Shown: one piece after another, positions 1 to 64,000 of the stretch
How the letters are laid out: the number at the start of each line of letters is the position of its first letter
Position numbering within the stretch: the stretch's first letter is position 1
Source: a bacterium
GTDB lineage: Bacteria > Hinthialibacterota > Hinthialibacteria > Hinthialibacterales > Hinthialibacteraceae
DNA length: 64,000 bases
Reading direction: 5' to 3'
NCBI GenBank assembly: GCA_016125385.1
Contig: WGLV01000022.1
Coordinates: 62,001-126,000, forward strand
Notes under the pieces: generated by a model
Databases searched by the model: none
What the model was told of the DNA's origin: nothing
Seen by the model: the letters and a program-made list of their open reading frames with translations, nothing else
Made by a program: the position numbers and the translations under genes

Positions 1-186
1 GGCTCATCCTATCTGAGCCAGAGCGAGTTGACGCTGACGTTTGGCCTGGGCGATGCACAAGCCATCGAAGCGCTGTCCATCCTCTGGCCCGATGGTTCGA
101 GCCAGGAACTGAGTCAGGAAGAACTCGCCTCACTGAAGATCAATGAAGACAACGTCGTGACGAAACGCATCGACGTGGCGATGTAA
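1..186 (+). CDS. CRTAC1/UnbV-type protein, C-terminal fragment
   Basis: An open frame enters from the left edge and stops with TAA at 184-186, so only the last 61 residues are visible. The pattern (a YLSQSE segment, then LTFGLGDA, then LSILWPDGSSQEL) is that of the ASPIC/UnbV domain, which closes CRTAC1-type secreted proteins whose body is usually a beta-propeller of FG-GAP repeats. Its exact biochemical role is not established; these proteins are exported and common in marine and candidate-phylum genomes. The propeller would lie upstream of the window. A GC-rich hairpin at 258-290 follows. Confidence 0.75.
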   Translation, partial: GSSYLSQSELTLTFGLGDAQAIEALSILWPDGSSQELSQEELASLKINEDNVVTKRIDVAM

Positions 187-257
187 GTGGTTGGATTTTT
201 GCCTGTTCGTGATTACGAACGGTAAATCGGTCAAACTCTCCAGCATAAACGGCAATT

Positions 258-290
258 TCCCCGCCTGAAACGATTCCCTTCGGGCGGGGA
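258..290 (+). terminator. GC-rich hairpin after the CRTAC1-type gene
   Basis: TCCCCGCC (258-265) pairs with GGCGGGGA (283-290) around a 17-nt loop. No T-tract follows, so it is a possible factor-dependent terminator or RNA-end stabiliser. A perfect TATAAT lies just after it at 296-301, a candidate -10 for nhaA with no convincing -35. The nhaA leader also has a small hairpin, CCGTCT (357-362) with AGACGG (371-376). Confidence 0.35.
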
Positions 291-416
291 GCGGGTATAA
301 TCCCCCTTCAATCGTTCGGCGCTACTCAAAAAATATAGATACAAAACACTCCTTTCCCGTCTTCACCCGGAGACGGAGCGAGGAGCTTTTTATTCCGAAT
401 TATATGGAGCAAAATC

Positions 417-1712
417 ATGACGACGCGAACCGGAAACGCCGCGGCGCTGTCGCCGTTTCAACAATTCGTCCGAAGCGAAAGTTTCGGCGGTTTTCTGCTG
501 ATCGCCTCAGCCGCGCTTGCGATGATCGCGGCCAATTCCGCTTTGGGCCCGGCGTATTTTTCATGGAAAGAGACCTATTGCGGCCTTCAGTTCGGTGAAT
601 GGGCGTTAAAAAAGCCGCTTGAACTGTGGGTGAATGACGGCCTGATGGCGTTGTTTTTTCTTCTGGTCGGCCTGGAGATCAAGCGTGAATTAATCTCGGG
701 CGAGCTGTCGCGCCCGCGCGACGCGGCGCTGTCGGTTTTCGCGGCGCTGGGTGGAATGGTCGTGCCCGCGCTGATCTACACGGCGTTTAACTGGGGCGGC
801 CCGGGGCTGCCGGGCTGGGGAATCCCGATGGCGACGGACATCGCGTTCGCGATCGGAGTTCTCTCGTTGGCCGGTTCACGCGCGCCGGTTTCTCTCAAGA
901 TCTTTCTGACCGCGCTGGCCATCGTTGACGATCTGGGCGCGGTGGCGGTCATCGCGCTGTTCTATACCGAATCGCTTGCGATGGTGAAGCTGCTCCTCTC
1001 GGTCGCGATTCTGATATTCCCGTTTCTTTATGGCCGCATGGGGGGGACGCGCTTGTGGGTGTATCTGTTATTTGGCGCGGTGAGTTGGTATTTCATGCTC
1101 AAATCCGGCGTTCACGCCACCGTCGCGGGCGTATTTCTCGCGATGACGCTGCCCATCTCCCGCAAACTGGATGAACCCGCCGCCACGCGGAAACTTCGCC
1201 ATGCGCTCGATCGAAGCGATTTTGAAGAACGCGAAGCCGATTTTGAAGAGATCGAGCATGTGGTTGCTCAGGCGCAAAGTCCACTTCATCGCCTCGAACA
1301 CGCGCTGCATCCGCTATCCGCCTATTTCATCATGCCGGTGTTCGCCTTCATTAACGCCGGCGTCGCGCTCAACGCCGAAAGCCTGGGCGCCAATCCGATC
1401 ACGCTGGGCGCACTGTTCGGCCTGGTGTTCGGCAAGCCGCTGGGCGTTTTCGCGTTCGCCTGGCTTTCGGTGAAAGCGGGGCTTGCGGCATTGCCTTCCG
1501 GCGTCAACTGGAAACAGATCTTTTCCGTCGGCGTGCTGGCGGGAATCGGGTTTACCATGTCGTTCTTTATCGCGGGTTTGGGCTTTAAGGAGCCGTTAAT
1601 GCTCGATCAGGCCAAGATCGGGATTCTGGCGGCGTCGGTGATCGCGGCCGTGGCTGGGCTGGTTGGAATCTTCCTGACGGGTAAAGCGGCTCCTGAACAA
1701 CGCGAGGCGTGA
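417..1712 (+). CDS. nhaA: Na+/H+ antiporter NhaA
   Basis: Inner-membrane antiporter that exports Na+ in exchange for protons for pH and sodium homeostasis. The 431 residues match the family in length and topology (about 12 membrane segments). Diagnostic signatures are visible: the ATDIAFAIGVL segment with Asp141 and the IVDDLGAV segment with the paired Asp171-Asp172, equivalent to the ion-binding aspartates D133 and D163-D164 of E. coli NhaA. A charged cytoplasmic insert around residues 255-300 is typical of many NhaA homologues. The start is supported by GGAGC at 406-410, seven bases before ATG. It stands alone and converges on the MntP-like gene, whose stop is 13 bases away. Confidence 0.96.
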   Translation: MTTRTGNAAALSPFQQFVRSESFGGFLLIASAALAMIAANSALGPAYFSWKETYCGLQFGEWALKKPLELWVNDGLMALFFLLVGLEIKRELISGELSRPRDAALSVFAALGGMVVPALIYTAFNWGGPGLPGWGIPMATDIAFAIGVLSLAGSRAPVSLKIFLTALAIVDDLGAVAVIALFYTESLAMVKLLLSVAILIFPFLYGRMGGTRLWVYLLFGAVSWYFMLKSGVHATVAGVFLAMTLPISRKLDEPAATRKLRHALDRSDFEEREADFEEIEHVVAQAQSPLHRLEHALHPLSAYFIMPVFAFINAGVALNAESLGANPITLGALFGLVFGKPLGVFAFAWLSVKAGLAALPSGVNWKQIFSVGVLAGIGFTMSFFIAGLGFKEPLMLDQAKIGILAASVIAAVAGLVGIFLTGKAAPEQREA

Positions 1713-1725
1713 CCGCCCTGGTTTT

Positions 1726-2283
1726 TCACGCTTTGAGCAACGCCTCAAACGCGACGTACATCAGCAACGCGCCGCCGGCGAACTCCATCGCTCGTCCATA
1801 CGCCTCGCGCAGCCGCCGCCCCAGATGCAGCCCGACGAGGGCCATCAGGCCGGCGGCCGCGCCGATGGTCAGGGCGGGGCGCCAGGGGCTGATTTCCGCG
1901 ACGGCCAGTACGACGCCCACCGCCAGCGCGTCGATGCTAACCGCCAGTGAGAGCGAAACCAGAAACCATCCGCGTGAAAGATCGCGCCGCGCGTCGCGCT
2001 TGTCAGGATAAAGGGCTTCATAAAACGCGTGGAGCGCCACTCCGCTCAAAACGAGAAACACGAACCAATGGTCCCAATACGACAACCATTGCAGAGAGAC
2101 GCGTCCGGCTGACCAGCCCGCGAGCGTAAGCAGGCTCTGGAACAGACCGAAATGCCAACCGAGACGAAATGATTGTCCTTTGAATCTCTCGCCCGAACCG
2201 ATGCCGAGCGAGACGGAGAATGCGTCGCAACCCAGCGCGAGAGCGAGCAAGAGAATGGAAAAAGGCGAGTCGAGGCTGAGCAT
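1726..2283 (-). CDS. mntP: MntP-like manganese efflux protein (DUF204 family)
   Basis: A 185-residue protein made of two similar halves of three membrane segments each, the MntP/DUF204 architecture. The conserved acidic motifs are both present: LGCDAFSVSLG near residue 20 and SIDALAVGV in the second half, the residues thought to carry Mn2+. I chose ATG at 2283 because MLSLDSPFS leads straight into the first membrane helix; a GTG at 2328 would add 15 unhelpful residues. It lies about 150 bases downstream of pbpC on the same strand, so read-through is possible. There is no room for, and no sign of, a yybP-ykoY manganese riboswitch. The assignment is by family; metal specificity is inferred. Confidence 0.85.
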   Translation of the reverse strand: MLSLDSPFSILLLALALGCDAFSVSLGIGSGERFKGQSFRLGWHFGLFQSLLTLAGWSAGRVSLQWLSYWDHWFVFLVLSGVALHAFYEALYPDKRDARRDLSRGWFLVSLSLAVSIDALAVGVVLAVAEISPWRPALTIGAAAGLMALVGLHLGRRLREAYGRAMEFAGGALLMYVAFEALLKA

Positions 2284-2432
2284 GATGAATGGCCGTATGG
2301 ATGATGATACGAGCCTCGGCGAGATCACGCGGGCTCAAGCAGAGTATACCAGCACTAGCTCAAAAAGTGAGTCATTCCGCTCGTAGACTGATCCAGATTT
2401 TGGTATGGACTAAACCGCTTGTTTCGATGCGC

Positions 2433-4724
2433 TTATTGAGTTGCGACCGAAAACCGCACGACGTTGGTTTCGCCCTCGATGGTCATACAGGCCAGCCGGT
2501 GATCGCCCGGTTCGAGCCGCATAATGAGCGGTTGGCTCCGGCCTGACTCGCCCAGGTGTTTCCCATCCAGATACCAGTGCAACTCCGGCCCGCCGTCGAG
2601 CGTGGTGCGTAATTGAATCCGGTCGCCTTTGGCGTCGCCGGAGTAGACGAATTGCGCATTTGACGCCGGTTCGAGAATCTCCAGTTCGCGGGTGCGATGC
2701 GTGGGTGCGGTGTTTTGCGCGACGATGGGGGCGTTGATGTGTGCGAGGTCCCAGTTTTGAGCGGAACCCGGCCAGCGTTCGATCACCTCTCCCTCGCGAG
2801 CCGGATCGGGAGCGTGCATGTCGCATACGCGGTGCAGGTACACGCTGCGCGGCATGGTTTCGATCCGCGTCTGGCGGCACCAGGGAGACGCGGGCAGTCC
2901 ACTGATCGCGCACACCTTCACCGGATGCAGATCGCCGGCGTCATCAGGCCACGCTGGAGTGGATCGGTCTGGCAGCGAACGGAACAGTTTCGCCGCGAGC
3001 GGCAGCGCCGCGCTGGCGCCGACCAGCCGCCGTGACGAGCGCCCGCTGTTATTGCCCACCCAGACGCCCACCACGTATTGCCGGTTGAAAACGAACGACC
3101 AGGCGTCGCGGCGTCCCGCCGAGGTCCCTGTCTTCCAGCAGACGCGTTCCGGCGCGTTGATCGTCTTGACGCCGCGCAGGTTTTCTTCCCCCGGCAGCGG
3201 CTGTTCCATCATGTCGAATAACTCGGCGCACACGCCGCGCGGCAATAGACGGTTCGAGACGCGCGGTCCGGCGTTCCGTTCAAAGCGCAGCGGCCGCCAT
3301 TCGCCCAGATTGGCCAGCATGGCGTAGGCCCCGGCCAGTTCGTCCAGCCTCACCTCGCAGCCTCCCAGCGTCAGGCCGAGTCCATACGATTCCGCGTCGC
3401 GGGTTAGCGTCGATAGCCCGGCGCGCCGCAGAAACGCATGCAGGGGCTGAAGCCCGGTGCGTTGCAGTACAGTGACGGCCGGAATGTTCAGCGAAAGCCG
3501 TAACGCCTCGCCGGCGCCGAGAACGCCTTCATAGCGCTGATTGAAATTTTCCGGATGATACCGTCCTCGATCCCAATCGTCGTCCAGCAGGGTTTCATGG
3601 GGATACAGTTTGCTTTCGGCCATGGCGAGCGCGTAGGTGAACGGTTTCAGCGCGGACCCCGGCGAACGCGGCGACTGTGTGACGTCGACCTGACCATCGA
3701 TGGCGTTGTTCCAGAAATCGGCCGATCCAACCAGCGCGAGCACCTCGGCGGATGACGCGTCGATGACGATCGCCGCCGCGTTCTCCACGTCGGCGCCGTA
3801 CGATTTCACGCATTGCTTCGCGAGTTGTTCGGCCCGGGTTTGAATCGATGCGTCGAGCGTGGAGACGATCGTTTCGCCGCCTCTCAGCCGGTCGAGATCG
3901 CGCATGGCGAGATGAGGCGCCTGATTCGGAAACGAATAGCGCCCCGCGCCCAGTCGGCTTTCAATCGAGGACCGGTACTGCGCATCCGTGATCATGCCTT
4001 CGTCGCGCATGCGTTGCAGTACGTAATTGCGGCGTTCACGCGCCCTGGCGGGGTGGTCGAGCGGCGAGTATAGCGCCGGCGCCTTGGGCAGCGACGCCAG
4101 CAACGCGGCTTCGGGCAGGGTGAGTTCGGCGGCGGGCTTGTTGAAATATCGCCGTGAGGCCGCCTCGCATCCAATCAGGTTGCCGCCGTAAGGCGCGAGA
4201 TTGAGATAGAGCCGTAGAATATCGTCCTTGCCGGCGCGGGTTTGCAGCTTGACCGCCAGCATGGCCTGCTCGGCTTTGTTGTAGGTTACGCCCGCCCGCA
4301 GCCCCGCGATTTTGACCACTTGCATGGTCAGAGTTGAAGCGCCGGACACGACGCGCTGATGCGCGATGTTGCTGGCGGCGGCGCGCGCGACGGCGATGGG
4401 ATCGACGCCGAAATGACTTTCAAAACGCTGATCTTCCGCCGCGATGGTCGCTTGGACGAGATAAGGGCTGATTCGGTCGAGACCGCGCTCCATCAGCCAT
4501 TCGTCGCGCTGGTTCAGCGAGGCGAAAAGCGTTTTGCCGTTTCGGTCGAGCAGCTCGCCCGATCGGGGAACCGGGATGGGCCAGATCAGTTCGAGCGAAC
4601 AGGCGAATACCACGGCGGCGACGGCGCAGGCCGCGGCGGCGCCCAGCGCAACACGGCGCAGCCGGGCTTCAAAAAGCGCGGCCTGATAAAACTGTCGGGC
4701 GATGTCTTTACCGATACGCGTCAT
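2433..4724 (-). CDS. pbpC: Penicillin-binding protein 1C (bifunctional transglycosylase/transpeptidase)
   Basis: A 763-residue class A PBP that polymerises glycan strands and cross-links peptides. Order of parts: cytoplasmic N-terminus, one membrane anchor (about residues 25-50), GT51 glycosyltransferase with catalytic Glu97 in AAEDQRFESHFG and the GASTLTMQ motif, then the transpeptidase with Ser357 in SALK, an SLN motif, and KTGTS at Lys531. The last ~90 residues form the BiPBP_C beta-domain typical of PbpC. All catalytic motifs are intact. It lies 26 bases downstream of the giant alpha-2-macroglobulin gene, the same pairing as pbpC-yfhM in enterobacteria, where the macroglobulin is thought to protect or trap proteases at damaged envelope. 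Likely co-transcribed with it. Confidence 0.96.
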   Translation of the reverse strand: MTRIGKDIARQFYQAALFEARLRRVALGAAAACAVAAVVFACSLELIWPIPVPRSGELLDRNGKTLFASLNQRDEWLMERGLDRISPYLVQATIAAEDQRFESHFGVDPIAVARAAASNIAHQRVVSGASTLTMQVVKIAGLRAGVTYNKAEQAMLAVKLQTRAGKDDILRLYLNLAPYGGNLIGCEAASRRYFNKPAAELTLPEAALLASLPKAPALYSPLDHPARARERRNYVLQRMRDEGMITDAQYRSSIESRLGAGRYSFPNQAPHLAMRDLDRLRGGETIVSTLDASIQTRAEQLAKQCVKSYGADVENAAAIVIDASSAEVLALVGSADFWNNAIDGQVDVTQSPRSPGSALKPFTYALAMAESKLYPHETLLDDDWDRGRYHPENFNQRYEGVLGAGEALRLSLNIPAVTVLQRTGLQPLHAFLRRAGLSTLTRDAESYGLGLTLGGCEVRLDELAGAYAMLANLGEWRPLRFERNAGPRVSNRLLPRGVCAELFDMMEQPLPGEENLRGVKTINAPERVCWKTGTSAGRRDAWSFVFNRQYVVGVWVGNNSGRSSRRLVGASAALPLAAKLFRSLPDRSTPAWPDDAGDLHPVKVCAISGLPASPWCRQTRIETMPRSVYLHRVCDMHAPDPAREGEVIERWPGSAQNWDLAHINAPIVAQNTAPTHRTRELEILEPASNAQFVYSGDAKGDRIQLRTTLDGGPELHWYLDGKHLGESGRSQPLIMRLEPGDHRLACMTIEGETNVVRFSVATQ

Positions 4725-4750
4725 TGAATCATCCCCGGTCTCATTGATTC

Positions 4751-7700
4751 TCAGTTGATTTCAATCTCGCCCATCGCGGTGCGCCCATTAACACGCGCGT
4801 CATACATGCATTCCGCCTGCGAGGGAGGCATTTGATACCGCCCTGGCGTCACCGCGCGCACGGCGTAATAGAAATGGTGGACTCCCTGTTCGAGCCGGTC
4901 GAACGCCAGTACGACGCGGTCGTCTCGGATGTCCATGTACGAGGGCGCGGCGGCCCCCGGCCGGTCTTCGTTTTCAGCCCTGGGCAGCGCGTCGGCGTCC
5001 AGACGCGGGTTTTCAACCTCGAATCCCGCCGCGAGTTTATCGACGATCACCACGTTTTCCGACGCGGCGTCGCATTGAATGATCAGATCAATGATGTAAC
5101 CGTCGCCCTGGTTGAATTCACCGCGATCGGCTGGCTCCCATTGCGCTGAATACAAATCGCGCGCCAGCCTGATCCCATGCGACTCCGCCTCTTTCGAGAC
5201 GCTCGTCGGAACGCCGCGCGCCACCGCGTTGACGTACAGATCGACTTGTCCCGTGTTCGTGATGGTGAAAGCGGCTCCGGGGCCATGCAGCGTTTGCTTG
5301 TAGACGTGCTCTCCACGTAACTCTTCATTCACGCCGTCAGAGCGTTCGATTCGCGCGGACGCTGAACTGGCGTCGGATACGATGCCTTTCAGAAATTCGC
5401 TCAGCGCGGTGATGATGAAGGCGGTCTCCTGCGTATTGCCGTAGTGATTCGACTTCAAATAGGCGATCAGGTTTTGGGCGAGTTCGGCGCGGCGCTGGGC
5501 GTCTCCCTTCATGGTTTCCAGCGCGAGCAGTTCGACCGCCTCGTTGCGGATGGGTGAGTTCAATACGCCGCCCTGTTCGACCGCGTCGAACGGTTCGGAT
5601 GGCGTGTTCTGCAGATACGAGGTGACGCGCGCCATGTCTTGCGTATTCACCGCCAGCGCGGCGCCGAGCATGTACCGCGCGGCGCGCGGTAGAACGATGG
5701 AGTCGAAACGTGGTATCTGCTTGATCGCGTCGAGGTCGCCGCCCCACGCCAGGACGAACAGCGCATAGGCGCGCTGATACCGGCTCGTCATGGAATCGTC
5801 CGTCCAGTCGTTCGCCAGACCACGCACGTAATCCTTCAACGCCTGAAGGTTGTGCGCGGGCAATTGAAACTCGCGGTCTTTTTCAACCAGGGTGAGAAAG
5901 TGTAAAGCGTAAACCGAACCGTATTGATTCGGCTCCGTGGCGCCGGGCCAGTAACCCAGTCCGCCCGATCCGGTCTGCATGGCGAACAACCGGTCGATTC
6001 CCGCCTGGATATATTGCTGTAGCGGAATCGCCTCTTTATACGCGGACGCCAGCAGGTCTTCGTTCTTTCGCAGCAGATAGAGCGGCATCAGGCGCGAGGT
6101 GGTCTGCTCGACGCACCCGTATGGATACCCGATGACGTAACCCAGCGCCTCCTTGAGTTGCAGCGCGGGGTTGGCGCCCAGCTCGATGGTGCTCTCAAAA
6201 TCGTCGCTGGCGGTGAAACCGGTGCTGTCAACCTTCATGGATTCGCCCGCGTTCAAAACGCGCAACGTATATTTCGACTGGTACGCCGCGCTGGGCTGAA
6301 CCGGAAGCGCCATGCGTTCGCTATACCGCTCAAGCTCCTCGCCGTTTTCGTTCTTCGCGATCAGAGTCCATTCGATGGCGCCCTCGCCGCTGTTTCGCCC
6401 TGCCTGAATTTCAATGATGGCGTTTCGTTCCGCGTGTGCGGGAACGTCGAGCGTGCTCTCGCCGGATGCGGTTTGCAGCGCGCCGCTGGTTTCCCACTTC
6501 AACACGGCTCGGATGGGCGCGTCGCTCTGGTTGAAGACGACTGCCCGGCATCGCGCCGCGTCTTCACTGGAGAGAAAGCGGGGCAGGCTGGCGCGCAGCA
6601 TGTAAGGCTGCCGAACGAATAATTCGCGGTCCGTCGCGCCGCTGGCGTTCGCGCTGGCGGCCACCGCGACCAGACGCAATCGCCCGTTGAATTTGGGTGG
6701 TTTCATCGAAATCGTCGCGCGGCCCGATTCATCAGTCCGTACCACGCCCGACCACAGCGCCACCGGCTTGATCCAGTTTTCGAGGTCGGACGACGCGCGC
6801 AGGGCGAGCGCTCGTTCCGACATGCCGCCGCTGGGGCTCGATTTTTCCGCGTTAAGCACGATGCGGTCGTAATAGTGCGCGCGATGAAATTCGGGCTGCC
6901 GCGGCCGCATGAACCAGGCGTACGGATCGGGCGAGGCGTAGTTTGTGATCAGATGAACGCCTTCATCCACCGCCGCGAGAGTCAGTTCGGCCGGGACAGG
7001 GTTCTGATCCGCGTCGCGCGTCTCCAGCGTCAGGCTTACTTCCGTCTCCGGACGGATCTCCTCCGGCGGATCGATGAACGAAACATCCAGCCGTCGAGCG
7101 GGGTCTTTTATCGCGATGGAGGTCATCGCGAAGCTGGAGTAGGGATACGTTCGTTCGCGCGCCTGGTCGAGCGAGTGCGCGATGGTGGCTTCGATCCACA
7201 GGTTGGGCGCGTCGTCTTCCGTGAGATTCAGCTGAAACTCGGCGGTTCCGTTCTGTATGCTCACCGGCATGACTTCCCGGATGGTTTCGCCCTGTACGAT
7301 TACAAAGCCCTGCCCATCGAAAGGTGATTCAAGCCTGATCACCGCCGTGTCGCCGGGTTGGTATTTCGGCTGGTCGGCTTTGATCTGAATCAGCCGGGGC
7401 TGGGCGGAATCGCTCTTCTGCAAACCGCGTCCGTATGAATAAAACGATTGCGTACAGAATTGCTGCGTTTCGGGGCTGTGAACCCGCACGCGGTAATAAC
7501 CGTAATGGTCGATGTGAAAACTGGCCTCGCCCACGCCGTCTTTCAATGGCGCTTCGATGGTTTGAATCTCCGAATACTCCGGCGTCCAGTTGGGTTCGTT
7601 GGTTCCGTAAAATCGCCTGATGTAATAACTCCACGTCTGTTTTTCAAGCGTGATCAACACCGAATCGAGCGAGGCGGGCGATTCATCGGGCTGAATCGCG

Positions 7701-10426
7701 GCTGCTTTCACGTTGATTGAATCGGGTACGTCGCTGCTGACGTTGACTCCGAGCATGACCCCGGCGGGCAGCACGGATACGCTCCGGCTGTTCTGCACGG
7801 GACGTCCGCCCATTTCATACACGCGTCCCACCACGCTGGCGCGCAGGGGAAACGTCGTCTTGGCGTCGGGCGTGTAGGTATAGGTAAACGTCGCCGATCC
7901 GGTTTCATCCGACTTGGCTTCGCCGAGTGAATACGACTCCGGCGTGTAGGTCGAATCGTTGTCGAAGTGGAAATCAGACCAGCGTACGCTCTTGAATCCT
8001 CGTTGAAAATAAATCACGGCTTCACACTTGCGGTCCGAGGCGGGCGCGCCAAACAGATGTTCCGCCTTGACCGCCACGTTGTATTCACGGCCCGCGATCC
8101 AGGGAGATTCGGAGACGGAGACGTCGGCCTTGATGCGATTGGGGACGAACTCTTCCAGGCTGAAGACGTAGGTTCCGATCGGCGCGGCGCCGCCGGGTAC
8201 GATCAGTTGCGCCGTGTATCGCCCGGTTGGATACGAACCCTGCGATTCAAAATCGAGTCCCCCTGTACCCAGGTCCGACAGTGTGACCGCCTGGCGTGAC
8301 AGTTCGTTCCCGTTGGGCTTTTGAATCACTAGTTGCAATGGAATATTGGCGACCGGTTCTCCGTTCTGTTTTTTGACGATCCAGCGCAGGTGCGCGGTTT
8401 CGCCGGGGCGGTAGAGTTCGCGATCGGCGTAAAGAAAAGCGTCGTAGGCCCCGCTGTCGTAATGCGCGAGGTTCGAGTCGATGGCTTCAGCGCCTTCTTG
8501 CCGGTCCGAAAGTTCGAGAATGGCGTAGTCCTGTGCGTTTTCCGCCACCACCAGCCGGGGCTGCCCGAGCCCCTGCTTCCAGTCGCTGAGAAAGACGATG
8601 CCTTCCCGGTCCGAGCGCCCTTCCGCCAGTACCTGATTTTTGTCGGAATACAATGTTACTTTGGCGTTGGCCAGGGGCGACAGTGAGGCGAGATCGTGAA
8701 CGAACACGGCCAGTTCGTGCTGCGTCCAATGGGCCAGCAGGCCCATGTCGGTATAGATGATGATCTTCGATGCTTGAGAGTAGTTTTCTCCGCTGGCCTG
8801 CATGCAGAACACGCCGCGCCGGTCTGACGGGACGTAGTCGTCCAGCGCCAGCAGGGTTTTGTGCAGACCCGGCCCGCCGGGCAGCGTCACTTTTTTATCC
8901 GTGATCAGTTCACACCATCGGCTGTTGAAATAGTCGCCGCCCTGACCGTTGTTAAACGCGTCCAGTGCGACTGCCGCGTTGTTGGGGAACAGCCGGTAGA
9001 GTTGCACTGAAGCCGATTGCGTGTGGCGCGACAACAGAGGCAGCCCCGCGTTCGCCTGCCGCGGGATGAAATAATCGCTGTCATACCCGAAACCCAGCCA
9101 TTCAGGCGTCTGGTCGACGGTGACCGAAAATCGCAATGGATTATCCAGCGTCGCGCTCGCCGATGTTGGCGCGTTTTTCTCAATCGTGACGTAATACTGT
9201 TGCTGCTCCCGCCAGTCTCCCATTATCTCAATGGAATAGGGATCGTTGCCGGCCAGTTCCATGTTGGGCAGTTCCGGGTCGATGGTAATAAATGGCTTCC
9301 AGTCTTCGATCTTCGTGTCTTGAAACACGGGCTGGTTGAATCGCAGATACAACGATTGACCTTCTTCTCCTCTGAAATTCCAGTAATTGTACGCCAGCGC
9401 GAGCGACTGGGCGCGATTACGGAGCGTTCCATGATACGAACGCGCTAACTGGGTATGACGCCGCCCTGTTAATGCTTGATCGATATTCACCCGAACCTGG
9501 ATGTCTCCGGGGTCCGGCGCATGAATGAGAACTTCGTGCGAATCGCGCCATCCTTCCGATGTGATTTCCGATTCCAGTTCTTCATTCGTGGCGCCGTTGG
9601 TCACCGTTAGATTTTTGCTCAAATCGTCCGCGTTTACCTGCGTATTAAAATTGATGGCGATGCGTTGCTCATCCGGGTTCACGTCGATCCAGTTCAATTG
9701 AGTGACTTGTAATTCGGCGTCCTGTGGATATTTCCATTCACCTTTGATGGTCAGATGATACTGGCCGGTCTCGTTCAGCGTTTCTTCCGACAGCGTGACG
9801 CTGACCGGAAACTGAACGTCGCCCGGAATCGAGACGCGTAGCGTCTTCTCGCCAGTTCGTTCCACCGAGGCCGAGACGATGTTTCCATTGGCTGCTTTAA
9901 CGATGAGGTGTTCCCGCACTGATTTGACGGATGGAGGCAGGGTGAACAGCAGGCCAAAATCGACGCGTCCTTCATCGTTATCTTCAATCGTCCAGAAGCG
10001 CTCGGCGAAAAACGCCGTGTTGGAAAAAACGTATTGCGTCTGCTTTGGGTTCAGCGGCGCGCCGTTCACCGATTTCAGATTCGGGTTCAGCGTGATGTGA
10101 AATTCCGTCTGGTTGGGAACCGAACGTGGATAAAAAACGATGCGGTTGGGGCCGTATTCGTATTCTCCTTCCAGCAGAGGATCGAACGACAGCGGCGCCT
10201 TTTCGCCGGGCTGGGGCGGAAGCCCGGCAAGCGCGGCGTCGAAGAAGAACACGATTTGATCTTTGAGCAGACGTCCATCCAGTGGAATATGACCGACGAC
10301 GTTGAGCATGCCTTCGCCGCGTTGGGTAAAATCGTCATTGGTCTGACGGGTTGCGGCGAAAACCGCCAGCGCGATGAACAGCGCGGCGGCGGCGGTTAGT
10401 TGAAACAGGCGTTTGGCGTTCCACAT
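4751..10426 (-). CDS. Bacterial alpha-2-macroglobulin family protein (YfhM/ECAM-like)
   Basis: An 1891-residue periplasmic or envelope protein, longer than the ~1650 residues of E. coli YfhM. It starts with a hydrophobic export or anchor segment (residues ~8-25), then many MG-type beta-domains, a bait-like middle, and the thioester region GYPYGCVEQTT with Cys1438 and Gln1441 forming the CxEQ motif that covalently traps attacking proteases. An alpha-helical toroid follows (repeats around residues 1430-1700) and a receptor-binding-like C-terminal beta-domain. Unlike E. coli YfhM, there is no lipobox cysteine after the signal, so it may be anchored by the uncleaved helix or be soluble. It is the first gene of a unit with pbpC. 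Upstream, 10427-10750 separates it from a divergent gene. Confidence 0.93.
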   Translation of the reverse strand: MWNAKRLFQLTAAAALFIALAVFAATRQTNDDFTQRGEGMLNVVGHIPLDGRLLKDQIVFFFDAALAGLPPQPGEKAPLSFDPLLEGEYEYGPNRIVFYPRSVPNQTEFHITLNPNLKSVNGAPLNPKQTQYVFSNTAFFAERFWTIEDNDEGRVDFGLLFTLPPSVKSVREHLIVKAANGNIVSASVERTGEKTLRVSIPGDVQFPVSVTLSEETLNETGQYHLTIKGEWKYPQDAELQVTQLNWIDVNPDEQRIAINFNTQVNADDLSKNLTVTNGATNEELESEITSEGWRDSHEVLIHAPDPGDIQVRVNIDQALTGRRHTQLARSYHGTLRNRAQSLALAYNYWNFRGEEGQSLYLRFNQPVFQDTKIEDWKPFITIDPELPNMELAGNDPYSIEIMGDWREQQQYYVTIEKNAPTSASATLDNPLRFSVTVDQTPEWLGFGYDSDYFIPRQANAGLPLLSRHTQSASVQLYRLFPNNAAVALDAFNNGQGGDYFNSRWCELITDKKVTLPGGPGLHKTLLALDDYVPSDRRGVFCMQASGENYSQASKIIIYTDMGLLAHWTQHELAVFVHDLASLSPLANAKVTLYSDKNQVLAEGRSDREGIVFLSDWKQGLGQPRLVVAENAQDYAILELSDRQEGAEAIDSNLAHYDSGAYDAFLYADRELYRPGETAHLRWIVKKQNGEPVANIPLQLVIQKPNGNELSRQAVTLSDLGTGGLDFESQGSYPTGRYTAQLIVPGGAAPIGTYVFSLEEFVPNRIKADVSVSESPWIAGREYNVAVKAEHLFGAPASDRKCEAVIYFQRGFKSVRWSDFHFDNDSTYTPESYSLGEAKSDETGSATFTYTYTPDAKTTFPLRASVVGRVYEMGGRPVQNSRSVSVLPAGVMLGVNVSSDVPDSINVKAAAIQPDESPASLDSVLITLEKQTWSYYIRRFYGTNEPNWTPEYSEIQTIEAPLKDGVGEASFHIDHYGYYRVRVHSPETQQFCTQSFYSYGRGLQKSDSAQPRLIQIKADQPKYQPGDTAVIRLESPFDGQGFVIVQGETIREVMPVSIQNGTAEFQLNLTEDDAPNLWIEATIAHSLDQARERTYPYSSFAMTSIAIKDPARRLDVSFIDPPEEIRPETEVSLTLETRDADQNPVPAELTLAAVDEGVHLITNYASPDPYAWFMRPRQPEFHRAHYYDRIVLNAEKSSPSGGMSERALALRASSDLENWIKPVALWSGVVRTDESGRATISMKPPKFNGRLRLVAVAASANASGATDRELFVRQPYMLRASLPRFLSSEDAARCRAVVFNQSDAPIRAVLKWETSGALQTASGESTLDVPAHAERNAIIEIQAGRNSGEGAIEWTLIAKNENGEELERYSERMALPVQPSAAYQSKYTLRVLNAGESMKVDSTGFTASDDFESTIELGANPALQLKEALGYVIGYPYGCVEQTTSRLMPLYLLRKNEDLLASAYKEAIPLQQYIQAGIDRLFAMQTGSGGLGYWPGATEPNQYGSVYALHFLTLVEKDREFQLPAHNLQALKDYVRGLANDWTDDSMTSRYQRAYALFVLAWGGDLDAIKQIPRFDSIVLPRAARYMLGAALAVNTQDMARVTSYLQNTPSEPFDAVEQGGVLNSPIRNEAVELLALETMKGDAQRRAELAQNLIAYLKSNHYGNTQETAFIITALSEFLKGIVSDASSASARIERSDGVNEELRGEHVYKQTLHGPGAAFTITNTGQVDLYVNAVARGVPTSVSKEAESHGIRLARDLYSAQWEPADRGEFNQGDGYIIDLIIQCDAASENVVIVDKLAAGFEVENPRLDADALPRAENEDRPGAAAPSYMDIRDDRVVLAFDRLEQGVHHFYYAVRAVTPGRYQMPPSQAECMYDARVNGRTAMGEIEIN

Positions 10427-10750
10427 GGCGAGTGCCTCCAGCGTCGATCGGCGTGAACATTGAGCGAGAGCGCTTCAGACCGTGTCAGGTCCGTTTAATC
10501 AATACCGGATGATCGTTCAGGCTTTATTACATGATCTCCCTGTGAATCAAAAAAGAAGAAAATCCAAAGACTATGATAGATTTGACGGAACGTTTGAGGC
10601 CAGAGAGGTGATGAAAACTTCGCGCGGCCAGGAACCGGTAAAAGTTTTCCTTAATCGAAAAAACGAACGAACGCTTGTGATGAAACGCCGAATCGTATAA
10701 AAATTTCATCAATACGTTATTTCTTCGATTCGCCCTCCGGGAGAACCACC
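10427..10750. other. Divergent intergenic region between alpha-2-macroglobulin and methyltransferase genes
   Basis: 324 bases without a convincing gene. For the rightward gene a possible promoter is TTGTGA (10675-10680) with TATAAA (10696-10701), spacing 15. TGATGAAA (678-685 of 10 kb) and TTTCATCA (10704-10711) form an 8-bp inverted repeat flanking that -10, a possible operator. A 72-codon open frame at 10482-10700 has no ribosome site and lysine/arginine-rich composition, and is probably chance. Confidence 0.4.
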
Positions 10751-11452
10751 ATGATCCGCACGATATCTCGCCTCCTGCTCTTGTTTGCATTCATCATATT
10801 CTCCATTGCCATAAACGCGCAAAATCTCAAACCAGCCGCGCCGGTCTCCGTTTTAACACCCGTGTATGCCCCACTGGCTGATTTTATCGTCGATTCCTTT
10901 TGCCTGAGTGACAAAAACGGCGTCGGACTGGACCTCGGCGGTGGAAAAGGCGACCTGGTGATCGAACTCGCCCGGCGCACCCCTTCCATGTACTGGATCA
11001 ACGTGGATATCGACCCGGAATCGTTCGCCGCCTGTTATCAGCGCGCGTTGGAAGCCGGTCTCCCCAGCCGCGTGACCGCTCTTCAGGCTGATGTCCACGA
11101 TTTACCCTTTAAAGACGGGTACGCTGACGTCATTGTGTCGCGCGGATCGTTTCCCTTCTGGAAAGATTGGCGCGTGGCTTTCGCCGAGGCGTATCGAGTT
11201 CTCAAACCCGGCGGTGTGGCGTATATCGGGCGTGGCTTCAGCCCAAACCTGCCGGTTGAGGTAGCGCGTTCGGTGAGAGAGGCTCAGTCAATAAAGAAAA
11301 ACTCGTTCCCGAAATATACGGTGGAAGAAACCAGAGTGGAATTAGAGCGCGTGATGGCGGATATCGGGGTGAAGTCATTCACCATTCATTGCCCGCAACC
11401 GCCCGGCAGTGAAGGCGTTCTTTATGGTATCTGGCTGGAGATGCGCAAATAG
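10751..11452 (+). CDS. Class I SAM-dependent methyltransferase with N-terminal signal peptide
   Basis: A 233-residue protein whose C-terminal ~180 residues form a class I methyltransferase fold: motif I is GLDLGGGKGD (Asp61-Asp68), the acidic post-I strand is NVDIDPE, and LKPGG marks the usual motif III region. The acceptor is unknown. Oddly, residues 1-23 form a clean Sec signal (positive start, LLLLFAFIIF core, small residues before Gln24), which implies export, although SAM is cytoplasmic. The start is fixed by GGGAG at 10739-10743, seven bases before ATG, and the signal lies directly after it, so it is not a mis-called start. It could instead be an uncleaved inner-membrane anchor with the domain on either side. 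A strong terminator follows. Confidence 0.8.
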   Translation: MIRTISRLLLLFAFIIFSIAINAQNLKPAAPVSVLTPVYAPLADFIVDSFCLSDKNGVGLDLGGGKGDLVIELARRTPSMYWINVDIDPESFAACYQRALEAGLPSRVTALQADVHDLPFKDGYADVIVSRGSFPFWKDWRVAFAEAYRVLKPGGVAYIGRGFSPNLPVEVARSVREAQSIKKNSFPKYTVEETRVELERVMADIGVKSFTIHCPQPPGSEGVLYGIWLEMRK

Positions 11453-11475
11453 CGTCAATCATCAGACGCCGATAT

Positions 11476-11511
11476 AAAAAAGCCCAATCCAGATGAAGGA
11501 TTGGGCTTTTT
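11476..11511. terminator. Bidirectional rho-independent terminator
   Basis: AGCCCAATCC (11481-11490) pairs perfectly with GGATTGGGCT (11498-11507) around a 7-nt loop. A-runs on the left and T-runs on the right (11507-11511) give a U-tract on both strands, serving the methyltransferase and the convergent etf/oxidoreductase operon. Confidence 0.9.
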
Positions 11512-11530
11512 GTCAACTTGATTGTACGGG

Positions 11531-13531
11531 TTATTCAATCGCATCCGCAACCAGTTCGGCGATATCTTTGACTTTAACATCTCCGTCCTTGCCGAGGTCT
11601 TTCAGCCCGTCTTCCAGCATGGTCATGCAGAAGGGGCAGGCGGAGGCGATCGCCGCCGGGTTCTGTTTCAGCGCCTGTTCGGTGCGGTCGATGTTGATGC
11701 GCTTGCCTTCGGTTTCTTCAAGCCACATCCGGCCTCCGCCGGCGCCGCAGCAGAAGGCTCTTCCGTGCGAACGCTCCATCTCGGCGGGCGCCTGACCGCT
11801 GACGGCTTCCACGCAATGACGCGGCGCGTCGTACAGCCCGTTGTGCCGCCCGAGGTAGCATGAATCGTGGTAGACGACGCGCCCGTTCGCCCTGGCGTGA
11901 ACCGGCAGCTTGCCTTCCGCGATAAGCCTTTCGATCAGTTCGCTGTGATGGATCACCTCAAACTCGGCGCCGTAGGCGCGGTAATCGTTTTTCAGCGTGG
12001 TGTAGCAGTGCGGACAATGCGTGACGACCTTGGTGATCCCCAGTTTTTTAAATTGCGCCACGTTAGCCTGCGCGATCTGGTCGAACACGTATTCATTGCC
12101 CAGGCGCCGTAATGAATCGCCGCAGCATTTTTCCTCCGTGCCGAGGATTCCCCACGACAGCCCGGCCCGATCGAGAATCTTCGCCATCGCCAGCGCGATG
12201 CCGCGTGCTCGCGAGTCGTAGGCGCCCGAGCATCCAACGAAGAAGAGATAATCGGCCGGCGCGTCTTCTTTCACGATGTGGATGTCGAGATCCTGCGCCC
12301 ACTTGGCGCGATCGGTGGGCGCGATGCCCCACGGATTGAAGCGCTGTTCCATGTTATTGAACAAACTCAGCAGCTCTTCTGGAAACTCGGCTTTTTCCAT
12401 CACCAGATGACGCCGCATCTCCAGCGTCTTGGGCGCGTGTTCGATAAAGACGGGACACTCCTCCATACAGACGCCGCACGTGGCGCACGACCAGACGTCT
12501 TTCTCTGGAATGCTTTCCGCCGTCCCGTCGATCAGTGGCTTGACCATACTGGCTTCGCGAGGCGCTCCCGCCAGCGTATCGATCGGGCGGCTGTTGAGAA
12601 GGCTCCCGCCGTTGATAAACAGGTTCAGCTTGCCGCGATGGACCATCTCTTTCGGCGACAGGTCTTTTCCCGTGCCGTGCGCGGGGCATGAATCCTCGCA
12701 ACGCCCGCATTCGGTGCAGGCCATGAAGTCGAGCAGTTGCTTCCAGGTGAATTGCGTCACCTTGGAAACTCCAAAATCCTGGCCGAGTTCAAACTTCAGG
12801 CGGGGGGGGACGGAAACCGGGTCGATTCGCCTGAAAAACACGTTGGGAATCGCGGTCAGCACGTGCAGGTGTTTGCTGTAGGGCAGGTAATTGAGAAACG
12901 CCAGCAGCGCCAGCGCATGCACCCACCAGCTCGCGTTCAGCGATCGGTGAATCTTCTCCGGCGTGGAAGTGGCGAATGCTCCCGCCAGAGCCCCTGAAAC
13001 CGGCATCCAGCCTCCCATGTCGGTTTCGCCCAGCGCGATCTCGGCGGCGTGAACCCCGAAATACGCGACCATCAGCATGGCGATCAAACCGAGAATGAGA
13101 AATGCGTCGCGGCTGGCCTCAATATACTTGGGGCGGAACGCGATCCGCCGCATGACCGCGAGGGCTACCGCCGCCAGAACAACCACCGACATGATGTCCG
13201 TGGCGAATAGTAACGCGCCATAGGGAACGCGCCCCAGAAAGCGCAGTGAAAATTCGGGGAACACCCCCTGGATGAGAAACTCGCTGTTCATTCCCAGCAG
13301 AATCATGAATCCCCAGAAGATGAAAAAGTGATTGACCCCGAACGCCCGGCGCACCACGCGCTTCTGGCCGAAAACGAACAGCAGAACGCCCTTCAGGCGT
13401 GCCAACAGATGGTCGAAACGGTTTTCCCACCGGCCCAGGCAGAGCATGGCGATCAGCCGGTAGACGTTGAACAGAAACAAGCCGATCGACGCGATGAAAA
13501 GTACGGTGAAGATGATTCGGCTCCAGGGCAT
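11531..13531 (-). CDS. Membrane heme b/Fe-S oxidoreductase, ETF:menaquinone oxidoreductase type (EMO-like)
   Basis: A 666-residue enzyme that should pass electrons from reduced ETF to membrane quinone. The first ~230 residues carry about six membrane helices with histidines for heme b (NarI-like). Two ferredoxin-type clusters follow: CTECGRCEDSC near residue 270 and CATCGVCMEEC near 347. The remainder has two cysteine-rich CCG domains, EEKCCGDSLRR with THCPHCY, and HDSCYLGRHN with FCCGAGGG, as in HdrD and the EMO enzymes described for fatty-acid-oxidising syntrophs. It starts two bases after the etfA stop, so the three-gene order etfB-etfA-oxidoreductase makes the function strong. The direction of electron flow (quinone reduction or reverse) cannot be read from sequence. 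Confidence 0.9.
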   Translation of the reverse strand: MPWSRIIFTVLFIASIGLFLFNVYRLIAMLCLGRWENRFDHLLARLKGVLLFVFGQKRVVRRAFGVNHFFIFWGFMILLGMNSEFLIQGVFPEFSLRFLGRVPYGALLFATDIMSVVVLAAVALAVMRRIAFRPKYIEASRDAFLILGLIAMLMVAYFGVHAAEIALGETDMGGWMPVSGALAGAFATSTPEKIHRSLNASWWVHALALLAFLNYLPYSKHLHVLTAIPNVFFRRIDPVSVPPRLKFELGQDFGVSKVTQFTWKQLLDFMACTECGRCEDSCPAHGTGKDLSPKEMVHRGKLNLFINGGSLLNSRPIDTLAGAPREASMVKPLIDGTAESIPEKDVWSCATCGVCMEECPVFIEHAPKTLEMRRHLVMEKAEFPEELLSLFNNMEQRFNPWGIAPTDRAKWAQDLDIHIVKEDAPADYLFFVGCSGAYDSRARGIALAMAKILDRAGLSWGILGTEEKCCGDSLRRLGNEYVFDQIAQANVAQFKKLGITKVVTHCPHCYTTLKNDYRAYGAEFEVIHHSELIERLIAEGKLPVHARANGRVVYHDSCYLGRHNGLYDAPRHCVEAVSGQAPAEMERSHGRAFCCGAGGGRMWLEETEGKRINIDRTEQALKQNPAAIASACPFCMTMLEDGLKDLGKDGDVKVKDIAELVADAIE

Positions 13532-13533
13532 GA

Positions 13534-14856
13534 TTACGGCTCCATTCCCACGGCGGTTTGTTCGAGCTCGGCGGGCGCGTTCAGGCTGGCGCGCGTCTTT
13601 TCGATGATGGCGGGCAGCACGTCAAAAACGTCGCCGACGATGCCGAGATGCGCCACGTCGAAGATCGGCGCGTTTTTATCTTTATTGATGGCGATGATGT
13701 AATCCGAGTTCTGCATCCCGACCAGGTGTTGAATCGCGCCGGAGATGCCGCAGGCGATGTATAGCTTGGGCTTGACCGTCTTGCCGGTCTGCCCGACCTG
13801 ATGCGCGTAGGGCAGCCACCCCGCGTCGACCACGCTGCGCGAACAACCCACCACGCCGCCCAGCAGTTCAGCCAGTTCGCGGATCATCCAGAAATGCTCG
13901 GGGCCTTTCATGCCGCGCCCGCCGCTGACGATCACGTGCGCGCCCGCCAGATTAACGGTCGAATCCGATTTCTCGCGGATGATTTCCACGATCCGCGTCG
14001 GGATGTCGTCTTCGGAAATCGATAGCGTCTCCTGAATGACCGGGCCGCGCCGTTCGCCGTTAAAGGCGGGTTTGGGCATGACGTGCGGCCTCACCGACGC
14101 CATTTGCGGTCGTGCGGTCTCGCTCAGAATGGTGGCCATGATGTTGCCGCCGAACGCCGGGCGGGTCTGTTCGAGAAGGCGGTCGGCCAAGCTGATCGAG
14201 AGGCCGGTGCAATCGGCGGTGAGCCCGGTGCGCAACTCGGTGGCGAGAGCGCCTGCCAGGTCGCGGCCCAGCCCGGTGGCGCCCATCAGCACGATTTCCG
14301 GCTTGTATTTGCGAATCAGCAGCAACCCGGCTTCCAGATAGGCGCGAGTGCGGTAGCGGCTCAGAATCGGGTCGTCGATCAGATAGACCCGGTCCGCGCC
14401 GTAGCCGAACGCCTCGTGTGCGAGATGTCCCACGTCGTCGCCGAGAATGAACGCCGCCAGCTCCACGCCGAGGTCGTCCGCCAGTTGACGGCCGACGCCC
14501 AGCAGTTCCCACGAAACCGGATGCGCTTCGCCCTCCGTCTGTTCGACGAAGACCCAGACGTGTTTCCACGCCGAATCCGCCTTGGATTCGATCTCGGCGG
14601 GTTCATTCTTTCTGCTGTACTCGTCCAGAATCTTCTGTTCGTCGGGCGTGTAAATCAGTTCAATCGCCTCGGAGGGGCAGATTTTGACGCATTTGCCGCA
14701 TCCGTTGCATTTCGTCAGAATGAACACCGGCTCGCCGTCGCTCATTTCAACGGCGTCGAACGGGCACGACGCCTGACAGCGGTCGCCGCAGGCGATGCAC
14801 TTTCCCTCAATGAGGCGGGCTTTACCGCGAGGTTTTTTCCGTCTTGTTTCGCTCAT
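13534..14856 (-). CDS. etfA: Electron transfer flavoprotein alpha subunit with N-terminal 2x[4Fe-4S] ferredoxin domain
   Basis: A 440-residue EtfA, about 110 residues longer than classic ETF alpha because of an N-terminal bacterial ferredoxin. Its two cysteine clusters are in the stretch from CIACGDRCQASCP to CNGCGKCVKICP (about residues 20-62). The ETF domain follows, and the FAD-binding C-terminal domain is clear from SGGRGMKGPEHF, AGWLPYAHQVGQTG and CGISGAIQH. The first cluster is slightly irregular (CxxCxxxCxxxC spacing). Ferredoxin-fused EtfA occurs in anaerobes and in EMO-linked systems. Translationally tight with its neighbours: 13 bases after etfB and 2 before the oxidoreductase. Confidence 0.95.
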   Translation of the reverse strand: MSETRRKKPRGKARLIEGKCIACGDRCQASCPFDAVEMSDGEPVFILTKCNGCGKCVKICPSEAIELIYTPDEQKILDEYSRKNEPAEIESKADSAWKHVWVFVEQTEGEAHPVSWELLGVGRQLADDLGVELAAFILGDDVGHLAHEAFGYGADRVYLIDDPILSRYRTRAYLEAGLLLIRKYKPEIVLMGATGLGRDLAGALATELRTGLTADCTGLSISLADRLLEQTRPAFGGNIMATILSETARPQMASVRPHVMPKPAFNGERRGPVIQETLSISEDDIPTRIVEIIREKSDSTVNLAGAHVIVSGGRGMKGPEHFWMIRELAELLGGVVGCSRSVVDAGWLPYAHQVGQTGKTVKPKLYIACGISGAIQHLVGMQNSDYIIAINKDKNAPIFDVAHLGIVGDVFDVLPAIIEKTRASLNAPAELEQTAVGMEP

Positions 14857-14869
14857 GATGAGATTCCTC

Positions 14870-15685
14870 TCAGTCCGCGTTCAAAATATCCCACTCATAC
14901 AGCTTGTTCAGCATGCAGTCGGCGGCGGTCAGGTGCGCTCCATTCAGTCCATTGATGATCTCGCCTTTCTCCCGTTGCGGGGCGAATATGCGGCGGACGT
15001 TGGTGGGCGAACCCTGCAGGCCGATCTCGGCGCGCTCCAGCTTCATTACGTCGTTCGACCAGACGGGCAGGGCGCGCGACGCCGCCTGCAGGCGGCCGGG
15101 TACGGTGGGATACCGCGGCGTATTGATCTCCCGCGTGGTGGTGATCAGCGCGGGCATGCGCGCCTGAACGCGCTCGAATGCGCCTTCCAGCTTGCGGCGC
15201 ACTTCGATATAACTTTCCCGCTGGTTGACTTCGTAGATATGATCCACCAGCGTCAACTGGGTGAAGCCAAGCCGGCAGGCGACGCCGGGGCCGACCTGGG
15301 CGGTGTCGCCGTCGATGGTCTGCAAACCGCAGAATACCAGGTCGACGGGCTCGTTTTCATGAATCCGGCGGATGGCCTCGGAAAGCACCTTGCTGGTCGC
15401 CAGCGTGTCCGCCCCGCCGAACGCCCGGTCGGAGAGGAGAACCGCCTCGTCCGCGCCCAGCGCCAGCGCGCGGCGCAATACCATTTCCGCGGCGGGAGGC
15501 CCCATCGAAAGCGCGGTGACCTTTCCGCCGTAGCGGTCTTTGAGCCGTAACGCTTCTTCCACCGCGTGCGTATCGAAGGGGTTGGTGATAAACGGAACCC
15601 CTTCGCGAACCAACGTGTTCGTCTTGGGGTCGATCTGAACCAGCGTGGTGTCAGGAACCATTTTGACGCAAACCACGATGTGCAT
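14870..15685 (-). CDS. etfB: Electron transfer flavoprotein beta subunit
   Basis: A 271-residue ETF beta subunit, partner of the ferredoxin-fused EtfA; the heterodimer accepts electrons from acyl-CoA dehydrogenases. Family signatures visible are the N-terminal CVKMVPDT, NPFDTHAVEEALRLKD, and the LFCGLQTIDGDTAQVGP nucleotide-binding segment, here in the form FCGLQTIDGDTAQVGPG. The start is supported by AGGAGT on the minus strand eight bases before ATG. It is the promoter-proximal gene of the three-gene operon. No acyl-CoA dehydrogenase lies in the window, so the electron donor is encoded elsewhere. I could not tell whether it is a bifurcating type. Confidence 0.95.
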   Translation of the reverse strand: MHIVVCVKMVPDTTLVQIDPKTNTLVREGVPFITNPFDTHAVEEALRLKDRYGGKVTALSMGPPAAEMVLRRALALGADEAVLLSDRAFGGADTLATSKVLSEAIRRIHENEPVDLVFCGLQTIDGDTAQVGPGVACRLGFTQLTLVDHIYEVNQRESYIEVRRKLEGAFERVQARMPALITTTREINTPRYPTVPGRLQAASRALPVWSNDVMKLERAEIGLQGSPTNVRRIFAPQREKGEIINGLNGAHLTAADCMLNKLYEWDILNAD

Positions 15686-15978
15686 ACTTGTTACTCCTGA
15701 CAGTCGATGAGATGGAATATCAATATCCCGGCCTGTGAAAATAGAATTTTTACAATGCCGAGAGAATTGAATCGAAGCTGGAAGTCATTGGTTGCATAAT
15801 TAATACTTCTTTAATCATCGTTAGATCGTTTTTTAGCTATCAATGAATTTTGGGATGTAACGATTCATGTAAACAGCTGAATGAAACGGGGCTATTATCG
15901 CTTGTAGCCCGCGTCTCGGTCTTTCTCGGCGGAGGCGCATCCGCCCGATCTGTGTGCCGGTCTTTGCTCAAGGCGCGG
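15686..15978. other. Intergenic region upstream of etfB
   Basis: 293 bases, AT-rich in its middle (15750-15850), between etfB and the convergent-side end of the small zinc-ribbon gene, both on the minus strand. It must hold the etf operon promoter, but I see no -35/-10 pair good enough to name. A 111-codon plus-strand frame at 15850-16185 overlaps the zinc-ribbon gene and looks like its shadow. Confidence 0.4.
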
Positions 15979-16194
15979 CTAGAACGACGAAGCGTGTTGA
16001 TGAATCTTGACCAGTTTCTGGCTGCACGCGCGGCAGACTTGTTCGCCGGAGTCGTTCATGAATACAGGCAGGGGCCGGGTTACGTCGCAGTCAGCGCCGA
16101 TGTACTCCGCGCCGCAATGGCTGCAAACGTAATGCACTACCGGCTGGCCGCAATGATCGAGAGGACCGCAATCGCAAAAGTGTAAGTAGCGCAT
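15979..16194 (-). CDS. Small zinc-ribbon-like protein, unrecognised
   Basis: A 71-residue protein with eight cysteines and several histidines: Cys7-x-Cys9, Cys15, Cys24-x2-Cys27, Cys36 and Cys54-x2-Cys57. The two CxxC knuckles 27 residues apart look like a zinc ribbon; the extra cysteines could bind a second metal. I do not recognise a named family. Coding is supported by the cysteine spacing and by GAGGTG on the minus strand seven to nine bases before ATG. Upstream is an AT-rich promoter with an unusual palindromic repeat (16264-16290), suggesting tight control, perhaps by metal or redox state. It stands alone between the etf operon and an ABC ATPase gene. Function unknown. Confidence 0.6.
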   Translation of the reverse strand: MRYLHFCDCGPLDHCGQPVVHYVCSHCGAEYIGADCDVTRPLPVFMNDSGEQVCRACSQKLVKIHQHASSF

Positions 16195-16254
16195 TGGAGA
16201 ACACCTCGCTGGCTGAAATTCGCGCTACGTAAAAAGCAAGAGCGCGAAAGATAA

Positions 16255-16290
16255 ATTATAATCTAACTATTAGTTAAAATTATAACTAAT
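16255..16290 (-). promoter_or_regulatory. Promoter and overlapping palindromes of the zinc-ribbon gene
   Basis: On the minus strand a perfect TATAAT (16260-16255) lies about 60 bases before the start codon. Just upstream of it, ATTAGTTA (16269-16276) and TAACTAAT (16283-16290) form a perfect inverted repeat with a 6-nt spacer, and TAACTA (16264-16269) with TAGTTA (16271-16276) forms a second palindrome sharing an arm. Three TTAGTTA-like half-sites in 27 bases next to the -10 are the layout of a repressor or MerR-type activator site. Confidence 0.5.
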
Positions 16291-16593
16291 AATAGCGCGT
16301 ATGACCATATAGTCAAGAAAAAATCGGGCAAATTCCAATGAAATTCTATAAAACTTTCTTCTTTACTAAGTTCAGCCCTGGCTAATTTCGTATCCAATGT
16401 TGCTTGATTGATCAATTAGGTGAGATTTTCTGGAGGAAAGTGAATTATGTGATACTGCGGATCATGCTCCATCAGACCGCCGGGCTTTGGGGGCTTCCAA
16501 CTCGACATCGCCCGCCGGATTCAGTAAAGTGATTCACGTCCCATCAATGCTCATCTCAACACGAAACCAATTCGATATCTGCTGCGAGGAACC

Positions 16594-18087
16594 ATGACGC
16601 AAACCCTGCGGATGACAAACATCAGCAAGGCGTATCCCGGCGTCCAGGCGTTGAAAAACGTCTCGCTTGAACTGGCCGAGGGAGAAGTCCACGCGCTGGT
16701 GGGCGAGAATGGAGCGGGCAAATCGACCTTGATGAAAATTCTCGCCGGCGCCGAACGAGCCGATTCCGGTGAGATCGAAATCGGCGGCGAACCGGTTGTC
16801 ATCGACTCGCCTCTCCGCGCGCGCGAAGCGGGCGTCTCGCTCATCTATCAGGAATTCAACCTGGTCCCTCATCTCAACGCGGCGGAAAACATATTTCTGG
16901 GCCGAGAACCGGTGCGGATGGGATTCGTGCGCTTCGCCGAACAGCGACGACTCGCCAGTGAATTGCTCGATGGGCTCGGCGCCCAGGTCGATCCGCGCGC
17001 GCCGGTCAGCAGCCTGTCGGTGGCTCAGCAACAGATGGTTGAAATCGCCAAGGCGCTGTCGATCAACGCCCGTGTCATCGCGATGGATGAACCTTCCGCC
17101 GCGTTGACCACCCACGAAATGCGGAACCTGTTTCAGTTAATTCGCGGCCTGAAGTCGCGTGGAGTCAGCGTGATTTATATCTCCCACCGCCTGGAGGAGA
17201 TCTTTGAAATCTGCGACCGGCTGACCGTTCTGCGCGACGGCGAATGGATTGGAACCTGGCCGGTTTCGGAGATGAGCCGCGAGAGCGTGATCGAAAAAAT
17301 GGTGGGCCGCAAGATCACGGATGAGTTCCCCAAAGAACGCTTTGAGCCCGGCGAAGAACTGCTGCGGGTCGAGGGCCTGACGCGCGGCTTCGTAAAAGAC
17401 GTCTCGTTTTCAGTGCGGCGCGGCGAAGTGGCCGCGTTGACCGGGCTGGTGGGCGCGGGGCGTACCGAAACCGCCCGCATGATCTTCGCCGCCGATCGCC
17501 CCGAATCGGGGTGCGTTTATCTCAAAGACGAGCGCGTATCGTTGCGCAACCCGCGCGAGGCCATCCGGCGGGGAATCTGCCTGCTGACCGAAGACCGCAA
17601 AGGGCAGGGGCTGGTGCTCGGTATGAAGATTCGCGAAAACGCGACGTTGCCCACGCTGGAGCGTTTCAGCAACGCGCTGTTCATCCGGCGCGCACACGAA
17701 AACGCCGCCGTCGGCGAGCAGATGAGCGGCCTGCGCATCAAGGCGCCCAGCGCCGAAGTCGCGGCCAGTGCGCTTTCGGGCGGCAACCAGCAGAAAGTGG
17801 TCCTCGCCAAGTGGATGCTGGCCAACGCCGAACTCTTTATTTTCGATGAACCCACGCGCGGAGTCGACGTCGGCGCCAAACGTGAAATTTACCTGTTGAT
17901 GAACGAACTGCTGCGGCGCGGCGCGGCGATTCTCATGATTTCATCCGAATTGCCCGAGGTGCTGGGCATGGCCGATCGCATCCTTGTGATGAGCGAAGGC
18001 CGGCTGGTCGGCGAGATGAACGCGGCCGGCGCCACGCAGGAATCGATTATGGAATTGGCCGTGGCGTCAAAAAACCGCGCCGCCTGA
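16594..18087 (+). CDS. Sugar ABC transporter ATP-binding protein (RbsA/MglA/XylG type)
   Basis: A 497-residue protein with two tandem ABC cassettes, the RbsA/MglA arrangement that powers carbohydrate importers of the CUT2 class. Cassette 1 has Walker A GENGAGKST (about residues 37-45), signature LSVAQQQ and Walker B VIAMDEPSAAL. Cassette 2 has a degenerate P-loop GLVGAGRTE, which is normal for the family, signature LSGGNQQK near residue 395 and LFIFDEPTRGVDVGAK. Lengths and motifs are all standard. What is odd is the context: no permease or periplasmic binding protein is adjacent on either side, so its partners must be elsewhere. It could belong to the GH106-like locus that converges on it, but that is guesswork. 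Confidence 0.93.
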   Translation: MTQTLRMTNISKAYPGVQALKNVSLELAEGEVHALVGENGAGKSTLMKILAGAERADSGEIEIGGEPVVIDSPLRAREAGVSLIYQEFNLVPHLNAAENIFLGREPVRMGFVRFAEQRRLASELLDGLGAQVDPRAPVSSLSVAQQQMVEIAKALSINARVIAMDEPSAALTTHEMRNLFQLIRGLKSRGVSVIYISHRLEEIFEICDRLTVLRDGEWIGTWPVSEMSRESVIEKMVGRKITDEFPKERFEPGEELLRVEGLTRGFVKDVSFSVRRGEVAALTGLVGAGRTETARMIFAADRPESGCVYLKDERVSLRNPREAIRRGICLLTEDRKGQGLVLGMKIRENATLPTLERFSNALFIRRAHENAAVGEQMSGLRIKAPSAEVAASALSGGNQQKVVLAKWMLANAELFIFDEPTRGVDVGAKREIYLLMNELLRRGAAILMISSELPEVLGMADRILVMSEGRLVGEMNAAGATQESIMELAVASKNRAA

Positions 18088-18122
18088 GTCAAAGAGAAAA
18101 ACTCTCCCGATACGCCAGAAAT

Positions 18123-18155
18123 TACGCCCCATCCCCGGCTCGGGAATGGGGCGTA
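18123..18155. terminator. Long hairpin between convergent genes
   Basis: TACGCCCCAT (18123-18132) pairs with ATGGGGCGTA (18146-18155), and inside it CCCG (18134-18137) pairs with CGGG (18141-18144) around GCT. No T-tract follows on either strand, so it is a likely but non-canonical terminator for the ABC ATPase gene and the convergent hydrolase gene. Confidence 0.5.
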
Positions 18156-18178
18156 TCCATCAGTATGAAATTCCGGCG

Positions 18179-21100
18179 TTATTCACCACTGGCTGATAAA
18201 ACGAACGGCTCCATCATGCCGTACTCCATGAAATCGTACGCTTCACCCGCCGGTTGTCCGTCCTTGGGATGTTGCCAGAACGATCCCGGCCACGCCGAGC
18301 CGCGCAGTTTCCCCGCGTGATGCGGCCCCAGAACGTTTTTAAGCCCGCCGAAAATCGTAACGTTGACGGTATTGTCTCCCGCTTTCATCAGCGGGGTAGT
18401 GTCGATTCGCCAGGGCTTCCAGAGAATGTATCCCGCCAACTTGCCATTCACGTCTACGCGCGCGGCGGTTCCCAGCCAGTTTATCAGTTCGACCGCGAAG
18501 CGCTGGCTTTCACCCGGCTTGAGAGTGAAGGTTTGGGTATACGTTGCTTTATCCGAATAAAACGGTTTGCCTTGCTGGTTCCACGCGCCCAGGTGCAGAG
18601 GCGTGGATGGCGCGATAGTGAATCCCTTGCCGCTTGAGTTCAGATCGAAATCGCCCAGCACGTAAATCGCTTCCGGTTCCATGAACAGCGAAAAAGGCTT
18701 GGCGACGGTCGAAACCACGTTCCGGCCTGCTTTCAGCCATTGCGGCTCGATGTCGTATACGGAGAACGACCGGTCAAGCCAGTATTCACCCTCTTGCGGC
18801 TCGATCGTATGCCCGTTGATGGAGACTTCGTATTGCCCCCCGCGTTCGATCACGATTCGCAACGCGGGCGGCGTCGAGAACCCTTCCAGCGTGAACGGAT
18901 AGCGCAGCTCGAATCCTGAATCATCGGCGAAATGATCTTTCTGAATGATTTCGTCTTTGAACTGAACCGCGTTGTCCCATGGATTTCGGTCGAATCCATG
19001 CGCCTGATAGATGCGCGTCTGTGCGTCGTAGAAGTACAGGCCTTCCGTGGTCTCGCCGTTTAATACGAGGTCGACGTAATCGAGAGTCAAGACGTTGGGC
19101 GCGTCGAGTGAGGCGCTCATCTCTCCATCTGGAGCGATTTCCTTCACGATCGCGGGCAGCGCTTCAGGTTCAGGCGCGGCGTTGCCGTCCGGTTTCGTAT
19201 AGACCGCGAACAGCGCGCTTCCGGCGGGCGGCAGAGAGACTTCCCAGCGAACTCGACCGCCATCGTGTTGAGAGTTCATGCCTTCAATCGATCCAGTGAC
19301 GGCGTTCCATTGCTCGGAGCGTGCGCCCTCGGCGTCAAGTGCGGCGGAGGCTGATTCAGTCAGGCTGGTATTGATGACGAATACCAGTTTGCCATCATTG
19401 AACGTCCTGACGTAATGATAAACGCGCCCGTCGCTCGGCGGTTGCGCCGAGATGAAGACGCCGCCATTGCTCCAGCGCTTTGCCAGGTCATCGGTTGAAA
19501 GGTCGCCTTCGATCCAGCGCTTTCCCGCCGCCTTTTTAATCTCTTGAGGCGCGTCGCTTGTCCGGCCGTCGACGTAGGCGGGCGTTCCGGCGAGGCTGAC
19601 GATGGTTCCATCCTGTTTCACGTATTCGATGAGCAGTTTCACCGTCGAATCTTGCAATCCCTCCAGGCCGGGTGGAAGAATCACTGCCTTGTACGCCCGT
19701 TCTCCGACGATCAACTCACCGTTTTTCACGCTGGCGTGGTCGGCCATGACGGGTTCGCTGCCCAGGTCGAAGGCGACCCCTTCCGCGCCTAGCCGCGTGA
19801 TATATTGCTGAAACGCTTCACCCAGGCGGCTCAGCGTATCGTTTTGCGTGGGGCTCCAGTTGTACATCCACATGGTGACGGTGGGTTCGATGACGAGAAT
19901 GGGGTTATCCGATTCGCCACCCGCCAGCGACCACGACAGCCGCCCCAGGTAATCCATCGGTATGTGAAACGCTTCCCAGTACGGTTCGTGATATGAAAAC
20001 GATTGCGGATGATCGCGTTTGCGCGCCCCTCGGATGGTGTAGTAGCTGAGATGGGGGTTGATCAGATTGATCCCCCCGGCCAGCAGATGATCGCCGATCC
20101 GTTTCACGTCTTCGAGCGTGAGGTCCCATCCGCCCGCGCCATAGGTTTCACACAGGCGGCGCACCTTTCCCAACTGATTGGCGATGCTGTCGAGCTCCCG
20201 GTTTGACCGGTAGTTGCCGAACTGGGCGTTGGCCGATTCGCTGTATTGATTCATCAGGCAATCGATGCCGGGCCAGTCCTGCCATGAATAAAAACTCATG
20301 ATGTCGGGGTTGTGGTTGAGATGCGGCCAGCCGTGTTCCCATACGTGGCCGGTGAACGCGATGCCGCGCTCTTCGCAGGCTTCGGAATACGGTTTGGCGA
20401 AATTGTTCATGAAGAGTTGAAGAATTGTCGCCGAATAATCGTTGCGAACCCGCCGCCAGTCGCCCACGTCGGCGTGCAGCGAGGGCAGATTGTCGAGAAT
20501 GTCGTATCCCCAGCGCGCCTTGAACGCCTCGGGAATCATCGTCGACCACGCGCCCGCTACTTGAGGTTCGTCGGTGAAACTGGCCAGCACGTCCGAGCCG
20601 TACAGACCTGACAGAACCCGATCGTATGCGCCGAATGTTATGTCGAGAAATCGTTTTGTTACGTCGGGACGCATCAGATCGACGAACGTCTTGCCGCCGT
20701 ACCATGGCGATGGCCCTCCGGCGCGTTGTGAGTACAAAATGTAGCGTCCGTTCGGCAATTTGAGCTGCGACGCGGCCGCGTCGTCATTCATCGGAGGCAG
20801 CGGGACGCGCTCGAATGCGCCGGTCGATTCATCCGTGACGCGATATAACGCGATGACATCCCGGCTGATCTTGATCTGATCCGTTTGATCCGGCGCGAAC
20901 TCTTTCTTTTCCAGTGAGAGTTGCGCCGCGTCGGGCATCTGGTCGGGCACGAATCCTCCCGCGAAGCCGGACGGATAACTGTTTTCATCATAAATGTAGG
21001 TCACCATGCCGCGCTTTTGTGCTTCCAGTGCGGTGTGGCGCCATAATTCGAGCCAGCGATCCGATAGATACGGCGTGATCAGCCCGGGGCGCGGATGGAC

Positions 21101-21337
21101 GAACACCCCGCCGAATCCTCCCGCTTTCAGTTCATCCAGCTGGCGCGAGATTTCGTCTTCCTGCATGTCGTCATTCCACACCCACAGCGGGGCGGGGCGA
21201 AACGCGGCGGGCGGATCGGCGAACCGGCTTTTGACTTCATCCAGCGTCGTGGTGTGAATGTCTCCAGGATTCTGTGCGGAATAAACGGAGAGAGTGGCGA
21301 GAAATGCGCTGAACAACGTAATGAGGATGCGTTTCAT
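18179..21337 (-). CDS. Secreted GH106-like glycoside hydrolase (possible alpha-L-rhamnosidase)
   Basis: A 1052-residue exported enzyme: Sec signal at residues 1-21 (LITLFSAFLATLSVYSA), then a catalytic region beginning PAPLWVWNDDMQEDEI and containing GGFGGVFVHPRPG and IYDENSYPSGFAGG, then glutamate-bearing SFTDEPQ and TGHVWEHGW stretches, an all-beta middle, and C-terminal galactose-binding-like modules around residues 800-1040. This layout is that of GH106 and relatives, which cleave alpha-L-rhamnosides in plant or algal polysaccharides. Rhamnosidase specificity is an inference from family resemblance. It lies 167 bases downstream of the discoidin-domain membrane protein on the same strand and converges with the ABC ATPase gene. 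Confidence 0.75.
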   Translation of the reverse strand: MKRILITLFSAFLATLSVYSAQNPGDIHTTTLDEVKSRFADPPAAFRPAPLWVWNDDMQEDEISRQLDELKAGGFGGVFVHPRPGLITPYLSDRWLELWRHTALEAQKRGMVTYIYDENSYPSGFAGGFVPDQMPDAAQLSLEKKEFAPDQTDQIKISRDVIALYRVTDESTGAFERVPLPPMNDDAAASQLKLPNGRYILYSQRAGGPSPWYGGKTFVDLMRPDVTKRFLDITFGAYDRVLSGLYGSDVLASFTDEPQVAGAWSTMIPEAFKARWGYDILDNLPSLHADVGDWRRVRNDYSATILQLFMNNFAKPYSEACEERGIAFTGHVWEHGWPHLNHNPDIMSFYSWQDWPGIDCLMNQYSESANAQFGNYRSNRELDSIANQLGKVRRLCETYGAGGWDLTLEDVKRIGDHLLAGGINLINPHLSYYTIRGARKRDHPQSFSYHEPYWEAFHIPMDYLGRLSWSLAGGESDNPILVIEPTVTMWMYNWSPTQNDTLSRLGEAFQQYITRLGAEGVAFDLGSEPVMADHASVKNGELIVGERAYKAVILPPGLEGLQDSTVKLLIEYVKQDGTIVSLAGTPAYVDGRTSDAPQEIKKAAGKRWIEGDLSTDDLAKRWSNGGVFISAQPPSDGRVYHYVRTFNDGKLVFVINTSLTESASAALDAEGARSEQWNAVTGSIEGMNSQHDGGRVRWEVSLPPAGSALFAVYTKPDGNAAPEPEALPAIVKEIAPDGEMSASLDAPNVLTLDYVDLVLNGETTEGLYFYDAQTRIYQAHGFDRNPWDNAVQFKDEIIQKDHFADDSGFELRYPFTLEGFSTPPALRIVIERGGQYEVSINGHTIEPQEGEYWLDRSFSVYDIEPQWLKAGRNVVSTVAKPFSLFMEPEAIYVLGDFDLNSSGKGFTIAPSTPLHLGAWNQQGKPFYSDKATYTQTFTLKPGESQRFAVELINWLGTAARVDVNGKLAGYILWKPWRIDTTPLMKAGDNTVNVTIFGGLKNVLGPHHAGKLRGSAWPGSFWQHPKDGQPAGEAYDFMEYGMMEPFVLSASGE

Positions 21338-21504
21338 GTCCTGAATGCTCCTGCGATTGATGTCTCATGCCTTGGACTGATAAGAGCATGGTATCAAAAC
21401 GCGGGCGCGAGAAGCAATGCGTATTTTTCATGAGACGCAAAAAATAGACGCTGAACGAAATGGAACCAAACTCGAACGATATGAAAAATTCAGGAGAACG
21501 GACT

Positions 21505-23838
21505 TTACTCTCGATATACGGCGACTTCGGACAACCCGGTATTCGGGCCGCCCGGTTTCACTTCATCGATGATCACGGTCAGCGTGGCGATCGATCTTGG
21601 CGCGAAACGGATTTCAACGCCTGCGCTGGCGTCGTCTGGCAGTTCGCCGAATGGAATCTGGATTCGCCCATCAAGAAGAATGTAACCGTGTTTAACCTGA
21701 TCCTGATCGTTGGGGCGGTCGAACAGCAAAACGCGGTTGGCGGTGACGGGCTCGCGCCAATCGAGCCGCAGCCATGCGCCCGCGCTTTCACCCGCGCTGG
21801 CCCATTCGCGCTCAATGTGGTCCGGCTCGCCGCCGATCGACCCGTCGATGGCGCCCTCCGGGGCGTACCCGCTGAACGTGGTGCTCGCGGTCGCATTCGC
21901 GATCGGCGCCAGGTTGGCGCTGGCCGAGGGGAGTTGACCCCGAGAGGCGGCGGTAAACAACGGCGTCTCTTGCGCGCGCATCGCGGCGATTTCAGCGAAA
22001 CCGATGTTGGGGCTTCTTGGTTTGACCTGGGTGACTTCGGCTCGAATCATGCTCACGTTTCGCGGGGGAAACCAGATTTCATTGGGAACTTCCGCCGTAT
22101 CCATCAGCGCGCCGAAGGGAATCGTTTGCGTCCCGTCGAGTATCAGCAGCCCGCCGAGGACCTGGTCTTCTTCATTGGGGCGGTCATATAAAAGCACCCG
22201 GTCGATGCGTTGTGGTTCCGGCCATTGCAGCTCCGCCCACGCGCCCGCGCCTTGTCCCTGAGATATCCACTCCAGCCGGGTGTCGCCGGGGTGCCCCCCG
22301 ACAATGCCGTCGTTCAGCCCTCCGCTTGCTCCACCGTACGCGGAACTGACGTGGACTTGCGCCGTGAGCGCCGCGTTCTGATCTTCAAGCAGAAATCCGC
22401 ACGTTCGATCCCATTCCGCCCTGATCGCGACGCAGGTGATCAGAAACAGGATGACGAGCGCGGGCGTGACGCCGTTCAACACGCGCCGCATACGGGGGCT
22501 GGGCTGATGGAGCGCCGCTGGACGGATCGCGGCGAGGCAGGGAAGAATGGAAATGATGAAACGGTAGTCCTCGCCCGATTCGCCCGCCGCCAGTAATAGC
22601 GCGGAGAGCGAAGTAAACAGCAACAGGATGATTTCTTCGGACCCCAGCCGCCTCCAGTCGCGTTCCATTGCAACCGTTTTCACGGAAACGACCAGATAAA
22701 ACAAAAGCAGCAAACCCGACAACCGGACGAACAGAATATAAACCGGCAGCCAGGGATGGTTGTCAGGCAACGGTTTGGCGATGCCGCGTTGCAGCGGCAT
22801 GATGACGTCATTCGTCATTGGCTCGAATAACTCGCAAAGCCGGTCGCTGACGTGCTTCGCGCTGATAAAAGGATGCCGGATGGCGAATGAAAAGATTTTT
22901 TTCTTTAACTCGTTCGATACGTGGATGTGCTCGGGGTTGTTATACATCTTCCAGCCATCGTGCAACTCAACCTTGGCTTCGGGGAGGGGAACCACCGGCC
23001 GCCATGAACGCCGCAGGTTAAATCCGCTGTTGTTGGTGGAAAGCACCTGCCCGTCGTTCGCGATGAACAATTTCGCGTGCCAGCCTCCGCTGAATACGAT
23101 CAGCGGCAGCAGAAAACACAGCGCGCCCTTCCAGCGCAATTCACGCAAGCCAATCAAGCTCATCGGGATGAGAAAGATCAGCATGGGGAAGATGAAGGGC
23201 CGCGCCAGTTCCGCCATGCTTAAAAAGAAACCCGCTCCCGCGCAAAGCATCAGTCTCCATGACGACGCTCCGCCTCCGCGCGCCGCCATCCGTTGCAGCC
23301 AGAGGTAGATCAGAAAACATAACGGAACCCACAGATCGTAAAGTTGGGGGTTCAGCGGGTGAATCTTCGCCGCTCCCCATAAAAAAACCATTGATTGCGC
23401 CAGCGTCCACCATACGCCCGCGGCGCCGCGCCGAAATACGATCACCGGCATGAAGAACGCGGCGATCAAAACGATCTGATAGAGCCAGGTTGTCGCCAGT
23501 GTAAAATCGCCGGTCAGCCAGTACGAGAGAATCTCCAGCGAAACGATCGGCGTGGGGATGGGGACTCGCAGATCTCGAAAAAATACTCCCAGTTGCGCCC
23601 ATGAGTCGCAGATGGTCTTAAACTCGTCGATTCCATAGACCCAGCTCCACGTAAATGACGGGACGCTGTTGGTTCCGCGTGTGACGCTCCACGCGAATGG
23701 GAAATAGATCAACGCCGCAATCACAAAGTGAATTCGCGCCGGTGTGATCCACGGCGCTTGGCTTGATGAATCGGATTCGAGCGGATCGTTCTGAGCCTGA
23801 GTCCAGCGATCGTGAATGAGGTCTGGCGAATCGGACAT
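21505..23838 (-). CDS. Polytopic membrane protein with two C-terminal discoidin-like domains
   Basis: A 777-residue protein of unusual build. Residues ~30-480 contain about ten hydrophobic helices with loops, resembling GT-C (ArnT/PMT-like) integral membrane glycosyltransferases; an early acidic loop (YGIDEF) could hold the catalytic aspartate, but I cannot assign it firmly. Residues ~490-625 and ~640-777 are two clearly homologous beta-sandwich modules: each has LNDG or AIDG near its start, then EW, AGAWxxLxW, RVLLxDRPN, and xPNxGxxE or GPNTGLSE near the end, the pattern of F5/8-type discoidin carbohydrate-binding domains. The second ends at the stop codon. The fusion suggests glycan recognition outside the membrane coupled to a transferase or channel. 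No named family recognised. Confidence 0.65.
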   Translation of the reverse strand: MSDSPDLIHDRWTQAQNDPLESDSSSQAPWITPARIHFVIAALIYFPFAWSVTRGTNSVPSFTWSWVYGIDEFKTICDSWAQLGVFFRDLRVPIPTPIVSLEILSYWLTGDFTLATTWLYQIVLIAAFFMPVIVFRRGAAGVWWTLAQSMVFLWGAAKIHPLNPQLYDLWVPLCFLIYLWLQRMAARGGGASSWRLMLCAGAGFFLSMAELARPFIFPMLIFLIPMSLIGLRELRWKGALCFLLPLIVFSGGWHAKLFIANDGQVLSTNNSGFNLRRSWRPVVPLPEAKVELHDGWKMYNNPEHIHVSNELKKKIFSFAIRHPFISAKHVSDRLCELFEPMTNDVIMPLQRGIAKPLPDNHPWLPVYILFVRLSGLLLLFYLVVSVKTVAMERDWRRLGSEEIILLLFTSLSALLLAAGESGEDYRFIISILPCLAAIRPAALHQPSPRMRRVLNGVTPALVILFLITCVAIRAEWDRTCGFLLEDQNAALTAQVHVSSAYGGASGGLNDGIVGGHPGDTRLEWISQGQGAGAWAELQWPEPQRIDRVLLYDRPNEEDQVLGGLLILDGTQTIPFGALMDTAEVPNEIWFPPRNVSMIRAEVTQVKPRSPNIGFAEIAAMRAQETPLFTAASRGQLPSASANLAPIANATASTTFSGYAPEGAIDGSIGGEPDHIEREWASAGESAGAWLRLDWREPVTANRVLLFDRPNDQDQVKHGYILLDGRIQIPFGELPDDASAGVEIRFAPRSIATLTVIIDEVKPGGPNTGLSEVAVYRE

Positions 23839-24066
23839 GAAACCGTTTTCCCCTGAATCGATTGAACGGATTGTAGCCTACTTTATTCTCTTGAATCAAA
23901 CGCCGCTGCGTTCAATTCAAATGGCGTTCTGGTATTCAAAATAAAAAAATAAAAAAAAATGAAAATTCGGGCAGGGGTTAAACGTATTGTTTAGTAAGAC
24001 GGCCGCGAGACGCGATGAGTGAGTATAAGAAATCAGGTGAAACCACGGATTGGGAGGCCGATCAAA

Positions 24067-24243
24067 ATGACCGACAACCCCAACGAACGAAAAAAAACAA
24101 AGCCCTGTTCTCAAACGGCCGCCAGCCAGACGAATTCAAATGGACGTGATTCATTAGCGCGATTCGAACAATATCTGCGCATGCGTGGATGCCCCATCCG
24201 CTTGGGCCCGCGTAAACCCAGAGACGTCCAGTGGATCGATTGA
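24067..24243 (+). CDS. Possible small hypothetical protein
   Basis: A 58-codon frame starting at ATG 24067, nine bases after a strong GGGAGG (24052-24057), which is the main argument for it. The product is polar and basic with no hydrophobic segment, ending in RGCPIRLGPRKPRDVQWID. No domain is recognised. It sits alone between the divergent membrane-protein gene and a terminator at 24336-24380. A longer frame from 24019 lacks a ribosome site. It could be chance; the ribosome site and a following terminator make it worth keeping. Confidence 0.35.
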   Translation: MTDNPNERKKTKPCSQTAASQTNSNGRDSLARFEQYLRMRGCPIRLGPRKPRDVQWID

Positions 24244-24335
24244 TCTTCATCGTGTGAATCCATCGACTGAAGTCTTCAAAACCGAAACCAGGAACCTACT
24301 TCCCCGTAGGATTTCAGACCTACCCCATTGATTCA

Positions 24336-24380
24336 GGCGGAACCGCCGGTCGCATGACTCGCTGGTTCCGCCGTTTTTTT
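24336..24380 (+). terminator. Rho-independent terminator
   Basis: GGCGGAACC (24336-24344) pairs perfectly with GGTTCCGCC (24364-24372) around a 19-nt loop, followed by seven T residues (24374-24380). It ends transcription before the uronate-isomerase-like gene, implying that something is transcribed rightward just upstream, possibly the small frame at 24067-24243. Confidence 0.85.
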
Positions 24381-24462
24381 GTTATTCAGAGGGTTTTCAC
24401 TTTGCCCGTCTTTTTTTTATAATGCCTGAACATTCAGCGACTGATCATTGGGGAGCGTCACT

Positions 24463-25710
24463 ATGCCGATACCGTTTTCGCGTCTTGAACTCGCCGTTCA
24501 GAAGGCCGTCGATGAAACGCCGATTTTTGATATGCACACCCATTTGTATCCACCGGCGTTCGATGGACTCCTGCTCTGGGGAATCGATGAACTTCTGACT
24601 TATCATTACCTGATCGCCGAAGTCATCCGCGCCACCTCGATTCCAGCGGAAGATTTCTGGCAAATGGATAAAGCCCAGCAAGCCGATTTCATCTGGAACG
24701 AGCTGTTCATTAAGCGCGCTCCCGTCTCTGAAGCGTGCCGGGGCGTGATTACGGTCATGCGTAACGTGGGGCTCGACCCCAGCGACCGCGACCTGAAAGC
24801 CGCTCGCGAGTTCTACAAAACCCAGACGGTCGATGAATTTATTGAACTGGTGTTTACCAAAGCCAATGTCCACTCAGCGGTCATGACCAACGATCCGTTT
24901 GACAAAAGCGAAGTGAAATTCTGGGAAACCATCGGCAACAACCACCCCCGGTTGCATGCCGCTCTCCGTATCGATCCCATGCTGCTCTGGTGGGACGTGG
25001 CGTCTGAAACCATTGAGGAACAGGGGTATGAGGTTGACCATGCCCTGAATGAAAAGACGTTCTGCGCCGCGCGCAAGTTTCTTGAAGACTGGGCGGCCAA
25101 AATGAAGCCGCGCTACATGGCGGTTTCGTTGCCGCCCACGTTCACCTACCCCGCCGACGACGTAACGACGCAAATCCTCGATTCCGTGGTCTTGCCATTC
25201 GCGCGTGAAGCGGGCTTGCCGTTTGCACTGATGATCGGTGTCAAACGTTCGGTGAATCCCAATTTGAAACTGGCGGGAGACGGCGTAGGCCGCGCCGACT
25301 TGAGCTGTCTGGAGCAACTCTGCCAGCGCAATCCTGAAAACAAATTCTTCGCGACGCTGCTCAGCCGCGAAAATCAACATGAGTTGTGCATTCTCGCCCG
25401 CAAGTTCTCCAACCTGATGCCCTTCGGCTGCTGGTGGTTCATGAATAATCCCAGCGTGATTGAAGAAATCACACGGGAGCGCATCGAGACGCTGGGCTGG
25501 AGTTTCATCCCTCAGCATTCCGACGCGCGCGTGCTCGATCAGCTATTATACAAGTGGCCTCATTCGCGCCGCATCATCGCCCAGGTTCTGGTCGACAAAT
25601 ATCAGGACATGGTCGATGCGGGCTGGCGGGTGATGGAGTCGGAGATCTACCGCGACGTGAATCGCCTCTTCTCACAGAATTTCGAGGAATTCGCGCCGAA
25701 CTGGACCTGA
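24463..25710 (+). CDS. Glucuronate isomerase-like amidohydrolase (UxaC family)
   Basis: A 415-residue TIM-barrel metal enzyme of the uronate isomerase branch of the amidohydrolases, which converts D-glucuronate or D-galacturonate to the ketose. The metal-binding FDMHTHL motif (His25, His27) sits on the first strand. The C-terminal stretch FGCWWFMNNPS followed by FIPQHSDAR and KWPHSRR corresponds to the conserved WWF and xDSR regions of UxaC. It is a little shorter than E. coli UxaC (470), so substrate is uncertain. ATG at 24463 is preferred over an in-frame TTG at 24448 because GGGGAG (24450-24455) lies seven bases before it. It is a single-gene unit between two terminators. It fits with the GH88 enzyme and the heparinase-like lyase elsewhere here. 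Confidence 0.75.
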   Translation: MPIPFSRLELAVQKAVDETPIFDMHTHLYPPAFDGLLLWGIDELLTYHYLIAEVIRATSIPAEDFWQMDKAQQADFIWNELFIKRAPVSEACRGVITVMRNVGLDPSDRDLKAAREFYKTQTVDEFIELVFTKANVHSAVMTNDPFDKSEVKFWETIGNNHPRLHAALRIDPMLLWWDVASETIEEQGYEVDHALNEKTFCAARKFLEDWAAKMKPRYMAVSLPPTFTYPADDVTTQILDSVVLPFAREAGLPFALMIGVKRSVNPNLKLAGDGVGRADLSCLEQLCQRNPENKFFATLLSRENQHELCILARKFSNLMPFGCWWFMNNPSVIEEITRERIETLGWSFIPQHSDARVLDQLLYKWPHSRRIIAQVLVDKYQDMVDAGWRVMESEIYRDVNRLFSQNFEEFAPNWT

Positions 25711-25742
25711 TCGCGGTTCGAAACCTGTATACCAACAACTAA

Positions 25743-25770
25743 ACGGGGCCGTTCTCACGGTCCCGTTTTT
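25743..25770 (+). terminator. Rho-independent terminator
   Basis: ACGGGGCCG (25743-25751) pairs with CGGTCCCGT (25758-25766), one G-U pair, six-base loop, then a T-run (25766-25770). Terminates the uronate-isomerase-like gene just before the convergent FG-GAP gene ends at 25787. Confidence 0.85.
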
Positions 25771-25786
25771 GTTTACCGGTTGGGAG

Positions 25787-28603
25787 TTACCAGAAACTCC
25801 ACGGTTGTATCAATGAAACGCGGGTTGATACGTATAGCGTCCAACGGTTTTCCGAGCGGCTCGCGGCGGCGAAATCGACTACGCCGTCGCCGTTGATGTC
25901 GAGCGCCGCGACGGAGCCCGGGTCGCCGATCACGTCGAATGAGACGGGTCTGTCGGTGTATCCGCCCGCGAAGAATACCAGGCGGTTTTTCTGAGGCAGC
26001 GATACGATCAGGTCGGTTTTACGGTCAAAGGTCAGGTCTCGCAGAGTCAGGCTGCCCGGCGTCTGGTTGAGCGAGAGTGTGCTCTTGGCGTTAAGGCCGT
26101 CTTGGGCCGCGCTGAGCCACAGCGTCAGGCTGGCGCCGTTCTGATTGATCGCGGCGAGGTCGGTGCGCCCGTCTCCGTCGATATCGCCTCCACGCAGGGC
26201 TGTCGGCGCGTCACCCAGTGAAAAACTCTGCATGGGGAAGAGAAAACGCCCGGAAAGCAGCTTGAAAACCGTCATCCGGTTTTGCTGGCGAAACGCGGCG
26301 GCGATCTTCAAACCGTCTGAATCGAACAGCGAAACCGCGTCGATGTCGGTGACGCCCGAGCTCAGCGTTTTTAGATCCCCGGCTCCAAACTCTCCGTCGC
26401 CGCTGGTTTGAAAGATCAGTACGTTACCGCTTTGCGCGCTCAAAACAGCGATGTCGTCATGTGCGTCTCCGTTGATCGCCGCTGAGATCGCGCGCAGCGG
26501 TTCTTCGTCCATGACCAGTTCATCCACTATGGCTAATGAACCGGCCCGGCCACCGATGATCTCTACTCTGGGATCGTGAGTCAGCGCGGCCGCCAGTTCA
26601 GTTCGCCCCTTCCTGCGCAGTGCGGCGATGGAAACAGGCCCTCGGTTCAGCGGCATGGTGAATGTCAGCGAGGGGCTCGTGCCGTTCCAGCCATACTGAT
26701 TCAGTTCATCCCGCGTGTTTGATACGAGGTATAGTTCGTCCTTGCCGTCGCCGTCGAGGTCGGCTCCGGTGACGTCGGTCCATCCGCGTCCCTGACCCGT
26801 AACGTCGATACGTTCATAGCGCGCGGCGAACTCAACCGGATCGAATCCCGGCGGCGTGGGCGTCGGGGTAATCGTGGGCGTCGGCGTGATCGTTGGCGTT
26901 ACGGTGGGGCTTGGGCTCGGCGTGGGAGACGGCGTCTCCGTTGGCGTCTGCGTGGGGCGCGGCGTCATGGAAGGCGTCGTGGTCGGCGTCGTTGATGGAC
27001 TGGGCGTTGGCGTAATGGTCGATGTTGGCGATGGAGTCGCGGATGGCGAAGGCGATACGGTCGGCATTGACGTCGCCGTTGGAGCGAGCGTTGGCGCTGG
27101 AGTGTTTGTTGGAACCGGCGTTACGGTTTGGGTTGGCGTAATCGTGGGTTGATGCGTTGGCGTTGATGTCGGCTCTATGGTCGGAGTTGGCGTCGGATTC
27201 AGCGTCGGGCTTGGCGTGATAGACGGCTGCGGAGTCGGCGTGGACGCGGTTGGAACGGTCGGCGTCGCCGGAATCGTGGGGCCGGGCGTTGGCGTGACGA
27301 AAACCGGTTTCTGAATCAGCAGCCCGAGAAAATTCGTGGTGGAAGTGGTTCCGATAGGGTTGGTGAGAAACGCCAGATCGGGCCATTGATCCGGGTTGAT
27401 TCTCGCCGCTGTGATCTTTCCGGCGGGCATCGCGTTCGGCTGGGTTTCGCTTCGCAGATCGATGTTGCGCAAAAAGTCGAATCCCTTTGGCGTCAGCCGC
27501 CAGATTTTGACGCGAGGCGCGGTTTTTCCTGCTTCGATTTCCACGGCGGGCGCGTAAAGTTCAGGCGTTCCATCAAGCGTCAGGTCGGCGGCGGCGAAAT
27601 CGATCGCCAGTGATCCGCTGTTGGCGCTTCCCAATAGATCGAATTGAAATGGAGCCCGTTGTTTGAATAGATGAATTTTTGAACTCGACAGGTCTGAATC
27701 GAGCACGGTCAGATAGGGAAAATCATTCTTGACGACTTTTATCGCCTGTGACTTGAGCGGCGATTGTGGATGATCGAGATGGGCGATCAATGAAAAACCG
27801 CCTTGTCCGTTCCCCTGATAGATTTGAATGGGGAACTGGCCCGGCGATAAAAATTCGCGCTTGATGTTGACGATCAGATCGAGATTCCCATCCCGGTCGA
27901 GATCGCTTAATTCCAGATAGGATGAGCTGACGCCTTCGATGCCGATTGGTTCCGGTTCAAACACCCGTTGCCCGTCATGTTCCGGATCGGGTTCATTACG
28001 CAGAAGAAATAGATGCGAAGATTCTATCTGCTGCAGCTCCACGAAGTTGTAGAGAATATCCACGTCGCCATCGTTGTCCACGTCGCCCAGCGTCATGCGT
28101 GAAAAACTGGAAGGCGAAGTCGCCGCGCCGTCATAAGTAAAAACCAGGTGCTTTTTGAAGGCCTCGGGCGTCAGATCCCCGCCCGAAAAATGATAATACT
28201 CGATCGTGTTGCCCGCACGATTCGGATTCTGATACAGAATGACCAGATCGTTAAGCGCGTCGCCATCGATGGGCGCGCCCTGCATGGATATGGGAACGTT
28301 GCTAAGCGGAATCGTATTGAGATCGCCGAAAAACTGGCCGTTATAATCCTGTAGGGCGGCGAGTTGCGGCTGGTTGGCGATGGTGATAAAGATTTCCAGA
28401 CGCCCTTCGCTGGGCACTTCGTTAATGAAGAGGTCTGAATTGGCGTTCAGCCCGAACAACGTTTCCAGCCGGGGAGGCAGGTTGAAATAAGGGCCGTCAG
28501 GGTCGGGAATCTGAATGGGCAGAATGATCTGCGCCTCGCCCGGTCGCGGCCACAGAGTGAAGAGAAGAAAGACAAGATAGACAATGCGGACGCAACGAAC
28601 CAT
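25787..28603 (-). CDS. Secreted FG-GAP/VCBS repeat protein with Pro/Thr-rich linker
   Basis: A 938-residue exported protein. After a signal peptide (residues 1-24, ending GEAQ) come an N-terminal beta-propeller half with calcium loops GDVDNDGDVD and SDLDRDGNLD, a Pro/Thr/Ser-rich linker of about 150 residues (roughly 433-584, DNA 26850-27303), then a second propeller half with ADLDGDGKDE, GDIDGDGRTD and LDINGDGVVD. These D-x-D-x-D-G loops are the integrin-like FG-GAP repeats of cell-surface adhesion or ligand-binding proteins. No wall anchor or autotransporter tail is present. The linker DNA is a degenerate repeat of PT codons. Function is probably surface binding or structural; specific ligand unknown. 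It is divergent from the two-gene unit at 28750. Confidence 0.85.
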   Translation of the reverse strand: MVRCVRIVYLVFLLFTLWPRPGEAQIILPIQIPDPDGPYFNLPPRLETLFGLNANSDLFINEVPSEGRLEIFITIANQPQLAALQDYNGQFFGDLNTIPLSNVPISMQGAPIDGDALNDLVILYQNPNRAGNTIEYYHFSGGDLTPEAFKKHLVFTYDGAATSPSSFSRMTLGDVDNDGDVDILYNFVELQQIESSHLFLLRNEPDPEHDGQRVFEPEPIGIEGVSSSYLELSDLDRDGNLDLIVNIKREFLSPGQFPIQIYQGNGQGGFSLIAHLDHPQSPLKSQAIKVVKNDFPYLTVLDSDLSSSKIHLFKQRAPFQFDLLGSANSGSLAIDFAAADLTLDGTPELYAPAVEIEAGKTAPRVKIWRLTPKGFDFLRNIDLRSETQPNAMPAGKITAARINPDQWPDLAFLTNPIGTTSTTNFLGLLIQKPVFVTPTPGPTIPATPTVPTASTPTPQPSITPSPTLNPTPTPTIEPTSTPTHQPTITPTQTVTPVPTNTPAPTLAPTATSMPTVSPSPSATPSPTSTITPTPSPSTTPTTTPSMTPRPTQTPTETPSPTPSPSPTVTPTITPTPTITPTPTPPGFDPVEFAARYERIDVTGQGRGWTDVTGADLDGDGKDELYLVSNTRDELNQYGWNGTSPSLTFTMPLNRGPVSIAALRRKGRTELAAALTHDPRVEIIGGRAGSLAIVDELVMDEEPLRAISAAINGDAHDDIAVLSAQSGNVLIFQTSGDGEFGAGDLKTLSSGVTDIDAVSLFDSDGLKIAAAFRQQNRMTVFKLLSGRFLFPMQSFSLGDAPTALRGGDIDGDGRTDLAAINQNGASLTLWLSAAQDGLNAKSTLSLNQTPGSLTLRDLTFDRKTDLIVSLPQKNRLVFFAGGYTDRPVSFDVIGDPGSVAALDINGDGVVDFAAASRSENRWTLYVSTRVSLIQPWSFW
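26850..27303 (-). repeat. Degenerate Pro/Thr-codon repeat inside the FG-GAP gene
   Basis: About 450 bases encoding repeated PTPT, PSPT and PTxTP units. At DNA level it is a run of GGCGTNGG-type units on the plus strand, which gives spurious Gly/Val-rich open frames on that strand. Such tracts are prone to slippage and length variation. Confidence 0.8.
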
Positions 28604-28749
28604 GAAATTGAAGAATCGGTTGATGACTGATCGATCGAATTTGGCGCGGCGGGTATATTGTGACGTGGAATGCCCGGGTTGAAAACCGGATTTTCAGGAT
28701 TTTTTCTTGTGTGATACACTCAACCGAATCCTCTTCTGGAGATAATTCA

Positions 28750-29493
28750 ATGAACCGCCTGATTCTTATCGCTTTGTATCTGATCGCGCCGCTTGCCGCG
28801 CTCGCTCAGACCAGCCCCAAAGTGATGGATATCCCAACCATTACCACCATGCTGGAGACCGAAAGCGGTGCGCGAATCTCTATTCAGTATCGCGCCACGT
28901 TTTACGGCGATCCTGATTCCAGCAGCCGGGTCAAAAGCGCGACCGACATGAAATCTCATGTTGATAAGCGGATGGGTGTGATGCGCACCAACGTTCAGCT
29001 TCAACTCGGTAAATACCGTATCGACCCCGGCTCGTATTACATCGGTTTTACCGCTCCCGATGACGGCGACTGGACCTTCGTACTGGGCGACGCGGGCGGC
29101 GATTACGTCCGGCTTCCCGTTCCCGTGCTTCAACAGGAGGTTTATGTACCCTATCTTTCTTTCGTCATGACGCCGGGTATCACCTCGCAGGATTTCGTCA
29201 TGAATACCATCTTCGGCATGGCGAACTGTTCGTTGCGATGGGTGATTTCGGGCGTCGTGGCTGACTCATCCGATTCCTTCTCTTCTCAATCGATGCTGAA
29301 CGGGCTTCAATCCACCGTGCCGGATGCGGCGAGCGCCGGAGTCGTCTCAGCCAGCGCCGGGCCGGTGCGTGAGGCCACCCAATTTCCGGCATCGGGCGGA
29401 AACGCCGTGTTTCGGCCCACCCCGCCCCCCAGAGCCGGAAGCGGGGTGTTCCGGCGTTATTATCCAGTCTTTCAAGGGAGTCAAAAACCATGA
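28750..29493 (+). CDS. Exported protein, DUF2911-like
   Basis: A 247-residue protein with a Sec signal (LILIALYLIAPLAALAQ). The core (residues ~30-175) resembles DUF2911: a RISIQYRA strand start, a GKYRIDPGSYYIGFTAPDDG strand-turn-strand, and WTFVLGD, although the usual WRTGANE motif is missing, so this is a weak match. The last ~60 residues are Ala/Ser/Pro-rich and end RYYPVFQGSQKP, probably disordered. ATG 28750 is chosen over the upstream 28660 because GGAG lies nine bases before it and the signal peptide begins there. Its stop overlaps the next gene's start (ATGA), so the two are translationally coupled. Function unknown. Confidence 0.65.
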   Translation: MNRLILIALYLIAPLAALAQTSPKVMDIPTITTMLETESGARISIQYRATFYGDPDSSSRVKSATDMKSHVDKRMGVMRTNVQLQLGKYRIDPGSYYIGFTAPDDGDWTFVLGDAGGDYVRLPVPVLQQEVYVPYLSFVMTPGITSQDFVMNTIFGMANCSLRWVISGVVADSSDSFSSQSMLNGLQSTVPDAASAGVVSASAGPVREATQFPASGGNAVFRPTPPPRAGSGVFRRYYPVFQGSQKP

Positions 29494-30764
29494 GCCGTAA
29501 TTCGCGACCTCGCGGCCGCCGCGGCGATTCCAGGCTGTTGCGTAACCTGCTGACCGATAAAGACAACGAAATCATCAAGAAAGAACTCGACGATCCTGAA
29601 GCGCCGCGCCGCAATACGCCCGTATTGCGTGAAATGCTGCTGACCAACCGCGCCTTGCGCCGGATTCTGTACAACCCGTTCCAGATGCTGACCCTGACCC
29701 AGACGCTGGAACGTGATCTGGTCAGCCGCGCGTCGCTTTCGAATCAACAACTGACCAACGATCAGTTCTTCGAGCAGCTGATTGAAAGCGTGGCGCCCTA
29801 TCTAAATCTTCAGGGCATGCTCGATTTCATACTGGCCGCCGCCAAACATGCCAAAATCAAGCGGGAAAAGCGCGTCCTCCTCTGGGCGGCCGCCGAGATC
29901 GCCATCATCATTTCTTCCCAACACCGCGCGTCTGAATCGGCGGTGGTGCGGGTGGTGATCATGGCGTCTCTGGCAAACGCGATGGAACTGGCGCAGACGG
30001 CGTCCGATTTCCTCGATGGCAAGGAACCCTTCAATTTCAGCGCGGAAAAACTGATTTCCGATGAATTCGGCGAAGAAGACTGGAACCGCTTGATGCAGCG
30101 CGTAGAACTTTTCAGCCAGGACTTCTTCATGTCGATCTCCATCCGCGCGATGGAGTTGTTCGAAGCGCTGAAAAAACCGTTCGGTCTGCCTTTTTACCGG
30201 ATTCTTCATTACCCCGCTTCAATCAAAACCGCCGAGCGCAAACTGATTCTCATGCCGGGCGAGGAACACGCCCCGAAAGAAGAAGAAAACGAAGAAGAGA
30301 AGATGCAGCGCCTCGCTCAGTCGGTGCGCGGCGACGTCGATCGGGGGTACTTGAGCCGCGCCGATAAAGACGCGGTCAAGGCGATCAAATCGGCGGCGTT
30401 TGGCGAGATCGACTTTGAACGAGAACCGATGATGCTGAACGCGGCGGCGTTCTCTACGCGTTTCCCATCCGAGTGGAACCCGTTCTTCCTTCGTCTGTAT
30501 CGCGAAAGCGGAGAAAAGGCTGAATCGATCAATCCCAAGGACGAGCAAAACGCCATCATGGACATCAAGACCGACGCGAAAAATCCTGCGCGTTACATCC
30601 GCTATGGCGAAGTGCTTTTCGACAAACAGAACTGGGCGGGCGCGTACAATGCCTATCGTCATGCTCAATTGCTGAGCGAGCAGGATAACCCCGCCATTAT
30701 CGGACGCCTGCGCGAGATCGAATCCAGATTGCTGGAATCGAAACCCGCCGCTGCTTCGGCGTGA
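29490..30764 (+). CDS. Hypothetical protein with C-terminal TPR-like repeat
   Basis: A 424-residue, mostly helical, soluble protein with no signal or membrane segment and no family I recognise. It opens with a basic Arg/Ser-rich tail (residues 1-20), then two helical blocks, then a charged Lys/Glu-rich stretch (about residues 255-275), and closes with PARYIRYGEVLFDKQNWAGAYNAYRHA, here seen as a TPR-like helix pair around residues 370-400. Its ATG overlaps the stop of the exported DUF2911-like gene, so one mRNA makes an exported and a cytoplasmic product. This suggests a cytoplasmic partner or regulator. Its function cannot be inferred from sequence alone. Confidence 0.7.
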   Translation: MSRNSRPRGRRGDSRLLRNLLTDKDNEIIKKELDDPEAPRRNTPVLREMLLTNRALRRILYNPFQMLTLTQTLERDLVSRASLSNQQLTNDQFFEQLIESVAPYLNLQGMLDFILAAAKHAKIKREKRVLLWAAAEIAIIISSQHRASESAVVRVVIMASLANAMELAQTASDFLDGKEPFNFSAEKLISDEFGEEDWNRLMQRVELFSQDFFMSISIRAMELFEALKKPFGLPFYRILHYPASIKTAERKLILMPGEEHAPKEEENEEEKMQRLAQSVRGDVDRGYLSRADKDAVKAIKSAAFGEIDFEREPMMLNAAAFSTRFPSEWNPFFLRLYRESGEKAESINPKDEQNAIMDIKTDAKNPARYIRYGEVLFDKQNWAGAYNAYRHAQLLSEQDNPAIIGRLREIESRLLESKPAAASA

Positions 30765-30806
30765 AGTCCAACCATATATCGTTATTTACTTCACTCTTAA
30801 TACACA

Positions 30807-30833
30807 AAGGGGCGGGTTTCAAATCCGCCCCTT
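30807..30833. terminator. Hairpin between convergent genes
   Basis: AAGGGGCGG (30807-30815) pairs perfectly with CCGCCCCTT (30825-30833) around a 9-nt loop. No T-tract, so it is a probable but not canonical terminator for the unit ending at 30764 and the convergent GH88 gene. Confidence 0.5.
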
Positions 30834-30995
30834 ACATCAACTGCGGTCTGGCGAACTCGTTCGGGAGAGCGTCTTGAGATCGCCGCCTCTCTTTTTCTTT
30901 CAGAATTTTAGATGCTTATGCCAATTGAATTCCATCAGCGACTACGAGAGCGGTTAATTCGCGCAACCCCAAAGACGGGGCGCGGATGCTATCCG

Positions 30996-32375
30996 CTAGA
31001 TTGCGCCGTAAAATGTCAGATACGGTTTGTCGTCGGCCATGCGCAGCAATAATACGCCCAGTTCTCGGGCGTGATAGTCGCCCCACATCGACGACTCGCC
31101 GCAAGGAACCTTCGCACCCGCCGGCACGTAATCCCACCCGTTCGGCCGATGATAGATGGAGTGCAAGATCAAACCCTGATGGTTTTCGTCGGTGGAGATG
31201 TACGGCTCGTTCAGAATCGCGGCGGCGGCGGTCAGGCCCGCCTGCCGGTAATGGTTGCCCTGATCGTGTTTTCCATGCGATGAAAAATAGTTGCCCAACC
31301 GGATCAATCCCTGCGCGGCGATCGCGGCGGCGGAACTGTCGATCGGTTCATGCTCGTTGTATGGATCGCTGGCGCGGTTGAGGTAGTCGCCCAGACGGAC
31401 GAGGCCCGGCGCGCCTGAATCCCAGTAGGGCACGCCGTCGGTGGGCGTGTTTTCTATATAGAAGTCGCTGGTGGCCATCGCGGCTTCGACAAACTCTTCC
31501 AGAATGGCCGCCTTGCCCCCCATGTCGTCGAACTCGGCGTCGTCGAGCGATTCGATGAATTCCAACTCCTCCGCGAAGCCGGTGATGGCCCAGGCGAGGC
31601 CGCGCGTCCAGGTGGTGAAGGGCGAGTATCCCTGCTGACTGCTGGGGCAGCGGAAATTGCCGTCGTTCCGGTTGAATACCGCTTCATGCACGGTTCGCCC
31701 GCGCACGTCGTAGGCATCGCGTCCCGCGCCGTAATACACGTTGTAGCGGGCGGTGTTTCGCGCATGCTGGACGAGCCGCGAGAGCAGGTTCACTGGCTTG
31801 TCGTTTTCGCTCATCAGCACGTGGCCCAGACGATGCGCTACGCCGAGCGCCCGCATGGTGCGGATGGTGTCGACGAAGAGCGAGTGAGGACCATTGAATG
31901 AATACACGTAGCCGAAGCCGTTGGCGGTGGGCGACCAGCGCATGGCCTGCACCGCGCCCGAGCATTTCAGCGCCATCTCGTAAAACGAGCGTTCGCCCGC
32001 GTTGTCTTCAAAGCGGCCCTCGTTCATCAGCCGCAGCAGGTTGCCGTAAGTGGAGACGTTATTGAAACCGTGATCGTGCACCCCGTTGTGGGTGACGTGC
32101 GGCGCCATGCGTTCGAGCGTATTCTTCCGCCCGATCTCCAGAAACTCGCCGTCGCCGGTCGCGTCGAACTGAAGAATCGCGGAGCCGTATTGAAATCCCT
32201 GCGTCCATTCCGTCCAGCCGCGCGTGGTGTACAACCCGCTGATGGTGAAGACCGGCGTTCCGTTGGATGGGTCCCACATCGACTCGATCCGCCTGATTTT
32301 CTCAGCGGAAAGGTCGAACATCCGCTCGATGGCGGGTTTGAGCGATTGCGCGCTGATCTCATGGTTGATTTGCAT
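30996..32375 (-). CDS. GH88-family unsaturated glucuronyl hydrolase-like protein
   Basis: A 459-residue (alpha/alpha)6-barrel enzyme without a signal peptide, so cytoplasmic. GH88 enzymes hydrate the 4,5-double bond of unsaturated uronides left by polysaccharide lyases. Both expected catalytic aspartates are in place: Asp101 in VHDHGFNN and Asp169 in LFVDTIRTM, matching D88 and D149 of Bacillus UGL. Further family marks are WTRGLAWAI, GVPYWDSGAP and DSSAAAIAAQGLIRL. It is longer than Bacillus UGL (about 377), with an extended C-terminus ending in a WGDYHARELG motif. The heparinase-like lyase at 49847 and the UxaC-like isomerase at 24463 would complete a uronate route. Single gene, convergent with the unit ending at 30764. 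Confidence 0.85.
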   Translation of the reverse strand: MQINHEISAQSLKPAIERMFDLSAEKIRRIESMWDPSNGTPVFTISGLYTTRGWTEWTQGFQYGSAILQFDATGDGEFLEIGRKNTLERMAPHVTHNGVHDHGFNNVSTYGNLLRLMNEGRFEDNAGERSFYEMALKCSGAVQAMRWSPTANGFGYVYSFNGPHSLFVDTIRTMRALGVAHRLGHVLMSENDKPVNLLSRLVQHARNTARYNVYYGAGRDAYDVRGRTVHEAVFNRNDGNFRCPSSQQGYSPFTTWTRGLAWAITGFAEELEFIESLDDAEFDDMGGKAAILEEFVEAAMATSDFYIENTPTDGVPYWDSGAPGLVRLGDYLNRASDPYNEHEPIDSSAAAIAAQGLIRLGNYFSSHGKHDQGNHYRQAGLTAAAAILNEPYISTDENHQGLILHSIYHRPNGWDYVPAGAKVPCGESSMWGDYHARELGVLLLRMADDKPYLTFYGAI

Positions 32376-32441
32376 GATGGCTCTCCTGATCGTGCGGGCG
32401 CCGGGCGCCGTGTTTATCTAATAAATCGGAACCAAAGTTCG

Positions 32442-33617
32442 TCATTCGCTCTGAACCTCTTTGACCGCCTGGGCAATTAACCGGGCGGCGCGCCGTAACT
32501 CCGCCGGATCGTGTACGGCGGAGACCGAAACGCGTAGCCGGGCGGTCCCCTCCGGTACGGTGGGTGTGCGGATCGCCGCCGCGATGATGTTCTGATCCCG
32601 TAAGGCGGCCGCGGCGCGTACCGCGGCGCCGTTATCTCCCACTATGACGGGTAGTATAGGCGTATCGTTTTCAGCGAGCGTAACTCCGCTTTTGGTCAAC
32701 GCCGAACTCATGGCGCGGATCGCTTTTTTCAGAGCGCGCAGGCGTTCGGGTTCCGTCTGGATGCGAACGATATTCGCCTGGGCGACCCCGGCGATGATCG
32801 GCGACAGCCCCGTCGTATAGATGAACGGCCGCGAAAAATTGATCAGGTGTTCGATCAACGCCCGTGAACCGCAGACGAAGCCGCCCTGCGCGCCGATCGC
32901 TTTGCTGAGCGTTCCCATCAGCGCGACGTGCGGCGCCCATTTGAGTTTTTCCCGGGCCCAGGCGCCGGCGCCTTTAGGGCCCATCACGCCGCTGGCGTGC
33001 GCTTCATCGACGATCAGTAACGCGTCGTACCGCATCGCCAGTTCGTTTAATCCGGCTAGCGGCGCCACGTCTCCATCCATCGAAAACACGCCGTCGCTTA
33101 CAATCAGGCGCTTGCCGCGCTTGTGCGCTTTGAGTTGCGCTTCCAGGTCGTTGAGATCGGCGTGTCGGTATCGAACCATCGTGGCGCCTGAGAGCTGACA
33201 GCCATCGATGAGCGAAGCGTGGTTGGCCCGGTCGGCGTAGATCACGTCTCCTCGCCGCGCCAGGGCGGAGATCAGGCCAAGATTGGTCTGGTATCCGGTG
33301 GGGTAAACCAGCGCCGCTTCGGTTTTTTTCCAATCCGCCAGCGTTTGCGCCAGCCCTTCATGGATGGCGAATGTTCCCGTGATCAGGCGTGAGGCGCCAG
33401 CTCCGATCGGGATGATGCCCGAGAGCACTTGCGCGTCTTCTCGCGCGGCGGCGTCCGTGGCCAGACCGAGATAATCGTTGGAACTCAAGTTCAGTAACCG
33501 ATGTTCCCCCAGCGTCAGATAACCCCCGGAGGCGGTGTCGTACGCATTGAGAGAGCGGTAGAGGTTATCTTGTTCCGCTTCGTATTTTTTTTGAGAGAAA
33601 AACTGATTCCAGGTCAT
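32442..33617 (-). CDS. bioF: 8-amino-7-oxononanoate synthase-family aminotransferase (BioF/KBL type)
   Basis: A 391-residue PLP enzyme of the alpha-oxoamine synthase family; BioF condenses pimeloyl-ACP or -CoA with alanine for biotin synthesis. The cofactor aspartate is in IVDEAHASGVMGPKGAG, the Schiff-base lysine in GTLSKAIGAQGGFV, and SRPFIYTTGLSP and SSNDYLGL are typical. I chose ATG 33617 (MTWNQFFSQ) because it gives the normal family length; an open frame reaches 33719 but those 34 residues do not look like BioF. No other biotin gene is near, so 2-amino-3-ketobutyrate CoA ligase or another amino-acid partner is possible, though YTTGLSP favours BioF. Divergent from the Fe-S carrier gene. 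Confidence 0.85.
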   Translation of the reverse strand: MTWNQFFSQKKYEAEQDNLYRSLNAYDTASGGYLTLGEHRLLNLSSNDYLGLATDAAAREDAQVLSGIIPIGAGASRLITGTFAIHEGLAQTLADWKKTEAALVYPTGYQTNLGLISALARRGDVIYADRANHASLIDGCQLSGATMVRYRHADLNDLEAQLKAHKRGKRLIVSDGVFSMDGDVAPLAGLNELAMRYDALLIVDEAHASGVMGPKGAGAWAREKLKWAPHVALMGTLSKAIGAQGGFVCGSRALIEHLINFSRPFIYTTGLSPIIAGVAQANIVRIQTEPERLRALKKAIRAMSSALTKSGVTLAENDTPILPVIVGDNGAAVRAAAALRDQNIIAAAIRTPTVPEGTARLRVSVSAVHDPAELRRAARLIAQAVKEVQSE

Positions 33618-33785
33618 AATTGATTCAGGTTGAATGGTGCGCGAAACCATGCTTCTCATACCGATTTTTAGAGACATAGCATACATACAAATGAGTTTGT
33701 TCCAACCGTGAACACGCATTCATTGAAGTCCGCTCGTGTAAATATCAGGCGTTTTGAGCCGTGGATTGAATCCAGACGGCAAAAT

Positions 33786-33816
33786 ACTTGACTGCGTCAA
33801 GTAATCAGGATAAGAT
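33786..33816 (+). promoter_or_regulatory. Sigma-70-type promoter with overlapping palindromic operator
   Basis: TTGACT (33788-33793), a 17-base spacer and TAAGAT (33811-33816) form a near-consensus promoter about 90 bases before the Fe-S carrier gene. A 17-base palindrome, ACTTGAC-TGC-GTCAAGT (33786-33802), covers the whole -35. This is the size and position of a MarR-family operator, and a MarR-type gene lies immediately downstream in the same transcript. Confidence 0.65.
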
Positions 33817-33908
33817 TTCTATTAGCAAAATGCTGGAGTATTCACTACATAGAGCGCTTCAGCGACGACCCGAGCGCAATGCGCGGGGGTATTAAAGGAG
33901 AAAGTGGA

Positions 33909-34235
33909 ATGATCACCCTGACGGAAAAAGCAGCCAGCGAAGTCTTGCGCCTGATCGAAGCCCAAAACCTGCCTGAAACCACCGGTTTGCGGGTCGGCGT
34001 ACGCGGCGGCGGTTGTTCGGGCTTGAGTTATGCGCTCAATTTCGACACCGAAGAACGCGATAACGACCGGGTGTTTACCTGCAACGGCGTCAAAATTATG
34101 GTTGACTCCAAAAGTTTTCTCTATCTCAGCGGCGCCACCGTCGATTATACCGACGGTCTGAACGGCAGCGGGTTCACTTTTGATAACCCCAACGCATCTC
34201 AGAGCTGCGGCTGCGGGTCATCATTCTCCGCCTGA
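33909..34235 (+). CDS. A-type iron-sulfur carrier (IscA/ErpA/HesB family)
   Basis: A 108-residue Fe-S carrier that passes clusters from a scaffold to apoproteins. The three ligand cysteines of the family are present: Cys36 in RGGGCSGLSY and Cys100, Cys102 in SQSCGCGSSF. The ATG at 33909 has AAAGGAG (33894-33900) at eight-base spacing and gives the normal family length; an in-frame start ten codons upstream lacks this. It has its own strong promoter and palindromic operator (33786-33816) and is followed by a perfect 11-bp hairpin and then a Cys-rich MarR regulator. Which A-type subfamily (IscA, SufA, ErpA) cannot be decided from sequence. No isc/suf genes are adjacent. Confidence 0.93.
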   Translation: MITLTEKAASEVLRLIEAQNLPETTGLRVGVRGGGCSGLSYALNFDTEERDNDRVFTCNGVKIMVDSKSFLYLSGATVDYTDGLNGSGFTFDNPNASQSCGCGSSFSA

Positions 34236-34249
34236 CCAGAAACATCTCG

Positions 34250-34276
34250 CTCCGGGCGGCGAATAGCCGCCCGGAG
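34250..34276 (+). terminator. Perfect 11-bp hairpin between Fe-S carrier and MarR genes
   Basis: CTCCGGGCGGC (34250-34260) pairs perfectly with GCCGCCCGGAG (34266-34276) around GAATA. With no T-tract it is unlikely to terminate fully; it may partly uncouple the two genes. The GGAG in its 3' arm (34273-34276) is the only ribosome-site-like sequence before the TTG at 34278, so folding could also limit translation of the regulator. Confidence 0.5.
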
Positions 34277-34301
34277 ATTGAATAAACCGCGCCCGGCGGC
34301 G

Positions 34302-34928
34302 ATGGGACGCGAGTCTGCGGTTGAAATGGAACCCGACATGCTGGAATCAGGTCTTCAGATTCAAGACAAGCGCGACCAGTTAACGCGTGGATTGATCCTG
34401 TTCGCGGCGGCGGTTCGCCAGGCGACCAATGGAGAAAGCGTCTCGCGAGAACTGGGCTTTAAGGTCACCGAATCTCAGGCGGACGCATTACGTTTTCTCG
34501 CCCTGAATGATTCGGTTACCATCGGCGAATTGTCGATCGGCCTTGGTCACACCATCTCCGGAGCGACCAAAGCGGTCAATCGTCTTGAAAAACTGGGCTG
34601 GGTTGAGCGGTCTCACCCGGATGACGACCATCGCACGGTTTTCGTCCAGCTTACCGCGACGGGGCGCCGTCTGGCTCAACAACTCCTTGATGAAACGGAA
34701 GAACGTCTCAATCGCATCCTTGGGAAACTTCGTCCCGAGACCCTTCATCTGCTGGGGCGCGTGATTGAAGATTTTCTGCAGGACAGCATCGACGACAAAG
34801 ATATCGCCACCAAACTGTGCGTGGCATGTGGATTTGAGAATGGAATCCGTTGTTGTGAAACGGACGTGAACTGTGTGGTCGCCAAGACCGTTCAGTCGAT
34901 CGAACCGCTTAAGTCGTTTTCTTCTTGA
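34302..34928 (+). CDS. MarR-family transcriptional regulator with C-terminal cysteine cluster
   Basis: About 208 residues. The middle carries a MarR winged helix: TESQADALRFLALND, VTIGELSIGLGHTISGATKAVNRLEKLGWVERSHPDDDHR seen as the helix-turn-helix and wing, ending LTATGRRLAQQL. A C-terminal tail then has CVACGFENGIRCCETDVNC, spacing C-x2-C-x7-C-C-x5-C, which could hold a Fe-S cluster or zinc. This tail is not standard for MarR. The start is uncertain: TTG 34278, ATG 34302, ATG 34326 or ATG 34338 are all in frame and none has a good ribosome site; I give 34302. It lies in the same transcript as the A-type Fe-S carrier, whose promoter carries a palindrome, consistent with autoregulation. No family match for the tail. 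Confidence 0.8.
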   Translation: MGRESAVEMEPDMLESGLQIQDKRDQLTRGLILFAAAVRQATNGESVSRELGFKVTESQADALRFLALNDSVTIGELSIGLGHTISGATKAVNRLEKLGWVERSHPDDDHRTVFVQLTATGRRLAQQLLDETEERLNRILGKLRPETLHLLGRVIEDFLQDSIDDKDIATKLCVACGFENGIRCCETDVNCVVAKTVQSIEPLKSFSS

Positions 34929-35286
34929 GATAACTGTCTCATCTGTGTACAAAACGCTACGGTGTATCAATCGATTAAGTCAATATATTCAACCGATTAT
35001 TAACGGATGTTTCTTTATTCTCCCCCCTCTTCAGCCCTTCATTATTCGATGATAATGTAGGATTTGAATTGAATCATTTTGTGAAATATGATTACGTTTG
35101 TTTGACTTTTTAAAAACTTCTGATCATTTTTTCTTTGATTAAACAGTAATTTTGGTGTAATGTTTCTTGACGCCGATGGCAAAAGTGCGTATTTTGGATC
35201 ATTCCAATGAATTCATCTGATGCGTTGAGACGGTAAGAAACCTATATCCTCACATGCACGAACGGGTGTGAATAACGAGTAAACCT
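34929..35286. promoter_or_regulatory. AT-rich upstream region with a sigma-70-type promoter (35064-35092)
   Basis: 358 bases, distinctly AT-rich compared with the flanking genes. TTGAAT (35064-35069), a 17-base spacer and TATGAT (35087-35092) form a good promoter about 190 bases before the sigma-54 activator gene, leaving a long leader. A second, weaker TTGATT/TAATGT pair lies at 35135-35163. No gene is seen in the region. Confidence 0.55.
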
Positions 35287-36297
35287 ATGACCAGAAAACG
35301 TGTGAGCTTCAATCAGATCGTATACAAAAGCGCCAAGATGGAGCAGATTATCCGGACCGCTCAGCGCATCGCGAACTCGGATATGCTGGTCTTGATTACC
35401 GGCGAAGACGGTACCGGCAAGGAGACGCTGGCCCAGGCGATTCATTACGCCAGCGACCGTTCAGCGGGGCGGTTTGTTTCGGTGAATTGCGCGGCGTTGC
35501 CCGACGCGTTGCTGGAGACCGAGCTGTTCGGCCATGAAAAGGGCGCGTTTACCGGGGCGGTTTACTCGCGCAAAGGCAAGTTTGAACAGGCGCAGGGCGG
35601 TTCTCTGTTTCTGGATGAAATCGGGGAAATGAGCCCTACCACGCAGGCGAAACTGCTTCGTGTTCTTGAAGAAGACGTCGCTGAACGCATTGGCGGCGGT
35701 GAGCCGATTCCGGTGGACGTGCGCATCATTACCGCCTCCAATCAGAATCTGCTGCAGGAAGTAAAAGAAGGCCGCTTCCGTCAGGATCTATATTACCGCT
35801 TGAAGGAAGTGCATCTCGACATCACTTCCTTGCGTGAGCGTAAAGATGATATCCCCGTTCTGGTCGATCATTTCATCAGGATTTATAACAAGCAATATCA
35901 TAAAAACATCACTGGCATCTCCGACGCCGCGCTCCAGTTCCTGATGCGGCACGACTGGCCTGGCAACGTGCGCGAACTGCACCACGTGATTAAGTGTGCT
36001 GTCCTGATGAACGATTCACAGGATATGATCTGGCTTGAACATATCCCGCTTGATATCCACCTGGCCGAATCGGCGCGGAAAAACGAAGACTCCTCCGAAA
36101 CCAAAGCCGATGAATTATTGGAAATTTTGTCCCTCGATGAGGCTGAAAAACGCCACATACTCAGAATTCTTGAATTTACCCGCTTTAATAAAAGCCAGGC
36201 CGCGAACATCCTTAAGATTTCCCGGCCTACGCTGGATCGTAAAATCGAGAAATATCAATTACATAACATCAAAGTTCAGGAAAAAATGAACGCCTGA
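35287..36297 (+). CDS. Sigma-54-interacting AAA+ transcriptional activator without receiver domain
   Basis: A 336-residue bacterial enhancer-binding protein reduced to its AAA+ and DNA-binding parts. Walker A is GEDGTGKETLA (residues ~39-49), the sigma-54 contact loop GAFTGA is at 86-91, Walker B is GSLFLDEIGEM, the arginine-bearing FRQDLYYRLKEVHLDI follows, and the C-terminal Fis-type HTH is NKSQAANILKISRPTLDRKIEKY, here shown as its recognition region. There is no N-terminal receiver, GAF or PAS domain, so it is not a classic two-component regulator; activity may be set by concentration, by a partner, or constitutively. It is the first gene of the cohesin/PilMN/secretin region. I saw no convincing -24/-12 promoter upstream of those genes by eye. 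Confidence 0.93.
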   Translation: MTRKRVSFNQIVYKSAKMEQIIRTAQRIANSDMLVLITGEDGTGKETLAQAIHYASDRSAGRFVSVNCAALPDALLETELFGHEKGAFTGAVYSRKGKFEQAQGGSLFLDEIGEMSPTTQAKLLRVLEEDVAERIGGGEPIPVDVRIITASNQNLLQEVKEGRFRQDLYYRLKEVHLDITSLRERKDDIPVLVDHFIRIYNKQYHKNITGISDAALQFLMRHDWPGNVRELHHVIKCAVLMNDSQDMIWLEHIPLDIHLAESARKNEDSSETKADELLEILSLDEAEKRHILRILEFTRFNKSQAANILKISRPTLDRKIEKYQLHNIKVQEKMNA

Positions 36298-36604
36298 CGA
36301 AATCTGAACCCAGCGCGAGTTTGCTTGACAGGACGCGTAGGTCACGATACTTTTTCGAGCGGATATAAATGAAATCGAGCCGTTCCGCTTGATGTGAAAC
36401 GGCATTGGGTTCAGCCTGTCGTAATCGGATGTTCTGGTTTGCTGTGTGACGCATCGATGTGAAGAACCGGATGGGGATTGTACCTCGGCGGCGAAAAGCG
36501 CCGCCCGGAATGTCGCATTGTGATTTTCGAGCTCCCCATCACGGCTTGGCCGCTTCCATCGTTAGTATAAGATCAGCAAACCAACAGATGTACACGAGGT
36601 CTTC
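36298..36604 (+). promoter_or_regulatory. Leader and possible promoter upstream of the cohesin-like gene
   Basis: 307 bases. TTGACA (36325-36330) is a perfect -35 box; the best -10 is GATACT (36346-36351) at a short spacing of 15, or TACTTT at 17. A 7-bp hairpin, GGCGGCG (36487-36493) with CGCCGCC (36499-36505) around AAAAG, lies further down and could fold in the leader or end the sigma-54 activator transcript. No gene seen here. Confidence 0.35.
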
Positions 36605-38632
36605 ATGATCCAGATTCTGAAAAGCGCCGCTTATCGAACCAGTCTCATCGTTCTCGGCTTCGCTGCGTTCGCCCCCCTCGACTCTTACGCGCAATACGGC
36701 AATCCGTATGGCGGCTCCGGCTTCAACAGTTACAACCAGGCCGGTTATGGAAACAACTACGGAAACGCTTCTCGCTATACCCAGCCCGGCGGCTATGGCG
36801 GCGGGTATGGTGGTTCCTCATACGGCGGCGGGTACGGCGGTTCGTCTTATGGTGGTGGATACGGTGGTTCTTCGTTCGGCGGAAGCAGTTTCGGCGGCGG
36901 TGGATTTGGACGAAGCAGTTTTGGAGGCGGCGGCTTTGGCGGAAGCTCTTTCGGCAGCGGCCGCTCGGGGCGCAGCAGCCGCTCCAGTCGAAACAGTAAC
37001 TACGGCGGATATAGCGCCCAGAGCGCTGGAAACAACTATAACAGCGGCGGCTACAATTCCGGTTACTCCAACTCGCGCAGTTCGCGTTCGTCGCGCGGAA
37101 GCCGTGGCGGCAATTATCAGAACTACGGCTCCAACAATCCGTACGGAGGCCAGTATCAGGCTGGCTCCACCGATCCCAATCAGCCTGGCCAGACTTCGCC
37201 GAGTTCCGTGGCGAACGGCCGCCGCAAGGCGCTGAACGGCTCGACCAACACCGGTGCTTTACCTCAGACTGGCGCGGACGCCAGCGGTGGGGGAGACGGA
37301 GGCATTCAGGTTCAGGGCGGGGGAGCGCCCGCCGCGGCTGGCGGCGCCGCCGCTCCGGGTCAGCCCGCGGCGCAGGGCCGCGCTCAGGGCAAGAAAACCC
37401 AGGCGACTGAAACCCAGTTCCGCACCCGCGAATCGGCGATGCTGTACATGAAACCGGCCCGCAGCGTGGTTGCGGTCAGCCAGCCGGTTGAAGTCGACGT
37501 CATGCTGGCCAATTCCAGCCGTAGCGACTTCGACGAAATGCGCTTTGAAATCGCGTTTAATCCCGAACGGTTGATGGTGGTTGATGGTCAGGATGAGCAG
37601 GGAAACTGGATTCCAGCGACCGACCTGCGTCTGACGCCGACGGAAGAAGAATTGAAGGAACTCGACGATCAGAACAATTCCTCGGGCAAGAAGACCGTCT
37701 TTATCATGGATAAGCCCCGAGGCGTCTATAACATTGATGAAAACCGGGTCGATAACGCCAGCGGCCGCATCGATTTCAAGATGAGCGTTCCCGAAAAAAC
37801 CGCCAACGAAGCGGGAATCATCGGCCGTATTACGGTCGTCCCTCTCGTCGCGATGGAAAAGGCGGAAATGAAGTTCCTGTTCGTTGATCCCAATGACGAT
37901 AAGGCGCCCACGGCCGATAACCTCAATACGTATATTCACCTCAAGGGCGAAGACCAGTTGGGTTCATCTTACGATCCCGCCGATGGCGTGATTCATCTTG
38001 AACTCGAAGTGCTCAGTTCGCTCGATCAGGAACGGGCTCGAACCAAAGTTGAAATCGCCGATGACACGCGCACTTTCGATGGCGATGAGGGCGGCGGCAT
38101 CGAATTACACCTGCTGCCGAGACAATCCACCGTCGACGTTGGCGACGTCGTCGAAGTCGATGTGGTTCTCGCCAATCCCAACGCCGAACAATTCGACGCG
38201 CTGAGTTTGCTGGTCGCGTTCAATCCCCGCATCTTTGAGGCGGTGGATGCGGACGATTATTCGCAGGGCGTCAACCTCGAAACCGAACCCTATAAAGGCA
38301 AGTTCGCGTTTGATTTTCCCCTGCTCAATTCCGTGTCGAATGAGAAGGGGCTGGTTGATTACCGGGTGCGAAATATGCGCCGCCCTCTCAAATCGCAGGG
38401 CGTTTTGGCGACCATCAAACTGCGCGCCGTCCGGCCGACCACCAAAACCACGTTCCGTATTCTGGTGAACGAAAAAGGCGAAGACCCGACCACCGGCGTT
38501 TTCATGAAAAATCGTGACGCGCTCGGCGCTCCGTCCGACCCCTATGATGGATTTACAACGGCTTCGTTGACAGTTCGTCCAACGATGGCCTATCTAAATA
38601 AATTGAGAAAGAGCATCGACCAGAGCGGATAA
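36605..38632 (+). CDS. Secreted Gly/Ser/Tyr-rich protein with two cohesin-like domains
   Basis: A 675-residue exported protein. Residues 1-29 are a signal peptide ending DSYAQ. Residues ~30-265 are low-complexity and Gly/Ser/Tyr/Phe-rich, with a run of YGGGYGGSS and FGGGGFG repeats followed by Arg/Ser-rich and Ala/Gly/Pro-rich stretches, a sequence type seen in self-assembling or phase-separating proteins. Residues ~275-455 and ~470-665 are two related beta-domains with the cohesin-like strand pattern: LYMKPARSVVAVSQPVEVDV then FEIAFNPE, and LHLLPRQSTVDVGDVVEVDV then LLVAFNPR. Cohesin-like domains occur in some secretin- and pilus-linked proteins. It precedes the PilM-PilN fusion by 89 bases. 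Likely exported by, or part of, the envelope machine encoded downstream. No named family found. Confidence 0.8.
   Translation: MIQILKSAAYRTSLIVLGFAAFAPLDSYAQYGNPYGGSGFNSYNQAGYGNNYGNASRYTQPGGYGGGYGGSSYGGGYGGSSYGGGYGGSSFGGSSFGGGGFGRSSFGGGGFGGSSFGSGRSGRSSRSSRNSNYGGYSAQSAGNNYNSGGYNSGYSNSRSSRSSRGSRGGNYQNYGSNNPYGGQYQAGSTDPNQPGQTSPSSVANGRRKALNGSTNTGALPQTGADASGGGDGGIQVQGGGAPAAAGGAAAPGQPAAQGRAQGKKTQATETQFRTRESAMLYMKPARSVVAVSQPVEVDVMLANSSRSDFDEMRFEIAFNPERLMVVDGQDEQGNWIPATDLRLTPTEEELKELDDQNNSSGKKTVFIMDKPRGVYNIDENRVDNASGRIDFKMSVPEKTANEAGIIGRITVVPLVAMEKAEMKFLFVDPNDDKAPTADNLNTYIHLKGEDQLGSSYDPADGVIHLELEVLSSLDQERARTKVEIADDTRTFDGDEGGGIELHLLPRQSTVDVGDVVEVDVVLANPNAEQFDALSLLVAFNPRIFEAVDADDYSQGVNLETEPYKGKFAFDFPLLNSVSNEKGLVDYRVRNMRRPLKSQGVLATIKLRAVRPTTKTTFRILVNEKGEDPTTGVFMKNRDALGAPSDPYDGFTTASLTVRPTMAYLNKLRKSIDQSG
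36790..36960 (+). repeat. Gly/Ser/Tyr repeat tract in the cohesin-like gene
   Basis: About 170 bases of near-tandem units coding YGGSS and GGYGGSS with drift to FGGSS and FGGGGFG; the units at 36790-36860 differ by only a few bases (for example GGCGGGTATGGTGGTTCCTC against GGCGGGTACGGCGGTTCGTC). It suggests recent expansion and possible slippage. Confidence 0.75.
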
Positions 38633-38721
38633 GGCCGCTGTCCCTTCATTGTGGACGAAAGTCTTGGTAGAATCGCCTCCGGTTGACGCCCAAAAACAAG
38701 CCCAACAAAGGCAGCATACTG

Positions 38722-40962
38722 ATGGCAAAGAGTCCCTTATTGGTGATTGATATTGGACAGAACCGCGTCAAGGTGATGGAACTGGCGCCGGCGTCCAAGA
38801 ATCGTGTGAAAGTGGTGAAAATGGGGTCGGAAGCTCTGCAACTCGGTCCAAAAGCCGAGCAGGGCGAGATCTACCAACGTTTGCAGGAAGTTCTGCCGCT
38901 GCTTCTTCAGAGTCTCGGCGTTAAAAACAAGCGGGCCATCGTCAGTTTGCCGGGCCGCGCGGCGTTCACGCGCCGCCTTCAGGTCCCGGTGGTGCGCGGC
39001 CGTCAGCTCGACCGCATCATCCGCTATGAGGCGCGTCAGCACGTCCCGTTTCCGCTTGAAGAAATCAACATGGATTACCAGGTCGGCAAGCAGGGCGAGG
39101 AGGCCTCTGAGCTCGAAGTCAATCTGGTCGCTGTCCGGCGTGAAATCGCCGATGGCTACGTCAAGATCGTGAAAAAATGCGGCGTGCGCACCGATATCAT
39201 TGAGGCGGCGCCGCTTTCCATTTATAACGCATACGCCGCTTCCGCCCATCGCGACGTGGAAGAGGTCACCGCCGTAATTTCAGTCGGCGCCTCCAGCACC
39301 GATATCGTCATCGAACAGAACGGCCGCATGCAGTTCATGCGCAGCGCCCCCACCGCGGGCAACCACCTGACCGAACTGCTGATCAAAAAACATAACATTG
39401 AAGCCGATAAAGCCGAAACGCTGAAACGCAAATCGGCTGATCAATATACCGAGTCCGACGAACTGAATCCCGAAGACGTGGCGCTTGTGCTTGAACAGGG
39501 TTTCGAACACATCGTGACCGAGATTCAGCGCTCGTTTGACTTTTACGTCAGCCAGCCCCACGCCATGCCGGTGACCCGCGTGTTCCTGTGCGGCGGCACG
39601 GTGAACATGGAAGGCGCCAGCGAGTTTCTGGAAGACAGGCTTGGCGTTCCTGTTACGATTCTTGACGCGACCGACCTTGAAACCGTCGAAACTCCGGCTG
39701 AATACAAAGACGCGCTGCGCCGCGAAGCCGGCCTGATGGGCATGGCGGTCCGCGCCGCCGGTCAGGCGCCTTGCGCGCTCAGCTTCGCGCCCTCCGCCGT
39801 AAAACAACGTCTTGAACTCGAACGCCGTTCTCCGTTGCTTATCCTGATGGCGGTGTTGCTGGCCGCCATGCTGGGAGGTTCGGTGTACGCGCTCGACAAC
39901 CTGGTTCAGAAAAAACGCCAGGCCGCCGAGCAGATGAAACAGATCATCAGCCCGGGCGAAACCGCTTCGCCGCGCCTGAAAGAACAGCGTGAAATTCAGG
40001 AAAAATACAACAACCGCTATGCCCGTATCTTCAACGTCGCCAAAAAACGCGGCGTCCTGAGCCGGATCTATCTCGAAGTTCAGGAAATGATCCCGCAGGA
40101 TATCTGGCTCGATTCCATCGACCTGAAAAGCGATCGCCTCTCCATCGTGGGCCGGGCGTTGAACGATGCGCGTATTTCCACTTACATGCAGAATCTGGCG
40201 CTGTCGCCGTTCTTCGATAATGATACCGTCGTCTTGCGTAACGCGGTCTTTTCCACCGATTCGTCGGCTGGTTCGCCGCAGGTCGATTTCACCATCGAAA
40301 TCGTCGGATTTAATGAACCGACCCAGGCGGAAATCAAATTCGTGGATGAGTTCCGCAGCCGCATGCAGGATACGCCCATCCTCGCCATTCGCGTGATTCG
40401 CCCCGGCGATGACAGCGCCGGCGCGGCTCCCTCGGGTGGAATGGGTGGTTACGGCGGCGCCATGGGTGGGCCGATGGGCGGCATGGGCGCCGCTCCCGCG
40501 TCATCCCCCGCGACGATGGGTGCTGGCGCGGAAGGCGAGCCCGAACCGGATGCGACGCTGCTCATTGGCGTCTATCAGATGGATGATCAGAACGAGCGCC
40601 TCGCGCTGATGAACAAGATCAACGCGGCCTTGAACGCCGCCAGTTTCAGTGAAATCAAGACGATTGAACTCCGCTTCCATGGACGTGTGTCCGATGAGCG
40701 TGAACGCATCCTGATCGATCGTGAACAGCTCGCCCGGTTTGGCGAAGGCAGCCTTGGGCCGGAGGAATTTGAGAAATCCTTCACCCTCGTGACGCCGTCG
40801 CCCAGCCCGACGCCGACTCCCACGCCGACGCCTGACCTCTCTGAAGAAGGCGAAAGCACAGGTGGCGGTTATGGTATGTACGGCATGGGCATGTACGGCA
40901 TGGGCGGCTATGGAATGATGGGCGGCGGCATGATGGGCGGCGCTCCCGCGGCGGGTCAGTGA
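38722..40962 (+). CDS. PilM-PilN fusion, type IV pilus alignment-complex-like protein
   Basis: A 746-residue protein that joins two normally separate pilus assembly proteins. Residues ~1-360 are PilM-like (actin fold): LLVIDIGQNRVKV, VSLPGRAAFTRRLQVPVV, and AVISVGASSTDIVIEQ. A short segment SFAPSAVKQRLELERR resembles the PilN motif that docks into PilM, then one membrane helix (about 370-394), then a PilN-like periplasmic domain (about 395-530). A further ~150-residue domain follows, split by a Gly/Met/Ala-rich linker, then a Pro/Thr-rich spacer near 691 and a C-terminal Gly/Met/Tyr-rich repeat (GMYGMG). ATG 38722 fits the PilM start; an upstream TTG would add 13 unlikely residues. Part of the cluster from 35287 to 46072. 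Confidence 0.82.
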   Translation: MAKSPLLVIDIGQNRVKVMELAPASKNRVKVVKMGSEALQLGPKAEQGEIYQRLQEVLPLLLQSLGVKNKRAIVSLPGRAAFTRRLQVPVVRGRQLDRIIRYEARQHVPFPLEEINMDYQVGKQGEEASELEVNLVAVRREIADGYVKIVKKCGVRTDIIEAAPLSIYNAYAASAHRDVEEVTAVISVGASSTDIVIEQNGRMQFMRSAPTAGNHLTELLIKKHNIEADKAETLKRKSADQYTESDELNPEDVALVLEQGFEHIVTEIQRSFDFYVSQPHAMPVTRVFLCGGTVNMEGASEFLEDRLGVPVTILDATDLETVETPAEYKDALRREAGLMGMAVRAAGQAPCALSFAPSAVKQRLELERRSPLLILMAVLLAAMLGGSVYALDNLVQKKRQAAEQMKQIISPGETASPRLKEQREIQEKYNNRYARIFNVAKKRGVLSRIYLEVQEMIPQDIWLDSIDLKSDRLSIVGRALNDARISTYMQNLALSPFFDNDTVVLRNAVFSTDSSAGSPQVDFTIEIVGFNEPTQAEIKFVDEFRSRMQDTPILAIRVIRPGDDSAGAAPSGGMGGYGGAMGGPMGGMGAAPASSPATMGAGAEGEPEPDATLLIGVYQMDDQNERLALMNKINAALNAASFSEIKTIELRFHGRVSDERERILIDREQLARFGEGSLGPEEFEKSFTLVTPSPSPTPTPTPTPDLSEEGESTGGGYGMYGMGMYGMGGYGMMGGGMMGGAPAAGQ

Positions 40963-41019
40963 CGCGCATCAGGCTCCACCTGATGGAATCAAATCTTATT
41001 GCACGAATGAGGTAGGCTC

Positions 41020-42573
41020 TTGGCACGGAAAAAAGTTTCTCTCGATAAAGACGCCATCCTTGAATTTTCAGCCAAGTTTAAGGATCAGATCTTTCTGGTG
41101 GTCCTTTTAGCCGCGTTGGGCGCGGGTGGATGGTACGTGTACGGTCAGACGTCGTTGACCGTCGATCAGATTATTAATCAGGCTAAATCGGGGCCCGGAG
41201 CCGGTGGCGGCGCCGCGCAGAGTTCCGTCGTCGATCCCCAGGAACTGGTGACGCTGCTCACCACCAAGCGGCCCAAGTCCATGTACCAGGTCGAGCGCAA
41301 TCCTTTCGGTTCGCCGGAAGAACAGTTGCGCATGCGCCAGGAAGTCGACCGCGCCTATCAGCGTGGCGTCGAACTCTACAATCAGGGCCGGTATCAGGAA
41401 TCCGTCGATCAGTTTGACCGCGTTATTCAACTCGACGTGACTGAGACCCGGATGAGCTATCCGGTGCTGCCGTCTGAATATAAACGGCGCGCCATGCAGG
41501 AAAACGCCAAAAAGAATCTCGATTCGATTCTGACCAGCGCTCAGAACGATGTAAACGAAGGCGACCGCCTCGCGCAGGCCGGTCAAACGGACAAGGCGAT
41601 GGAACTGTACCATCGCGCCCGTACCAACCTCGCCTCCGTGATCGAATCCGATACCGATGGCAAAGTGATCGGCGCTGATAACCTGACCAAGGTGAAGACC
41701 CTTGAGCAGCAGGCGTTTAAAAAATTCATCCAGCTGCGCGGTCAAACCTTGCTGAAAGACGTTCAGGCGGCGATGACCGAGGCTCAGCAGGCCTCTTCGG
41801 GTTCCGACTATATCGCTATGCTGAAGGCGGCAGCCACGCTTCAGCGTATTCAGGTTGAGATTCAGAATATCGATCCCAATGCGGAGTTGGTGAACCGCAC
41901 CACGCGCACCCAGGTCAAATCGCTGTATGATCAGCTGGAATCGAAAGTAACCTCCAACTTCAGTGCGTTGATCGCGCAGGCGCAACAACAGTTCGCGCAG
42001 GGCATCACCGCCAAGGATCTGGTGAAAACGCAGGAAGCCATCACGGCCCTCCAGCAGGCTCGGACCGCGAATCCAAAAGACACGACGCTCGCTCAACAGA
42101 TCACCGACTTCATCAAACAGCGGGCCGATCTGGTCATTCAGAACGCCCAGCAGTTCGTCGCCGATCAGGACGCGCTGCTCAAACAGGGGAATTACGATCA
42201 GTTTGACGTGGCGGGACGAGACCGCTTGCTGGCGGAATTGAATCGCCTGGCTGATATGGGCAACACCTTCGATGACGCCAAGCGCAATCAGATGGTGAGC
42301 GCGATCAGTTCGCTCAAGGGCTTGAAATTGCCGCCGCTGCTGACGTCGAAATACGATATCCAGACCGTGGCGCCGATGGGGAGCAGCTACAAAGTCGACC
42401 TGATCGATAAGACCGGTCCCACCGCTCGCCAGCGTACCCTGATCCTCCGCGAAGGCCGTCCGGATACCAGTACGAGGATCGAATTGAAAAAAGTTGACAC
42501 CGATGGGGGCTTTGTTATACTTTCCAGACCTGATTACATGGACGTGAAAGTCCCGATTTCGAGCGGAAGTTAA
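41020..42573 (+). CDS. Single-pass inner-membrane protein with TPR and C-terminal beta-domain
   Basis: A 517-residue protein: basic cytoplasmic tail, one membrane helix (about residues 22-43, FLVVLLAALGAGGWYVYG), a periplasmic coil, a TPR around 110-137 (YQRGVELYNQGRYQESVDQF), a long alpha-helical middle (150-400) rich in Gln, and a beta-rich last ~90 residues. The start is TTG at 41020 with GAGG seven bases before it. It sits between the PilM-PilN fusion and the secretin, the place of PilO and PilP in type IV pilus operons, but it is much longer than either and I see no clear PilO fold; the C-terminal beta-domain could play the PilP role of touching the secretin. A name is not justified. Confidence 0.75.
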   Translation: MARKKVSLDKDAILEFSAKFKDQIFLVVLLAALGAGGWYVYGQTSLTVDQIINQAKSGPGAGGGAAQSSVVDPQELVTLLTTKRPKSMYQVERNPFGSPEEQLRMRQEVDRAYQRGVELYNQGRYQESVDQFDRVIQLDVTETRMSYPVLPSEYKRRAMQENAKKNLDSILTSAQNDVNEGDRLAQAGQTDKAMELYHRARTNLASVIESDTDGKVIGADNLTKVKTLEQQAFKKFIQLRGQTLLKDVQAAMTEAQQASSGSDYIAMLKAAATLQRIQVEIQNIDPNAELVNRTTRTQVKSLYDQLESKVTSNFSALIAQAQQQFAQGITAKDLVKTQEAITALQQARTANPKDTTLAQQITDFIKQRADLVIQNAQQFVADQDALLKQGNYDQFDVAGRDRLLAELNRLADMGNTFDDAKRNQMVSAISSLKGLKLPPLLTSKYDIQTVAPMGSSYKVDLIDKTGPTARQRTLILREGRPDTSTRIELKKVDTDGGFVILSRPDYMDVKVPISSGS

Positions 42574-42898
42574 TGGGATTACTATGAATTTGAAAGCGCG
42601 CATGATTCGCGAAATAACGGGCGGGGATTGCGCGCTTCGATTGAGTCTCTCAGCGGATTGCGTAGTGTAAGGCTCGAAATTTGCTCAATTTCACGTTTTT
42701 GCTGTTCGCCCCACTTTAACTTGAAGGCAAGGTTTGATTGAATGGGTAGTCACGCCGTTTGACATGGCCAGCATCCGGCCAGTCAATGGCTTCTGTGTGG
42801 ATGGATGAAATCTGCAATGGTTTCGCGTCTTTGGCGCGTTTTCATGGCGATTGGAAAACCGCCGGCTCTCCGGTGTATGGATAAGGAGTTACATAGAG
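42574..42898. other. Intergenic region before the secretin gene
   Basis: 325 bases in the same direction as its neighbours. A 28-codon frame (42584-42670) starts 11 bases after the preceding stop and could be a chance frame. TGGCC and GGCCA near 42767-42783 make a small hairpin. No convincing promoter, though the gap is long enough for one. Confidence 0.35.
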
Positions 42899-45800
42899 AT
42901 GGTTTGCAACGTGCGTCGGGTTCGAATTCCCTCTTTGAAATCTACGCGAATCCTGTTGACGGGCGCTCTGGTGCTTGCCTGTTCGCTGGCCGCTTCGGCC
43001 AACGGTCAACTGGCCAGCTGGATCGCCGTGTCGGCGGCGCAAACTGGCGCCCAGGCGCAAACGTCCGTCAAACATCAGGTCGATTACCTGTTGAACTTGG
43101 CCCGTCAGGAGATTCGTGGTGGTAACGTCGATGAAGGCAAAGCCCTTCTTCAGCGAGTCCTGATTCTCGATCCCCTGAACGAGAAAGCCAAACAGGAACT
43201 TATCCAACTGACCGATTCCGGCGTCTCGATCGCCCCGTCGTCCAAAGCGATCGCTTCCGCGATGTCGACCGATCAAACGCTTCAGCTCGCTCAGGCCATG
43301 ATGAAAGATAACGATTTCAGCGGCGCTCAGGCAACGCTGGAAAAAGCCATGGCGGCGGCGAAAACCAAGGAAGAGAAAACCCTCATCCGCGGTTATCTGG
43401 CTCAGATCGATAAAGAGCAGAGCCGGATGCAGACGCTGAAGGCTGAAGTGACCGAATACAACCTCAGCAATCTGGATAAACAGCTCCAGAAGGCTTCGCT
43501 CTACATGAGCAACAATCAGTACGAAGAAGCCAAAAAAGAATTGCTGATCGCGCAGGAAATGGCCCCCGGCGACAAGCGCGTTGAAGGCATGCTCGCTCAG
43601 GCCCAGCGCGGCGAAGCCAATATGGAAACCAAACAGGGCGCCGTGGCTGAAAACGTACAGTCTCAGGTGAACGAACAGTCCCGCAAGGTCGCCCAGCAGC
43701 TGTTCTCCGAAGGCCAGGATCTCTACAAACAGGGCATGGTCATCGAGGCGACTGAAAAATGGAGCGAAGCGGCTCGCATCGCGCCTGATTTCCAGCAGGC
43801 TCAGACCTATCTGAACAACACCCATGCTGAATACGAGCAGGCGGTCGCGGCCCGGTCGGCCAAAAAAGACGCCGCCGCCAAAGACGCCGAATTCGAAAAG
43901 AAACTCGACGAAGAAATCCTCCAGTATTCAACCTCCGGCGGCCGCGTTGACATTAAGGAAGTCATCAGCTTCCTCAGCAACCTGAGCGGCCTGAACGCCG
44001 TGGTCGGTGAAAACGTGGAAGGCGGAGTCGCCTTTGACGTCAAAGACAGCACCGTCCGTCAGTTGCTCAACCTGCTCCAGAAACAGTATGGTTTCGTGTG
44101 GCGCCGTGAAGGCGACACCATCTTCGTCGAACGCGCTTTCCAGACTCGCATCTTCCCTCTGAGCGAAGCGCAGTACAAAACTATCGAAACCATCCTCAAC
44201 GACCCATCCGTTCTTGAAGATTCCAGCCGCAACCTGCGCACGATCCTCTACGGTCCATCCGAAGAGTTCAACGTGCCGGGCAAACAGCTCTACCTCAATC
44301 GCAACACCCAGTCTCTGGTGGTGACCGACACGCTCGAAAACCTCAAAACGGTCGAGGCCTTCCTGAAAGACATGCCTCAGATCGTTGGCGAAAAAAAGCC
44401 GCTCGTCACCCAGGTCTATCAGCTGGACCGTGACATCTCCAAAGACCTCTACGAGATCATCCGTCTGATGCTGTTCGGCGACAAAGGCACGTATGACGCC
44501 GCCGATAAGCGCCGTCAGCTGTTCCTCGAACCCAACTCGAACACGCTGATCGTGATCGACTATCCTGAAAACATCAAACGCGTCGAAGACGTTCTCGCCA
44601 ACCAGCAGATCTCCAGTCAGCTGGAAAACGATCAGCTGGAAGCGCGTGAATTTTCGCTGACTGACGTGGATGACGTTGAAGACACGCCGGAAGCCTTCGC
44701 TCGCCGCGAACTGTTCGTCAACAAGATTTATGAAATCGTCGAACAGATGCTGATGGGTAAGGAAGGCGTCGAAAAGTACAAATTGTCCGGACGCCGCATC
44801 TTCACCGATCCCGCTCGCGGAACCCTTACCGTGGTCGATTCACCTGAAAACATTCGCCGCGTTGAAGAATATCTGAACAGCGTTCGCGGTGAGACCACGC
44901 AGGATATCCTGATCGAGTCATTCCCGATTAAACACGTGAACGTCTACGAAATCGCCGATGCGCTGGCTTATCTGTTCTTCGACTCTCAGCAGACCACGCG
45001 TAACATCTTCCTCAGCCAGAGCGCCTTCCAGTCGCTGGGTACGGATGAAACGGGCGATACTTCAACCAACCTCGATAACCTCTTTGAAGAAACCAGCCGG
45101 AACCGCTTCAACCTGACGGGCGGCGGCGGCGGTGGAACCGACCTTCTTCAGTTCTTCTCGGTTCGCCTGTATCCGGATATCAACACCAACAGCATCGTGG
45201 TCTTTACTCCCGATCAGGAAGTCATCGATCTGATCGTCCGCGTCATCAATACCTTCGACAAGCCTCAGCGCATGGTCGAACTCGAGAGCCGCGTGGTTTC
45301 GGTTTCTCTCAACGACCTTCGCTCCATCAACTTTGACTGGTTGTTGACCAATCCGTTCCGTGGCGATTTCAACTTCGATCCGAACGGCTTTGAAAACAAC
45401 GTGGGCCTGACCGAAGGCAACCCGACCGATACCGATACCAAGCCGGGCGTTCAGTTCAGCCTTCATACGCTGGGCGAATCGCGCCTCGACTTCATCATGA
45501 ACCTGCTCGAAACCACCAGCAGCCTGAACGTCATGGCGGCGCCGAAGATTCTGTCGGTCCCCAACCCGCTTGATCCGCCCCGTATTTTCGTCGGTCAGCA
45601 GATTCCCTTCTCGCAGGATGCGACCATCGATGACCAGGGCGACGACGACCCGACCAACAACCGTCTGATCGTCAACTTTGAGCGCGCCTTCGCGGGTACC
45701 ATGCTTGCCTTCATTCCCTTTATTCTGAATGACAACCATGTATACGTTGAAATGGCCCCCCAGATCATTGAAGCGGGCGAACGTCTTCCGCTGGCGGTTG

Positions 45801-46072
45801 ATACCGGTCTCGCGGCCGGTCAGACGCTGCCTAACATCGGTCCTCTGCTCCTCAATCAGAAAGCGGTCGTTACCAGCGTTCGTGTGAAGGATGGCAGTAC
45901 GGTTGTCCTTGGCGGCCTGATCGATGAAAAAGAGAACGAAAAGCTGAACAAGACGCCGATTCTGTCCAAGATTCCCTTTATCGGCAATCTGTTCACCGAT
46001 CGTTCGATCGAAAAGGTCAAAAATTCGACTCTGATCTTTGTCACGGTCCGAATCGTCGAACCTGAACTCTGA
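42899..46072 (+). CDS. Secretin with N-terminal TPR region (PilQ/GspD-like)
   Basis: A 1057-residue outer-membrane secretin. ATG 42899 is preferred over the frame's first codon at 42851 because AAGGAG (42883-42888) lies ten bases before it. A signal peptide (LLTGALVLACSLAAS, with a possible but imperfect lipobox at Cys28) precedes TPR-like helices (about residues 60-320) and a linker. Then come an N0/STN-like domain (GGRVDIKEVISFL), several N1/NolW-like beta-alpha domains, and the secretin core with VELESRVVSVSLND, NVMAAPKILSVPN, and VVLGGLIDEKENE before PFIGNLF. TPR plus secretin in one chain is uncommon; usually a separate PilF/GspS-like pilotin carries TPRs. It is the last gene before a strong terminator. 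It should form the gated pore of the cluster's machine. Confidence 0.93.
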   Translation: MVCNVRRVRIPSLKSTRILLTGALVLACSLAASANGQLASWIAVSAAQTGAQAQTSVKHQVDYLLNLARQEIRGGNVDEGKALLQRVLILDPLNEKAKQELIQLTDSGVSIAPSSKAIASAMSTDQTLQLAQAMMKDNDFSGAQATLEKAMAAAKTKEEKTLIRGYLAQIDKEQSRMQTLKAEVTEYNLSNLDKQLQKASLYMSNNQYEEAKKELLIAQEMAPGDKRVEGMLAQAQRGEANMETKQGAVAENVQSQVNEQSRKVAQQLFSEGQDLYKQGMVIEATEKWSEAARIAPDFQQAQTYLNNTHAEYEQAVAARSAKKDAAAKDAEFEKKLDEEILQYSTSGGRVDIKEVISFLSNLSGLNAVVGENVEGGVAFDVKDSTVRQLLNLLQKQYGFVWRREGDTIFVERAFQTRIFPLSEAQYKTIETILNDPSVLEDSSRNLRTILYGPSEEFNVPGKQLYLNRNTQSLVVTDTLENLKTVEAFLKDMPQIVGEKKPLVTQVYQLDRDISKDLYEIIRLMLFGDKGTYDAADKRRQLFLEPNSNTLIVIDYPENIKRVEDVLANQQISSQLENDQLEAREFSLTDVDDVEDTPEAFARRELFVNKIYEIVEQMLMGKEGVEKYKLSGRRIFTDPARGTLTVVDSPENIRRVEEYLNSVRGETTQDILIESFPIKHVNVYEIADALAYLFFDSQQTTRNIFLSQSAFQSLGTDETGDTSTNLDNLFEETSRNRFNLTGGGGGGTDLLQFFSVRLYPDINTNSIVVFTPDQEVIDLIVRVINTFDKPQRMVELESRVVSVSLNDLRSINFDWLLTNPFRGDFNFDPNGFENNVGLTEGNPTDTDTKPGVQFSLHTLGESRLDFIMNLLETTSSLNVMAAPKILSVPNPLDPPRIFVGQQIPFSQDATIDDQGDDDPTNNRLIVNFERAFAGTMLAFIPFILNDNHVYVEMAPQIIEAGERLPLAVDTGLAAGQTLPNIGPLLLNQKAVVTSVRVKDGSTVVLGGLIDEKENEKLNKTPILSKIPFIGNLFTDRSIEKVKNSTLIFVTVRIVEPEL

Positions 46073-46095
46073 TCCGAATTCAATTCGTAAATCTG

Positions 46096-46127
46096 AAACG
46101 CCCCGGTCAAACGGCCGGGGCGTTTTT
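46096..46127 (+). terminator. Rho-independent terminator after the secretin gene
   Basis: AAACGCCCCGG (46096-46106) pairs perfectly with CCGGGGCGTTT (46115-46125) around an 8-nt loop, with a T-run to 46127. Marks the end of the cohesin/PilMN/secretin unit. Confidence 0.92.
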
Positions 46128-46190
46128 GTATTCCGGGCGGTAAACGATTATTATGGCGGAGTGCTCGTTTACTCACTTGGGAGGGGAAGC

Positions 46191-47369
46191 ATGAGGCTGA
46201 GATTCAAGCGTAGAAAACGCCGGGTTCGAATGTCAGAAAAATCCGGGTTGCCCGCTGGCGCCGCGATGTACGTGGGCGCCGCGGATGAACAGGAATCCAA
46301 CGTCACTACAATCGAGTATTCTGAGAACGAGGCGCAGATGCGGGGCCTTGCGTGTGATCGGGCTCAGGTTTGGAAGGATCGCAAAGATGGCCGCAAATGT
46401 TGGATCCACGCCGATGGAGTCAGCGATGTCCAGGCCATGCACGAACTTTTTGAGTGTTTTCATCTTCACCCCCTCGTTCGTGAAGATATTCTCAATACGC
46501 TCCATCGCTCCAAGGTCGAAGAATACGAAGATTCGCTGTTTCTGGTTATGAAACGGCTGCGCTTCGAGCGGGATACTCTCTCCATTGCCACCGAACAGAT
46601 CAGCATGGTCCTTCAGGCGAATCGCCTGATTACCTTTAAGGAACAGGCGGACGGTTTTCTAAAGCCCTTGCGTGAGCGCATCCTGCAGGGAAGGGGAAAA
46701 GCGCGTCAGATGGGCGCTGATTACCTCCTGTACGTCATTCTCGACATGATTGTCGACGACTATTTCCCGGTTTTGGAGGCGTTGGAAGACGCCATCGACT
46801 GGATCGACGAACATGAAATGTCTCACCCCGATCAGGAAACGTTAAACACGATCCATGTACTGAAACGCTCCACCATCGAATTTCAGAAGACGGTTCGTCC
46901 CGTTCGAGAGCTGGTCAAGACGCTGGTCTCCACGGATATTGATTATGTCTCGGAGCCTGTTCGTATTTACATGCGCGATGTCTATGACCACATCGTCGCC
47001 GTGTTGGACGATGTTGAAACTCACCGAGAGTTGCTTGTCAACATGATGGATCTGGGGCTTTCCATCATCAGTAATCGCCTGAATGAAGTAATGAAAGTAT
47101 TAACCGTCCTCGGCGCTTTGTTCGTTCCACCAACCCTGATCGCGGGAATCTATGGAATGAACTTCGAATTCATGCCCGAATTGCGCTGGCCTTGGGGATA
47201 TGCGTATTCGTTGGCGATGATGGCTGCTTCCAGCGCTCTGGCGGTGGGGTTCTTACGGCTGAGCCAACGCCGCATCCAGAGTCCTCGTCAGAGGGCTGGC
47301 CTTGATCGGGTTAATACGTCGCGCCTCAAACCGGCGGACGATCCGGTTCCATCGACGGGACGCAAATGA
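46191..47369 (+). CDS. corA: CorA-family magnesium/cobalt transporter
   Basis: A 392-residue inner-membrane Mg2+ channel of the CorA family. The signature YGMNF, followed by MPELRW, lies in the loop after the first of two C-terminal membrane helices; the long N-terminal cytoplasmic domain (MSEKSG onward) is typical. The ATG at 46191 has GGGAGGGG (46179-46186) just upstream; an open frame reaches 46038 but overlaps the secretin end and terminator, so I reject it. The basic stretch RFKRRKRRVRM at the start is unusual and makes ATG 46230 an alternative start. Single gene, convergent with the MerR regulator. The metal is inferred from family. Confidence 0.9.
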   Translation: MRLRFKRRKRRVRMSEKSGLPAGAAMYVGAADEQESNVTTIEYSENEAQMRGLACDRAQVWKDRKDGRKCWIHADGVSDVQAMHELFECFHLHPLVREDILNTLHRSKVEEYEDSLFLVMKRLRFERDTLSIATEQISMVLQANRLITFKEQADGFLKPLRERILQGRGKARQMGADYLLYVILDMIVDDYFPVLEALEDAIDWIDEHEMSHPDQETLNTIHVLKRSTIEFQKTVRPVRELVKTLVSTDIDYVSEPVRIYMRDVYDHIVAVLDDVETHRELLVNMMDLGLSIISNRLNEVMKVLTVLGALFVPPTLIAGIYGMNFEFMPELRWPWGYAYSLAMMAASSALAVGFLRLSQRRIQSPRQRAGLDRVNTSRLKPADDPVPSTGRK

Positions 47370-47420
47370 GCCTTTGGATGGATTATTGATTTACAATGAG
47401 ATAATGCGTGGCTTGGCTGC

Positions 47421-47939
47421 TTATTTCTTCTTGCCATCCAGAATGTCAAGCAATTGCAGAAGCTCGCTCTTGATCTCGCTGAGGGCGTTCGGCGGGGGGG
47501 CGGTTTCAGTTTCTTCAGCGGGCTGAGACAGGGGTTGTTCGGAGGCTTCTTCCACCAAAACAGGCGCTGGATTAACTGCGGGGGGCGCCGTTTCAACCGC
47601 TCCGATTGTCGCGGCGGCTCGTTCCTGCTGAATGGCTTCCCGCTCGGCTCGAACCGCTTGCAGTCCCATCCTGAGTTTTCGTTCCGCGCCGTCCAGCGTA
47701 TAGCCTTCCTGATACAACAGGTGAACGATCTCGTACAACAATTCAAGATCGTTACGCGTATACTTGCGCTGATTGCCGCCGACGCGCTTGGGATTCAGCC
47801 GGGTAAACTTGGTTTCCCAATAGCGCAATACATGCGGCTCCACGCCGGTATAATCGCTGACTTCGCTGATTGAATAATAAATCTTGTTGGGAATCTCATT
47901 CAGCGAAGAGGCTATGGGTTTGTTTCGTGTGTTTGACAT
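47421..47939 (-). CDS. MerR-family transcriptional regulator
   Basis: A 172-residue regulator. Residues 20-85 form a MerR winged helix: IYYSISEVSDYTGVEPHVLRYWE then NPKRVGGNQRKYTRNDLELL and a third helix LLYQEGYTLDGAERKL. The remaining ~80 residues are Ala/Glu/Pro-rich and disordered, ending in a short helix (SEIKSELLQLLDILDG) that may dimerise the protein. There is no cysteine-based metal site or drug pocket, so it belongs to the group of MerR proteins found near translation or stress genes in many bacteria; the target is unknown. Divergent from the TldD gene, with 361 bases between. Confidence 0.85.
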   Translation of the reverse strand: MSNTRNKPIASSLNEIPNKIYYSISEVSDYTGVEPHVLRYWETKFTRLNPKRVGGNQRKYTRNDLELLYEIVHLLYQEGYTLDGAERKLRMGLQAVRAEREAIQQERAAATIGAVETAPPAVNPAPVLVEEASEQPLSQPAEETETAPPPNALSEIKSELLQLLDILDGKKK

Positions 47940-48300
47940 GATATTTATAACTTGCTGAATAATATAATGATAACAGGCCTCAGGTCAAGGAGGTTTTTAA
48001 ATCTTTTGTTCTTTGAGTTTGAAACCGTCTTAAGCGAATGGATTCGTTGAATCCGTCCATGAATTGAACTATCCTAAGTATAGGGTTTGCAACTACTTTT
48101 TCGGCTGAATACGGCCCCGCCTTAAGCAAAAGTTGCGGATCGAGTCAATAACATCCTGATCTGAAACGGGATAAATTATTTTCATAAACAAACCGCATTC
48201 ACTACGGTTTTATAGATTGAATTCGTATTTTTGTTAAAAACTTGTCCTGTTGAACCCGTAGAGAAGAATAACTGATAACGCCAATTCACGGACGGTAACC
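47940..48300. other. Divergent intergenic region between MerR and TldD genes
   Basis: 361 bases, AT-rich. GGATTC (48040-48045) and GAATCC (48049-48054) form a small hairpin. AAGGAGG near 47987 looks like a ribosome site but no start codon follows at the right distance. GGACGGTAACC lies just before the TldD ATG. I see no good -35/-10 pair and no gene. Confidence 0.35.
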
Positions 48301-49767
48301 ATGCCGATTGAACAATATGTGAAGCCCGAGTCGGAACTGCTTGAGCTGGCCGAACGCCTCAGTGCGATGGCTAAACAATACTCAAACACGGTGTTTCGCT
48401 ACAACCAGACGGTGTTTGATATTTTCTTCGCCGATCAGGGGCGAAAAAACGTCAACCAGTATTCATTGACTTCAACCTACAACGTTGAAAACATCGCCGA
48501 TCATGTTTACTCAACCATTCGCGGCGAAGAGCTCTTCCTCCATAACATTGATGAGTTTGAAACCTGGCGTGAGCGAAACGAGATGCACTACGTCTTCGCC
48601 AGCAAGGGGATTCAACTTCCTACGGATCACGTGATCGACATCCGTCCGATCCCTGCGTCATTCAACCGGTGGGATGACGATCTCGCCGCGTTCACGCGTG
48701 AATACCGAACCGAGCGCATTACGCGCGAATTCGGCGTCGAACAGCGTATTATCGCCAACTCCGAAGGTGGCGTAGTGATCGAGTCGCGTCCCTTCCTCTG
48801 CATCTATTACCGTCAGGGGTATGAGCCTCACATGGTGACGCGGACCATTGGCGCATACGTTTCATCTGATGATGATATTGAACGGCTTACCCGGTTAATC
48901 GAACTGATGCCCGATCCCACTCCCGACGGACGCATCCGCGAGTCGGGATCGTTTACCGACGCATTCGCTCGGCTGCACGCCATTTCCAATCGTATTGAAT
49001 ATCCCACACTTGACCGGGCTGGCTTGTCCGATCACCTGACGCATAATGTGGTTATGCTGAGCGGCGTCTCGGTGCATGAAATCTTCGGCCACCAGTTTGA
49101 AGAACCCATTCACCCGTTGCAGGTCGGTATGCAATCTCTTTTCCCCATCGGAAAAAACGTACAGAACGACAACCTTATTCTGGGTGATGACCCCTTAAGG
49201 ACGCTGCACGGGCTGGAGGTCATGGGCTCGTATCGTTTTGACAGTTACGGCCGCAAGGCTTCACCCAAGGTTCACATCCGCGACTCACGCGTCGCCGAAC
49301 ACCTTGGCGGTGAATACATCGATCAAAAAAATCTCGCCTCCTTCCTGGGCGTGGAGCGCAGCGACTCCATCGGCAACTCGCGTCAGGGTGACGACGGCCA
49401 GTTTCCCCAACCGCGCATGTCATGCACCGTGCTGGAGGGCGTCCGCGAAGAACAGTTGGACTGGGGCGGTTCGTTGCTGATGGTTCCGTTTAATGGGTAC
49501 GTGCTGGATGGAAACTTCTTCAAAGTGATGGCGTCTGAGTGCTATGTGCTGGACGGCGGCGGCGAGCCCCGGCGGGTCGGACCCCTGGAAGGCAGCCGCG
49601 CCATCTATGACGCCATCATGGGCATGCACGTCTTGCCGGGCAAATCGTATCACACAGGCTCGTGTTACAAGCCGAGCGTGCTCGACGATCAGATCGACGC
49701 TGAAGTCAACGTCTCATTTCTCACCAACCATCAGCTCTGGGAACACCTGACCTTGCGCTCGATGTAA
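48301..49767 (+). CDS. tldD: TldD/PmbA-family metallopeptidase, TldD-like
   Basis: A 488-residue zinc metallopeptidase of the TldD/PmbA family. TldD and its partner TldE (PmbA) process peptides, for example microcin precursors and CcdA. The HExxxH motif is HEIFGH, with His259, Glu260 and His264, which marks this as the metal-bearing TldD subunit rather than TldE. Surrounding segments GVSVHEIFGHQFEE, SRQGDDGQF and VLDGGGEPR are characteristic. No partner pmbA is adjacent, so TldE must be elsewhere or this is a homodimeric form. The start ATG at 48301 is preceded by GGACGG at a workable distance. It sits alone before the heparinase-like gene. Confidence 0.85.
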   Translation: MPIEQYVKPESELLELAERLSAMAKQYSNTVFRYNQTVFDIFFADQGRKNVNQYSLTSTYNVENIADHVYSTIRGEELFLHNIDEFETWRERNEMHYVFASKGIQLPTDHVIDIRPIPASFNRWDDDLAAFTREYRTERITREFGVEQRIIANSEGGVVIESRPFLCIYYRQGYEPHMVTRTIGAYVSSDDDIERLTRLIELMPDPTPDGRIRESGSFTDAFARLHAISNRIEYPTLDRAGLSDHLTHNVVMLSGVSVHEIFGHQFEEPIHPLQVGMQSLFPIGKNVQNDNLILGDDPLRTLHGLEVMGSYRFDSYGRKASPKVHIRDSRVAEHLGGEYIDQKNLASFLGVERSDSIGNSRQGDDGQFPQPRMSCTVLEGVREEQLDWGGSLLMVPFNGYVLDGNFFKVMASECYVLDGGGEPRRVGPLEGSRAIYDAIMGMHVLPGKSYHTGSCYKPSVLDDQIDAEVNVSFLTNHQLWEHLTLRSM

Positions 49768-49846
49768 TCCATCCCTTTCTGTTATCATCATGAATACCCG
49801 CGCGAGTGGTTCGCCGGGGATCGTTGATTTTCGGGGGAGATAAGCC

Positions 49847-51733
49847 ATGCCTTCTATAATCCTGCTTCTGTTTCTTTTGCTTTCACCGCTGGCTTTGTTC
49901 GCGGATGACGCTCGCATGGAGCCTTGGGCTCTCGACCGCGTCGAAGCCGCTTTGCAGCGCGATTCCGCCTTTCAGCCGGCGCCGCGATATCAGGACCGCG
50001 CCTGGTGGGAAAAACAGCGCGAAAGCGACGCATTGAACGACGACTATCAGCGAGTCGTGGCTGACGCGGAAGAACTCTCCAAACAGCCGATCAACGCGCT
50101 GCCCGCCACGCTCTATCTCGATTTCCAGCGCACGGGCCGGCGCACCGCTTATGAGGCCGAGCTGGGCAAGCGGTCTCGCTATCTGAATACGATGGCGCTT
50201 GCGGAGTGTTTCGAGGGCGAGGGACGCTTCATCGATCCGCTCATCGACATCCTCTGGGCGTATTGTGAAGAGAGCGATTGGGCCATGCCCGCGCATACCG
50301 ATGGTCTGATCGATATGGAACATCCCTATATCGATCTTCGCGCGGCGATGACTTCCGCCGATCTTGCGGCGATGGACGATCTGTTCGGCGACGCTTTGCC
50401 TGAGCGGGTGCGTAAACGAATCCGGTACGAAATCGAGCGCCGTGTCTTTACCCCCTATCTCAGCCGTGATTTCTCATGGGAACGCACGACCAACAACTGG
50501 AACGCGGTGTGCAACGGCGACATCATGCGTGCCGCGCTGTATCAGATCAAAGACGCCAGTCGTCTCGCCCGAATTGTGACCAAAGGCCAGAACGCCATGA
50601 TCAATTATCTGGATGGGTTTGGCGTCGATGGCGGTACGGCGGAAGGTCTGGGGTATTGGAGTTATGGCTTCGGGCGATACGCGGAGGCCGCGCGCCTGCT
50701 GGCCGCGTACACCGATGGGAGGCTCGATCTGTTTGCGCCGCCCTTCGTTAAAAAAGTCGCCTTGCTTCCCATGCGAGTTGAACTCTCGCCCCATCGATAC
50801 CCCAGTTTCTCCGATGGTGGAGAAAGTTACCGTTTTTCGCCTGCTTTTCTCATGTTTCTGGCGAATCGTTTTGATGATAAATCCTATCGCCGCTTCGCGG
50901 CGCGCGATCTGGAAGACAATCCATCGGCAAGCAGCGTCGAAGACCTGTTTGAGCAAACCGTCTGGGTCGATCTTTCCAATCCGCCGCGCGAGCCGTTCGC
51001 CTATCCCGATTCGACCTGGTTGAGTGGGGTTCAGTGGTTGATCGCTCGAAATGATCCGGGTGATCCGATGGGGCTTACCCTCGCCGCCAAGGGTGGGCGT
51101 AACGATGAATCTCACAATCATAATGACGTGGGAAACTTCATCGTTCATTATCGGGGTGAGTCGATTCTGACCGACCTCGGCGCGGCGGTGTACGATCGCG
51201 GCTTTTTCAGCTCGAAGCGCTATGATTATTGGGCAGCGCGTTCAATGGGACACTCCGTCCCGCTGGTGAATGGATATGAACAGCGCGCTGGTGGCGAGGC
51301 CGCCGCGAAATGCGAACCATCGTTGACTGACGGGCAAGATGTTCTGACCTCCGACATCACCTCCGCATATCCGCCTGAAGCGGGCTTGAAGAGCCTGATT
51401 CGCACCGTCCGGCTGGTTCGAGAAAAAGAAGGCTTCGTTGAAATCACCGACAAGGTGGAATTCAACGAAACGCCGCGTTCTTTTGAATCGGCGCTGATGA
51501 CCTACGGCAAAGCCGAATCGGCCGGCGATGATACATTGATCGTTCGCGGCGATGCGGGCGCGTTGCGTGTAACCGTTTCCGGCGACGCCGTTGCCGTTAC
51601 GGTGGATACCTACGATACAAAAGAAGCGAAATTAAGAACCTACCGTGAGCATCCTCAATTCCAGCGGATTGCGTTCAAGGTCGAAGAACCCCATAAGACG
51701 ATGACGGTTCGTTTTCGCATTGAGCCCATGTGA
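49847..51733 (+). CDS. Exported heparinase II/III-family polysaccharide lyase
   Basis: A 628-residue secreted enzyme. A signal peptide (IILLLFLLLSPLALFA) is followed by an (alpha/alpha) barrel with RTTNNWNAVCNG and TAEGLGYWSYGFGRY, and a beta-sandwich C-terminal domain of the heparinase II/III type, seen in GGRNDESHNHNDVGNF (about residues 416-431) with DLGAAVYDRGFF after it. The NHND histidine stretch and tyrosines in these segments are where lyases of PL families 12, 15, 17 and 21 place catalytic residues. Substrate (alginate, heparin-like or other uronate polymers) is unknown. The unsaturated products would suit the GH88 enzyme at 30996. Eighty bases after the TldD gene, same direction, and 36 before a small membrane protein. 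Confidence 0.8.
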   Translation: MPSIILLLFLLLSPLALFADDARMEPWALDRVEAALQRDSAFQPAPRYQDRAWWEKQRESDALNDDYQRVVADAEELSKQPINALPATLYLDFQRTGRRTAYEAELGKRSRYLNTMALAECFEGEGRFIDPLIDILWAYCEESDWAMPAHTDGLIDMEHPYIDLRAAMTSADLAAMDDLFGDALPERVRKRIRYEIERRVFTPYLSRDFSWERTTNNWNAVCNGDIMRAALYQIKDASRLARIVTKGQNAMINYLDGFGVDGGTAEGLGYWSYGFGRYAEAARLLAAYTDGRLDLFAPPFVKKVALLPMRVELSPHRYPSFSDGGESYRFSPAFLMFLANRFDDKSYRRFAARDLEDNPSASSVEDLFEQTVWVDLSNPPREPFAYPDSTWLSGVQWLIARNDPGDPMGLTLAAKGGRNDESHNHNDVGNFIVHYRGESILTDLGAAVYDRGFFSSKRYDYWAARSMGHSVPLVNGYEQRAGGEAAAKCEPSLTDGQDVLTSDITSAYPPEAGLKSLIRTVRLVREKEGFVEITDKVEFNETPRSFESALMTYGKAESAGDDTLIVRGDAGALRVTVSGDAVAVTVDTYDTKEAKLRTYREHPQFQRIAFKVEEPHKTMTVRFRIEPM

Positions 51734-51769
51734 GGCGCTTTAAGATAAACTGTGAAATGCGAGTGATTG

Positions 51770-52099
51770 ATGAATCAACAATATTACCCACCTGACAACA
51801 CGCCGCCGACGGGACCGTATTTCGATCCGAACGATCCACAAGGGCGCGCTTATAGCCGCACTTTCGTGGTGCGTAGCGAAGGATCGATCCTGTTCCCTTT
51901 GATCACGCTGGGATTCTACGTGCTCTTTTTCCCGATAGGCGTGATTTTGAACATCGTGGGCTTGTTCACTGGCCCGCATCGGGGCTGTTTTTTCGCGATG
52001 ATAGTATTTCTGCTGTTTCCCGCGTTTCTGTTATTCATGTTTATCATGAGCGTAATGGGATTTGGCATGATTGGTTCTTTTCTGTTTCCATTTCACTGA
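51770..52099 (+). CDS. Small membrane protein, unknown
   Basis: A 109-residue protein: a polar N-terminus rich in Tyr, Pro and Asn (QQYYPPDNTPPTGPYFDPND), a short conserved-looking segment, and two closely spaced hydrophobic helices (about residues 42-62 and 75-108), the second very rich in Met and Phe. No family recognised. ATG 51770 directly follows an in-frame TTG; a GCGAG precedes at a reasonable distance. It lies 36 bases after the heparinase-like gene and may share its transcript. A hairpin with T-tract for the opposite strand lies just beyond. Confidence 0.6.
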   Translation: MNQQYYPPDNTPPTGPYFDPNDPQGRAYSRTFVVRSEGSILFPLITLGFYVLFFPIGVILNIVGLFTGPHRGCFFAMIVFLLFPAFLLFMFIMSVMGFGMIGSFLFPFH

Positions 52100-52114
52100 A
52101 ACCGGATTTCCGCT

Positions 52115-52152
52115 AAAAAAATACGGCCCGGATTCAGAAGAACCCGGGCCGT
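52115..52152 (-). terminator. Rho-independent terminator of the PstS-like gene
   Basis: ACGGCCCGG (52123-52131) pairs with CCGGGCCGT (52144-52152), 12-nt loop. Seven A residues at 52115-52121 become the U-tract on the minus strand, so it terminates the leftward gene; no U-tract for the rightward one. Confidence 0.85.
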
Positions 52153-52177
52153 GCAGTGTAATGTTCAAACGCGGTGT

Positions 52178-53176
52178 TTACTTTGTCTCGGGCGAATTCA
52201 GATTGACGGCTTCAAGCGCCTTTTGAGCCGCTGGGTAGGGAATCGGAAAGAAGCCCGCTTTGATCACCGCTTCCTGACCCTCACGGCTGAAAACGTACCG
52301 GATAAACTCGCGCCGCAGCGGATCTAACTCTCCGCCCGGCTTGGCGTTCAACGTCAGCCAGAGGTTTCGCGTCAACGGATATCGTCCTGAGTAGGCGTTT
52401 TCGGAGGTGGGCTCGATCGGCTCCGAGCCGGGCGCGCGGCTGATCGCGATCGAGCGCACGTCCTTGGTTCTGTATCCGATGCCGCAGTACCCGATGCCGT
52501 ATTTGTCATTTGAAATGCCTTGGATGGCGGATGAACTGCCCGGCTCTTCGATCACGCGATCCTTGTAATCGCCGCCGGAGAGCGCGAGCGATTTGAAATA
52601 GCCGTATGTGCCAGAGGCGGCGTTTCGGCCATAAATATTGATGGGGCGTTTTTCCCAATCGCCGCTTAACCCGGTCTCGCCCCAGTGTGATATATCGGAT
52701 GAAGCCCCGCTGTTCCTGTTTTTTGAGAAAATGGCGTCCAGTTGTTCCAGGCAAAGGCTTTTGAGTGGGTTGTCTTTATTCACGAAAATCGATACGACGT
52801 CGAGACAGACCGGCAATTGCGTCAGGCGATAGCCGAATTTTCGTTCAAATTCATCGTTTTCCCGGTCTCTGACTGTCCGGCTCATCGGGCCAAAGGTCGC
52901 CGCGCCCGCGATCAGCGCCGGCGGTGCGGTGGAAGAGCCTTTCCCCTCCACCTCAAACGAGACGTGCGGGTAGTATTGGCTGAACCCTTCGCCCCACAAT
53001 GTGACGAGGTTGTTCATTGTGTCCGACCCGACGCATTTGATCGCGCCGTATACACCCACCGCTGCATGGTAGGACTCAAATCGCTTGTCGATCTCAGGCT
53101 GCGCGGCGGCGTGAAGAGTCGCGCAAATAGCGATGAATAATAAACTTGAACGAATCTGAAACGAAATGCTCATCAT
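52178..53176 (-). CDS. pstS: Phosphate-binding protein, PstS-like
   Basis: A 332-residue periplasmic binding protein with a Sec signal (residues ~8-25). Phosphate-type features are GSDTMNNLV near the start, EGKGSSTAPPALIAG, SRTVRD, GRNAASGTYGYF and the conserved glycine/serine turns. It looks like the PBP_like_2 phosphate family; the exact ligand cannot be seen. M1 and M3 (ATG 53176 and 53170 region) are both possible; the difference does not change the signal. No pstC, pstA or pstB lies nearby, so it may feed an unlinked Pst system, or a phosphate signal pathway; the PiT transporter gene is divergent, 387 bases away, suggesting a shared role. Confidence 0.85.
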   Translation of the reverse strand: MMSISFQIRSSLLFIAICATLHAAAQPEIDKRFESYHAAVGVYGAIKCVGSDTMNNLVTLWGEGFSQYYPHVSFEVEGKGSSTAPPALIAGAATFGPMSRTVRDRENDEFERKFGYRLTQLPVCLDVVSIFVNKDNPLKSLCLEQLDAIFSKNRNSGASSDISHWGETGLSGDWEKRPINIYGRNAASGTYGYFKSLALSGGDYKDRVIEEPGSSSAIQGISNDKYGIGYCGIGYRTKDVRSIAISRAPGSEPIEPTSENAYSGRYPLTRNLWLTLNAKPGGELDPLRREFIRYVFSREGQEAVIKAGFFPIPYPAAQKALEAVNLNSPETK

Positions 53177-53563
53177 GCCGCCTCCCGGTGAAATTCACGC
53201 TGAATCTTTGCACGATTGTTTACCCCTGACTAGGAACAGGGTATAGTAGCCACGCATGCCTTTAAAAGAGGATTCTTAATGCCTCTTTAAGAGCGGGTAT
53301 TATGTTCTGATGCGGCGCGCCCCTTGTGAATAGACACGGGGCGGATATTTCTAAATCGTCGCATTTTTCCGATTCGATTTGAGTGTAGGGCTTCAACATG
53401 AATAAGCAAAATCCATCTTGTCCGGAGTCCGTCTGTTTCTCTCCTGACATGGAGCTTTTGCCACGGCGTCGAGAATATTCCGTCCGCCGTAAAAACCTCT
53501 GTTTATCTGGAATTTCGTTCAAAACAATCCTTCATCAAATCTCTCTCGAAATGGCCGAATAAA
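53177..53563. other. Divergent region between PstS-like and PiT genes, with candidate promoter
   Basis: 387 bases. TTTACC (53219-53224), 17-base spacer and TATAGT (53242-53247) make a good rightward promoter 317 bases before the PiT ATG, so the leader is long. TACCCCTG (53221-53228) and CAGGGTA (53237-53243) form an inverted repeat lying within that promoter, a possible operator. No Pho-box-like repeats were recognised. An 86-codon minus frame (53262-53522) is weak and likely chance. Confidence 0.45.
53219..53247 (+). promoter_or_regulatory. Candidate promoter with overlapping inverted repeat, upstream of PiT
   Basis: TTTACC-N17-TATAGT with TACCC(C)TG and CAGGGTA arms inside. The near-perfect 7-bp inverted repeat spans the -35 and -10 spacer, a usual place for a repressor site. 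Transcription start would be near 53254. Confidence 0.45.
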
Positions 53564-55165
53564 ATGATAGGAAATGAATCGCAATTGTTTTTGTACAGCG
53601 CCGTCATCATTGCCGTGGTCATGTTGATCTGGGATACCATTGAAGTCGGGCGGAACGACGCGGCCAACATTGTCAACGCGGTGTTTGGCGCCCGCGTGCT
53701 GAAACGCCGGCAGGCGGTATACCTGGCGGGCTTCGCCGTCATTGTCGGCGCATGGGCCTCTTCGCCTGTGATGGAGACCGCGCGTAAAGAAATCTTTCTG
53801 CCCGAGACCCTCGAACTGCATGACGCTCTCGCGATCTATCTGGGCGTCTACATTACCGATACCGTTCTGCTGTATTCCTTCTCCGCGTTCGGTATGCCGA
53901 TCTCAACCACGGCGGGCCTGGTCTTTTCACTGCTGGGCGGCGGACTGGCGCTGGGCGGCGTCGATTCAGTCAGTTGGGAAAAGAGCGGTCAGGTTTTGCT
54001 GGCGATCGTCTGCTCGATTCTCATCAGCGGAGCGATGGGCTTTCTGGTTCAGCGCGCGTTTCGCGGCGCCATCGGCAAAGACTGTGATGATCCCAGACAG
54101 GTGCGGTTGCATGGACCGTGGATCGCGGGCGCGCTGTTGACTGGCTTGATTTACTTCATGCTGATCAAGGGCATGAAGAATGTTGCGTTCGTCAAGTCGT
54201 TCAATGCGATGACACTCGATCGGTTGAGCGATTCCTGGGTGATCGTGGTGTTGATCGCCCTGTGGGCTATTATGTCGATTCTGGCTTGGGGCTCACTAAA
54301 ACTGGGTGGTGAGCGTTTGGAACGCAAACTGTTCCCTGGTCTCGCCGTCGTCGGCATGTTGGCCATCGCCGTCGCCTTCGGTCAGAATGACCTGGCCAAT
54401 TGCACCTCGCCGGGCCTGGCCTCAATCATGATTTTGCGGCATGGCGAACTGGCGCCGCAAGTCGACGTCCCATCGTGGTTATTGCTGATTTGCGGTTTGC
54501 TTTTATTCGTGGGGATGTCGACGCGGAACGCTCAACGAGTCACGCGCGCGCAGGTCAACACCGGCAGCCAGAGCGACGTCGTTCGCTTGTATGCGCCGCG
54601 CTGGTGTCTGTGGCTCGCCTCATGGATCACTCCAAAGCAGCATATCGATGAGAGTGGCGAAGTGGAGGAAGAAGTTCTCGCGCCCGAAGCGCAGGACCCC
54701 GAATCGAAAAAACTCCAGCATTACGACGCCTTGCGCGCGGCTGTGATCACGTCCGTATCGGCCAGCGTCATCGCCTTTGCTTCGGGATTGGGCCTGCCGG
54801 TATCCACAACTTATGTTTCATTCGCGGCGGTCGTCTCCACCGGCTGGGCTGATCGGGTCTTTCTGCGCGGAGACGCGTTGATCAAGCTGGGCCGGACGAT
54901 TTGGGTCATCACCTGCTGGTTCCTCTCCGCGTTTATCGCCGCTATCGCCACCGGTCTTTCCGCGACGCTTATCAGCGTGTGGGGAACGCTGGGCATCGCC
55001 ATCGCGCTGGCCGTCAACCTGATCATCCGCTCGATCGCCAAAAATCGCGCCGAAGCGCAGGAAGAACGCCTTCGTAAAGAAGCCGCCGAGCGCAAAAAAA
55101 TCATGTTCGGTGATCGTCATGAATCGATGCGCCTCGCGGCGGACGACGATCATCACGAAATGTAA
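53564..55165 (+). CDS. Inorganic phosphate transporter, PiT family
   Basis: A 533-residue membrane protein of the PiT/PHO-4 family, low-affinity phosphate (usually metal-phosphate) symporter. Both halves carry the repeat signature: GRNDAANIVNAVFGARVL near the N-terminus and GQNDLANCTSPGL in the middle, and later GLPVSTTYVSFAA, which resembles GxPxSTTH of the family. Two groups of hydrophobic helices flank a charged central loop (about residues 330-390, with EEEVLAPEAQDPE). The ribosome site before ATG 53564 is weak. Long 5' leader noted above. Divergent from the PstS-like gene and convergent with the NagB-like gene. Confidence 0.9.
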   Translation: MIGNESQLFLYSAVIIAVVMLIWDTIEVGRNDAANIVNAVFGARVLKRRQAVYLAGFAVIVGAWASSPVMETARKEIFLPETLELHDALAIYLGVYITDTVLLYSFSAFGMPISTTAGLVFSLLGGGLALGGVDSVSWEKSGQVLLAIVCSILISGAMGFLVQRAFRGAIGKDCDDPRQVRLHGPWIAGALLTGLIYFMLIKGMKNVAFVKSFNAMTLDRLSDSWVIVVLIALWAIMSILAWGSLKLGGERLERKLFPGLAVVGMLAIAVAFGQNDLANCTSPGLASIMILRHGELAPQVDVPSWLLLICGLLLFVGMSTRNAQRVTRAQVNTGSQSDVVRLYAPRWCLWLASWITPKQHIDESGEVEEEVLAPEAQDPESKKLQHYDALRAAVITSVSASVIAFASGLGLPVSTTYVSFAAVVSTGWADRVFLRGDALIKLGRTIWVITCWFLSAFIAAIATGLSATLISVWGTLGIAIALAVNLIIRSIAKNRAEAQEERLRKEAAERKKIMFGDRHESMRLAADDDHHEM

Positions 55166-55190
55166 GTGGAAATTCAAAAAACTGATGCAC

Positions 55191-55220
55191 AAAAAAAGAG
55201 GCCGCGCACGCGGCCTCTTT
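55191..55220 (-). terminator. Rho-independent terminator of the NagB-like operon
   Basis: AAAGAGGCCGC (55195-55205) pairs perfectly with GCGGCCTCTTT (55210-55220) around a 4-nt loop. The A-run at 55191-55197 gives a U-tract on the minus strand and a short T-run on the plus strand, so it mainly ends the leftward operon but may also serve the PiT gene. Confidence 0.88.
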
Positions 55221-55248
55221 CATTGTAGTAGGGTGTGATCTTGAGAAC

Positions 55249-56178
55249 TCAGTGCATCTCGACGCGGCATTCACCGATCCCGCCACGATAAAAGTTAAAT
55301 TGTACGTTGGGGTGATCGGCCAGCAGCGACATCGGCACGGCGGCGTCGGCGATCCGCTTGCCGATCATCAGCGTGGTGAGCCGCATCCCGAATGGATTGT
55401 CGTGCATTCCCGCCTGCCAGATCGAGACTTTCTCCGCCCGCCAGGTTTCAACCGGCCCCACCGTGATCGCCTGAGTGGGAACCCCGGTTACCACCCCGCC
55501 GCCGCTGGTGCGCGCGTTCTGCATGCAGGTGACGGGGTGAAGGTCGGTCACGCGCGCCCCAAGCCGGCGGAACTCATCCGGCGAGGGCGGCTCGTCTTTC
55601 CATTGACCGGCGCGGCGCGGCGGATCGTTAAACGCCCAGTGTTTGATGTCGCCCTGTCCGCCCTGCATAACCACGCAACGGGCGCGATCCCAGCTCTGTT
55701 TATACTCGCTCAGATCGGCCTTGGGAAAATGCAGATTCGCTTCCGGTATGCGCAGATGTGGAGCGATCCGGTTAAAGCATAACTCTCGATCGGCTCTCTC
55801 GAACGAGAGGGGGTGAGACGCATCGACTTCGCGGCCGTTCTGATACCATTCATCCATGCCCCAGAAGTGAGCGTGCGTCAGGTCGATCCCGAGTTCATTG
55901 ACCAGCCGCGCGACGAGAGGCAGTTGTTCGGTCGGGCCGATGGGGCCGCAGATCCCGGCGGGCGCATCGGGCGCCGCCTGCTTCCATGCGTGAATGTATT
56001 CAAGCGCTTCCGCGAGGTAAAAATCCTCCAGCGTGTCGTAGAACGCCACCCGAAATCCCTCTCGCGACATCGCCAGCATATCCTCCGCCGTCAACCGCGC
56101 GGCGTCATCGAGAATCTCGTCGTCCAGCGTGGTGTAATCCCACCAGTCGGGCGCCAGCATGCTGAGTTTTCTCGCCAT
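55249..56178 (-). CDS. Glucosamine-6-phosphate deaminase/isomerase-like protein (NagB family)
   Basis: A 309-residue protein of the NagB/RpiA fold. Motifs match glucosamine-6-phosphate deaminase: [10 protein letters not shown] near the phosphate site, HFWGMDEWY for the catalytic Asp (Asp72 of E. coli NagB), and [15 protein letters not shown] for the Asp-x-His segment, but the usual final Glu (FNEP) is Asp, and the GIGxDGH motif is altered to GGQGDIKH. It may therefore act on another amino sugar phosphate. AGGAGAA precedes ATG on the minus strand at a good distance. It is the last gene of a three-gene set with a PIG-L deacetylase and an oxidoreductase. Confidence 0.8.
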
Positions 56179-56190
56179 CGGCGTTCTCCT

Positions 56191-56961
56191 TCAACCGTTT
56201 GATTTCATGTTTTGAATCGGATGCGTGTATTCGGGTAACAATTCCTGCAATCGCGGTTCGTGTGGATATGCGTGCCCCCGGTGTTGCCTGAACCCTTCCG
56301 CGTAATCGGCGCCGATCAGGGCGCCGCGCGCGGCGGAAAAGCGCATCATCGCTTCGATGTATTCATCCATGCCGTGATGGGCGCGCAGCCATTCGCGTTG
56401 CGAGGCGTGACAGGCCAGCATCTCCGCCTTCTCGCTGATCGCATCGCTGACGTCGATGCAGAATTCAGGCTGAATCGCTTCCCCGAAATGATCCGTCCCT
56501 TCCATCGCGTCGGCGTAATACAATGCTGGAATTCCCGTCAATGGAGAAGCGGCGCCGGAGTGATAATTCCGGATGCCCGCCGCGAACGCGGCTGTCCGAA
56601 CCACGGCGGCGGTGATTTCGTGATCGGGCATGTAGTCCACCGGCGACGCGGTCAGAATGATATCGGGCCGCGCGCGCCTCAGGTATTCCACTACGCCGCG
56701 CCGCGTGCGCTCATCGTCGTAAATCTCCAGGTCTGAGAATCCGAGACATTCATAATCCGCGCCAAGCCGGTTGGCTGAACGCTTCGCTTCTTCCATCCGG
56801 ATGGCTGATATTTCAACCTGGTTCTTATCCGGCGAGCCTTTGTCCCCCGGCGTCATGGTCGCCATGAAGATTTCATGTCCGCCCCGCTTGAGCAGAGTGA
56901 GCGTACCGGCGGCCATGAGTTCGATGTCGTCGGGATGCGCGAAAATGGCTGCGATTCTCAT
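56191..56961 (-). CDS. PIG-L family N-acetyl sugar deacetylase
   Basis: A 256-residue zinc enzyme of the PIG-L/LmbE family, which removes N-acetyl groups from GlcNAc derivatives. The metal motif is AHPDDIE near the N-terminus, with PDHEIT and the usual ASPVDYMPDH stretch later supplying another histidine. ATG 56961 is chosen: GAGGAAA on the minus strand lies eight bases before it; the frame extends to 57057 but that part overlaps the upstream gene. Twelve bases separate it from the NagB-like gene and ten from the Gfo/Idh/MocA gene, so the set is one operon; deacetylation followed by isomerisation or deamination of an amino sugar is the natural reading. Confidence 0.88.
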   Translation of the reverse strand: MRIAAIFAHPDDIELMAAGTLTLLKRGGHEIFMATMTPGDKGSPDKNQVEISAIRMEEAKRSANRLGADYECLGFSDLEIYDDERTRRGVVEYLRRARPDIILTASPVDYMPDHEITAAVVRTAAFAAGIRNYHSGAASPLTGIPALYYADAMEGTDHFGEAIQPEFCIDVSDAISEKAEMLACHASQREWLRAHHGMDEYIEAMMRFSAARGALIGADYAEGFRQHRGHAYPHEPRLQELLPEYTHPIQNMKSNG

Positions 56962-56971
56962 GCCGGTTTCC

Positions 56972-57994
56972 TCATAGCGGCAGCTTGACGCTCTCTCCGG
57001 TCCGCGCCGATTGCTCGGCCGCGTAACAGATTTCCATGATGTGCGCGGCGTATTCAATCGGGACGGACGAGTTTACGCCGCGTTCCAGACAGTCCACGAA
57101 ATGATCGATCTCGCCCTGAAACGGGTGATGCGTCACGTCGCCGCTGTCGGGTTGAATGGTGGGGAAGGTCGCGAAGCCCGTTTGTCCCGGATAGGTCTCT
57201 GAAAAAATCTGATTGTCGCGAATCGTCCCGCGTGAACCGAAAAGGCGGATCGGAAACATATACGGAGCCTTGCATTCGATCGAGCTGGACACTTTTCCAA
57301 CGCGTCCATCGTCGAATTTGCACAGCGCGATCAGCGTCGGTTCGTATTCATAGGTCTCATATTCCTTCGCGGTCGAGCGGGCGGCGAAAGCATGAACCTC
57401 GCTGACGCGCGCGCCCATGAACCACACCAGCCCGTCTACCGCGTGGCAGCCCGCCGATAAAAACGAGTTGCCGCCCGAGCGGCGGGTGACGTTCCAGGCG
57501 AACTGTTTATACCAGGGGCCGATGCCGTGATAATAATCGACCTCGCCGTAATACAGATCGCCCAGCGCGCCGCCGTCGATGAACGAGCGGATCAGTGAAA
57601 ACATCGGATTCCAGCGCAGGACAAAACTGACCACCGACTTGGTCTGATGATCGCGGACGCTCTGTACCAGCGGCTTGAGCTCATCGTGATTCATGGCGGC
57701 CGGTTTTTCCATCACCAGTTGCGCTCCGCCTTCGATGGCGCACAGGGCGTGTTCGACGTGCAAATGGGGCGGTGAACAGATCGATACCACCTCGGGCGCG
57801 GTATGCTCGATCATCGCTTCCGCCGAATCGAAACATTTTGCGCCGATGCCAAATTCTTCAGCCTTCTTTCGCGCGCTGTCCATGGAGGATGACGCCAGCG
57901 CGACGACTTCCGTCAACGGATTATTCTGATAGGCGCGGATATGTTCGCCCGATACCCACCCGCAACCGATGATCCCGACCCGGTATTTCGCCAT
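56972..57994 (-). CDS. Gfo/Idh/MocA-family NAD(P)-dependent oxidoreductase
   Basis: A 340-residue cytoplasmic dehydrogenase: Rossmann start [18 protein letters not shown] motif with the conserved Lys (MEKPAAMN), and a C-terminal beta-sheet half with [14 protein letters not shown], where the conserved His of the family is seen. ATG 57994 is preferred because AAAGGG lies about nine bases before it; the in-frame GTG 58003 is too close. First gene of the operon with PIG-L and NagB-like genes. Substrate is an unknown sugar or inositol. It differs from the two exported homologues nearby by having no signal. Confidence 0.9.
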
Positions 57995-58031
57995 GTCGTT
58001 CACCCTTTCTCGATTTCCGATCCAACATCAT

Positions 58032-58072
58032 AAACAAAACCGGCCGGGAGCGCGAGGCGTCTTCCCGGCCGG
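58032..58072 (-). terminator. Rho-independent terminator of the exported Gfo/Idh/MocA gene
   Basis: CCGGCCGGGA (58040-58049) pairs with TCCCGGCCGG (58063-58072), 13-nt loop; the forward AAACAAAA (58032-58039) gives a TTTTGTTT tract on the minus strand. It separates the exported oxidoreductase from the three-gene operon. Confidence 0.85.
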
Positions 58073-58092
58073 ATCGTGTCTGGGCGCGTCTC

Positions 58093-59349
58093 TCAGATCG
58101 TGGGCAGTTCCCACGGTTTCCGGCGTGGACGGTCGAGATACGTATTGGCGTCGTCGTCGCCGATGAAGGTTTCCTTGACCGGGTCCCATTGCAATTTCCG
58201 GTTTGTCCAGCGAGCCAGATTGATCATGTGGCAGGCGATGGATGAACGATGGCCGATTTCTACGTCGGCGATGGGCTTGTTGCGGCTTTTCACGCAATCA
58301 AGGAAATTCTGCTGATGATTGGGGCTGACTTCGAGTTTCACCGCGAATTTCGATTCATCGCCGGGGTCCAGGCTGGATGGCGTGATTTCATACCTGTCGC
58401 GGTCGACCAGAATCTTGCCTTTTTCACAGATGAACACCGCGCCGCCTTCCGGGCCCTGACCGTCCATTTTCACCACCACGCCGTTGGCGTATTTCATGTG
58501 AACGGGGCGGTTGAGTGTGCGGAAACTCCCCTCGCTCCAGATTTCAACCGGGCCGGTATCGTCCGTACCGAGCGCCCACTGAATCATATCGAGGCCGTGA
58601 GCCCCCCAGCCGGTGACTTCGCCGCCCGAGTAGGGGACGAGCGAGATCCAGCCCGGGTTGGCGCGTGGCGTATAAATGTCTTCGTGATAACCGCGAAGCG
58701 GCGTGGGGCCAAGCCAGCGGTCCCAGTCGATTCCCGGAGGAACCGGCTGCGTCGGCAGTGGCTGATCCCACGGGCTTTCATAGTTATAACCGTGAACTTC
58801 GATGACCTTGCCCGCCGCTTCATTTCTCACCAGTTCGCAGCCGTAACGGCTTCGGGTGCTCGAACGCTGCTGGCTTCCACATTGCACGACGCGCTTATAT
58901 TTGCGCGCCGCGTTAGTGAGCGCACGGCCTTCGTGAATGGTCAGCGTCATCGGTTTTTCAACGTACACGTCTTTTTCAGCCATGCAGGCGTACATGGCGC
59001 AGAGAACGTGCCAGTGATCGGGCGTGGCCACGATGACGGCGTCGACCTCTTTCAGCGCGAGCAGGTCGCGAAAATCCTTGCACTTTTTCCACGTCTTCCC
59101 GTCGGCCACCCGATCCATGCGATCGCTGTTCAGATCGCTGATCGCGACGAACTGAGCGTCGTTTAACCGGCTGAAGTCGCCCATCAGCTGGCTGCCGCGG
59201 CGGCCCGGTCCAATAATCCCCATATTCACTTTGTCATTGGCGCCGAATACGCGTGATGAGACGAACAGGGGAGCCGTGATCGCGACGGCGCTCGCCGCGC
59301 CGCCTCCTTTCAGAAAGTCACGGCGTTTGACGGATGTCAGGTTCTTCAT
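58093..59349 (-). CDS. Exported (Tat) Gfo/Idh/MocA-family oxidoreductase
   Basis: A 418-residue oxidoreductase with a Tat signal: KRRDFLKGGGAASA near residue 9, hydrophobic core, and small residues before ANDKV (about residue 37). The Rossmann part is GIIGPGRRGSQLMG, the conserved lysine lies in YVEKPMTLT, and GWGAHGLDMIQ carries the family histidine. Tat export of a folded NAD(P)-binding enzyme is typical of this subfamily, abundant in Planctomycetes-like genomes; natural substrates are largely unknown. GGGGAAG on the minus strand precedes ATG. It has its own leader with a striking nested hairpin at 59455-59526, and its own terminator. Confidence 0.9.
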   Translation of the reverse strand: MKNLTSVKRRDFLKGGGAASAVAITAPLFVSSRVFGANDKVNMGIIGPGRRGSQLMGDFSRLNDAQFVAISDLNSDRMDRVADGKTWKKCKDFRDLLALKEVDAVIVATPDHWHVLCAMYACMAEKDVYVEKPMTLTIHEGRALTNAARKYKRVVQCGSQQRSSTRSRYGCELVRNEAAGKVIEVHGYNYESPWDQPLPTQPVPPGIDWDRWLGPTPLRGYHEDIYTPRANPGWISLVPYSGGEVTGWGAHGLDMIQWALGTDDTGPVEIWSEGSFRTLNRPVHMKYANGVVVKMDGQGPEGGAVFICEKGKILVDRDRYEITPSSLDPGDESKFAVKLEVSPNHQQNFLDCVKSRNKPIADVEIGHRSSIACHMINLARWTNRKLQWDPVKETFIGDDDANTYLDRPRRKPWELPTI

Positions 59350-59616
59350 CTTCTTCCCCTTTCAGATAAGGTCGGTTTGATGAAATCCATTGCAACACAG
59401 GTTGGCTCAAAAATATCAATGACGCTCGTCTCAAAACCCTCTTTTTTGAGCCTTGAACCAATTCGGTGAAATACGCCGGGGAAACGTGATTTCTTATCAC
59501 GTTCAAACCCGGCGGCATACTGGTTCCAAATTCGATTTTTCCATGTTTGGCGTCTCAAGACAAGCGCGAAGTGATGATGAAGCGCTTTTCCCCGTGGCTG
59601 AATCGCTTGATAGCAA
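59350..59616 (-). other. Leader of the exported oxidoreductase with nested inverted repeats
   Basis: Between the oxidoreductase start and the terminator of the next gene (both leftward). Contains a large nested hairpin at 59455-59526 described separately. No coding frame with a ribosome site is convincing here. Confidence 0.4.
59455..59526 (-). repeat. Three-tier nested inverted repeat (possible cis-regulatory RNA or operator)
   Basis: Three concentric stems: GAACCA (59455-59460) with TGGTTC (59521-59526); CGCCGGG (59474-59480) with CCCGGCG (59508-59514); AACGTGAT (59483-59490) with ATCACGTT (59496-59503), loop TTCTT. All arms are perfect. It lies 105 to 177 bases upstream of the exported oxidoreductase start and, in its leader if the promoter is further up, could fold as a large hairpin. 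AACGTGAT/ATCACGTT alone could be a protein-binding palindrome. Confidence 0.6.
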
Positions 59617-59652
59617 GAAAAAACGCCATCCCGGCATGACCGGGATGGCGTT
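59617..59652 (-). terminator. Rho-independent terminator of the metzincin-type protease gene
   Basis: AACGCCATCCCGG (59622-59634) pairs perfectly over 13 bp with CCGGGATGGCGTT (59640-59652), 5-nt loop; six A residues at 59618-59623 form the U-tract on the minus strand. Very strong. Confidence 0.95.
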
Positions 59653-59676
59653 AAGTGGATCATATCAGTAAAACCG

Positions 59677-61896
59677 TCAGTGATCGTGTTTCTTCCAATC
59701 GTCCACGCTGGTTGAGACCGTTGGCGTCGCGGTTGGAGGAAGCGGCGTGGCTGTCGGAACCAGTGGCGTCGCTGTGGGCGGAACGGGAGTCGCCGTGGGG
59801 GGTACTGGTGTTGAAGTTGGTGGAACCGGAGTCGCCGTCGCAGGAACCATCGTTGGCGTGGGCGGCGCGGGCGTTGGAGTTTGTGTGGGGACCTGCGCCG
59901 AGCCGACCGCGAACAGCGTGTTGAGGTTGTTGTTCGTGCTGTTCTGATCTTCGTTTGAGGTCAGCCGCCACTCCAGCGTATAAACGATCTGCTGACTCGA
60001 TTTCCATGAAGGTGACGTCCACGTCTGTGTGTATTGGGGGGGAAGCCCCTGGTCGTATGAGCCGTTCAGAATGCGGCTGCCGTTAGCGAAACCCTGAATT
60101 TGATACGATTGCACGGTCTGCTTGCCGACGTTCTTCACTTTTACCTTGAATTGAATTGACTGCCCTGGAGAGGGCTTTTCAACGACCTGATCGGTGTTGG
60201 CGGCGACCAGCCACGTTTCAATGATTTCCAGATCCTTGTCGTATTGAATCGGTATCGGCGCCGTATCAATAGGCGGAGATGTCGGCGTAGGCGTCGGCGT
60301 GTAGGTCGGGATCGACGCGGGGCCGCCGTCAGTGAATGAAACGGTCAGCAGGTAATCTTTATACGACTTGCGGCTTTCCGAAGCGGGGTGCGTCACGCCG
60401 ATGAAATAGTCGCCGGTTTCCGTGGGGGTAAACATCATCGAGGGAAACTCTTCTTCATTGCTGACGCTGGTTTGTCCCGAGGGCGAAACCAGTTGCAGCG
60501 TCACGTCGCCAACGTAAGAGACTCCGTCGAAACTGGAGATGAAATTCTCCCGCAAAACCGATCCGATCGAAAGCGCGGCTTTGATTTCGCGTCCCGCGTC
60601 GTTCGGCGTAATGGTGATGGAATACCAGTCCTGCTGATCCGTGAGCGTTTCGCGGCGGTTTTGCGCCGAGGGAGAATACGATGACAGCGCTCCCAGAATG
60701 GGGCGGCCGATGGAGATCGGCATGGCTGATTGCGTTGAGTCGTTTGTCTCGCTTTCCTGCGAGATTTCGCCGCGCGCCAGGGGAGAGTATTGCTGATATT
60801 CCGTGAAAGCCTGATCGAGCAGCGGCTGAGCGGCGGATGGATTAAACACGCCGTAATAATGGGCGATGAAGGCTTTGACCTGCGGTGGAAGGTCAGGGTA
60901 AATCGAGTTGGAATCGGCGTCGTCATAGGTCATGAATGAATTGATCAGGCCGCGGCTCCAACCGGTGTTGATGAAGTCCTCCCCGGCGATGTTGTATGAA
61001 GGTGCGCTGGGCGGTGGATTGCTCACTACATTGCTTGACAGCCAGTCAACGTTGTATTCCGACGTGGCGCCGTTGTCTTCATTCGCCAGTGCGTCGAAGG
61101 GATGGCGCAACCCCATCAGATGGCCGGTTTCATGCAGCATGGTCGACCAGATTGTTGAACGCGAAAAGAACGATCCGTTCACCGTGGTCGCGAAAGTCCT
61201 GAGCGGATACACGTAAATAAACGGATTCCCTGGCGGACGAAGGGCGTATGCTTCCTGCGGCTGATCGATATAGGAAGACGCGGCGACGAAGCGCGTGTAT
61301 GAACTGCGCAGCCAGTAATTGGGCGTGCTCCCGCGCCAGGCGCCGAATAACGTGGCCTGACCGGTGGAGGAGCCCAGTTCATTGTTAGTAGTAGCTTGAA
61401 TGGTGATGTGATAGTCGCTGCTGGTGGTCTCCTTGAATTCCAGACCGACGTATTTTAACGATTGGTTATAGACGTCGATCGCTTTTCTGTATTCGTTTTC
61501 AAACGAGGTGACGTCGTCCTGCGTATAACCCCCGTCGGTGATAAAAGCCGAAAAATCGATCCGGTAACGGCATTCCAGAAGACCATCGCCGTCTGAGTCG
61601 GTGCGATCGTCGGCGATGTACAGATACTCCGCCGGCCAGTGATACACGTCTTGAGGATGATTGAGCGCCTCGTGTGACCAGTAATCATCGGGCACGTAGC
61701 GCGTATCGACGATGGGTTTGAGACCCTGTTGAATGCGCCGCTCCTGTTCATGCAGGTATTCGCATGTCGCACAACGGAACGGTTCCTCGTTCAGTTCGAT
61801 TTTCTCATCCGCGCGGACTGGTGAAGCCGAGAATAACCCGGCAGCCAGAACCACCAGATAAAACCACATAAACCGTTTTTCCCAATTCAGAATCAT
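59677..61896 (-). CDS. Exported metzincin-type metalloprotease with PPC and CARDB domains and Pro/Thr-rich tail
   Basis: A 739-residue secreted protein. After a signal peptide ([20 protein letters not shown]) and a cysteine-bearing N-terminus ([11 protein letters not shown]), the catalytic domain has [11 protein letters not shown] with His255, Glu256, His259, His265, the HExxHxxGxxH zinc motif, and SFMTYDDAD, a likely Met-turn. Around residues 380-520 is a pre-peptidase C-terminal (PPC) beta-domain, and residues ~560-660 a CARDB-like adhesion domain. The last ~70 residues are repeats of [13 protein letters not shown] ending DDWKKHDH, with no sorting signal. PPC domains are usually trimmed after secretion. 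DNA of the tail (about 59700-59900) is repetitive. Substrate unknown. Divergent from the third oxidoreductase. Confidence 0.85.
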
Positions 61897-62168
61897 ATAA
61901 TCGCTCCAGCAGCATTGATTTCAGTGAATAGTTCAATTGTATCAAAATATCTGTTGTTTGCATCAACTTTTTGCATGTTTTGCGTTTGTTTTCCCATTTC
62001 AGGAGGCGATCGCATCATAATATGATTCAATCAGCAGTCGGCTTTGTCACGCAACCATACTGTTTTTATTGCTTTTGTGTTGCAATCTCATGAGTGCCGA
62101 AATAGTCTTGATGGATTCATGCCGATAGGTTGTTGTATCAAAAAAAAGTTCTCTGGAGCGAAATGGTT

Positions 62169-63500
62169 ATGGAACGGAGACGGTTCATTCAATCCGCGGC
62201 GGTTACGTTTTCAACCGCGTTGACGGCGGCGAACGCCAGACGCGTCATGGGCGCGAACGATCGCATTATGCTGGGCGGAATCGGCGTCGGCGGTCGCGGC
62301 CAGCAATTGCTGAAGGATTTTCTGAAGTGGAACGAAATCGATATCGCGGTTCTATGCGACGCGAATGAAAAACGCGACGGCGTCGGCCAGCTCGCCGAAT
62401 TGATCGATACCATGCGAGGCCACGCGCCCAAACGCGAATATGACCTGCGCAAGGTCCTGGAAAACGACGAAGTCGACGCTGTGGTCATCGCCACGTGCGA
62501 CCATTGGCACGCTCCCGCCGCGGTGTGGGCCTGTCAGCACGGCAAAGACGTGTACGTCGAAAAACCGCCATCCCACAACATCTGGGAAGGGCGCAAGATG
62601 GTTGAAGCCGCTCGCAAGTACAATCGCGTGGTCCAGTGCGGAACGCAAAACCGCAGCGCGCCGTATAACCGCAAAGCGCTTGAATACATCCAGAGCGGAG
62701 CGCTGGGCGAAATTCACCTGTGCAAAGTCTTCAATCTCAAAGACGGCGGACCGTTCACGATGGGACCGGATGGCCAGCCCCCCGCCGGATTTCATTACGA
62801 CCTGTGGCTTGGCCCCGCCGCTCAACGTCCTTACAACAGCGATATGGTTCAGAACTGGAAAGTCTTCTGGGATTTCACCGCCGACGACCTCGCCGATGAC
62901 GGCGTTCATCAGCTCGACCTCGCGCGGATGCTGACCGGCGACAAGGTTCCCGGCGCCGTTCATAGCAGTGGAGGCCATCTGGCGTTTCAGGACGATCGCG
63001 AAACGCCCGATACGCTTGTCACCACCTATGAGTTCGACGATTTCATCATGACTTTCGAATTATCGCAGTGGGCGTCCTATATGAAAAAAACGTCGTATGA
63101 CATCCGCAATGGCGACAAGTTCCCCCAATGGCCGCAAAGCGCGACCCGGATTGAATTGTACGGCACGAAAGGCCGGATGATGATGGGGCGGCATGGCGGC
63201 GGCTGGCAGGCATTCGGGCCGGATATGCAGGTCATCGCTCAGGAATATGGCCGTTTCCCTGACGATCCTCACAAGCAGAACTTTATCGATTGCCTCAAGA
63301 GCCGCGAAAGGCCCAACGCCGACGTTGAGATCGGCCATCTCAGCGCGTGTCTCATTCACCTGGCGTCCGTTTCGTATCGGGTCGGCGGGCATAAGTTGAA
63401 ATATGACGCGAATGCGGAGCGCTTTCTCAACGATGACGACGCGAACGCGCTGGTCAAGCGCCATTACCGTGAGCCCTATGTGATTCCTGAAAATGTCTGA
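62169..63500 (+). CDS. Exported Gfo/Idh/MocA-family oxidoreductase
   Basis: A 443-residue oxidoreductase with an N-terminal export signal of Tat type (MERRRFIQSAAVTFS, and cleavage likely after ANARRVMGA). The Rossmann part is GIGVGGRGQQLL, the conserved lysine lies in YVEKPPSHN, and DLADDGVHQLDLARM carries the family His. Starts at 62163 and 62169 are both possible; GGAG (62155-62158) gives better spacing to 62169. It overlaps the next gene by eight bases, which implies coupling. Together with 58093 and 56972, this makes three family members in 8 kb. The region 61897-62168 upstream holds the divergent promoters and a palindrome at 62014-62026 (ATCATA-A-TATGAT). Confidence 0.9.
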   Translation: MERRRFIQSAAVTFSTALTAANARRVMGANDRIMLGGIGVGGRGQQLLKDFLKWNEIDIAVLCDANEKRDGVGQLAELIDTMRGHAPKREYDLRKVLENDEVDAVVIATCDHWHAPAAVWACQHGKDVYVEKPPSHNIWEGRKMVEAARKYNRVVQCGTQNRSAPYNRKALEYIQSGALGEIHLCKVFNLKDGGPFTMGPDGQPPAGFHYDLWLGPAAQRPYNSDMVQNWKVFWDFTADDLADDGVHQLDLARMLTGDKVPGAVHSSGGHLAFQDDRETPDTLVTTYEFDDFIMTFELSQWASYMKKTSYDIRNGDKFPQWPQSATRIELYGTKGRMMMGRHGGGWQAFGPDMQVIAQEYGRFPDDPHKQNFIDCLKSRERPNADVEIGHLSACLIHLASVSYRVGGHKLKYDANAERFLNDDDANALVKRHYREPYVIPENV

Positions 63501-64000
63501 CCGATCCAACCCGATCGTCTGGACGCCTCTGGCGGAGTGGGAACGCGCCTGGTGGGCGAAAAACCGCGAAGCGCTGATCGAACATCAACCCGATCTGCCC
63601 GCTCGAATCGAAGCGCAGTTCGACCGCCGCGACGTTCTGATCGGGCGTTCGCCCGACGGGCTGTACTTCTGCCGTTACCGGCGAAATGAACGGGAGTTTT
63701 GCGTCTTTGGCGACCGGCCCGCCGATGAAGAGGTCAAGGCGCTGGGTGAGCCGATCGCGCGGGGGTTCCATGACGGCAAATGGATCGCGGTGACGCTGGG
63801 CTGCGGGATGGGAGTGTTTATCCCGGCGGTGGTGAACTATCTCAGCCAGCATCACACGGGCGAGCCTAAAGGCTTGCTGGTGATGGAGCAGGACCCCGCG
63901 CTGCTGGCGGCGGCGCTCTCGTTTTACGATTACAGCCGCGCGATTTCAACGGGGCGCGTGTTGTTTATCGCGGGGCCGAATCTCGAGCAGGAAGCCGAGC
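63493..64000 (+). CDS. Motility-associated glycosyltransferase (Maf/DUF115-like), N-terminal fragment
   Basis: An open frame from ATG 63493, overlapping the oxidoreductase stop by eight bases, running off the right edge after about 169 residues. It contains WWAKNREALIEHQPDL, then LGCGMGVFIPAVVNYL and LVMEQDPALLAAAL, which resemble the N-terminal nucleotide-sugar-binding segment of Maf flagellin glycosyltransferases and the related MptE-like fold. The match is partial and by motif only, so an alternative Rossmann-type methyltransferase cannot be fully ruled out. If correct, it suggests surface or flagellar glycosylation. Confidence 0.6.
   Translation, partial: MSDRSNPIVWTPLAEWERAWWAKNREALIEHQPDLPARIEAQFDRRDVLIGRSPDGLYFCRYRRNEREFCVFGDRPADEEVKALGEPIARGFHDGKWIAVTLGCGMGVFIPAVVNYLSQHHTGEPKGLLVMEQDPALLAAALSFYDYSRAISTGRVLFIAGPNLEQEAE

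Follow-up and report, generated by a model that had tools for sequence, protein, structure and literature searches.

A protein with two cohesin domains is present in all 14 genomes of the window's phylum that we examined. Its gene lies directly 5' of a gene for a PilM-PilN fusion in 13 of them, and the fourteenth copy is on a 5-kb contig. Judged from its sequence and its neighbours, this double-cohesin protein most likely serves a type IV pilus-like machine as an accessory in the periplasm or the outer membrane. In the window, which is the whole stretch of 64,000 nucleotides analysed here, the open reading frame occupies 36605..38632 (plus strand, as are all features of this locus described below) and encodes 675 amino acids from an ATG start, comprising a predicted signal peptide, a low-complexity tract and the two cohesin domains. 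The phylum sample consisted of 14 genomes of 4–7 Mb from one class. The group is probably the OLB16-type lineage now named Hinthialibacterota, to which the NCBI taxonomy gives the rank of a separate phylum; the OLB16/SURF_12 lineage was earlier misclassified as 'Omnitrophica' (PMC10066038). A contig search with the single protein gave no relatives, and a query made from an alignment recovered them.

Both C-terminal domains are cohesins, judging from profile comparisons and predicted structures. Domain 1 (residues 275–472, 37427..38020) and domain 2 (residues 496–660, 38090..38584) are homologous to each other (hhalign probability 99.9, E 6e-32). The Pfam family Cohesin (PF00963) matches domain 2 exactly at the curated cut-off, with 24.1 bits; domain 1 of the window protein alone has no Pfam match, and Pfam cohesin was recognized in 6 of the 9 members of the domain-1 alignment and 7 of the 8 members of the domain-2 alignment. 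Cellulosomal cohesins were the best matches in the PDB for the profiles of both domain 2 (E 2.5e-6) and domain 1 (E 5e-4). These matches needed profiles, since phmmer searches of the PDB with a single sequence returned no cohesin. AlphaFold models of the domains are only moderately confident (pLDDT about 65; 64.5 for the pair), and a Foldseek search with the pair gave a type II cohesin dyad as the top match (E 4.5e-15), while domain 2 alone gave single type II cohesins. The profiles and the beta-sandwich fold, the latter taken from models with pLDDT of about 65, agree with each other and bear out the two cohesin-like folds that a preliminary description of this DNA had proposed; neither approach made the folds unrelated to cohesin. 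In the tree of domain 2, the sequences of families f1 (that of the window), f2 and f5 are grouped with full support; support is weak at the deeper forks, those that place f3 and f4 among them.

The predicted signal peptide covers residues 1–29 (36605..36691), was read from the sequence, and ends in ...DSYA before a Q. A hydrophobic stretch and an AxA-type site are also found at the N-terminus of the aligned relatives, and the protein is likely to be exported by way of this predicted signal. Pfam recognized no anchor domain and no other surface domain in the double-cohesin protein.

Between the signal peptide and the cohesins lies a tract of about 245 residues (residues 30–274, 36692..37426) that is presumably disordered, judging from its composition: Gly makes up 28%, Ser 16% and Tyr 9%, counted from residue 24. 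It contains 13 [YF]GG motifs and five [YF]GGSS motifs, and one 60-residue segment is 97% Gly/Ser/Tyr/Asn/Phe; the core of YGGGYGGSS, FGGSS and FGGGG repeats occupies residues 64–115 (36794..36949). The low-complexity, Gly/Ser/Tyr-rich region placed before the two domains in the preliminary description is thus a real feature of the protein. At the DNA level the tract contains repeats of 27- and 30-bp units that match by only 76–78%, and its Gly and Ser codons are mixed, so that the tract is either old or maintained as protein. Recent DNA slippage was judged unlikely as its origin, because the repeat units have diverged and the codon choice differs. A short motif, GGIQVQG (residues 232–238, 37298..37318), is conserved within the tract. 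A motif scan against shuffled tracts found its general form, [GSA][GASK][IVL]x[IVM]x[GS], in 11 of the 12 tracts of f1–f3 and in no more than 0.4% of the shuffled ones. A semi-conserved stretch, QTSPSSVANGRRKALNGSTNTGAL (residues 196–219, 37190..37261), was recognized in the f1 alignment by eye.

The Gly/Ser/Tyr tract is confined to the window's family (f1) and the next family of the same order (f2), in which the residues G/S/Y/N/Q/R make up 59–79% of the tract in those copies that keep it. Neither f4 nor most copies from other phyla retain this composition: the tracts of f4 and of one paralogue in G025, a genome of a second phylum, are Pro/Gln-rich (36–46% G/S/Y/N/Q/R), and other tracts are rich in Lys, Asp and Ser. 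The [YF]GG motif occurs 14, 13, 9, 6, 4, 2, 1 or 0 times across the copies. Absence of the tract among close relatives, which would have told against the preliminary description, was found in no more than two paralogues, of which one has a reduced Gly/Tyr tract and the other none, and otherwise in more distant families. In the f1 genome G002 (L027:9249-13261), the double-cohesin gene is duplicated in tandem before the PilM-PilN gene, and Gly/Tyr repeats are present in one copy only. The repeat tract is genuine but fast-changing, and what is conserved across the relatives, as far as their sequences indicate, is a long disordered-looking spacer, to which f1–f3 add the short motif. The earlier suggestion that such a composition might form fibres or condensates, as it does in eukaryotes, is not supported by conservation, because the copies differ in repeat number, from 14 down to 0, and distant tracts are Pro/Gln- or Lys/Asp-rich with the same domains kept.

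The double-cohesin gene stands in an operon with components of pilus and secretion machines. Upstream is a sigma-54 activator with AAA+ and Fis-type HTH domains and no receiver domain (35287..36297; Pfam Sigma54_activat 1.3e-69, HTH_8). Downstream are the PilM-PilN fusion (38683..40962; Pfam PilM_2 1.8e-41, PilN 2.7e-12), with one transmembrane segment at residues 386–404 according to hydrophobicity, a TPR protein (41020..42573; Pfam TPR_2) anchored by an N-terminal transmembrane segment, and a secretin with N-terminal TPR repeats (42851..46072; Pfam Secretin 5.7e-31, Secretin_N and TPR, with PilQ/GspD matches in the PDB). Across the phylum, the sigma-54 activator is located 5' of the double-cohesin gene in 12 of the 14 genomes, and a TPR protein and a secretin usually follow PilM-PilN. 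The preliminary description had the double-cohesin gene heading the secretin locus; the link with that locus proves stronger than was claimed, since the gene order is phylum-wide, but the first place in the conserved neighbourhood belongs to the sigma-54 activator. Near-matches to the sigma-54 -24/-12 consensus are fewer in the window than expected by chance, with none upstream of the double-cohesin gene, and the exact site is absent from the whole genome. No Rfam RNA was found at the locus. Because the operon itself contains no ATPase, platform protein or pilin, and the 12 T2SSE-family matches in the window's genome lie elsewhere, the assignment to a machine is indirect.

Three further features of the window may be recorded here. 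An ORF for a CorA-type transporter (46038-47369) shares the direction of the secretin gene and overlaps its 3' end, an arrangement not seen at the remaining loci examined in the phylum; a 938-aa protein with several FG-GAP repeats is encoded on the minus strand (25787-28603); and the genes for a PHO4-family transporter and a phosphate-type binding protein (PBP_like_2) lie in divergent orientation at 52178-55165.

The PilM-PilN fusion also carries a low-complexity sequence. It ends in GGGYGMYGMGMYGMGGYGMMGGGMMGG after a Pro/Thr-rich spacer, and residues 723–752 (40849..40938) are 90% Gly/Met/Tyr; of 13 homologues from the phylum, 11 have a similar tail. Given the single transmembrane segment, the tail is predicted to be periplasmic. 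When non-overlapping ORFs were scanned for 30-residue windows with at least 60% G/M/Y, 18 of 238 were positive, namely six cohesin proteins, 11 PilM-PilN proteins and one secretin, which comes from the genome whose PilM-PilN has no such tail. The 238 ORFs came from the window and the related loci, mostly around the double-cohesin operon, and do not constitute a whole-genome control; among the ORFs so sampled, Gly/Met/Tyr-rich tails are almost confined to the products of this operon. In the f4 genome G013 (L038, ORF 40-3924, minus strand), the secretin has a Gly/Ile/Leu-rich insertion, GGGGGIGGGIGGLGGG, and the PilM-PilN protein of the same genome has no Gly-rich tail, as if the Gly-rich feature had shifted from one operon product to another.

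Outside the phylum-wide operon, cohesin proteins of this kind are found in several other contexts. In G001, which belongs to the window's family, a second copy adjoins a divergent operon of the order GspE-GspF-pilin-GspJ-GspK-PilM/N. In the second phylum, that of G025, the cohesin family is present in 37 of 40 genomes, mostly as two paralogues; no secretin or PilM neighbour was found at the loci examined, and the function there may be separate from the pilus-like machine. In both genomes examined of a third phylum (G142 and G279), a protein made up of a signal peptide, a Pro-rich linker and a single cohesin is encoded among type II secretion/pilin genes, adjoining a GspK-like gene; the cluster includes GspF and, in G279, GspE-type genes as well. 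The linkage to PilM/PilN/secretin genes in 13 of 14 genomes is thus accompanied by independent linkages in G001 and in the third phylum, as expected of an operon component. Both third-phylum genomes also encode a secreted protein in which an N-terminal PDZ domain is joined to a cohesin-family domain (L157:9262-10164 and L158:9444-10400), and the G142 copy is near PilT-type ATPase genes. A search of the openly accessible literature found no published description of the double-cohesin architecture. The earlier statement that no named bacterial family has this order of parts therefore stands for the exact architecture, within the searches made, but the combination of signal peptide, disordered linker and cohesin recurs in at least three phyla.

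We give about an even chance to the following reading of these data: the double-cohesin protein would be a dedicated envelope component of the type IV pilus/type II secretion-like machine of its own operon, in which the flexible tract is a spacer and the cohesins act independently of dockerins. Its signal peptide would direct the protein to the periplasm or the outer-membrane side, where the two cohesins would contact a machine component or each other, and not a dockerin. The N-terminal tract would be a flexible spacer carrying the short docking motif GGIQVQG, and it may touch the Gly/Met/Tyr tail of PilM-PilN, predicted to be periplasmic, through weak aromatic and glycine contacts. Such contacts between tract and tail would help to link PilM-PilN, the platform in the inner membrane, to the TPR-secretin. 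A bolder version, which we regard as a long shot, is that a dockerin-independent cohesin-pair subunit, together with the Gly/Tyr/Met tails on itself and on PilM-PilN, builds a flexible coupling, condensate-like in nature, that spans the periplasm from the inner-membrane platform to the TPR-secretin. To our knowledge, condensate-like coupling by low-complexity sequences is not a known construction principle of pilus or secretion machines.

One alternative is a cellulosome-like receptor, with the two cohesins holding dockerin-bearing secreted proteins at the cell surface. The genome of the window does encode dockerin modules, several of them at the C-terminus of secreted proteins, as well as other cohesins, and in the fold comparison a type II cohesin dyad from a cellulosome ranks first; these dockerins and other cohesins, however, sit in unrelated proteins. 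In a 982-aa secreted protein of the same genome (L148:2718-5663), two type I dockerins and a cohesin domain occur together with a long region of PTNTPVP repeats. No Pfam dockerin was found at E<=1e-4 in six relatives outside the phylum that keep the cohesin family (G025, G312, G398, G416, G142 and G279), a set that includes G025, assembled as a single contig, and G142, with an estimated completeness of 100%; none was found at the same threshold in G007, a genome of the window's own order. A scaffoldin would be expected to co-occur with dockerins in the same genomes, and they are present in that of the window and undetected in the six relatives; by this test a cellulosome-style role was judged unlikely. 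Because these six show no detectable dockerin, a classical cohesin–dockerin role cannot be general for the family on present sequences, allowing for dockerins that may have diverged below detection. For the window protein in particular, we consider a dockerin receptor very improbable.

Two further explanations concern the destination of the protein and the meaning of its tract, and we consider both unlikely, to a similar degree. The protein might be cargo of the machine, i.e. an adhesin or matrix protein that leaves through the operon's secretin, its tract self-associating or sticking to surfaces outside the cell and its cohesins binding other cell-surface proteins. A fast-evolving repeat tract of variable repeat number, as is often found in surface proteins, the predicted signal peptide, and the second-phylum copies found without secretin synteny are all consistent with cargo. 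The near one-to-one linkage with PilM-PilN throughout the phylum nevertheless suits a machine part better, Pfam shows neither an anchor nor another surface domain, and a matched low-complexity tail sits on the membrane protein of the operon. The second of these explanations leaves the cohesin pair functional and makes the tract a neutral, drifting linker whose Gly/Tyr composition has no role. It accounts for the fact that families alike in domains and operon differ in composition (59–79% G/S/Y/N/Q/R in f1/f2 members that keep the tract, compared with 36–46% in f4 and one G025 copy) and for the G002 paralogue without YGG repeats. Neutral drift fits less well with the short motif conserved within the tract, with repeat units that have diverged in DNA and are conserved as protein, and with the near confinement of Gly/Tyr/Met-rich tails to proteins of this operon.

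Cohesins are usually read as a sign of cellulosome-like docking. Here, throughout the phylum, a protein with a cohesin pair belongs to a pilus-like secretin operon, and members of its family occur in genomes where no dockerin was detected. If the role as an envelope component is confirmed, a cohesin annotation in uncultured phyla should not be taken as evidence of complexes that degrade polysaccharides, and an unrecognised accessory subunit would be added to pilus-type machines. Furthermore, an operon with two products that carry low-complexity tails provides a bacterial case for testing whether such tails make contacts in the envelope.

Cellulosomal type II cohesins (PF00963), such as the dyad 3l8q of the Acetivibrio scaffoldin, resemble the present protein in domain family and tandem arrangement. 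In contrast to them, it has no scaffoldin context and no CBM or enzyme modules, is encoded in a PilM-PilN/secretin operon, and is found in genomes without detectable dockerins as well. Non-cellulosomal cohesin modules are reportedly the subject of a 2009 paper by Peer et al., and the likeness, going by its title, is that of cohesin domains outside cellulosomes.

In Akkermansia muciniphila, the MUL2 cluster (Amuc_1098-1102) has been proposed to mediate glycan attachment, and its MUL2A (Amuc_1102) is described as archaeal type IV pilin-like (PMC13174399). In this cluster, likewise, a PilM protein and a secretin stand together with intermediate proteins and a secreted beta-domain protein, whereas in the operon described here TPR proteins occupy the place of Amuc_1099/1100. 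The PilM-PilN protein of the window scores 240 bits against the NCBIfam model for Amuc_1101 (cut-off 650), and the secretin scores 93 bits against that for Amuc_1098 (cut-off 750). The structure of Amuc_1102 (PDB 7DSZ) is neither in the profile matches of our domains at E<=1 nor among the 50 best fold matches listed. Because the model scores are far below the cut-offs and a different protein stands beside PilM, the resemblance to MUL2 is one of plan, not of membership. The PilM, PilN and secretin (PilQ/GspD) modules are clear homologues of those in the type IVa pilus/type II secretion platform. Compared with that platform, the present operon is distinguished by the fusion of PilM with PilN and its Gly/Met/Tyr tail, by the TPR repeats of the secretin and by the additional double-cohesin protein.

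Follow-up and report, generated by a model that had tools for sequence, protein, structure and literature searches.

Nested inverted repeats upstream of an exported oxidoreductase gene are probably part of a decayed copy of a dispersed palindromic repeat

Three concentric inverted repeats lie upstream of an exported oxidoreductase gene in the window, the whole 64-kb stretch of DNA analysed here, and raise the question of what kind of element they represent. The original prediction offered two options, a metabolite-sensing cis-acting RNA or a DNA element. The results described below support the second and lend no support to the first: the nested repeats are probably part of a decayed copy, on the plus strand, of a dispersed MITE/ERIC-like palindromic repeat. 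The features of the locus are collected in Table 1.

Table 1. Features at and around the nested inverted repeats, in window coordinates
Feature	Position	Strand	Source
Nested perfect inverted repeats, three stems (8, 7 and 6 bp), 5-nt loop	59455..59526	no strand	Sequence, repeat search, fold, shuffles
Innermost palindrome, AACGTGAT-ttctt-ATCACGTT	59483..59503	no strand	Repeat search
Entire repeat unit, probably a decayed copy of the dispersed palindromic family	59420..59536	+	R2, profile, consensus alignment
13-nt core GGAAACGTGATTT, same as the family consensus	59480..59492	+	Consensus alignment
Second perfect inverted repeat, GGCTCAAAAA / TTTTTGAGCC, 10 bp, 29 nt between arms	59404..59452		Repeat search
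Oxidoreductase, Gfo/Idh/MocA family domains, Tat signal	58093..59349	-	ORF list, domain search
Metalloprotease-like protein gene, upstream neighbour	59677-61896	-	Domain search
Intrinsic terminator of the upstream gene 59677-61896	59622..59652	-	Terminator scan
GC-rich hairpin followed by a T-rich stretch, after the oxidoreductase gene; probable terminator	58040..58072	-	Fold and sequence, not terminator scan

The arrangement of three perfect stems of 6, 7 and 8 bp around a 5-nt loop, as first described, is reproduced by repeat search, by the sequence itself and by folding. The inner stem pairs AACGTGAT (59483-59490) with ATCACGTT (59496-59503) across the loop, and the middle stem pairs CGCCGGG (59474-59480) with CCCGGCG (59508-59514); both were returned by the repeat search. 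The outer stem, GAACCA (59455-59460) with TGGTTC (59521-59526), is evident from the sequence itself, and the folds also pair it. On the plus strand, the RNA fold of 59440-59545 has an energy of -33.1 kcal/mol (z -3.5), and none of 200 shuffles is equally stable. When the leader (59353-59620) was dinucleotide-shuffled 20,000 times, an inner stem of at least 8 bp appeared 856 times, the inner and middle stems together twice, and all three stems never. Along 424,000 bases of the contig that carries it (C2), the strict three-stem pattern is found a single time, and it is absent from 1,696,000 bases of Markov sequence. The arrangement thus exceeds chance, as had been proposed. Its folding energy is unexceptional, with a rank of 40 among 912 hairpins of at least 14 bp from 206 intergenic regions (60,342 nt), a set that includes many terminators and some hairpins from possible uncalled genes.

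Inspection of the sequence finds no T-tract directly after the nested structure on either strand, so that the combination of a GC-rich stem and a direct T-tract that marks an intrinsic terminator is not present in the nested repeats. A terminator scan of 59300-59800 returns only the site that ends the upstream gene, in keeping with the earlier view that the structure is not terminator-like. Pfam returns nothing for the two open frames that span the element (105 and 66 aa), and plasmid and phage records hold no match to the leader DNA at E<=1e-5. The exact core is found in 35 stretches of viral contigs, a number judged to be about that expected by chance for 16 fixed bases in a large collection. 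Another nested two-stem hairpin with no direct T-tract is located elsewhere, with convergent genes on either side (L069:5548-5610).

The position upstream of an exported oxidoreductase gene is correct: a gene with Gfo/Idh/MocA domains and a Tat signal lies about 105 bp from the nested repeats. Both genes flanking the element are on the minus strand. Since the upstream gene is terminated and a hairpin with a T-rich tail follows the oxidoreductase gene, the element occupies an upstream region that belongs to a single gene. A standard promoter scan of the surrounding region (59300-59800) finds no promoter, and the two best matches of an ad hoc promoter score, which are too weak for use, put a start near 59523-59528. 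The cluster downstream of the oxidoreductase gene (window 55249-58003, minus strand) encodes a second Gfo/Idh protein, a PIG-L deacetylase and a 309-aa protein. The last of these has no Pfam or NCBIfam match and is, as a guess from its sequence, sugar-phosphate isomerase/deaminase-like; the cluster possibly serves an amino-sugar pathway. In relatives (at least G004), the genes for the second Gfo/Idh protein and the PIG-L deacetylase are adjacent and lie away from the oxidoreductase orthologues.

Near-copies of the inner palindrome were read together with their surroundings, and several of them have a longer sequence in common. A seed profile was built from seven copies, which had been found via the element's own 10-mer; it found further copies and also the window stretch (E=0.0011). 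A covariance model from 18 family copies, with the element left out (R2), matches at least 71 places in the element's own genome at E<=0.01, a lower bound because only 150 of 1,782 first-look candidates were scored. Among 30 other genomes, R2 finds eight places in one that belongs to another genus of the same family (G001) and none in the remaining 29.

Twelve young copies give a consensus of about 115 nt, which runs from TATAGCGG to CAAATATA and folds with an energy of -45 kcal/mol. The unit is a single long imperfect palindrome with three concentric helices; its inverted halves of about 50 nt contain one interruption, and the consensus has TATA at both ends. It is A+T-rich, with 40.5% GC compared with 56.6% in 424 kb of the contig. 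The family is within the size of a bacterial MITE (<200 bp) and, as in a MITE, no protein is encoded: five of the six consensus frames contain stops, and the one open frame is without a conserved product. Individual copies vary by single-base indels in the loop. Pairwise identity among the 30 best copies ranges from 51 to 96%, and members of the young group are mostly more than 85% identical to their nearest neighbour. The near-identity of young copies (up to 96%) suggests that the family spread recently. An ad hoc gene caller places each of the 30 copies checked, as well as the window copy, between genes; the copies stand in both orientations, and the 27 family copies with both neighbours called lie between divergent (13), tandem (9) or convergent (5) genes. 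At one locus, three near-identical copies are arranged in tandem about 116 nt apart (L067:14709-15053). Many families of this kind are reported from systematic surveys of other genomes (PMC2267715). A literature search with limited coverage of subscription journals found nothing on repeats in this lineage or under the name Hydrogenedentes, and the family is apparently an undescribed, MITE-like one in an uncultured lineage.

Covariation had been proposed as a check on the structure, and when it was applied to the dispersed family, compensatory changes were present. The set comprised 37 copies, 30 from the element's own genome and seven of the eight from the other genus. In this set, 83.9% of cells are paired compared with 79.0 +/- 0.6 in shuffles, sliding the partner leaves at most 47.7% of cells paired, and 59 cells are changed on both sides compared with 26.6 +/- 4.9 in shuffles. 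The first 18 copies gave a smaller excess (73.0 versus 70.2 +/- 1.0 paired). Compensatory changes keep the family's palindrome; as the shuffles ignore kinship, the data support a maintained palindrome and do not measure selection. One could go further and regard the family hairpin, compensated across at least 70 loci and two genera, as a maintained regulatory or DNA-processing element whose copies, such as that in the window, outlast decay through template-switch re-formation of a perfect palindrome in a new register; we consider this rather unlikely.

Several comparisons place the window stretch in relation to this family. Across the 64-kb window, the sole match of R2 at E<=10 is the stretch listed in Table 1, which is aligned over the full length of the model (24.5 bits, E=0.0011). 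An iterated nhmmer profile of 20 copies, with the element excluded, matches 59408-59522 (22.8 bits, E=1.3e-5 in 516 kb), and the best reversed-sequence decoy over three profiles has E=0.78. Aligned with the consensus of the young copies, the stretch is identical in 70 of 121 columns, and none of 5,000 shuffles and none of 5,000 random window segments align as well. The 13-nt core is included in this alignment, and because the first seven seeds were found via the element's 10-mer, selection of the copies accounts for part of the agreement in the core. When the core is masked, a match persists at the expected colinear position (11.1 bits, E=0.019); the 30-copy profile also finds that place, with only 7.3 bits and E=0.31. 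Without the core, the left part reaches about the 1% level (51 of 5,000 shuffles and 39 of 5,000 window segments are as good) and the right part is not significant (1,177 and 752, respectively). When the profile was built from only those copies without AACGTGATT (12 of 30), the element was not recovered, nor is it among the at least 71 genome-wide R2 matches. Overall, the similarity extends over the full length of the unit and is above background, but it is modest outside the core.

The three helices of the family are not in register in the window stretch, where the R2 alignment contains many broken pairs. The window stems use another register, and the 3' arm of the inner family helix is now paired with sequence immediately downstream. 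Since the helices are out of register, we term the stretch a probable decayed copy rather than an intact member. Its resemblance over the full length to a dispersed palindromic family with three concentric helices bears out the suggestion of a DNA element, and we infer that the stretch descends from a family copy.

The shifted register and the lack of significant similarity in the right half alone would also be expected of a stand-alone palindrome that formed locally, for example by template switching, and shares 13 nt with the family by coincidence. By simple arithmetic, however, a 13-mer shared with a 115-nt consensus is expected in only about 3 of 10,000 such stretches, and there is colinear similarity in the left part as well, at the 1% level. 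Furthermore, R1, a covariance model made from just the element before the repeat family was known, recovers the element and, in the rest of its own genome (5.5 Mb), a single very weak place (C71:48318-48396, E=7.2), and this place falls inside a copy of the repeat family (C71:48286-48400). A coincidental likeness is, in our judgement, improbable.

A structured leader RNA specific to the oxidoreductase gene, riboswitch-like or an mRNA-stabilising 5' hairpin, would be unrelated to the repeat. The leader fold on the minus strand is stable (z -3.0), and the oxidoreductase gene is alone in the region between two terminators. In addition, the second inverted repeat of Table 1 abuts the nested structure, with part of its span within the repeat copy, and overlaps a 7-bp alternative (59430-59436 / 59444-59450); these adjoining repeats could give hairpins that are mutually exclusive with the nested structure. 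A 10-bp inverted repeat with a gap of up to 40 is present in 90 of 5,000 leader shuffles. Against such an RNA, Rfam gives no match in the window at the gathering score and only chance-level scores for the leader at permissive settings, and the leader has no terminator or clear ribosome-site switch. Orthologues of the oxidoreductase from the same taxonomic family are 62-71% (L023, L024, L025 and L026) or 50% (L027) identical, and inspection of these five leaders reveals unrelated upstream sequences and no such hairpin. R1 finds nothing at E<=1 in 14 relatives. A comparison of the leader DNA with 61 genomes gave only short, chance-level matches outside the element's own genome (best foreign E=0.0031, 39 nt). 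Moreover, the stretch resembles a dispersed repeat, copies of which stand beside unrelated genes in both orientations. We therefore do not retain the metabolite-sensing part of the original prediction, and a gene-specific leader RNA of either kind is unlikely.

The inner AACGTGAT-N5-ATCACGTT could also be a DNA operator bound by a dimeric regulator, with the outer stems incidental. Its half sites are perfect over 8 bp, it lies upstream of a gene, and there is one intergenic near-copy with a single mismatch (C6:76227). This near-copy (L150:2001-2021; G000:C6:76227-76247) folds into a longer hairpin. The exact core, however, occurs only once in the 5.5-Mb genome when spacers of 0-12 are allowed. 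With up to three mismatches, the inner palindrome is found at 44 places, compared with three for the reversed control. Among the 19 of these that were inspected (one from L080; L160 had no called genes nearby), ten are inside called genes and nine between genes, and some of the intergenic ones are repeat copies. An operator would, moreover, leave the bulged outer stems unexplained, and we regard this reading as doubtful. An integron attC site was also considered, from its end motifs, and dropped.

A decayed repeat copy, the reading that we prefer, can be placed in a tentative scheme. In its build the family resembles bacterial MITEs such as ERIC and Correia, being AT-rich and intergenic, with TATA ends and three concentric helices. 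Its copies would have spread by transposition, with a transposase acting in trans. In the window copy, the present perfect stems may have re-formed later in a shifted register: as the copy decayed, the imperfect palindrome would have become perfect in an adjacent register. Such re-formation could occur, for example, by template-switch correction of the imperfect palindrome; template switching is described as a known route for creating or mending stems of this kind (PMC8794818). The window hairpin, if transcribed, could affect how stable the oxidoreductase mRNA is or how it is processed. Any effect on this gene, whether as a 5' leader hairpin or as DNA near the promoter, would be a by-product of insertion and not metabolite sensing, and the window copy is probably a passenger.

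Bacterial MITEs, as characterised in the passages cited here, are shorter than 200 bp, encode no protein, have TIRs with 5'-TA-3' ends, are A+T-rich, generate a target-site duplication and are mobilised by a transposase in trans (PMC2229807). In the present family, conservation ends in TATA on both sides; no further duplication is visible by eye, and a TA duplication would be indistinguishable from the element ends. A search with a 62-nt family end returned 23 places and no partner element. One of these places is a half copy (L207:3001-3048; G000:C12:46397-46443), which has just the left end; within 3 kb, no right end matches it.

Among similar known repeats, ERIC (also IRU or RU-1; enterobacteria, 127 bp) is likewise short, intergenic and non-autonomous, with TIRs, TA termini and a long stem-loop (PMC2229807). 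ERIC belongs to another lineage, and the likeness is one of description rather than of sequence comparison; a target duplication is reported for ERIC (PMC2229807), whereas only TATA ends are seen here. The ERIC hairpin is reported to alter mRNA stability or processing (PMC2229807). Correia or NEMIS elements (Neisseria, about 107 and 155 bp) are similar in size, copy number, TIRs and intergenic location; about 120 copies are reported in N. gonorrhoeae, and the hairpin is present in transcripts (PMC2229807, PMC2649163). Features described for Correia itself are variation of copies between strains, cleavage by RNase III and promoter supply; its hairpins bind RNase III and its ends can form promoters (PMC2649163). 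RUP (Streptococcus pneumoniae, 107 bp) resembles the family in size, intergenic spread and TA target (PMC2229807), but has a proposed partner, IS630-Spn1, of a kind that the 62-nt end did not reveal here. REP and REPIN are also dispersed extragenic palindromes in many copies. REP units are described as 20-40 bp long and mostly with a short tag at one end (PMC3733652), and with its length of about 115 nt and its TATA ends the present unit was not assigned to REP or REPIN.

The repeat is thus probably a new family of a known type, with the window stretch as one poorly preserved copy. What might have been a new riboswitch is now read as one worn repeat copy, which stops a false lead. As young and old copies occur together, the decay and re-formation of palindromes could be traced within this family.
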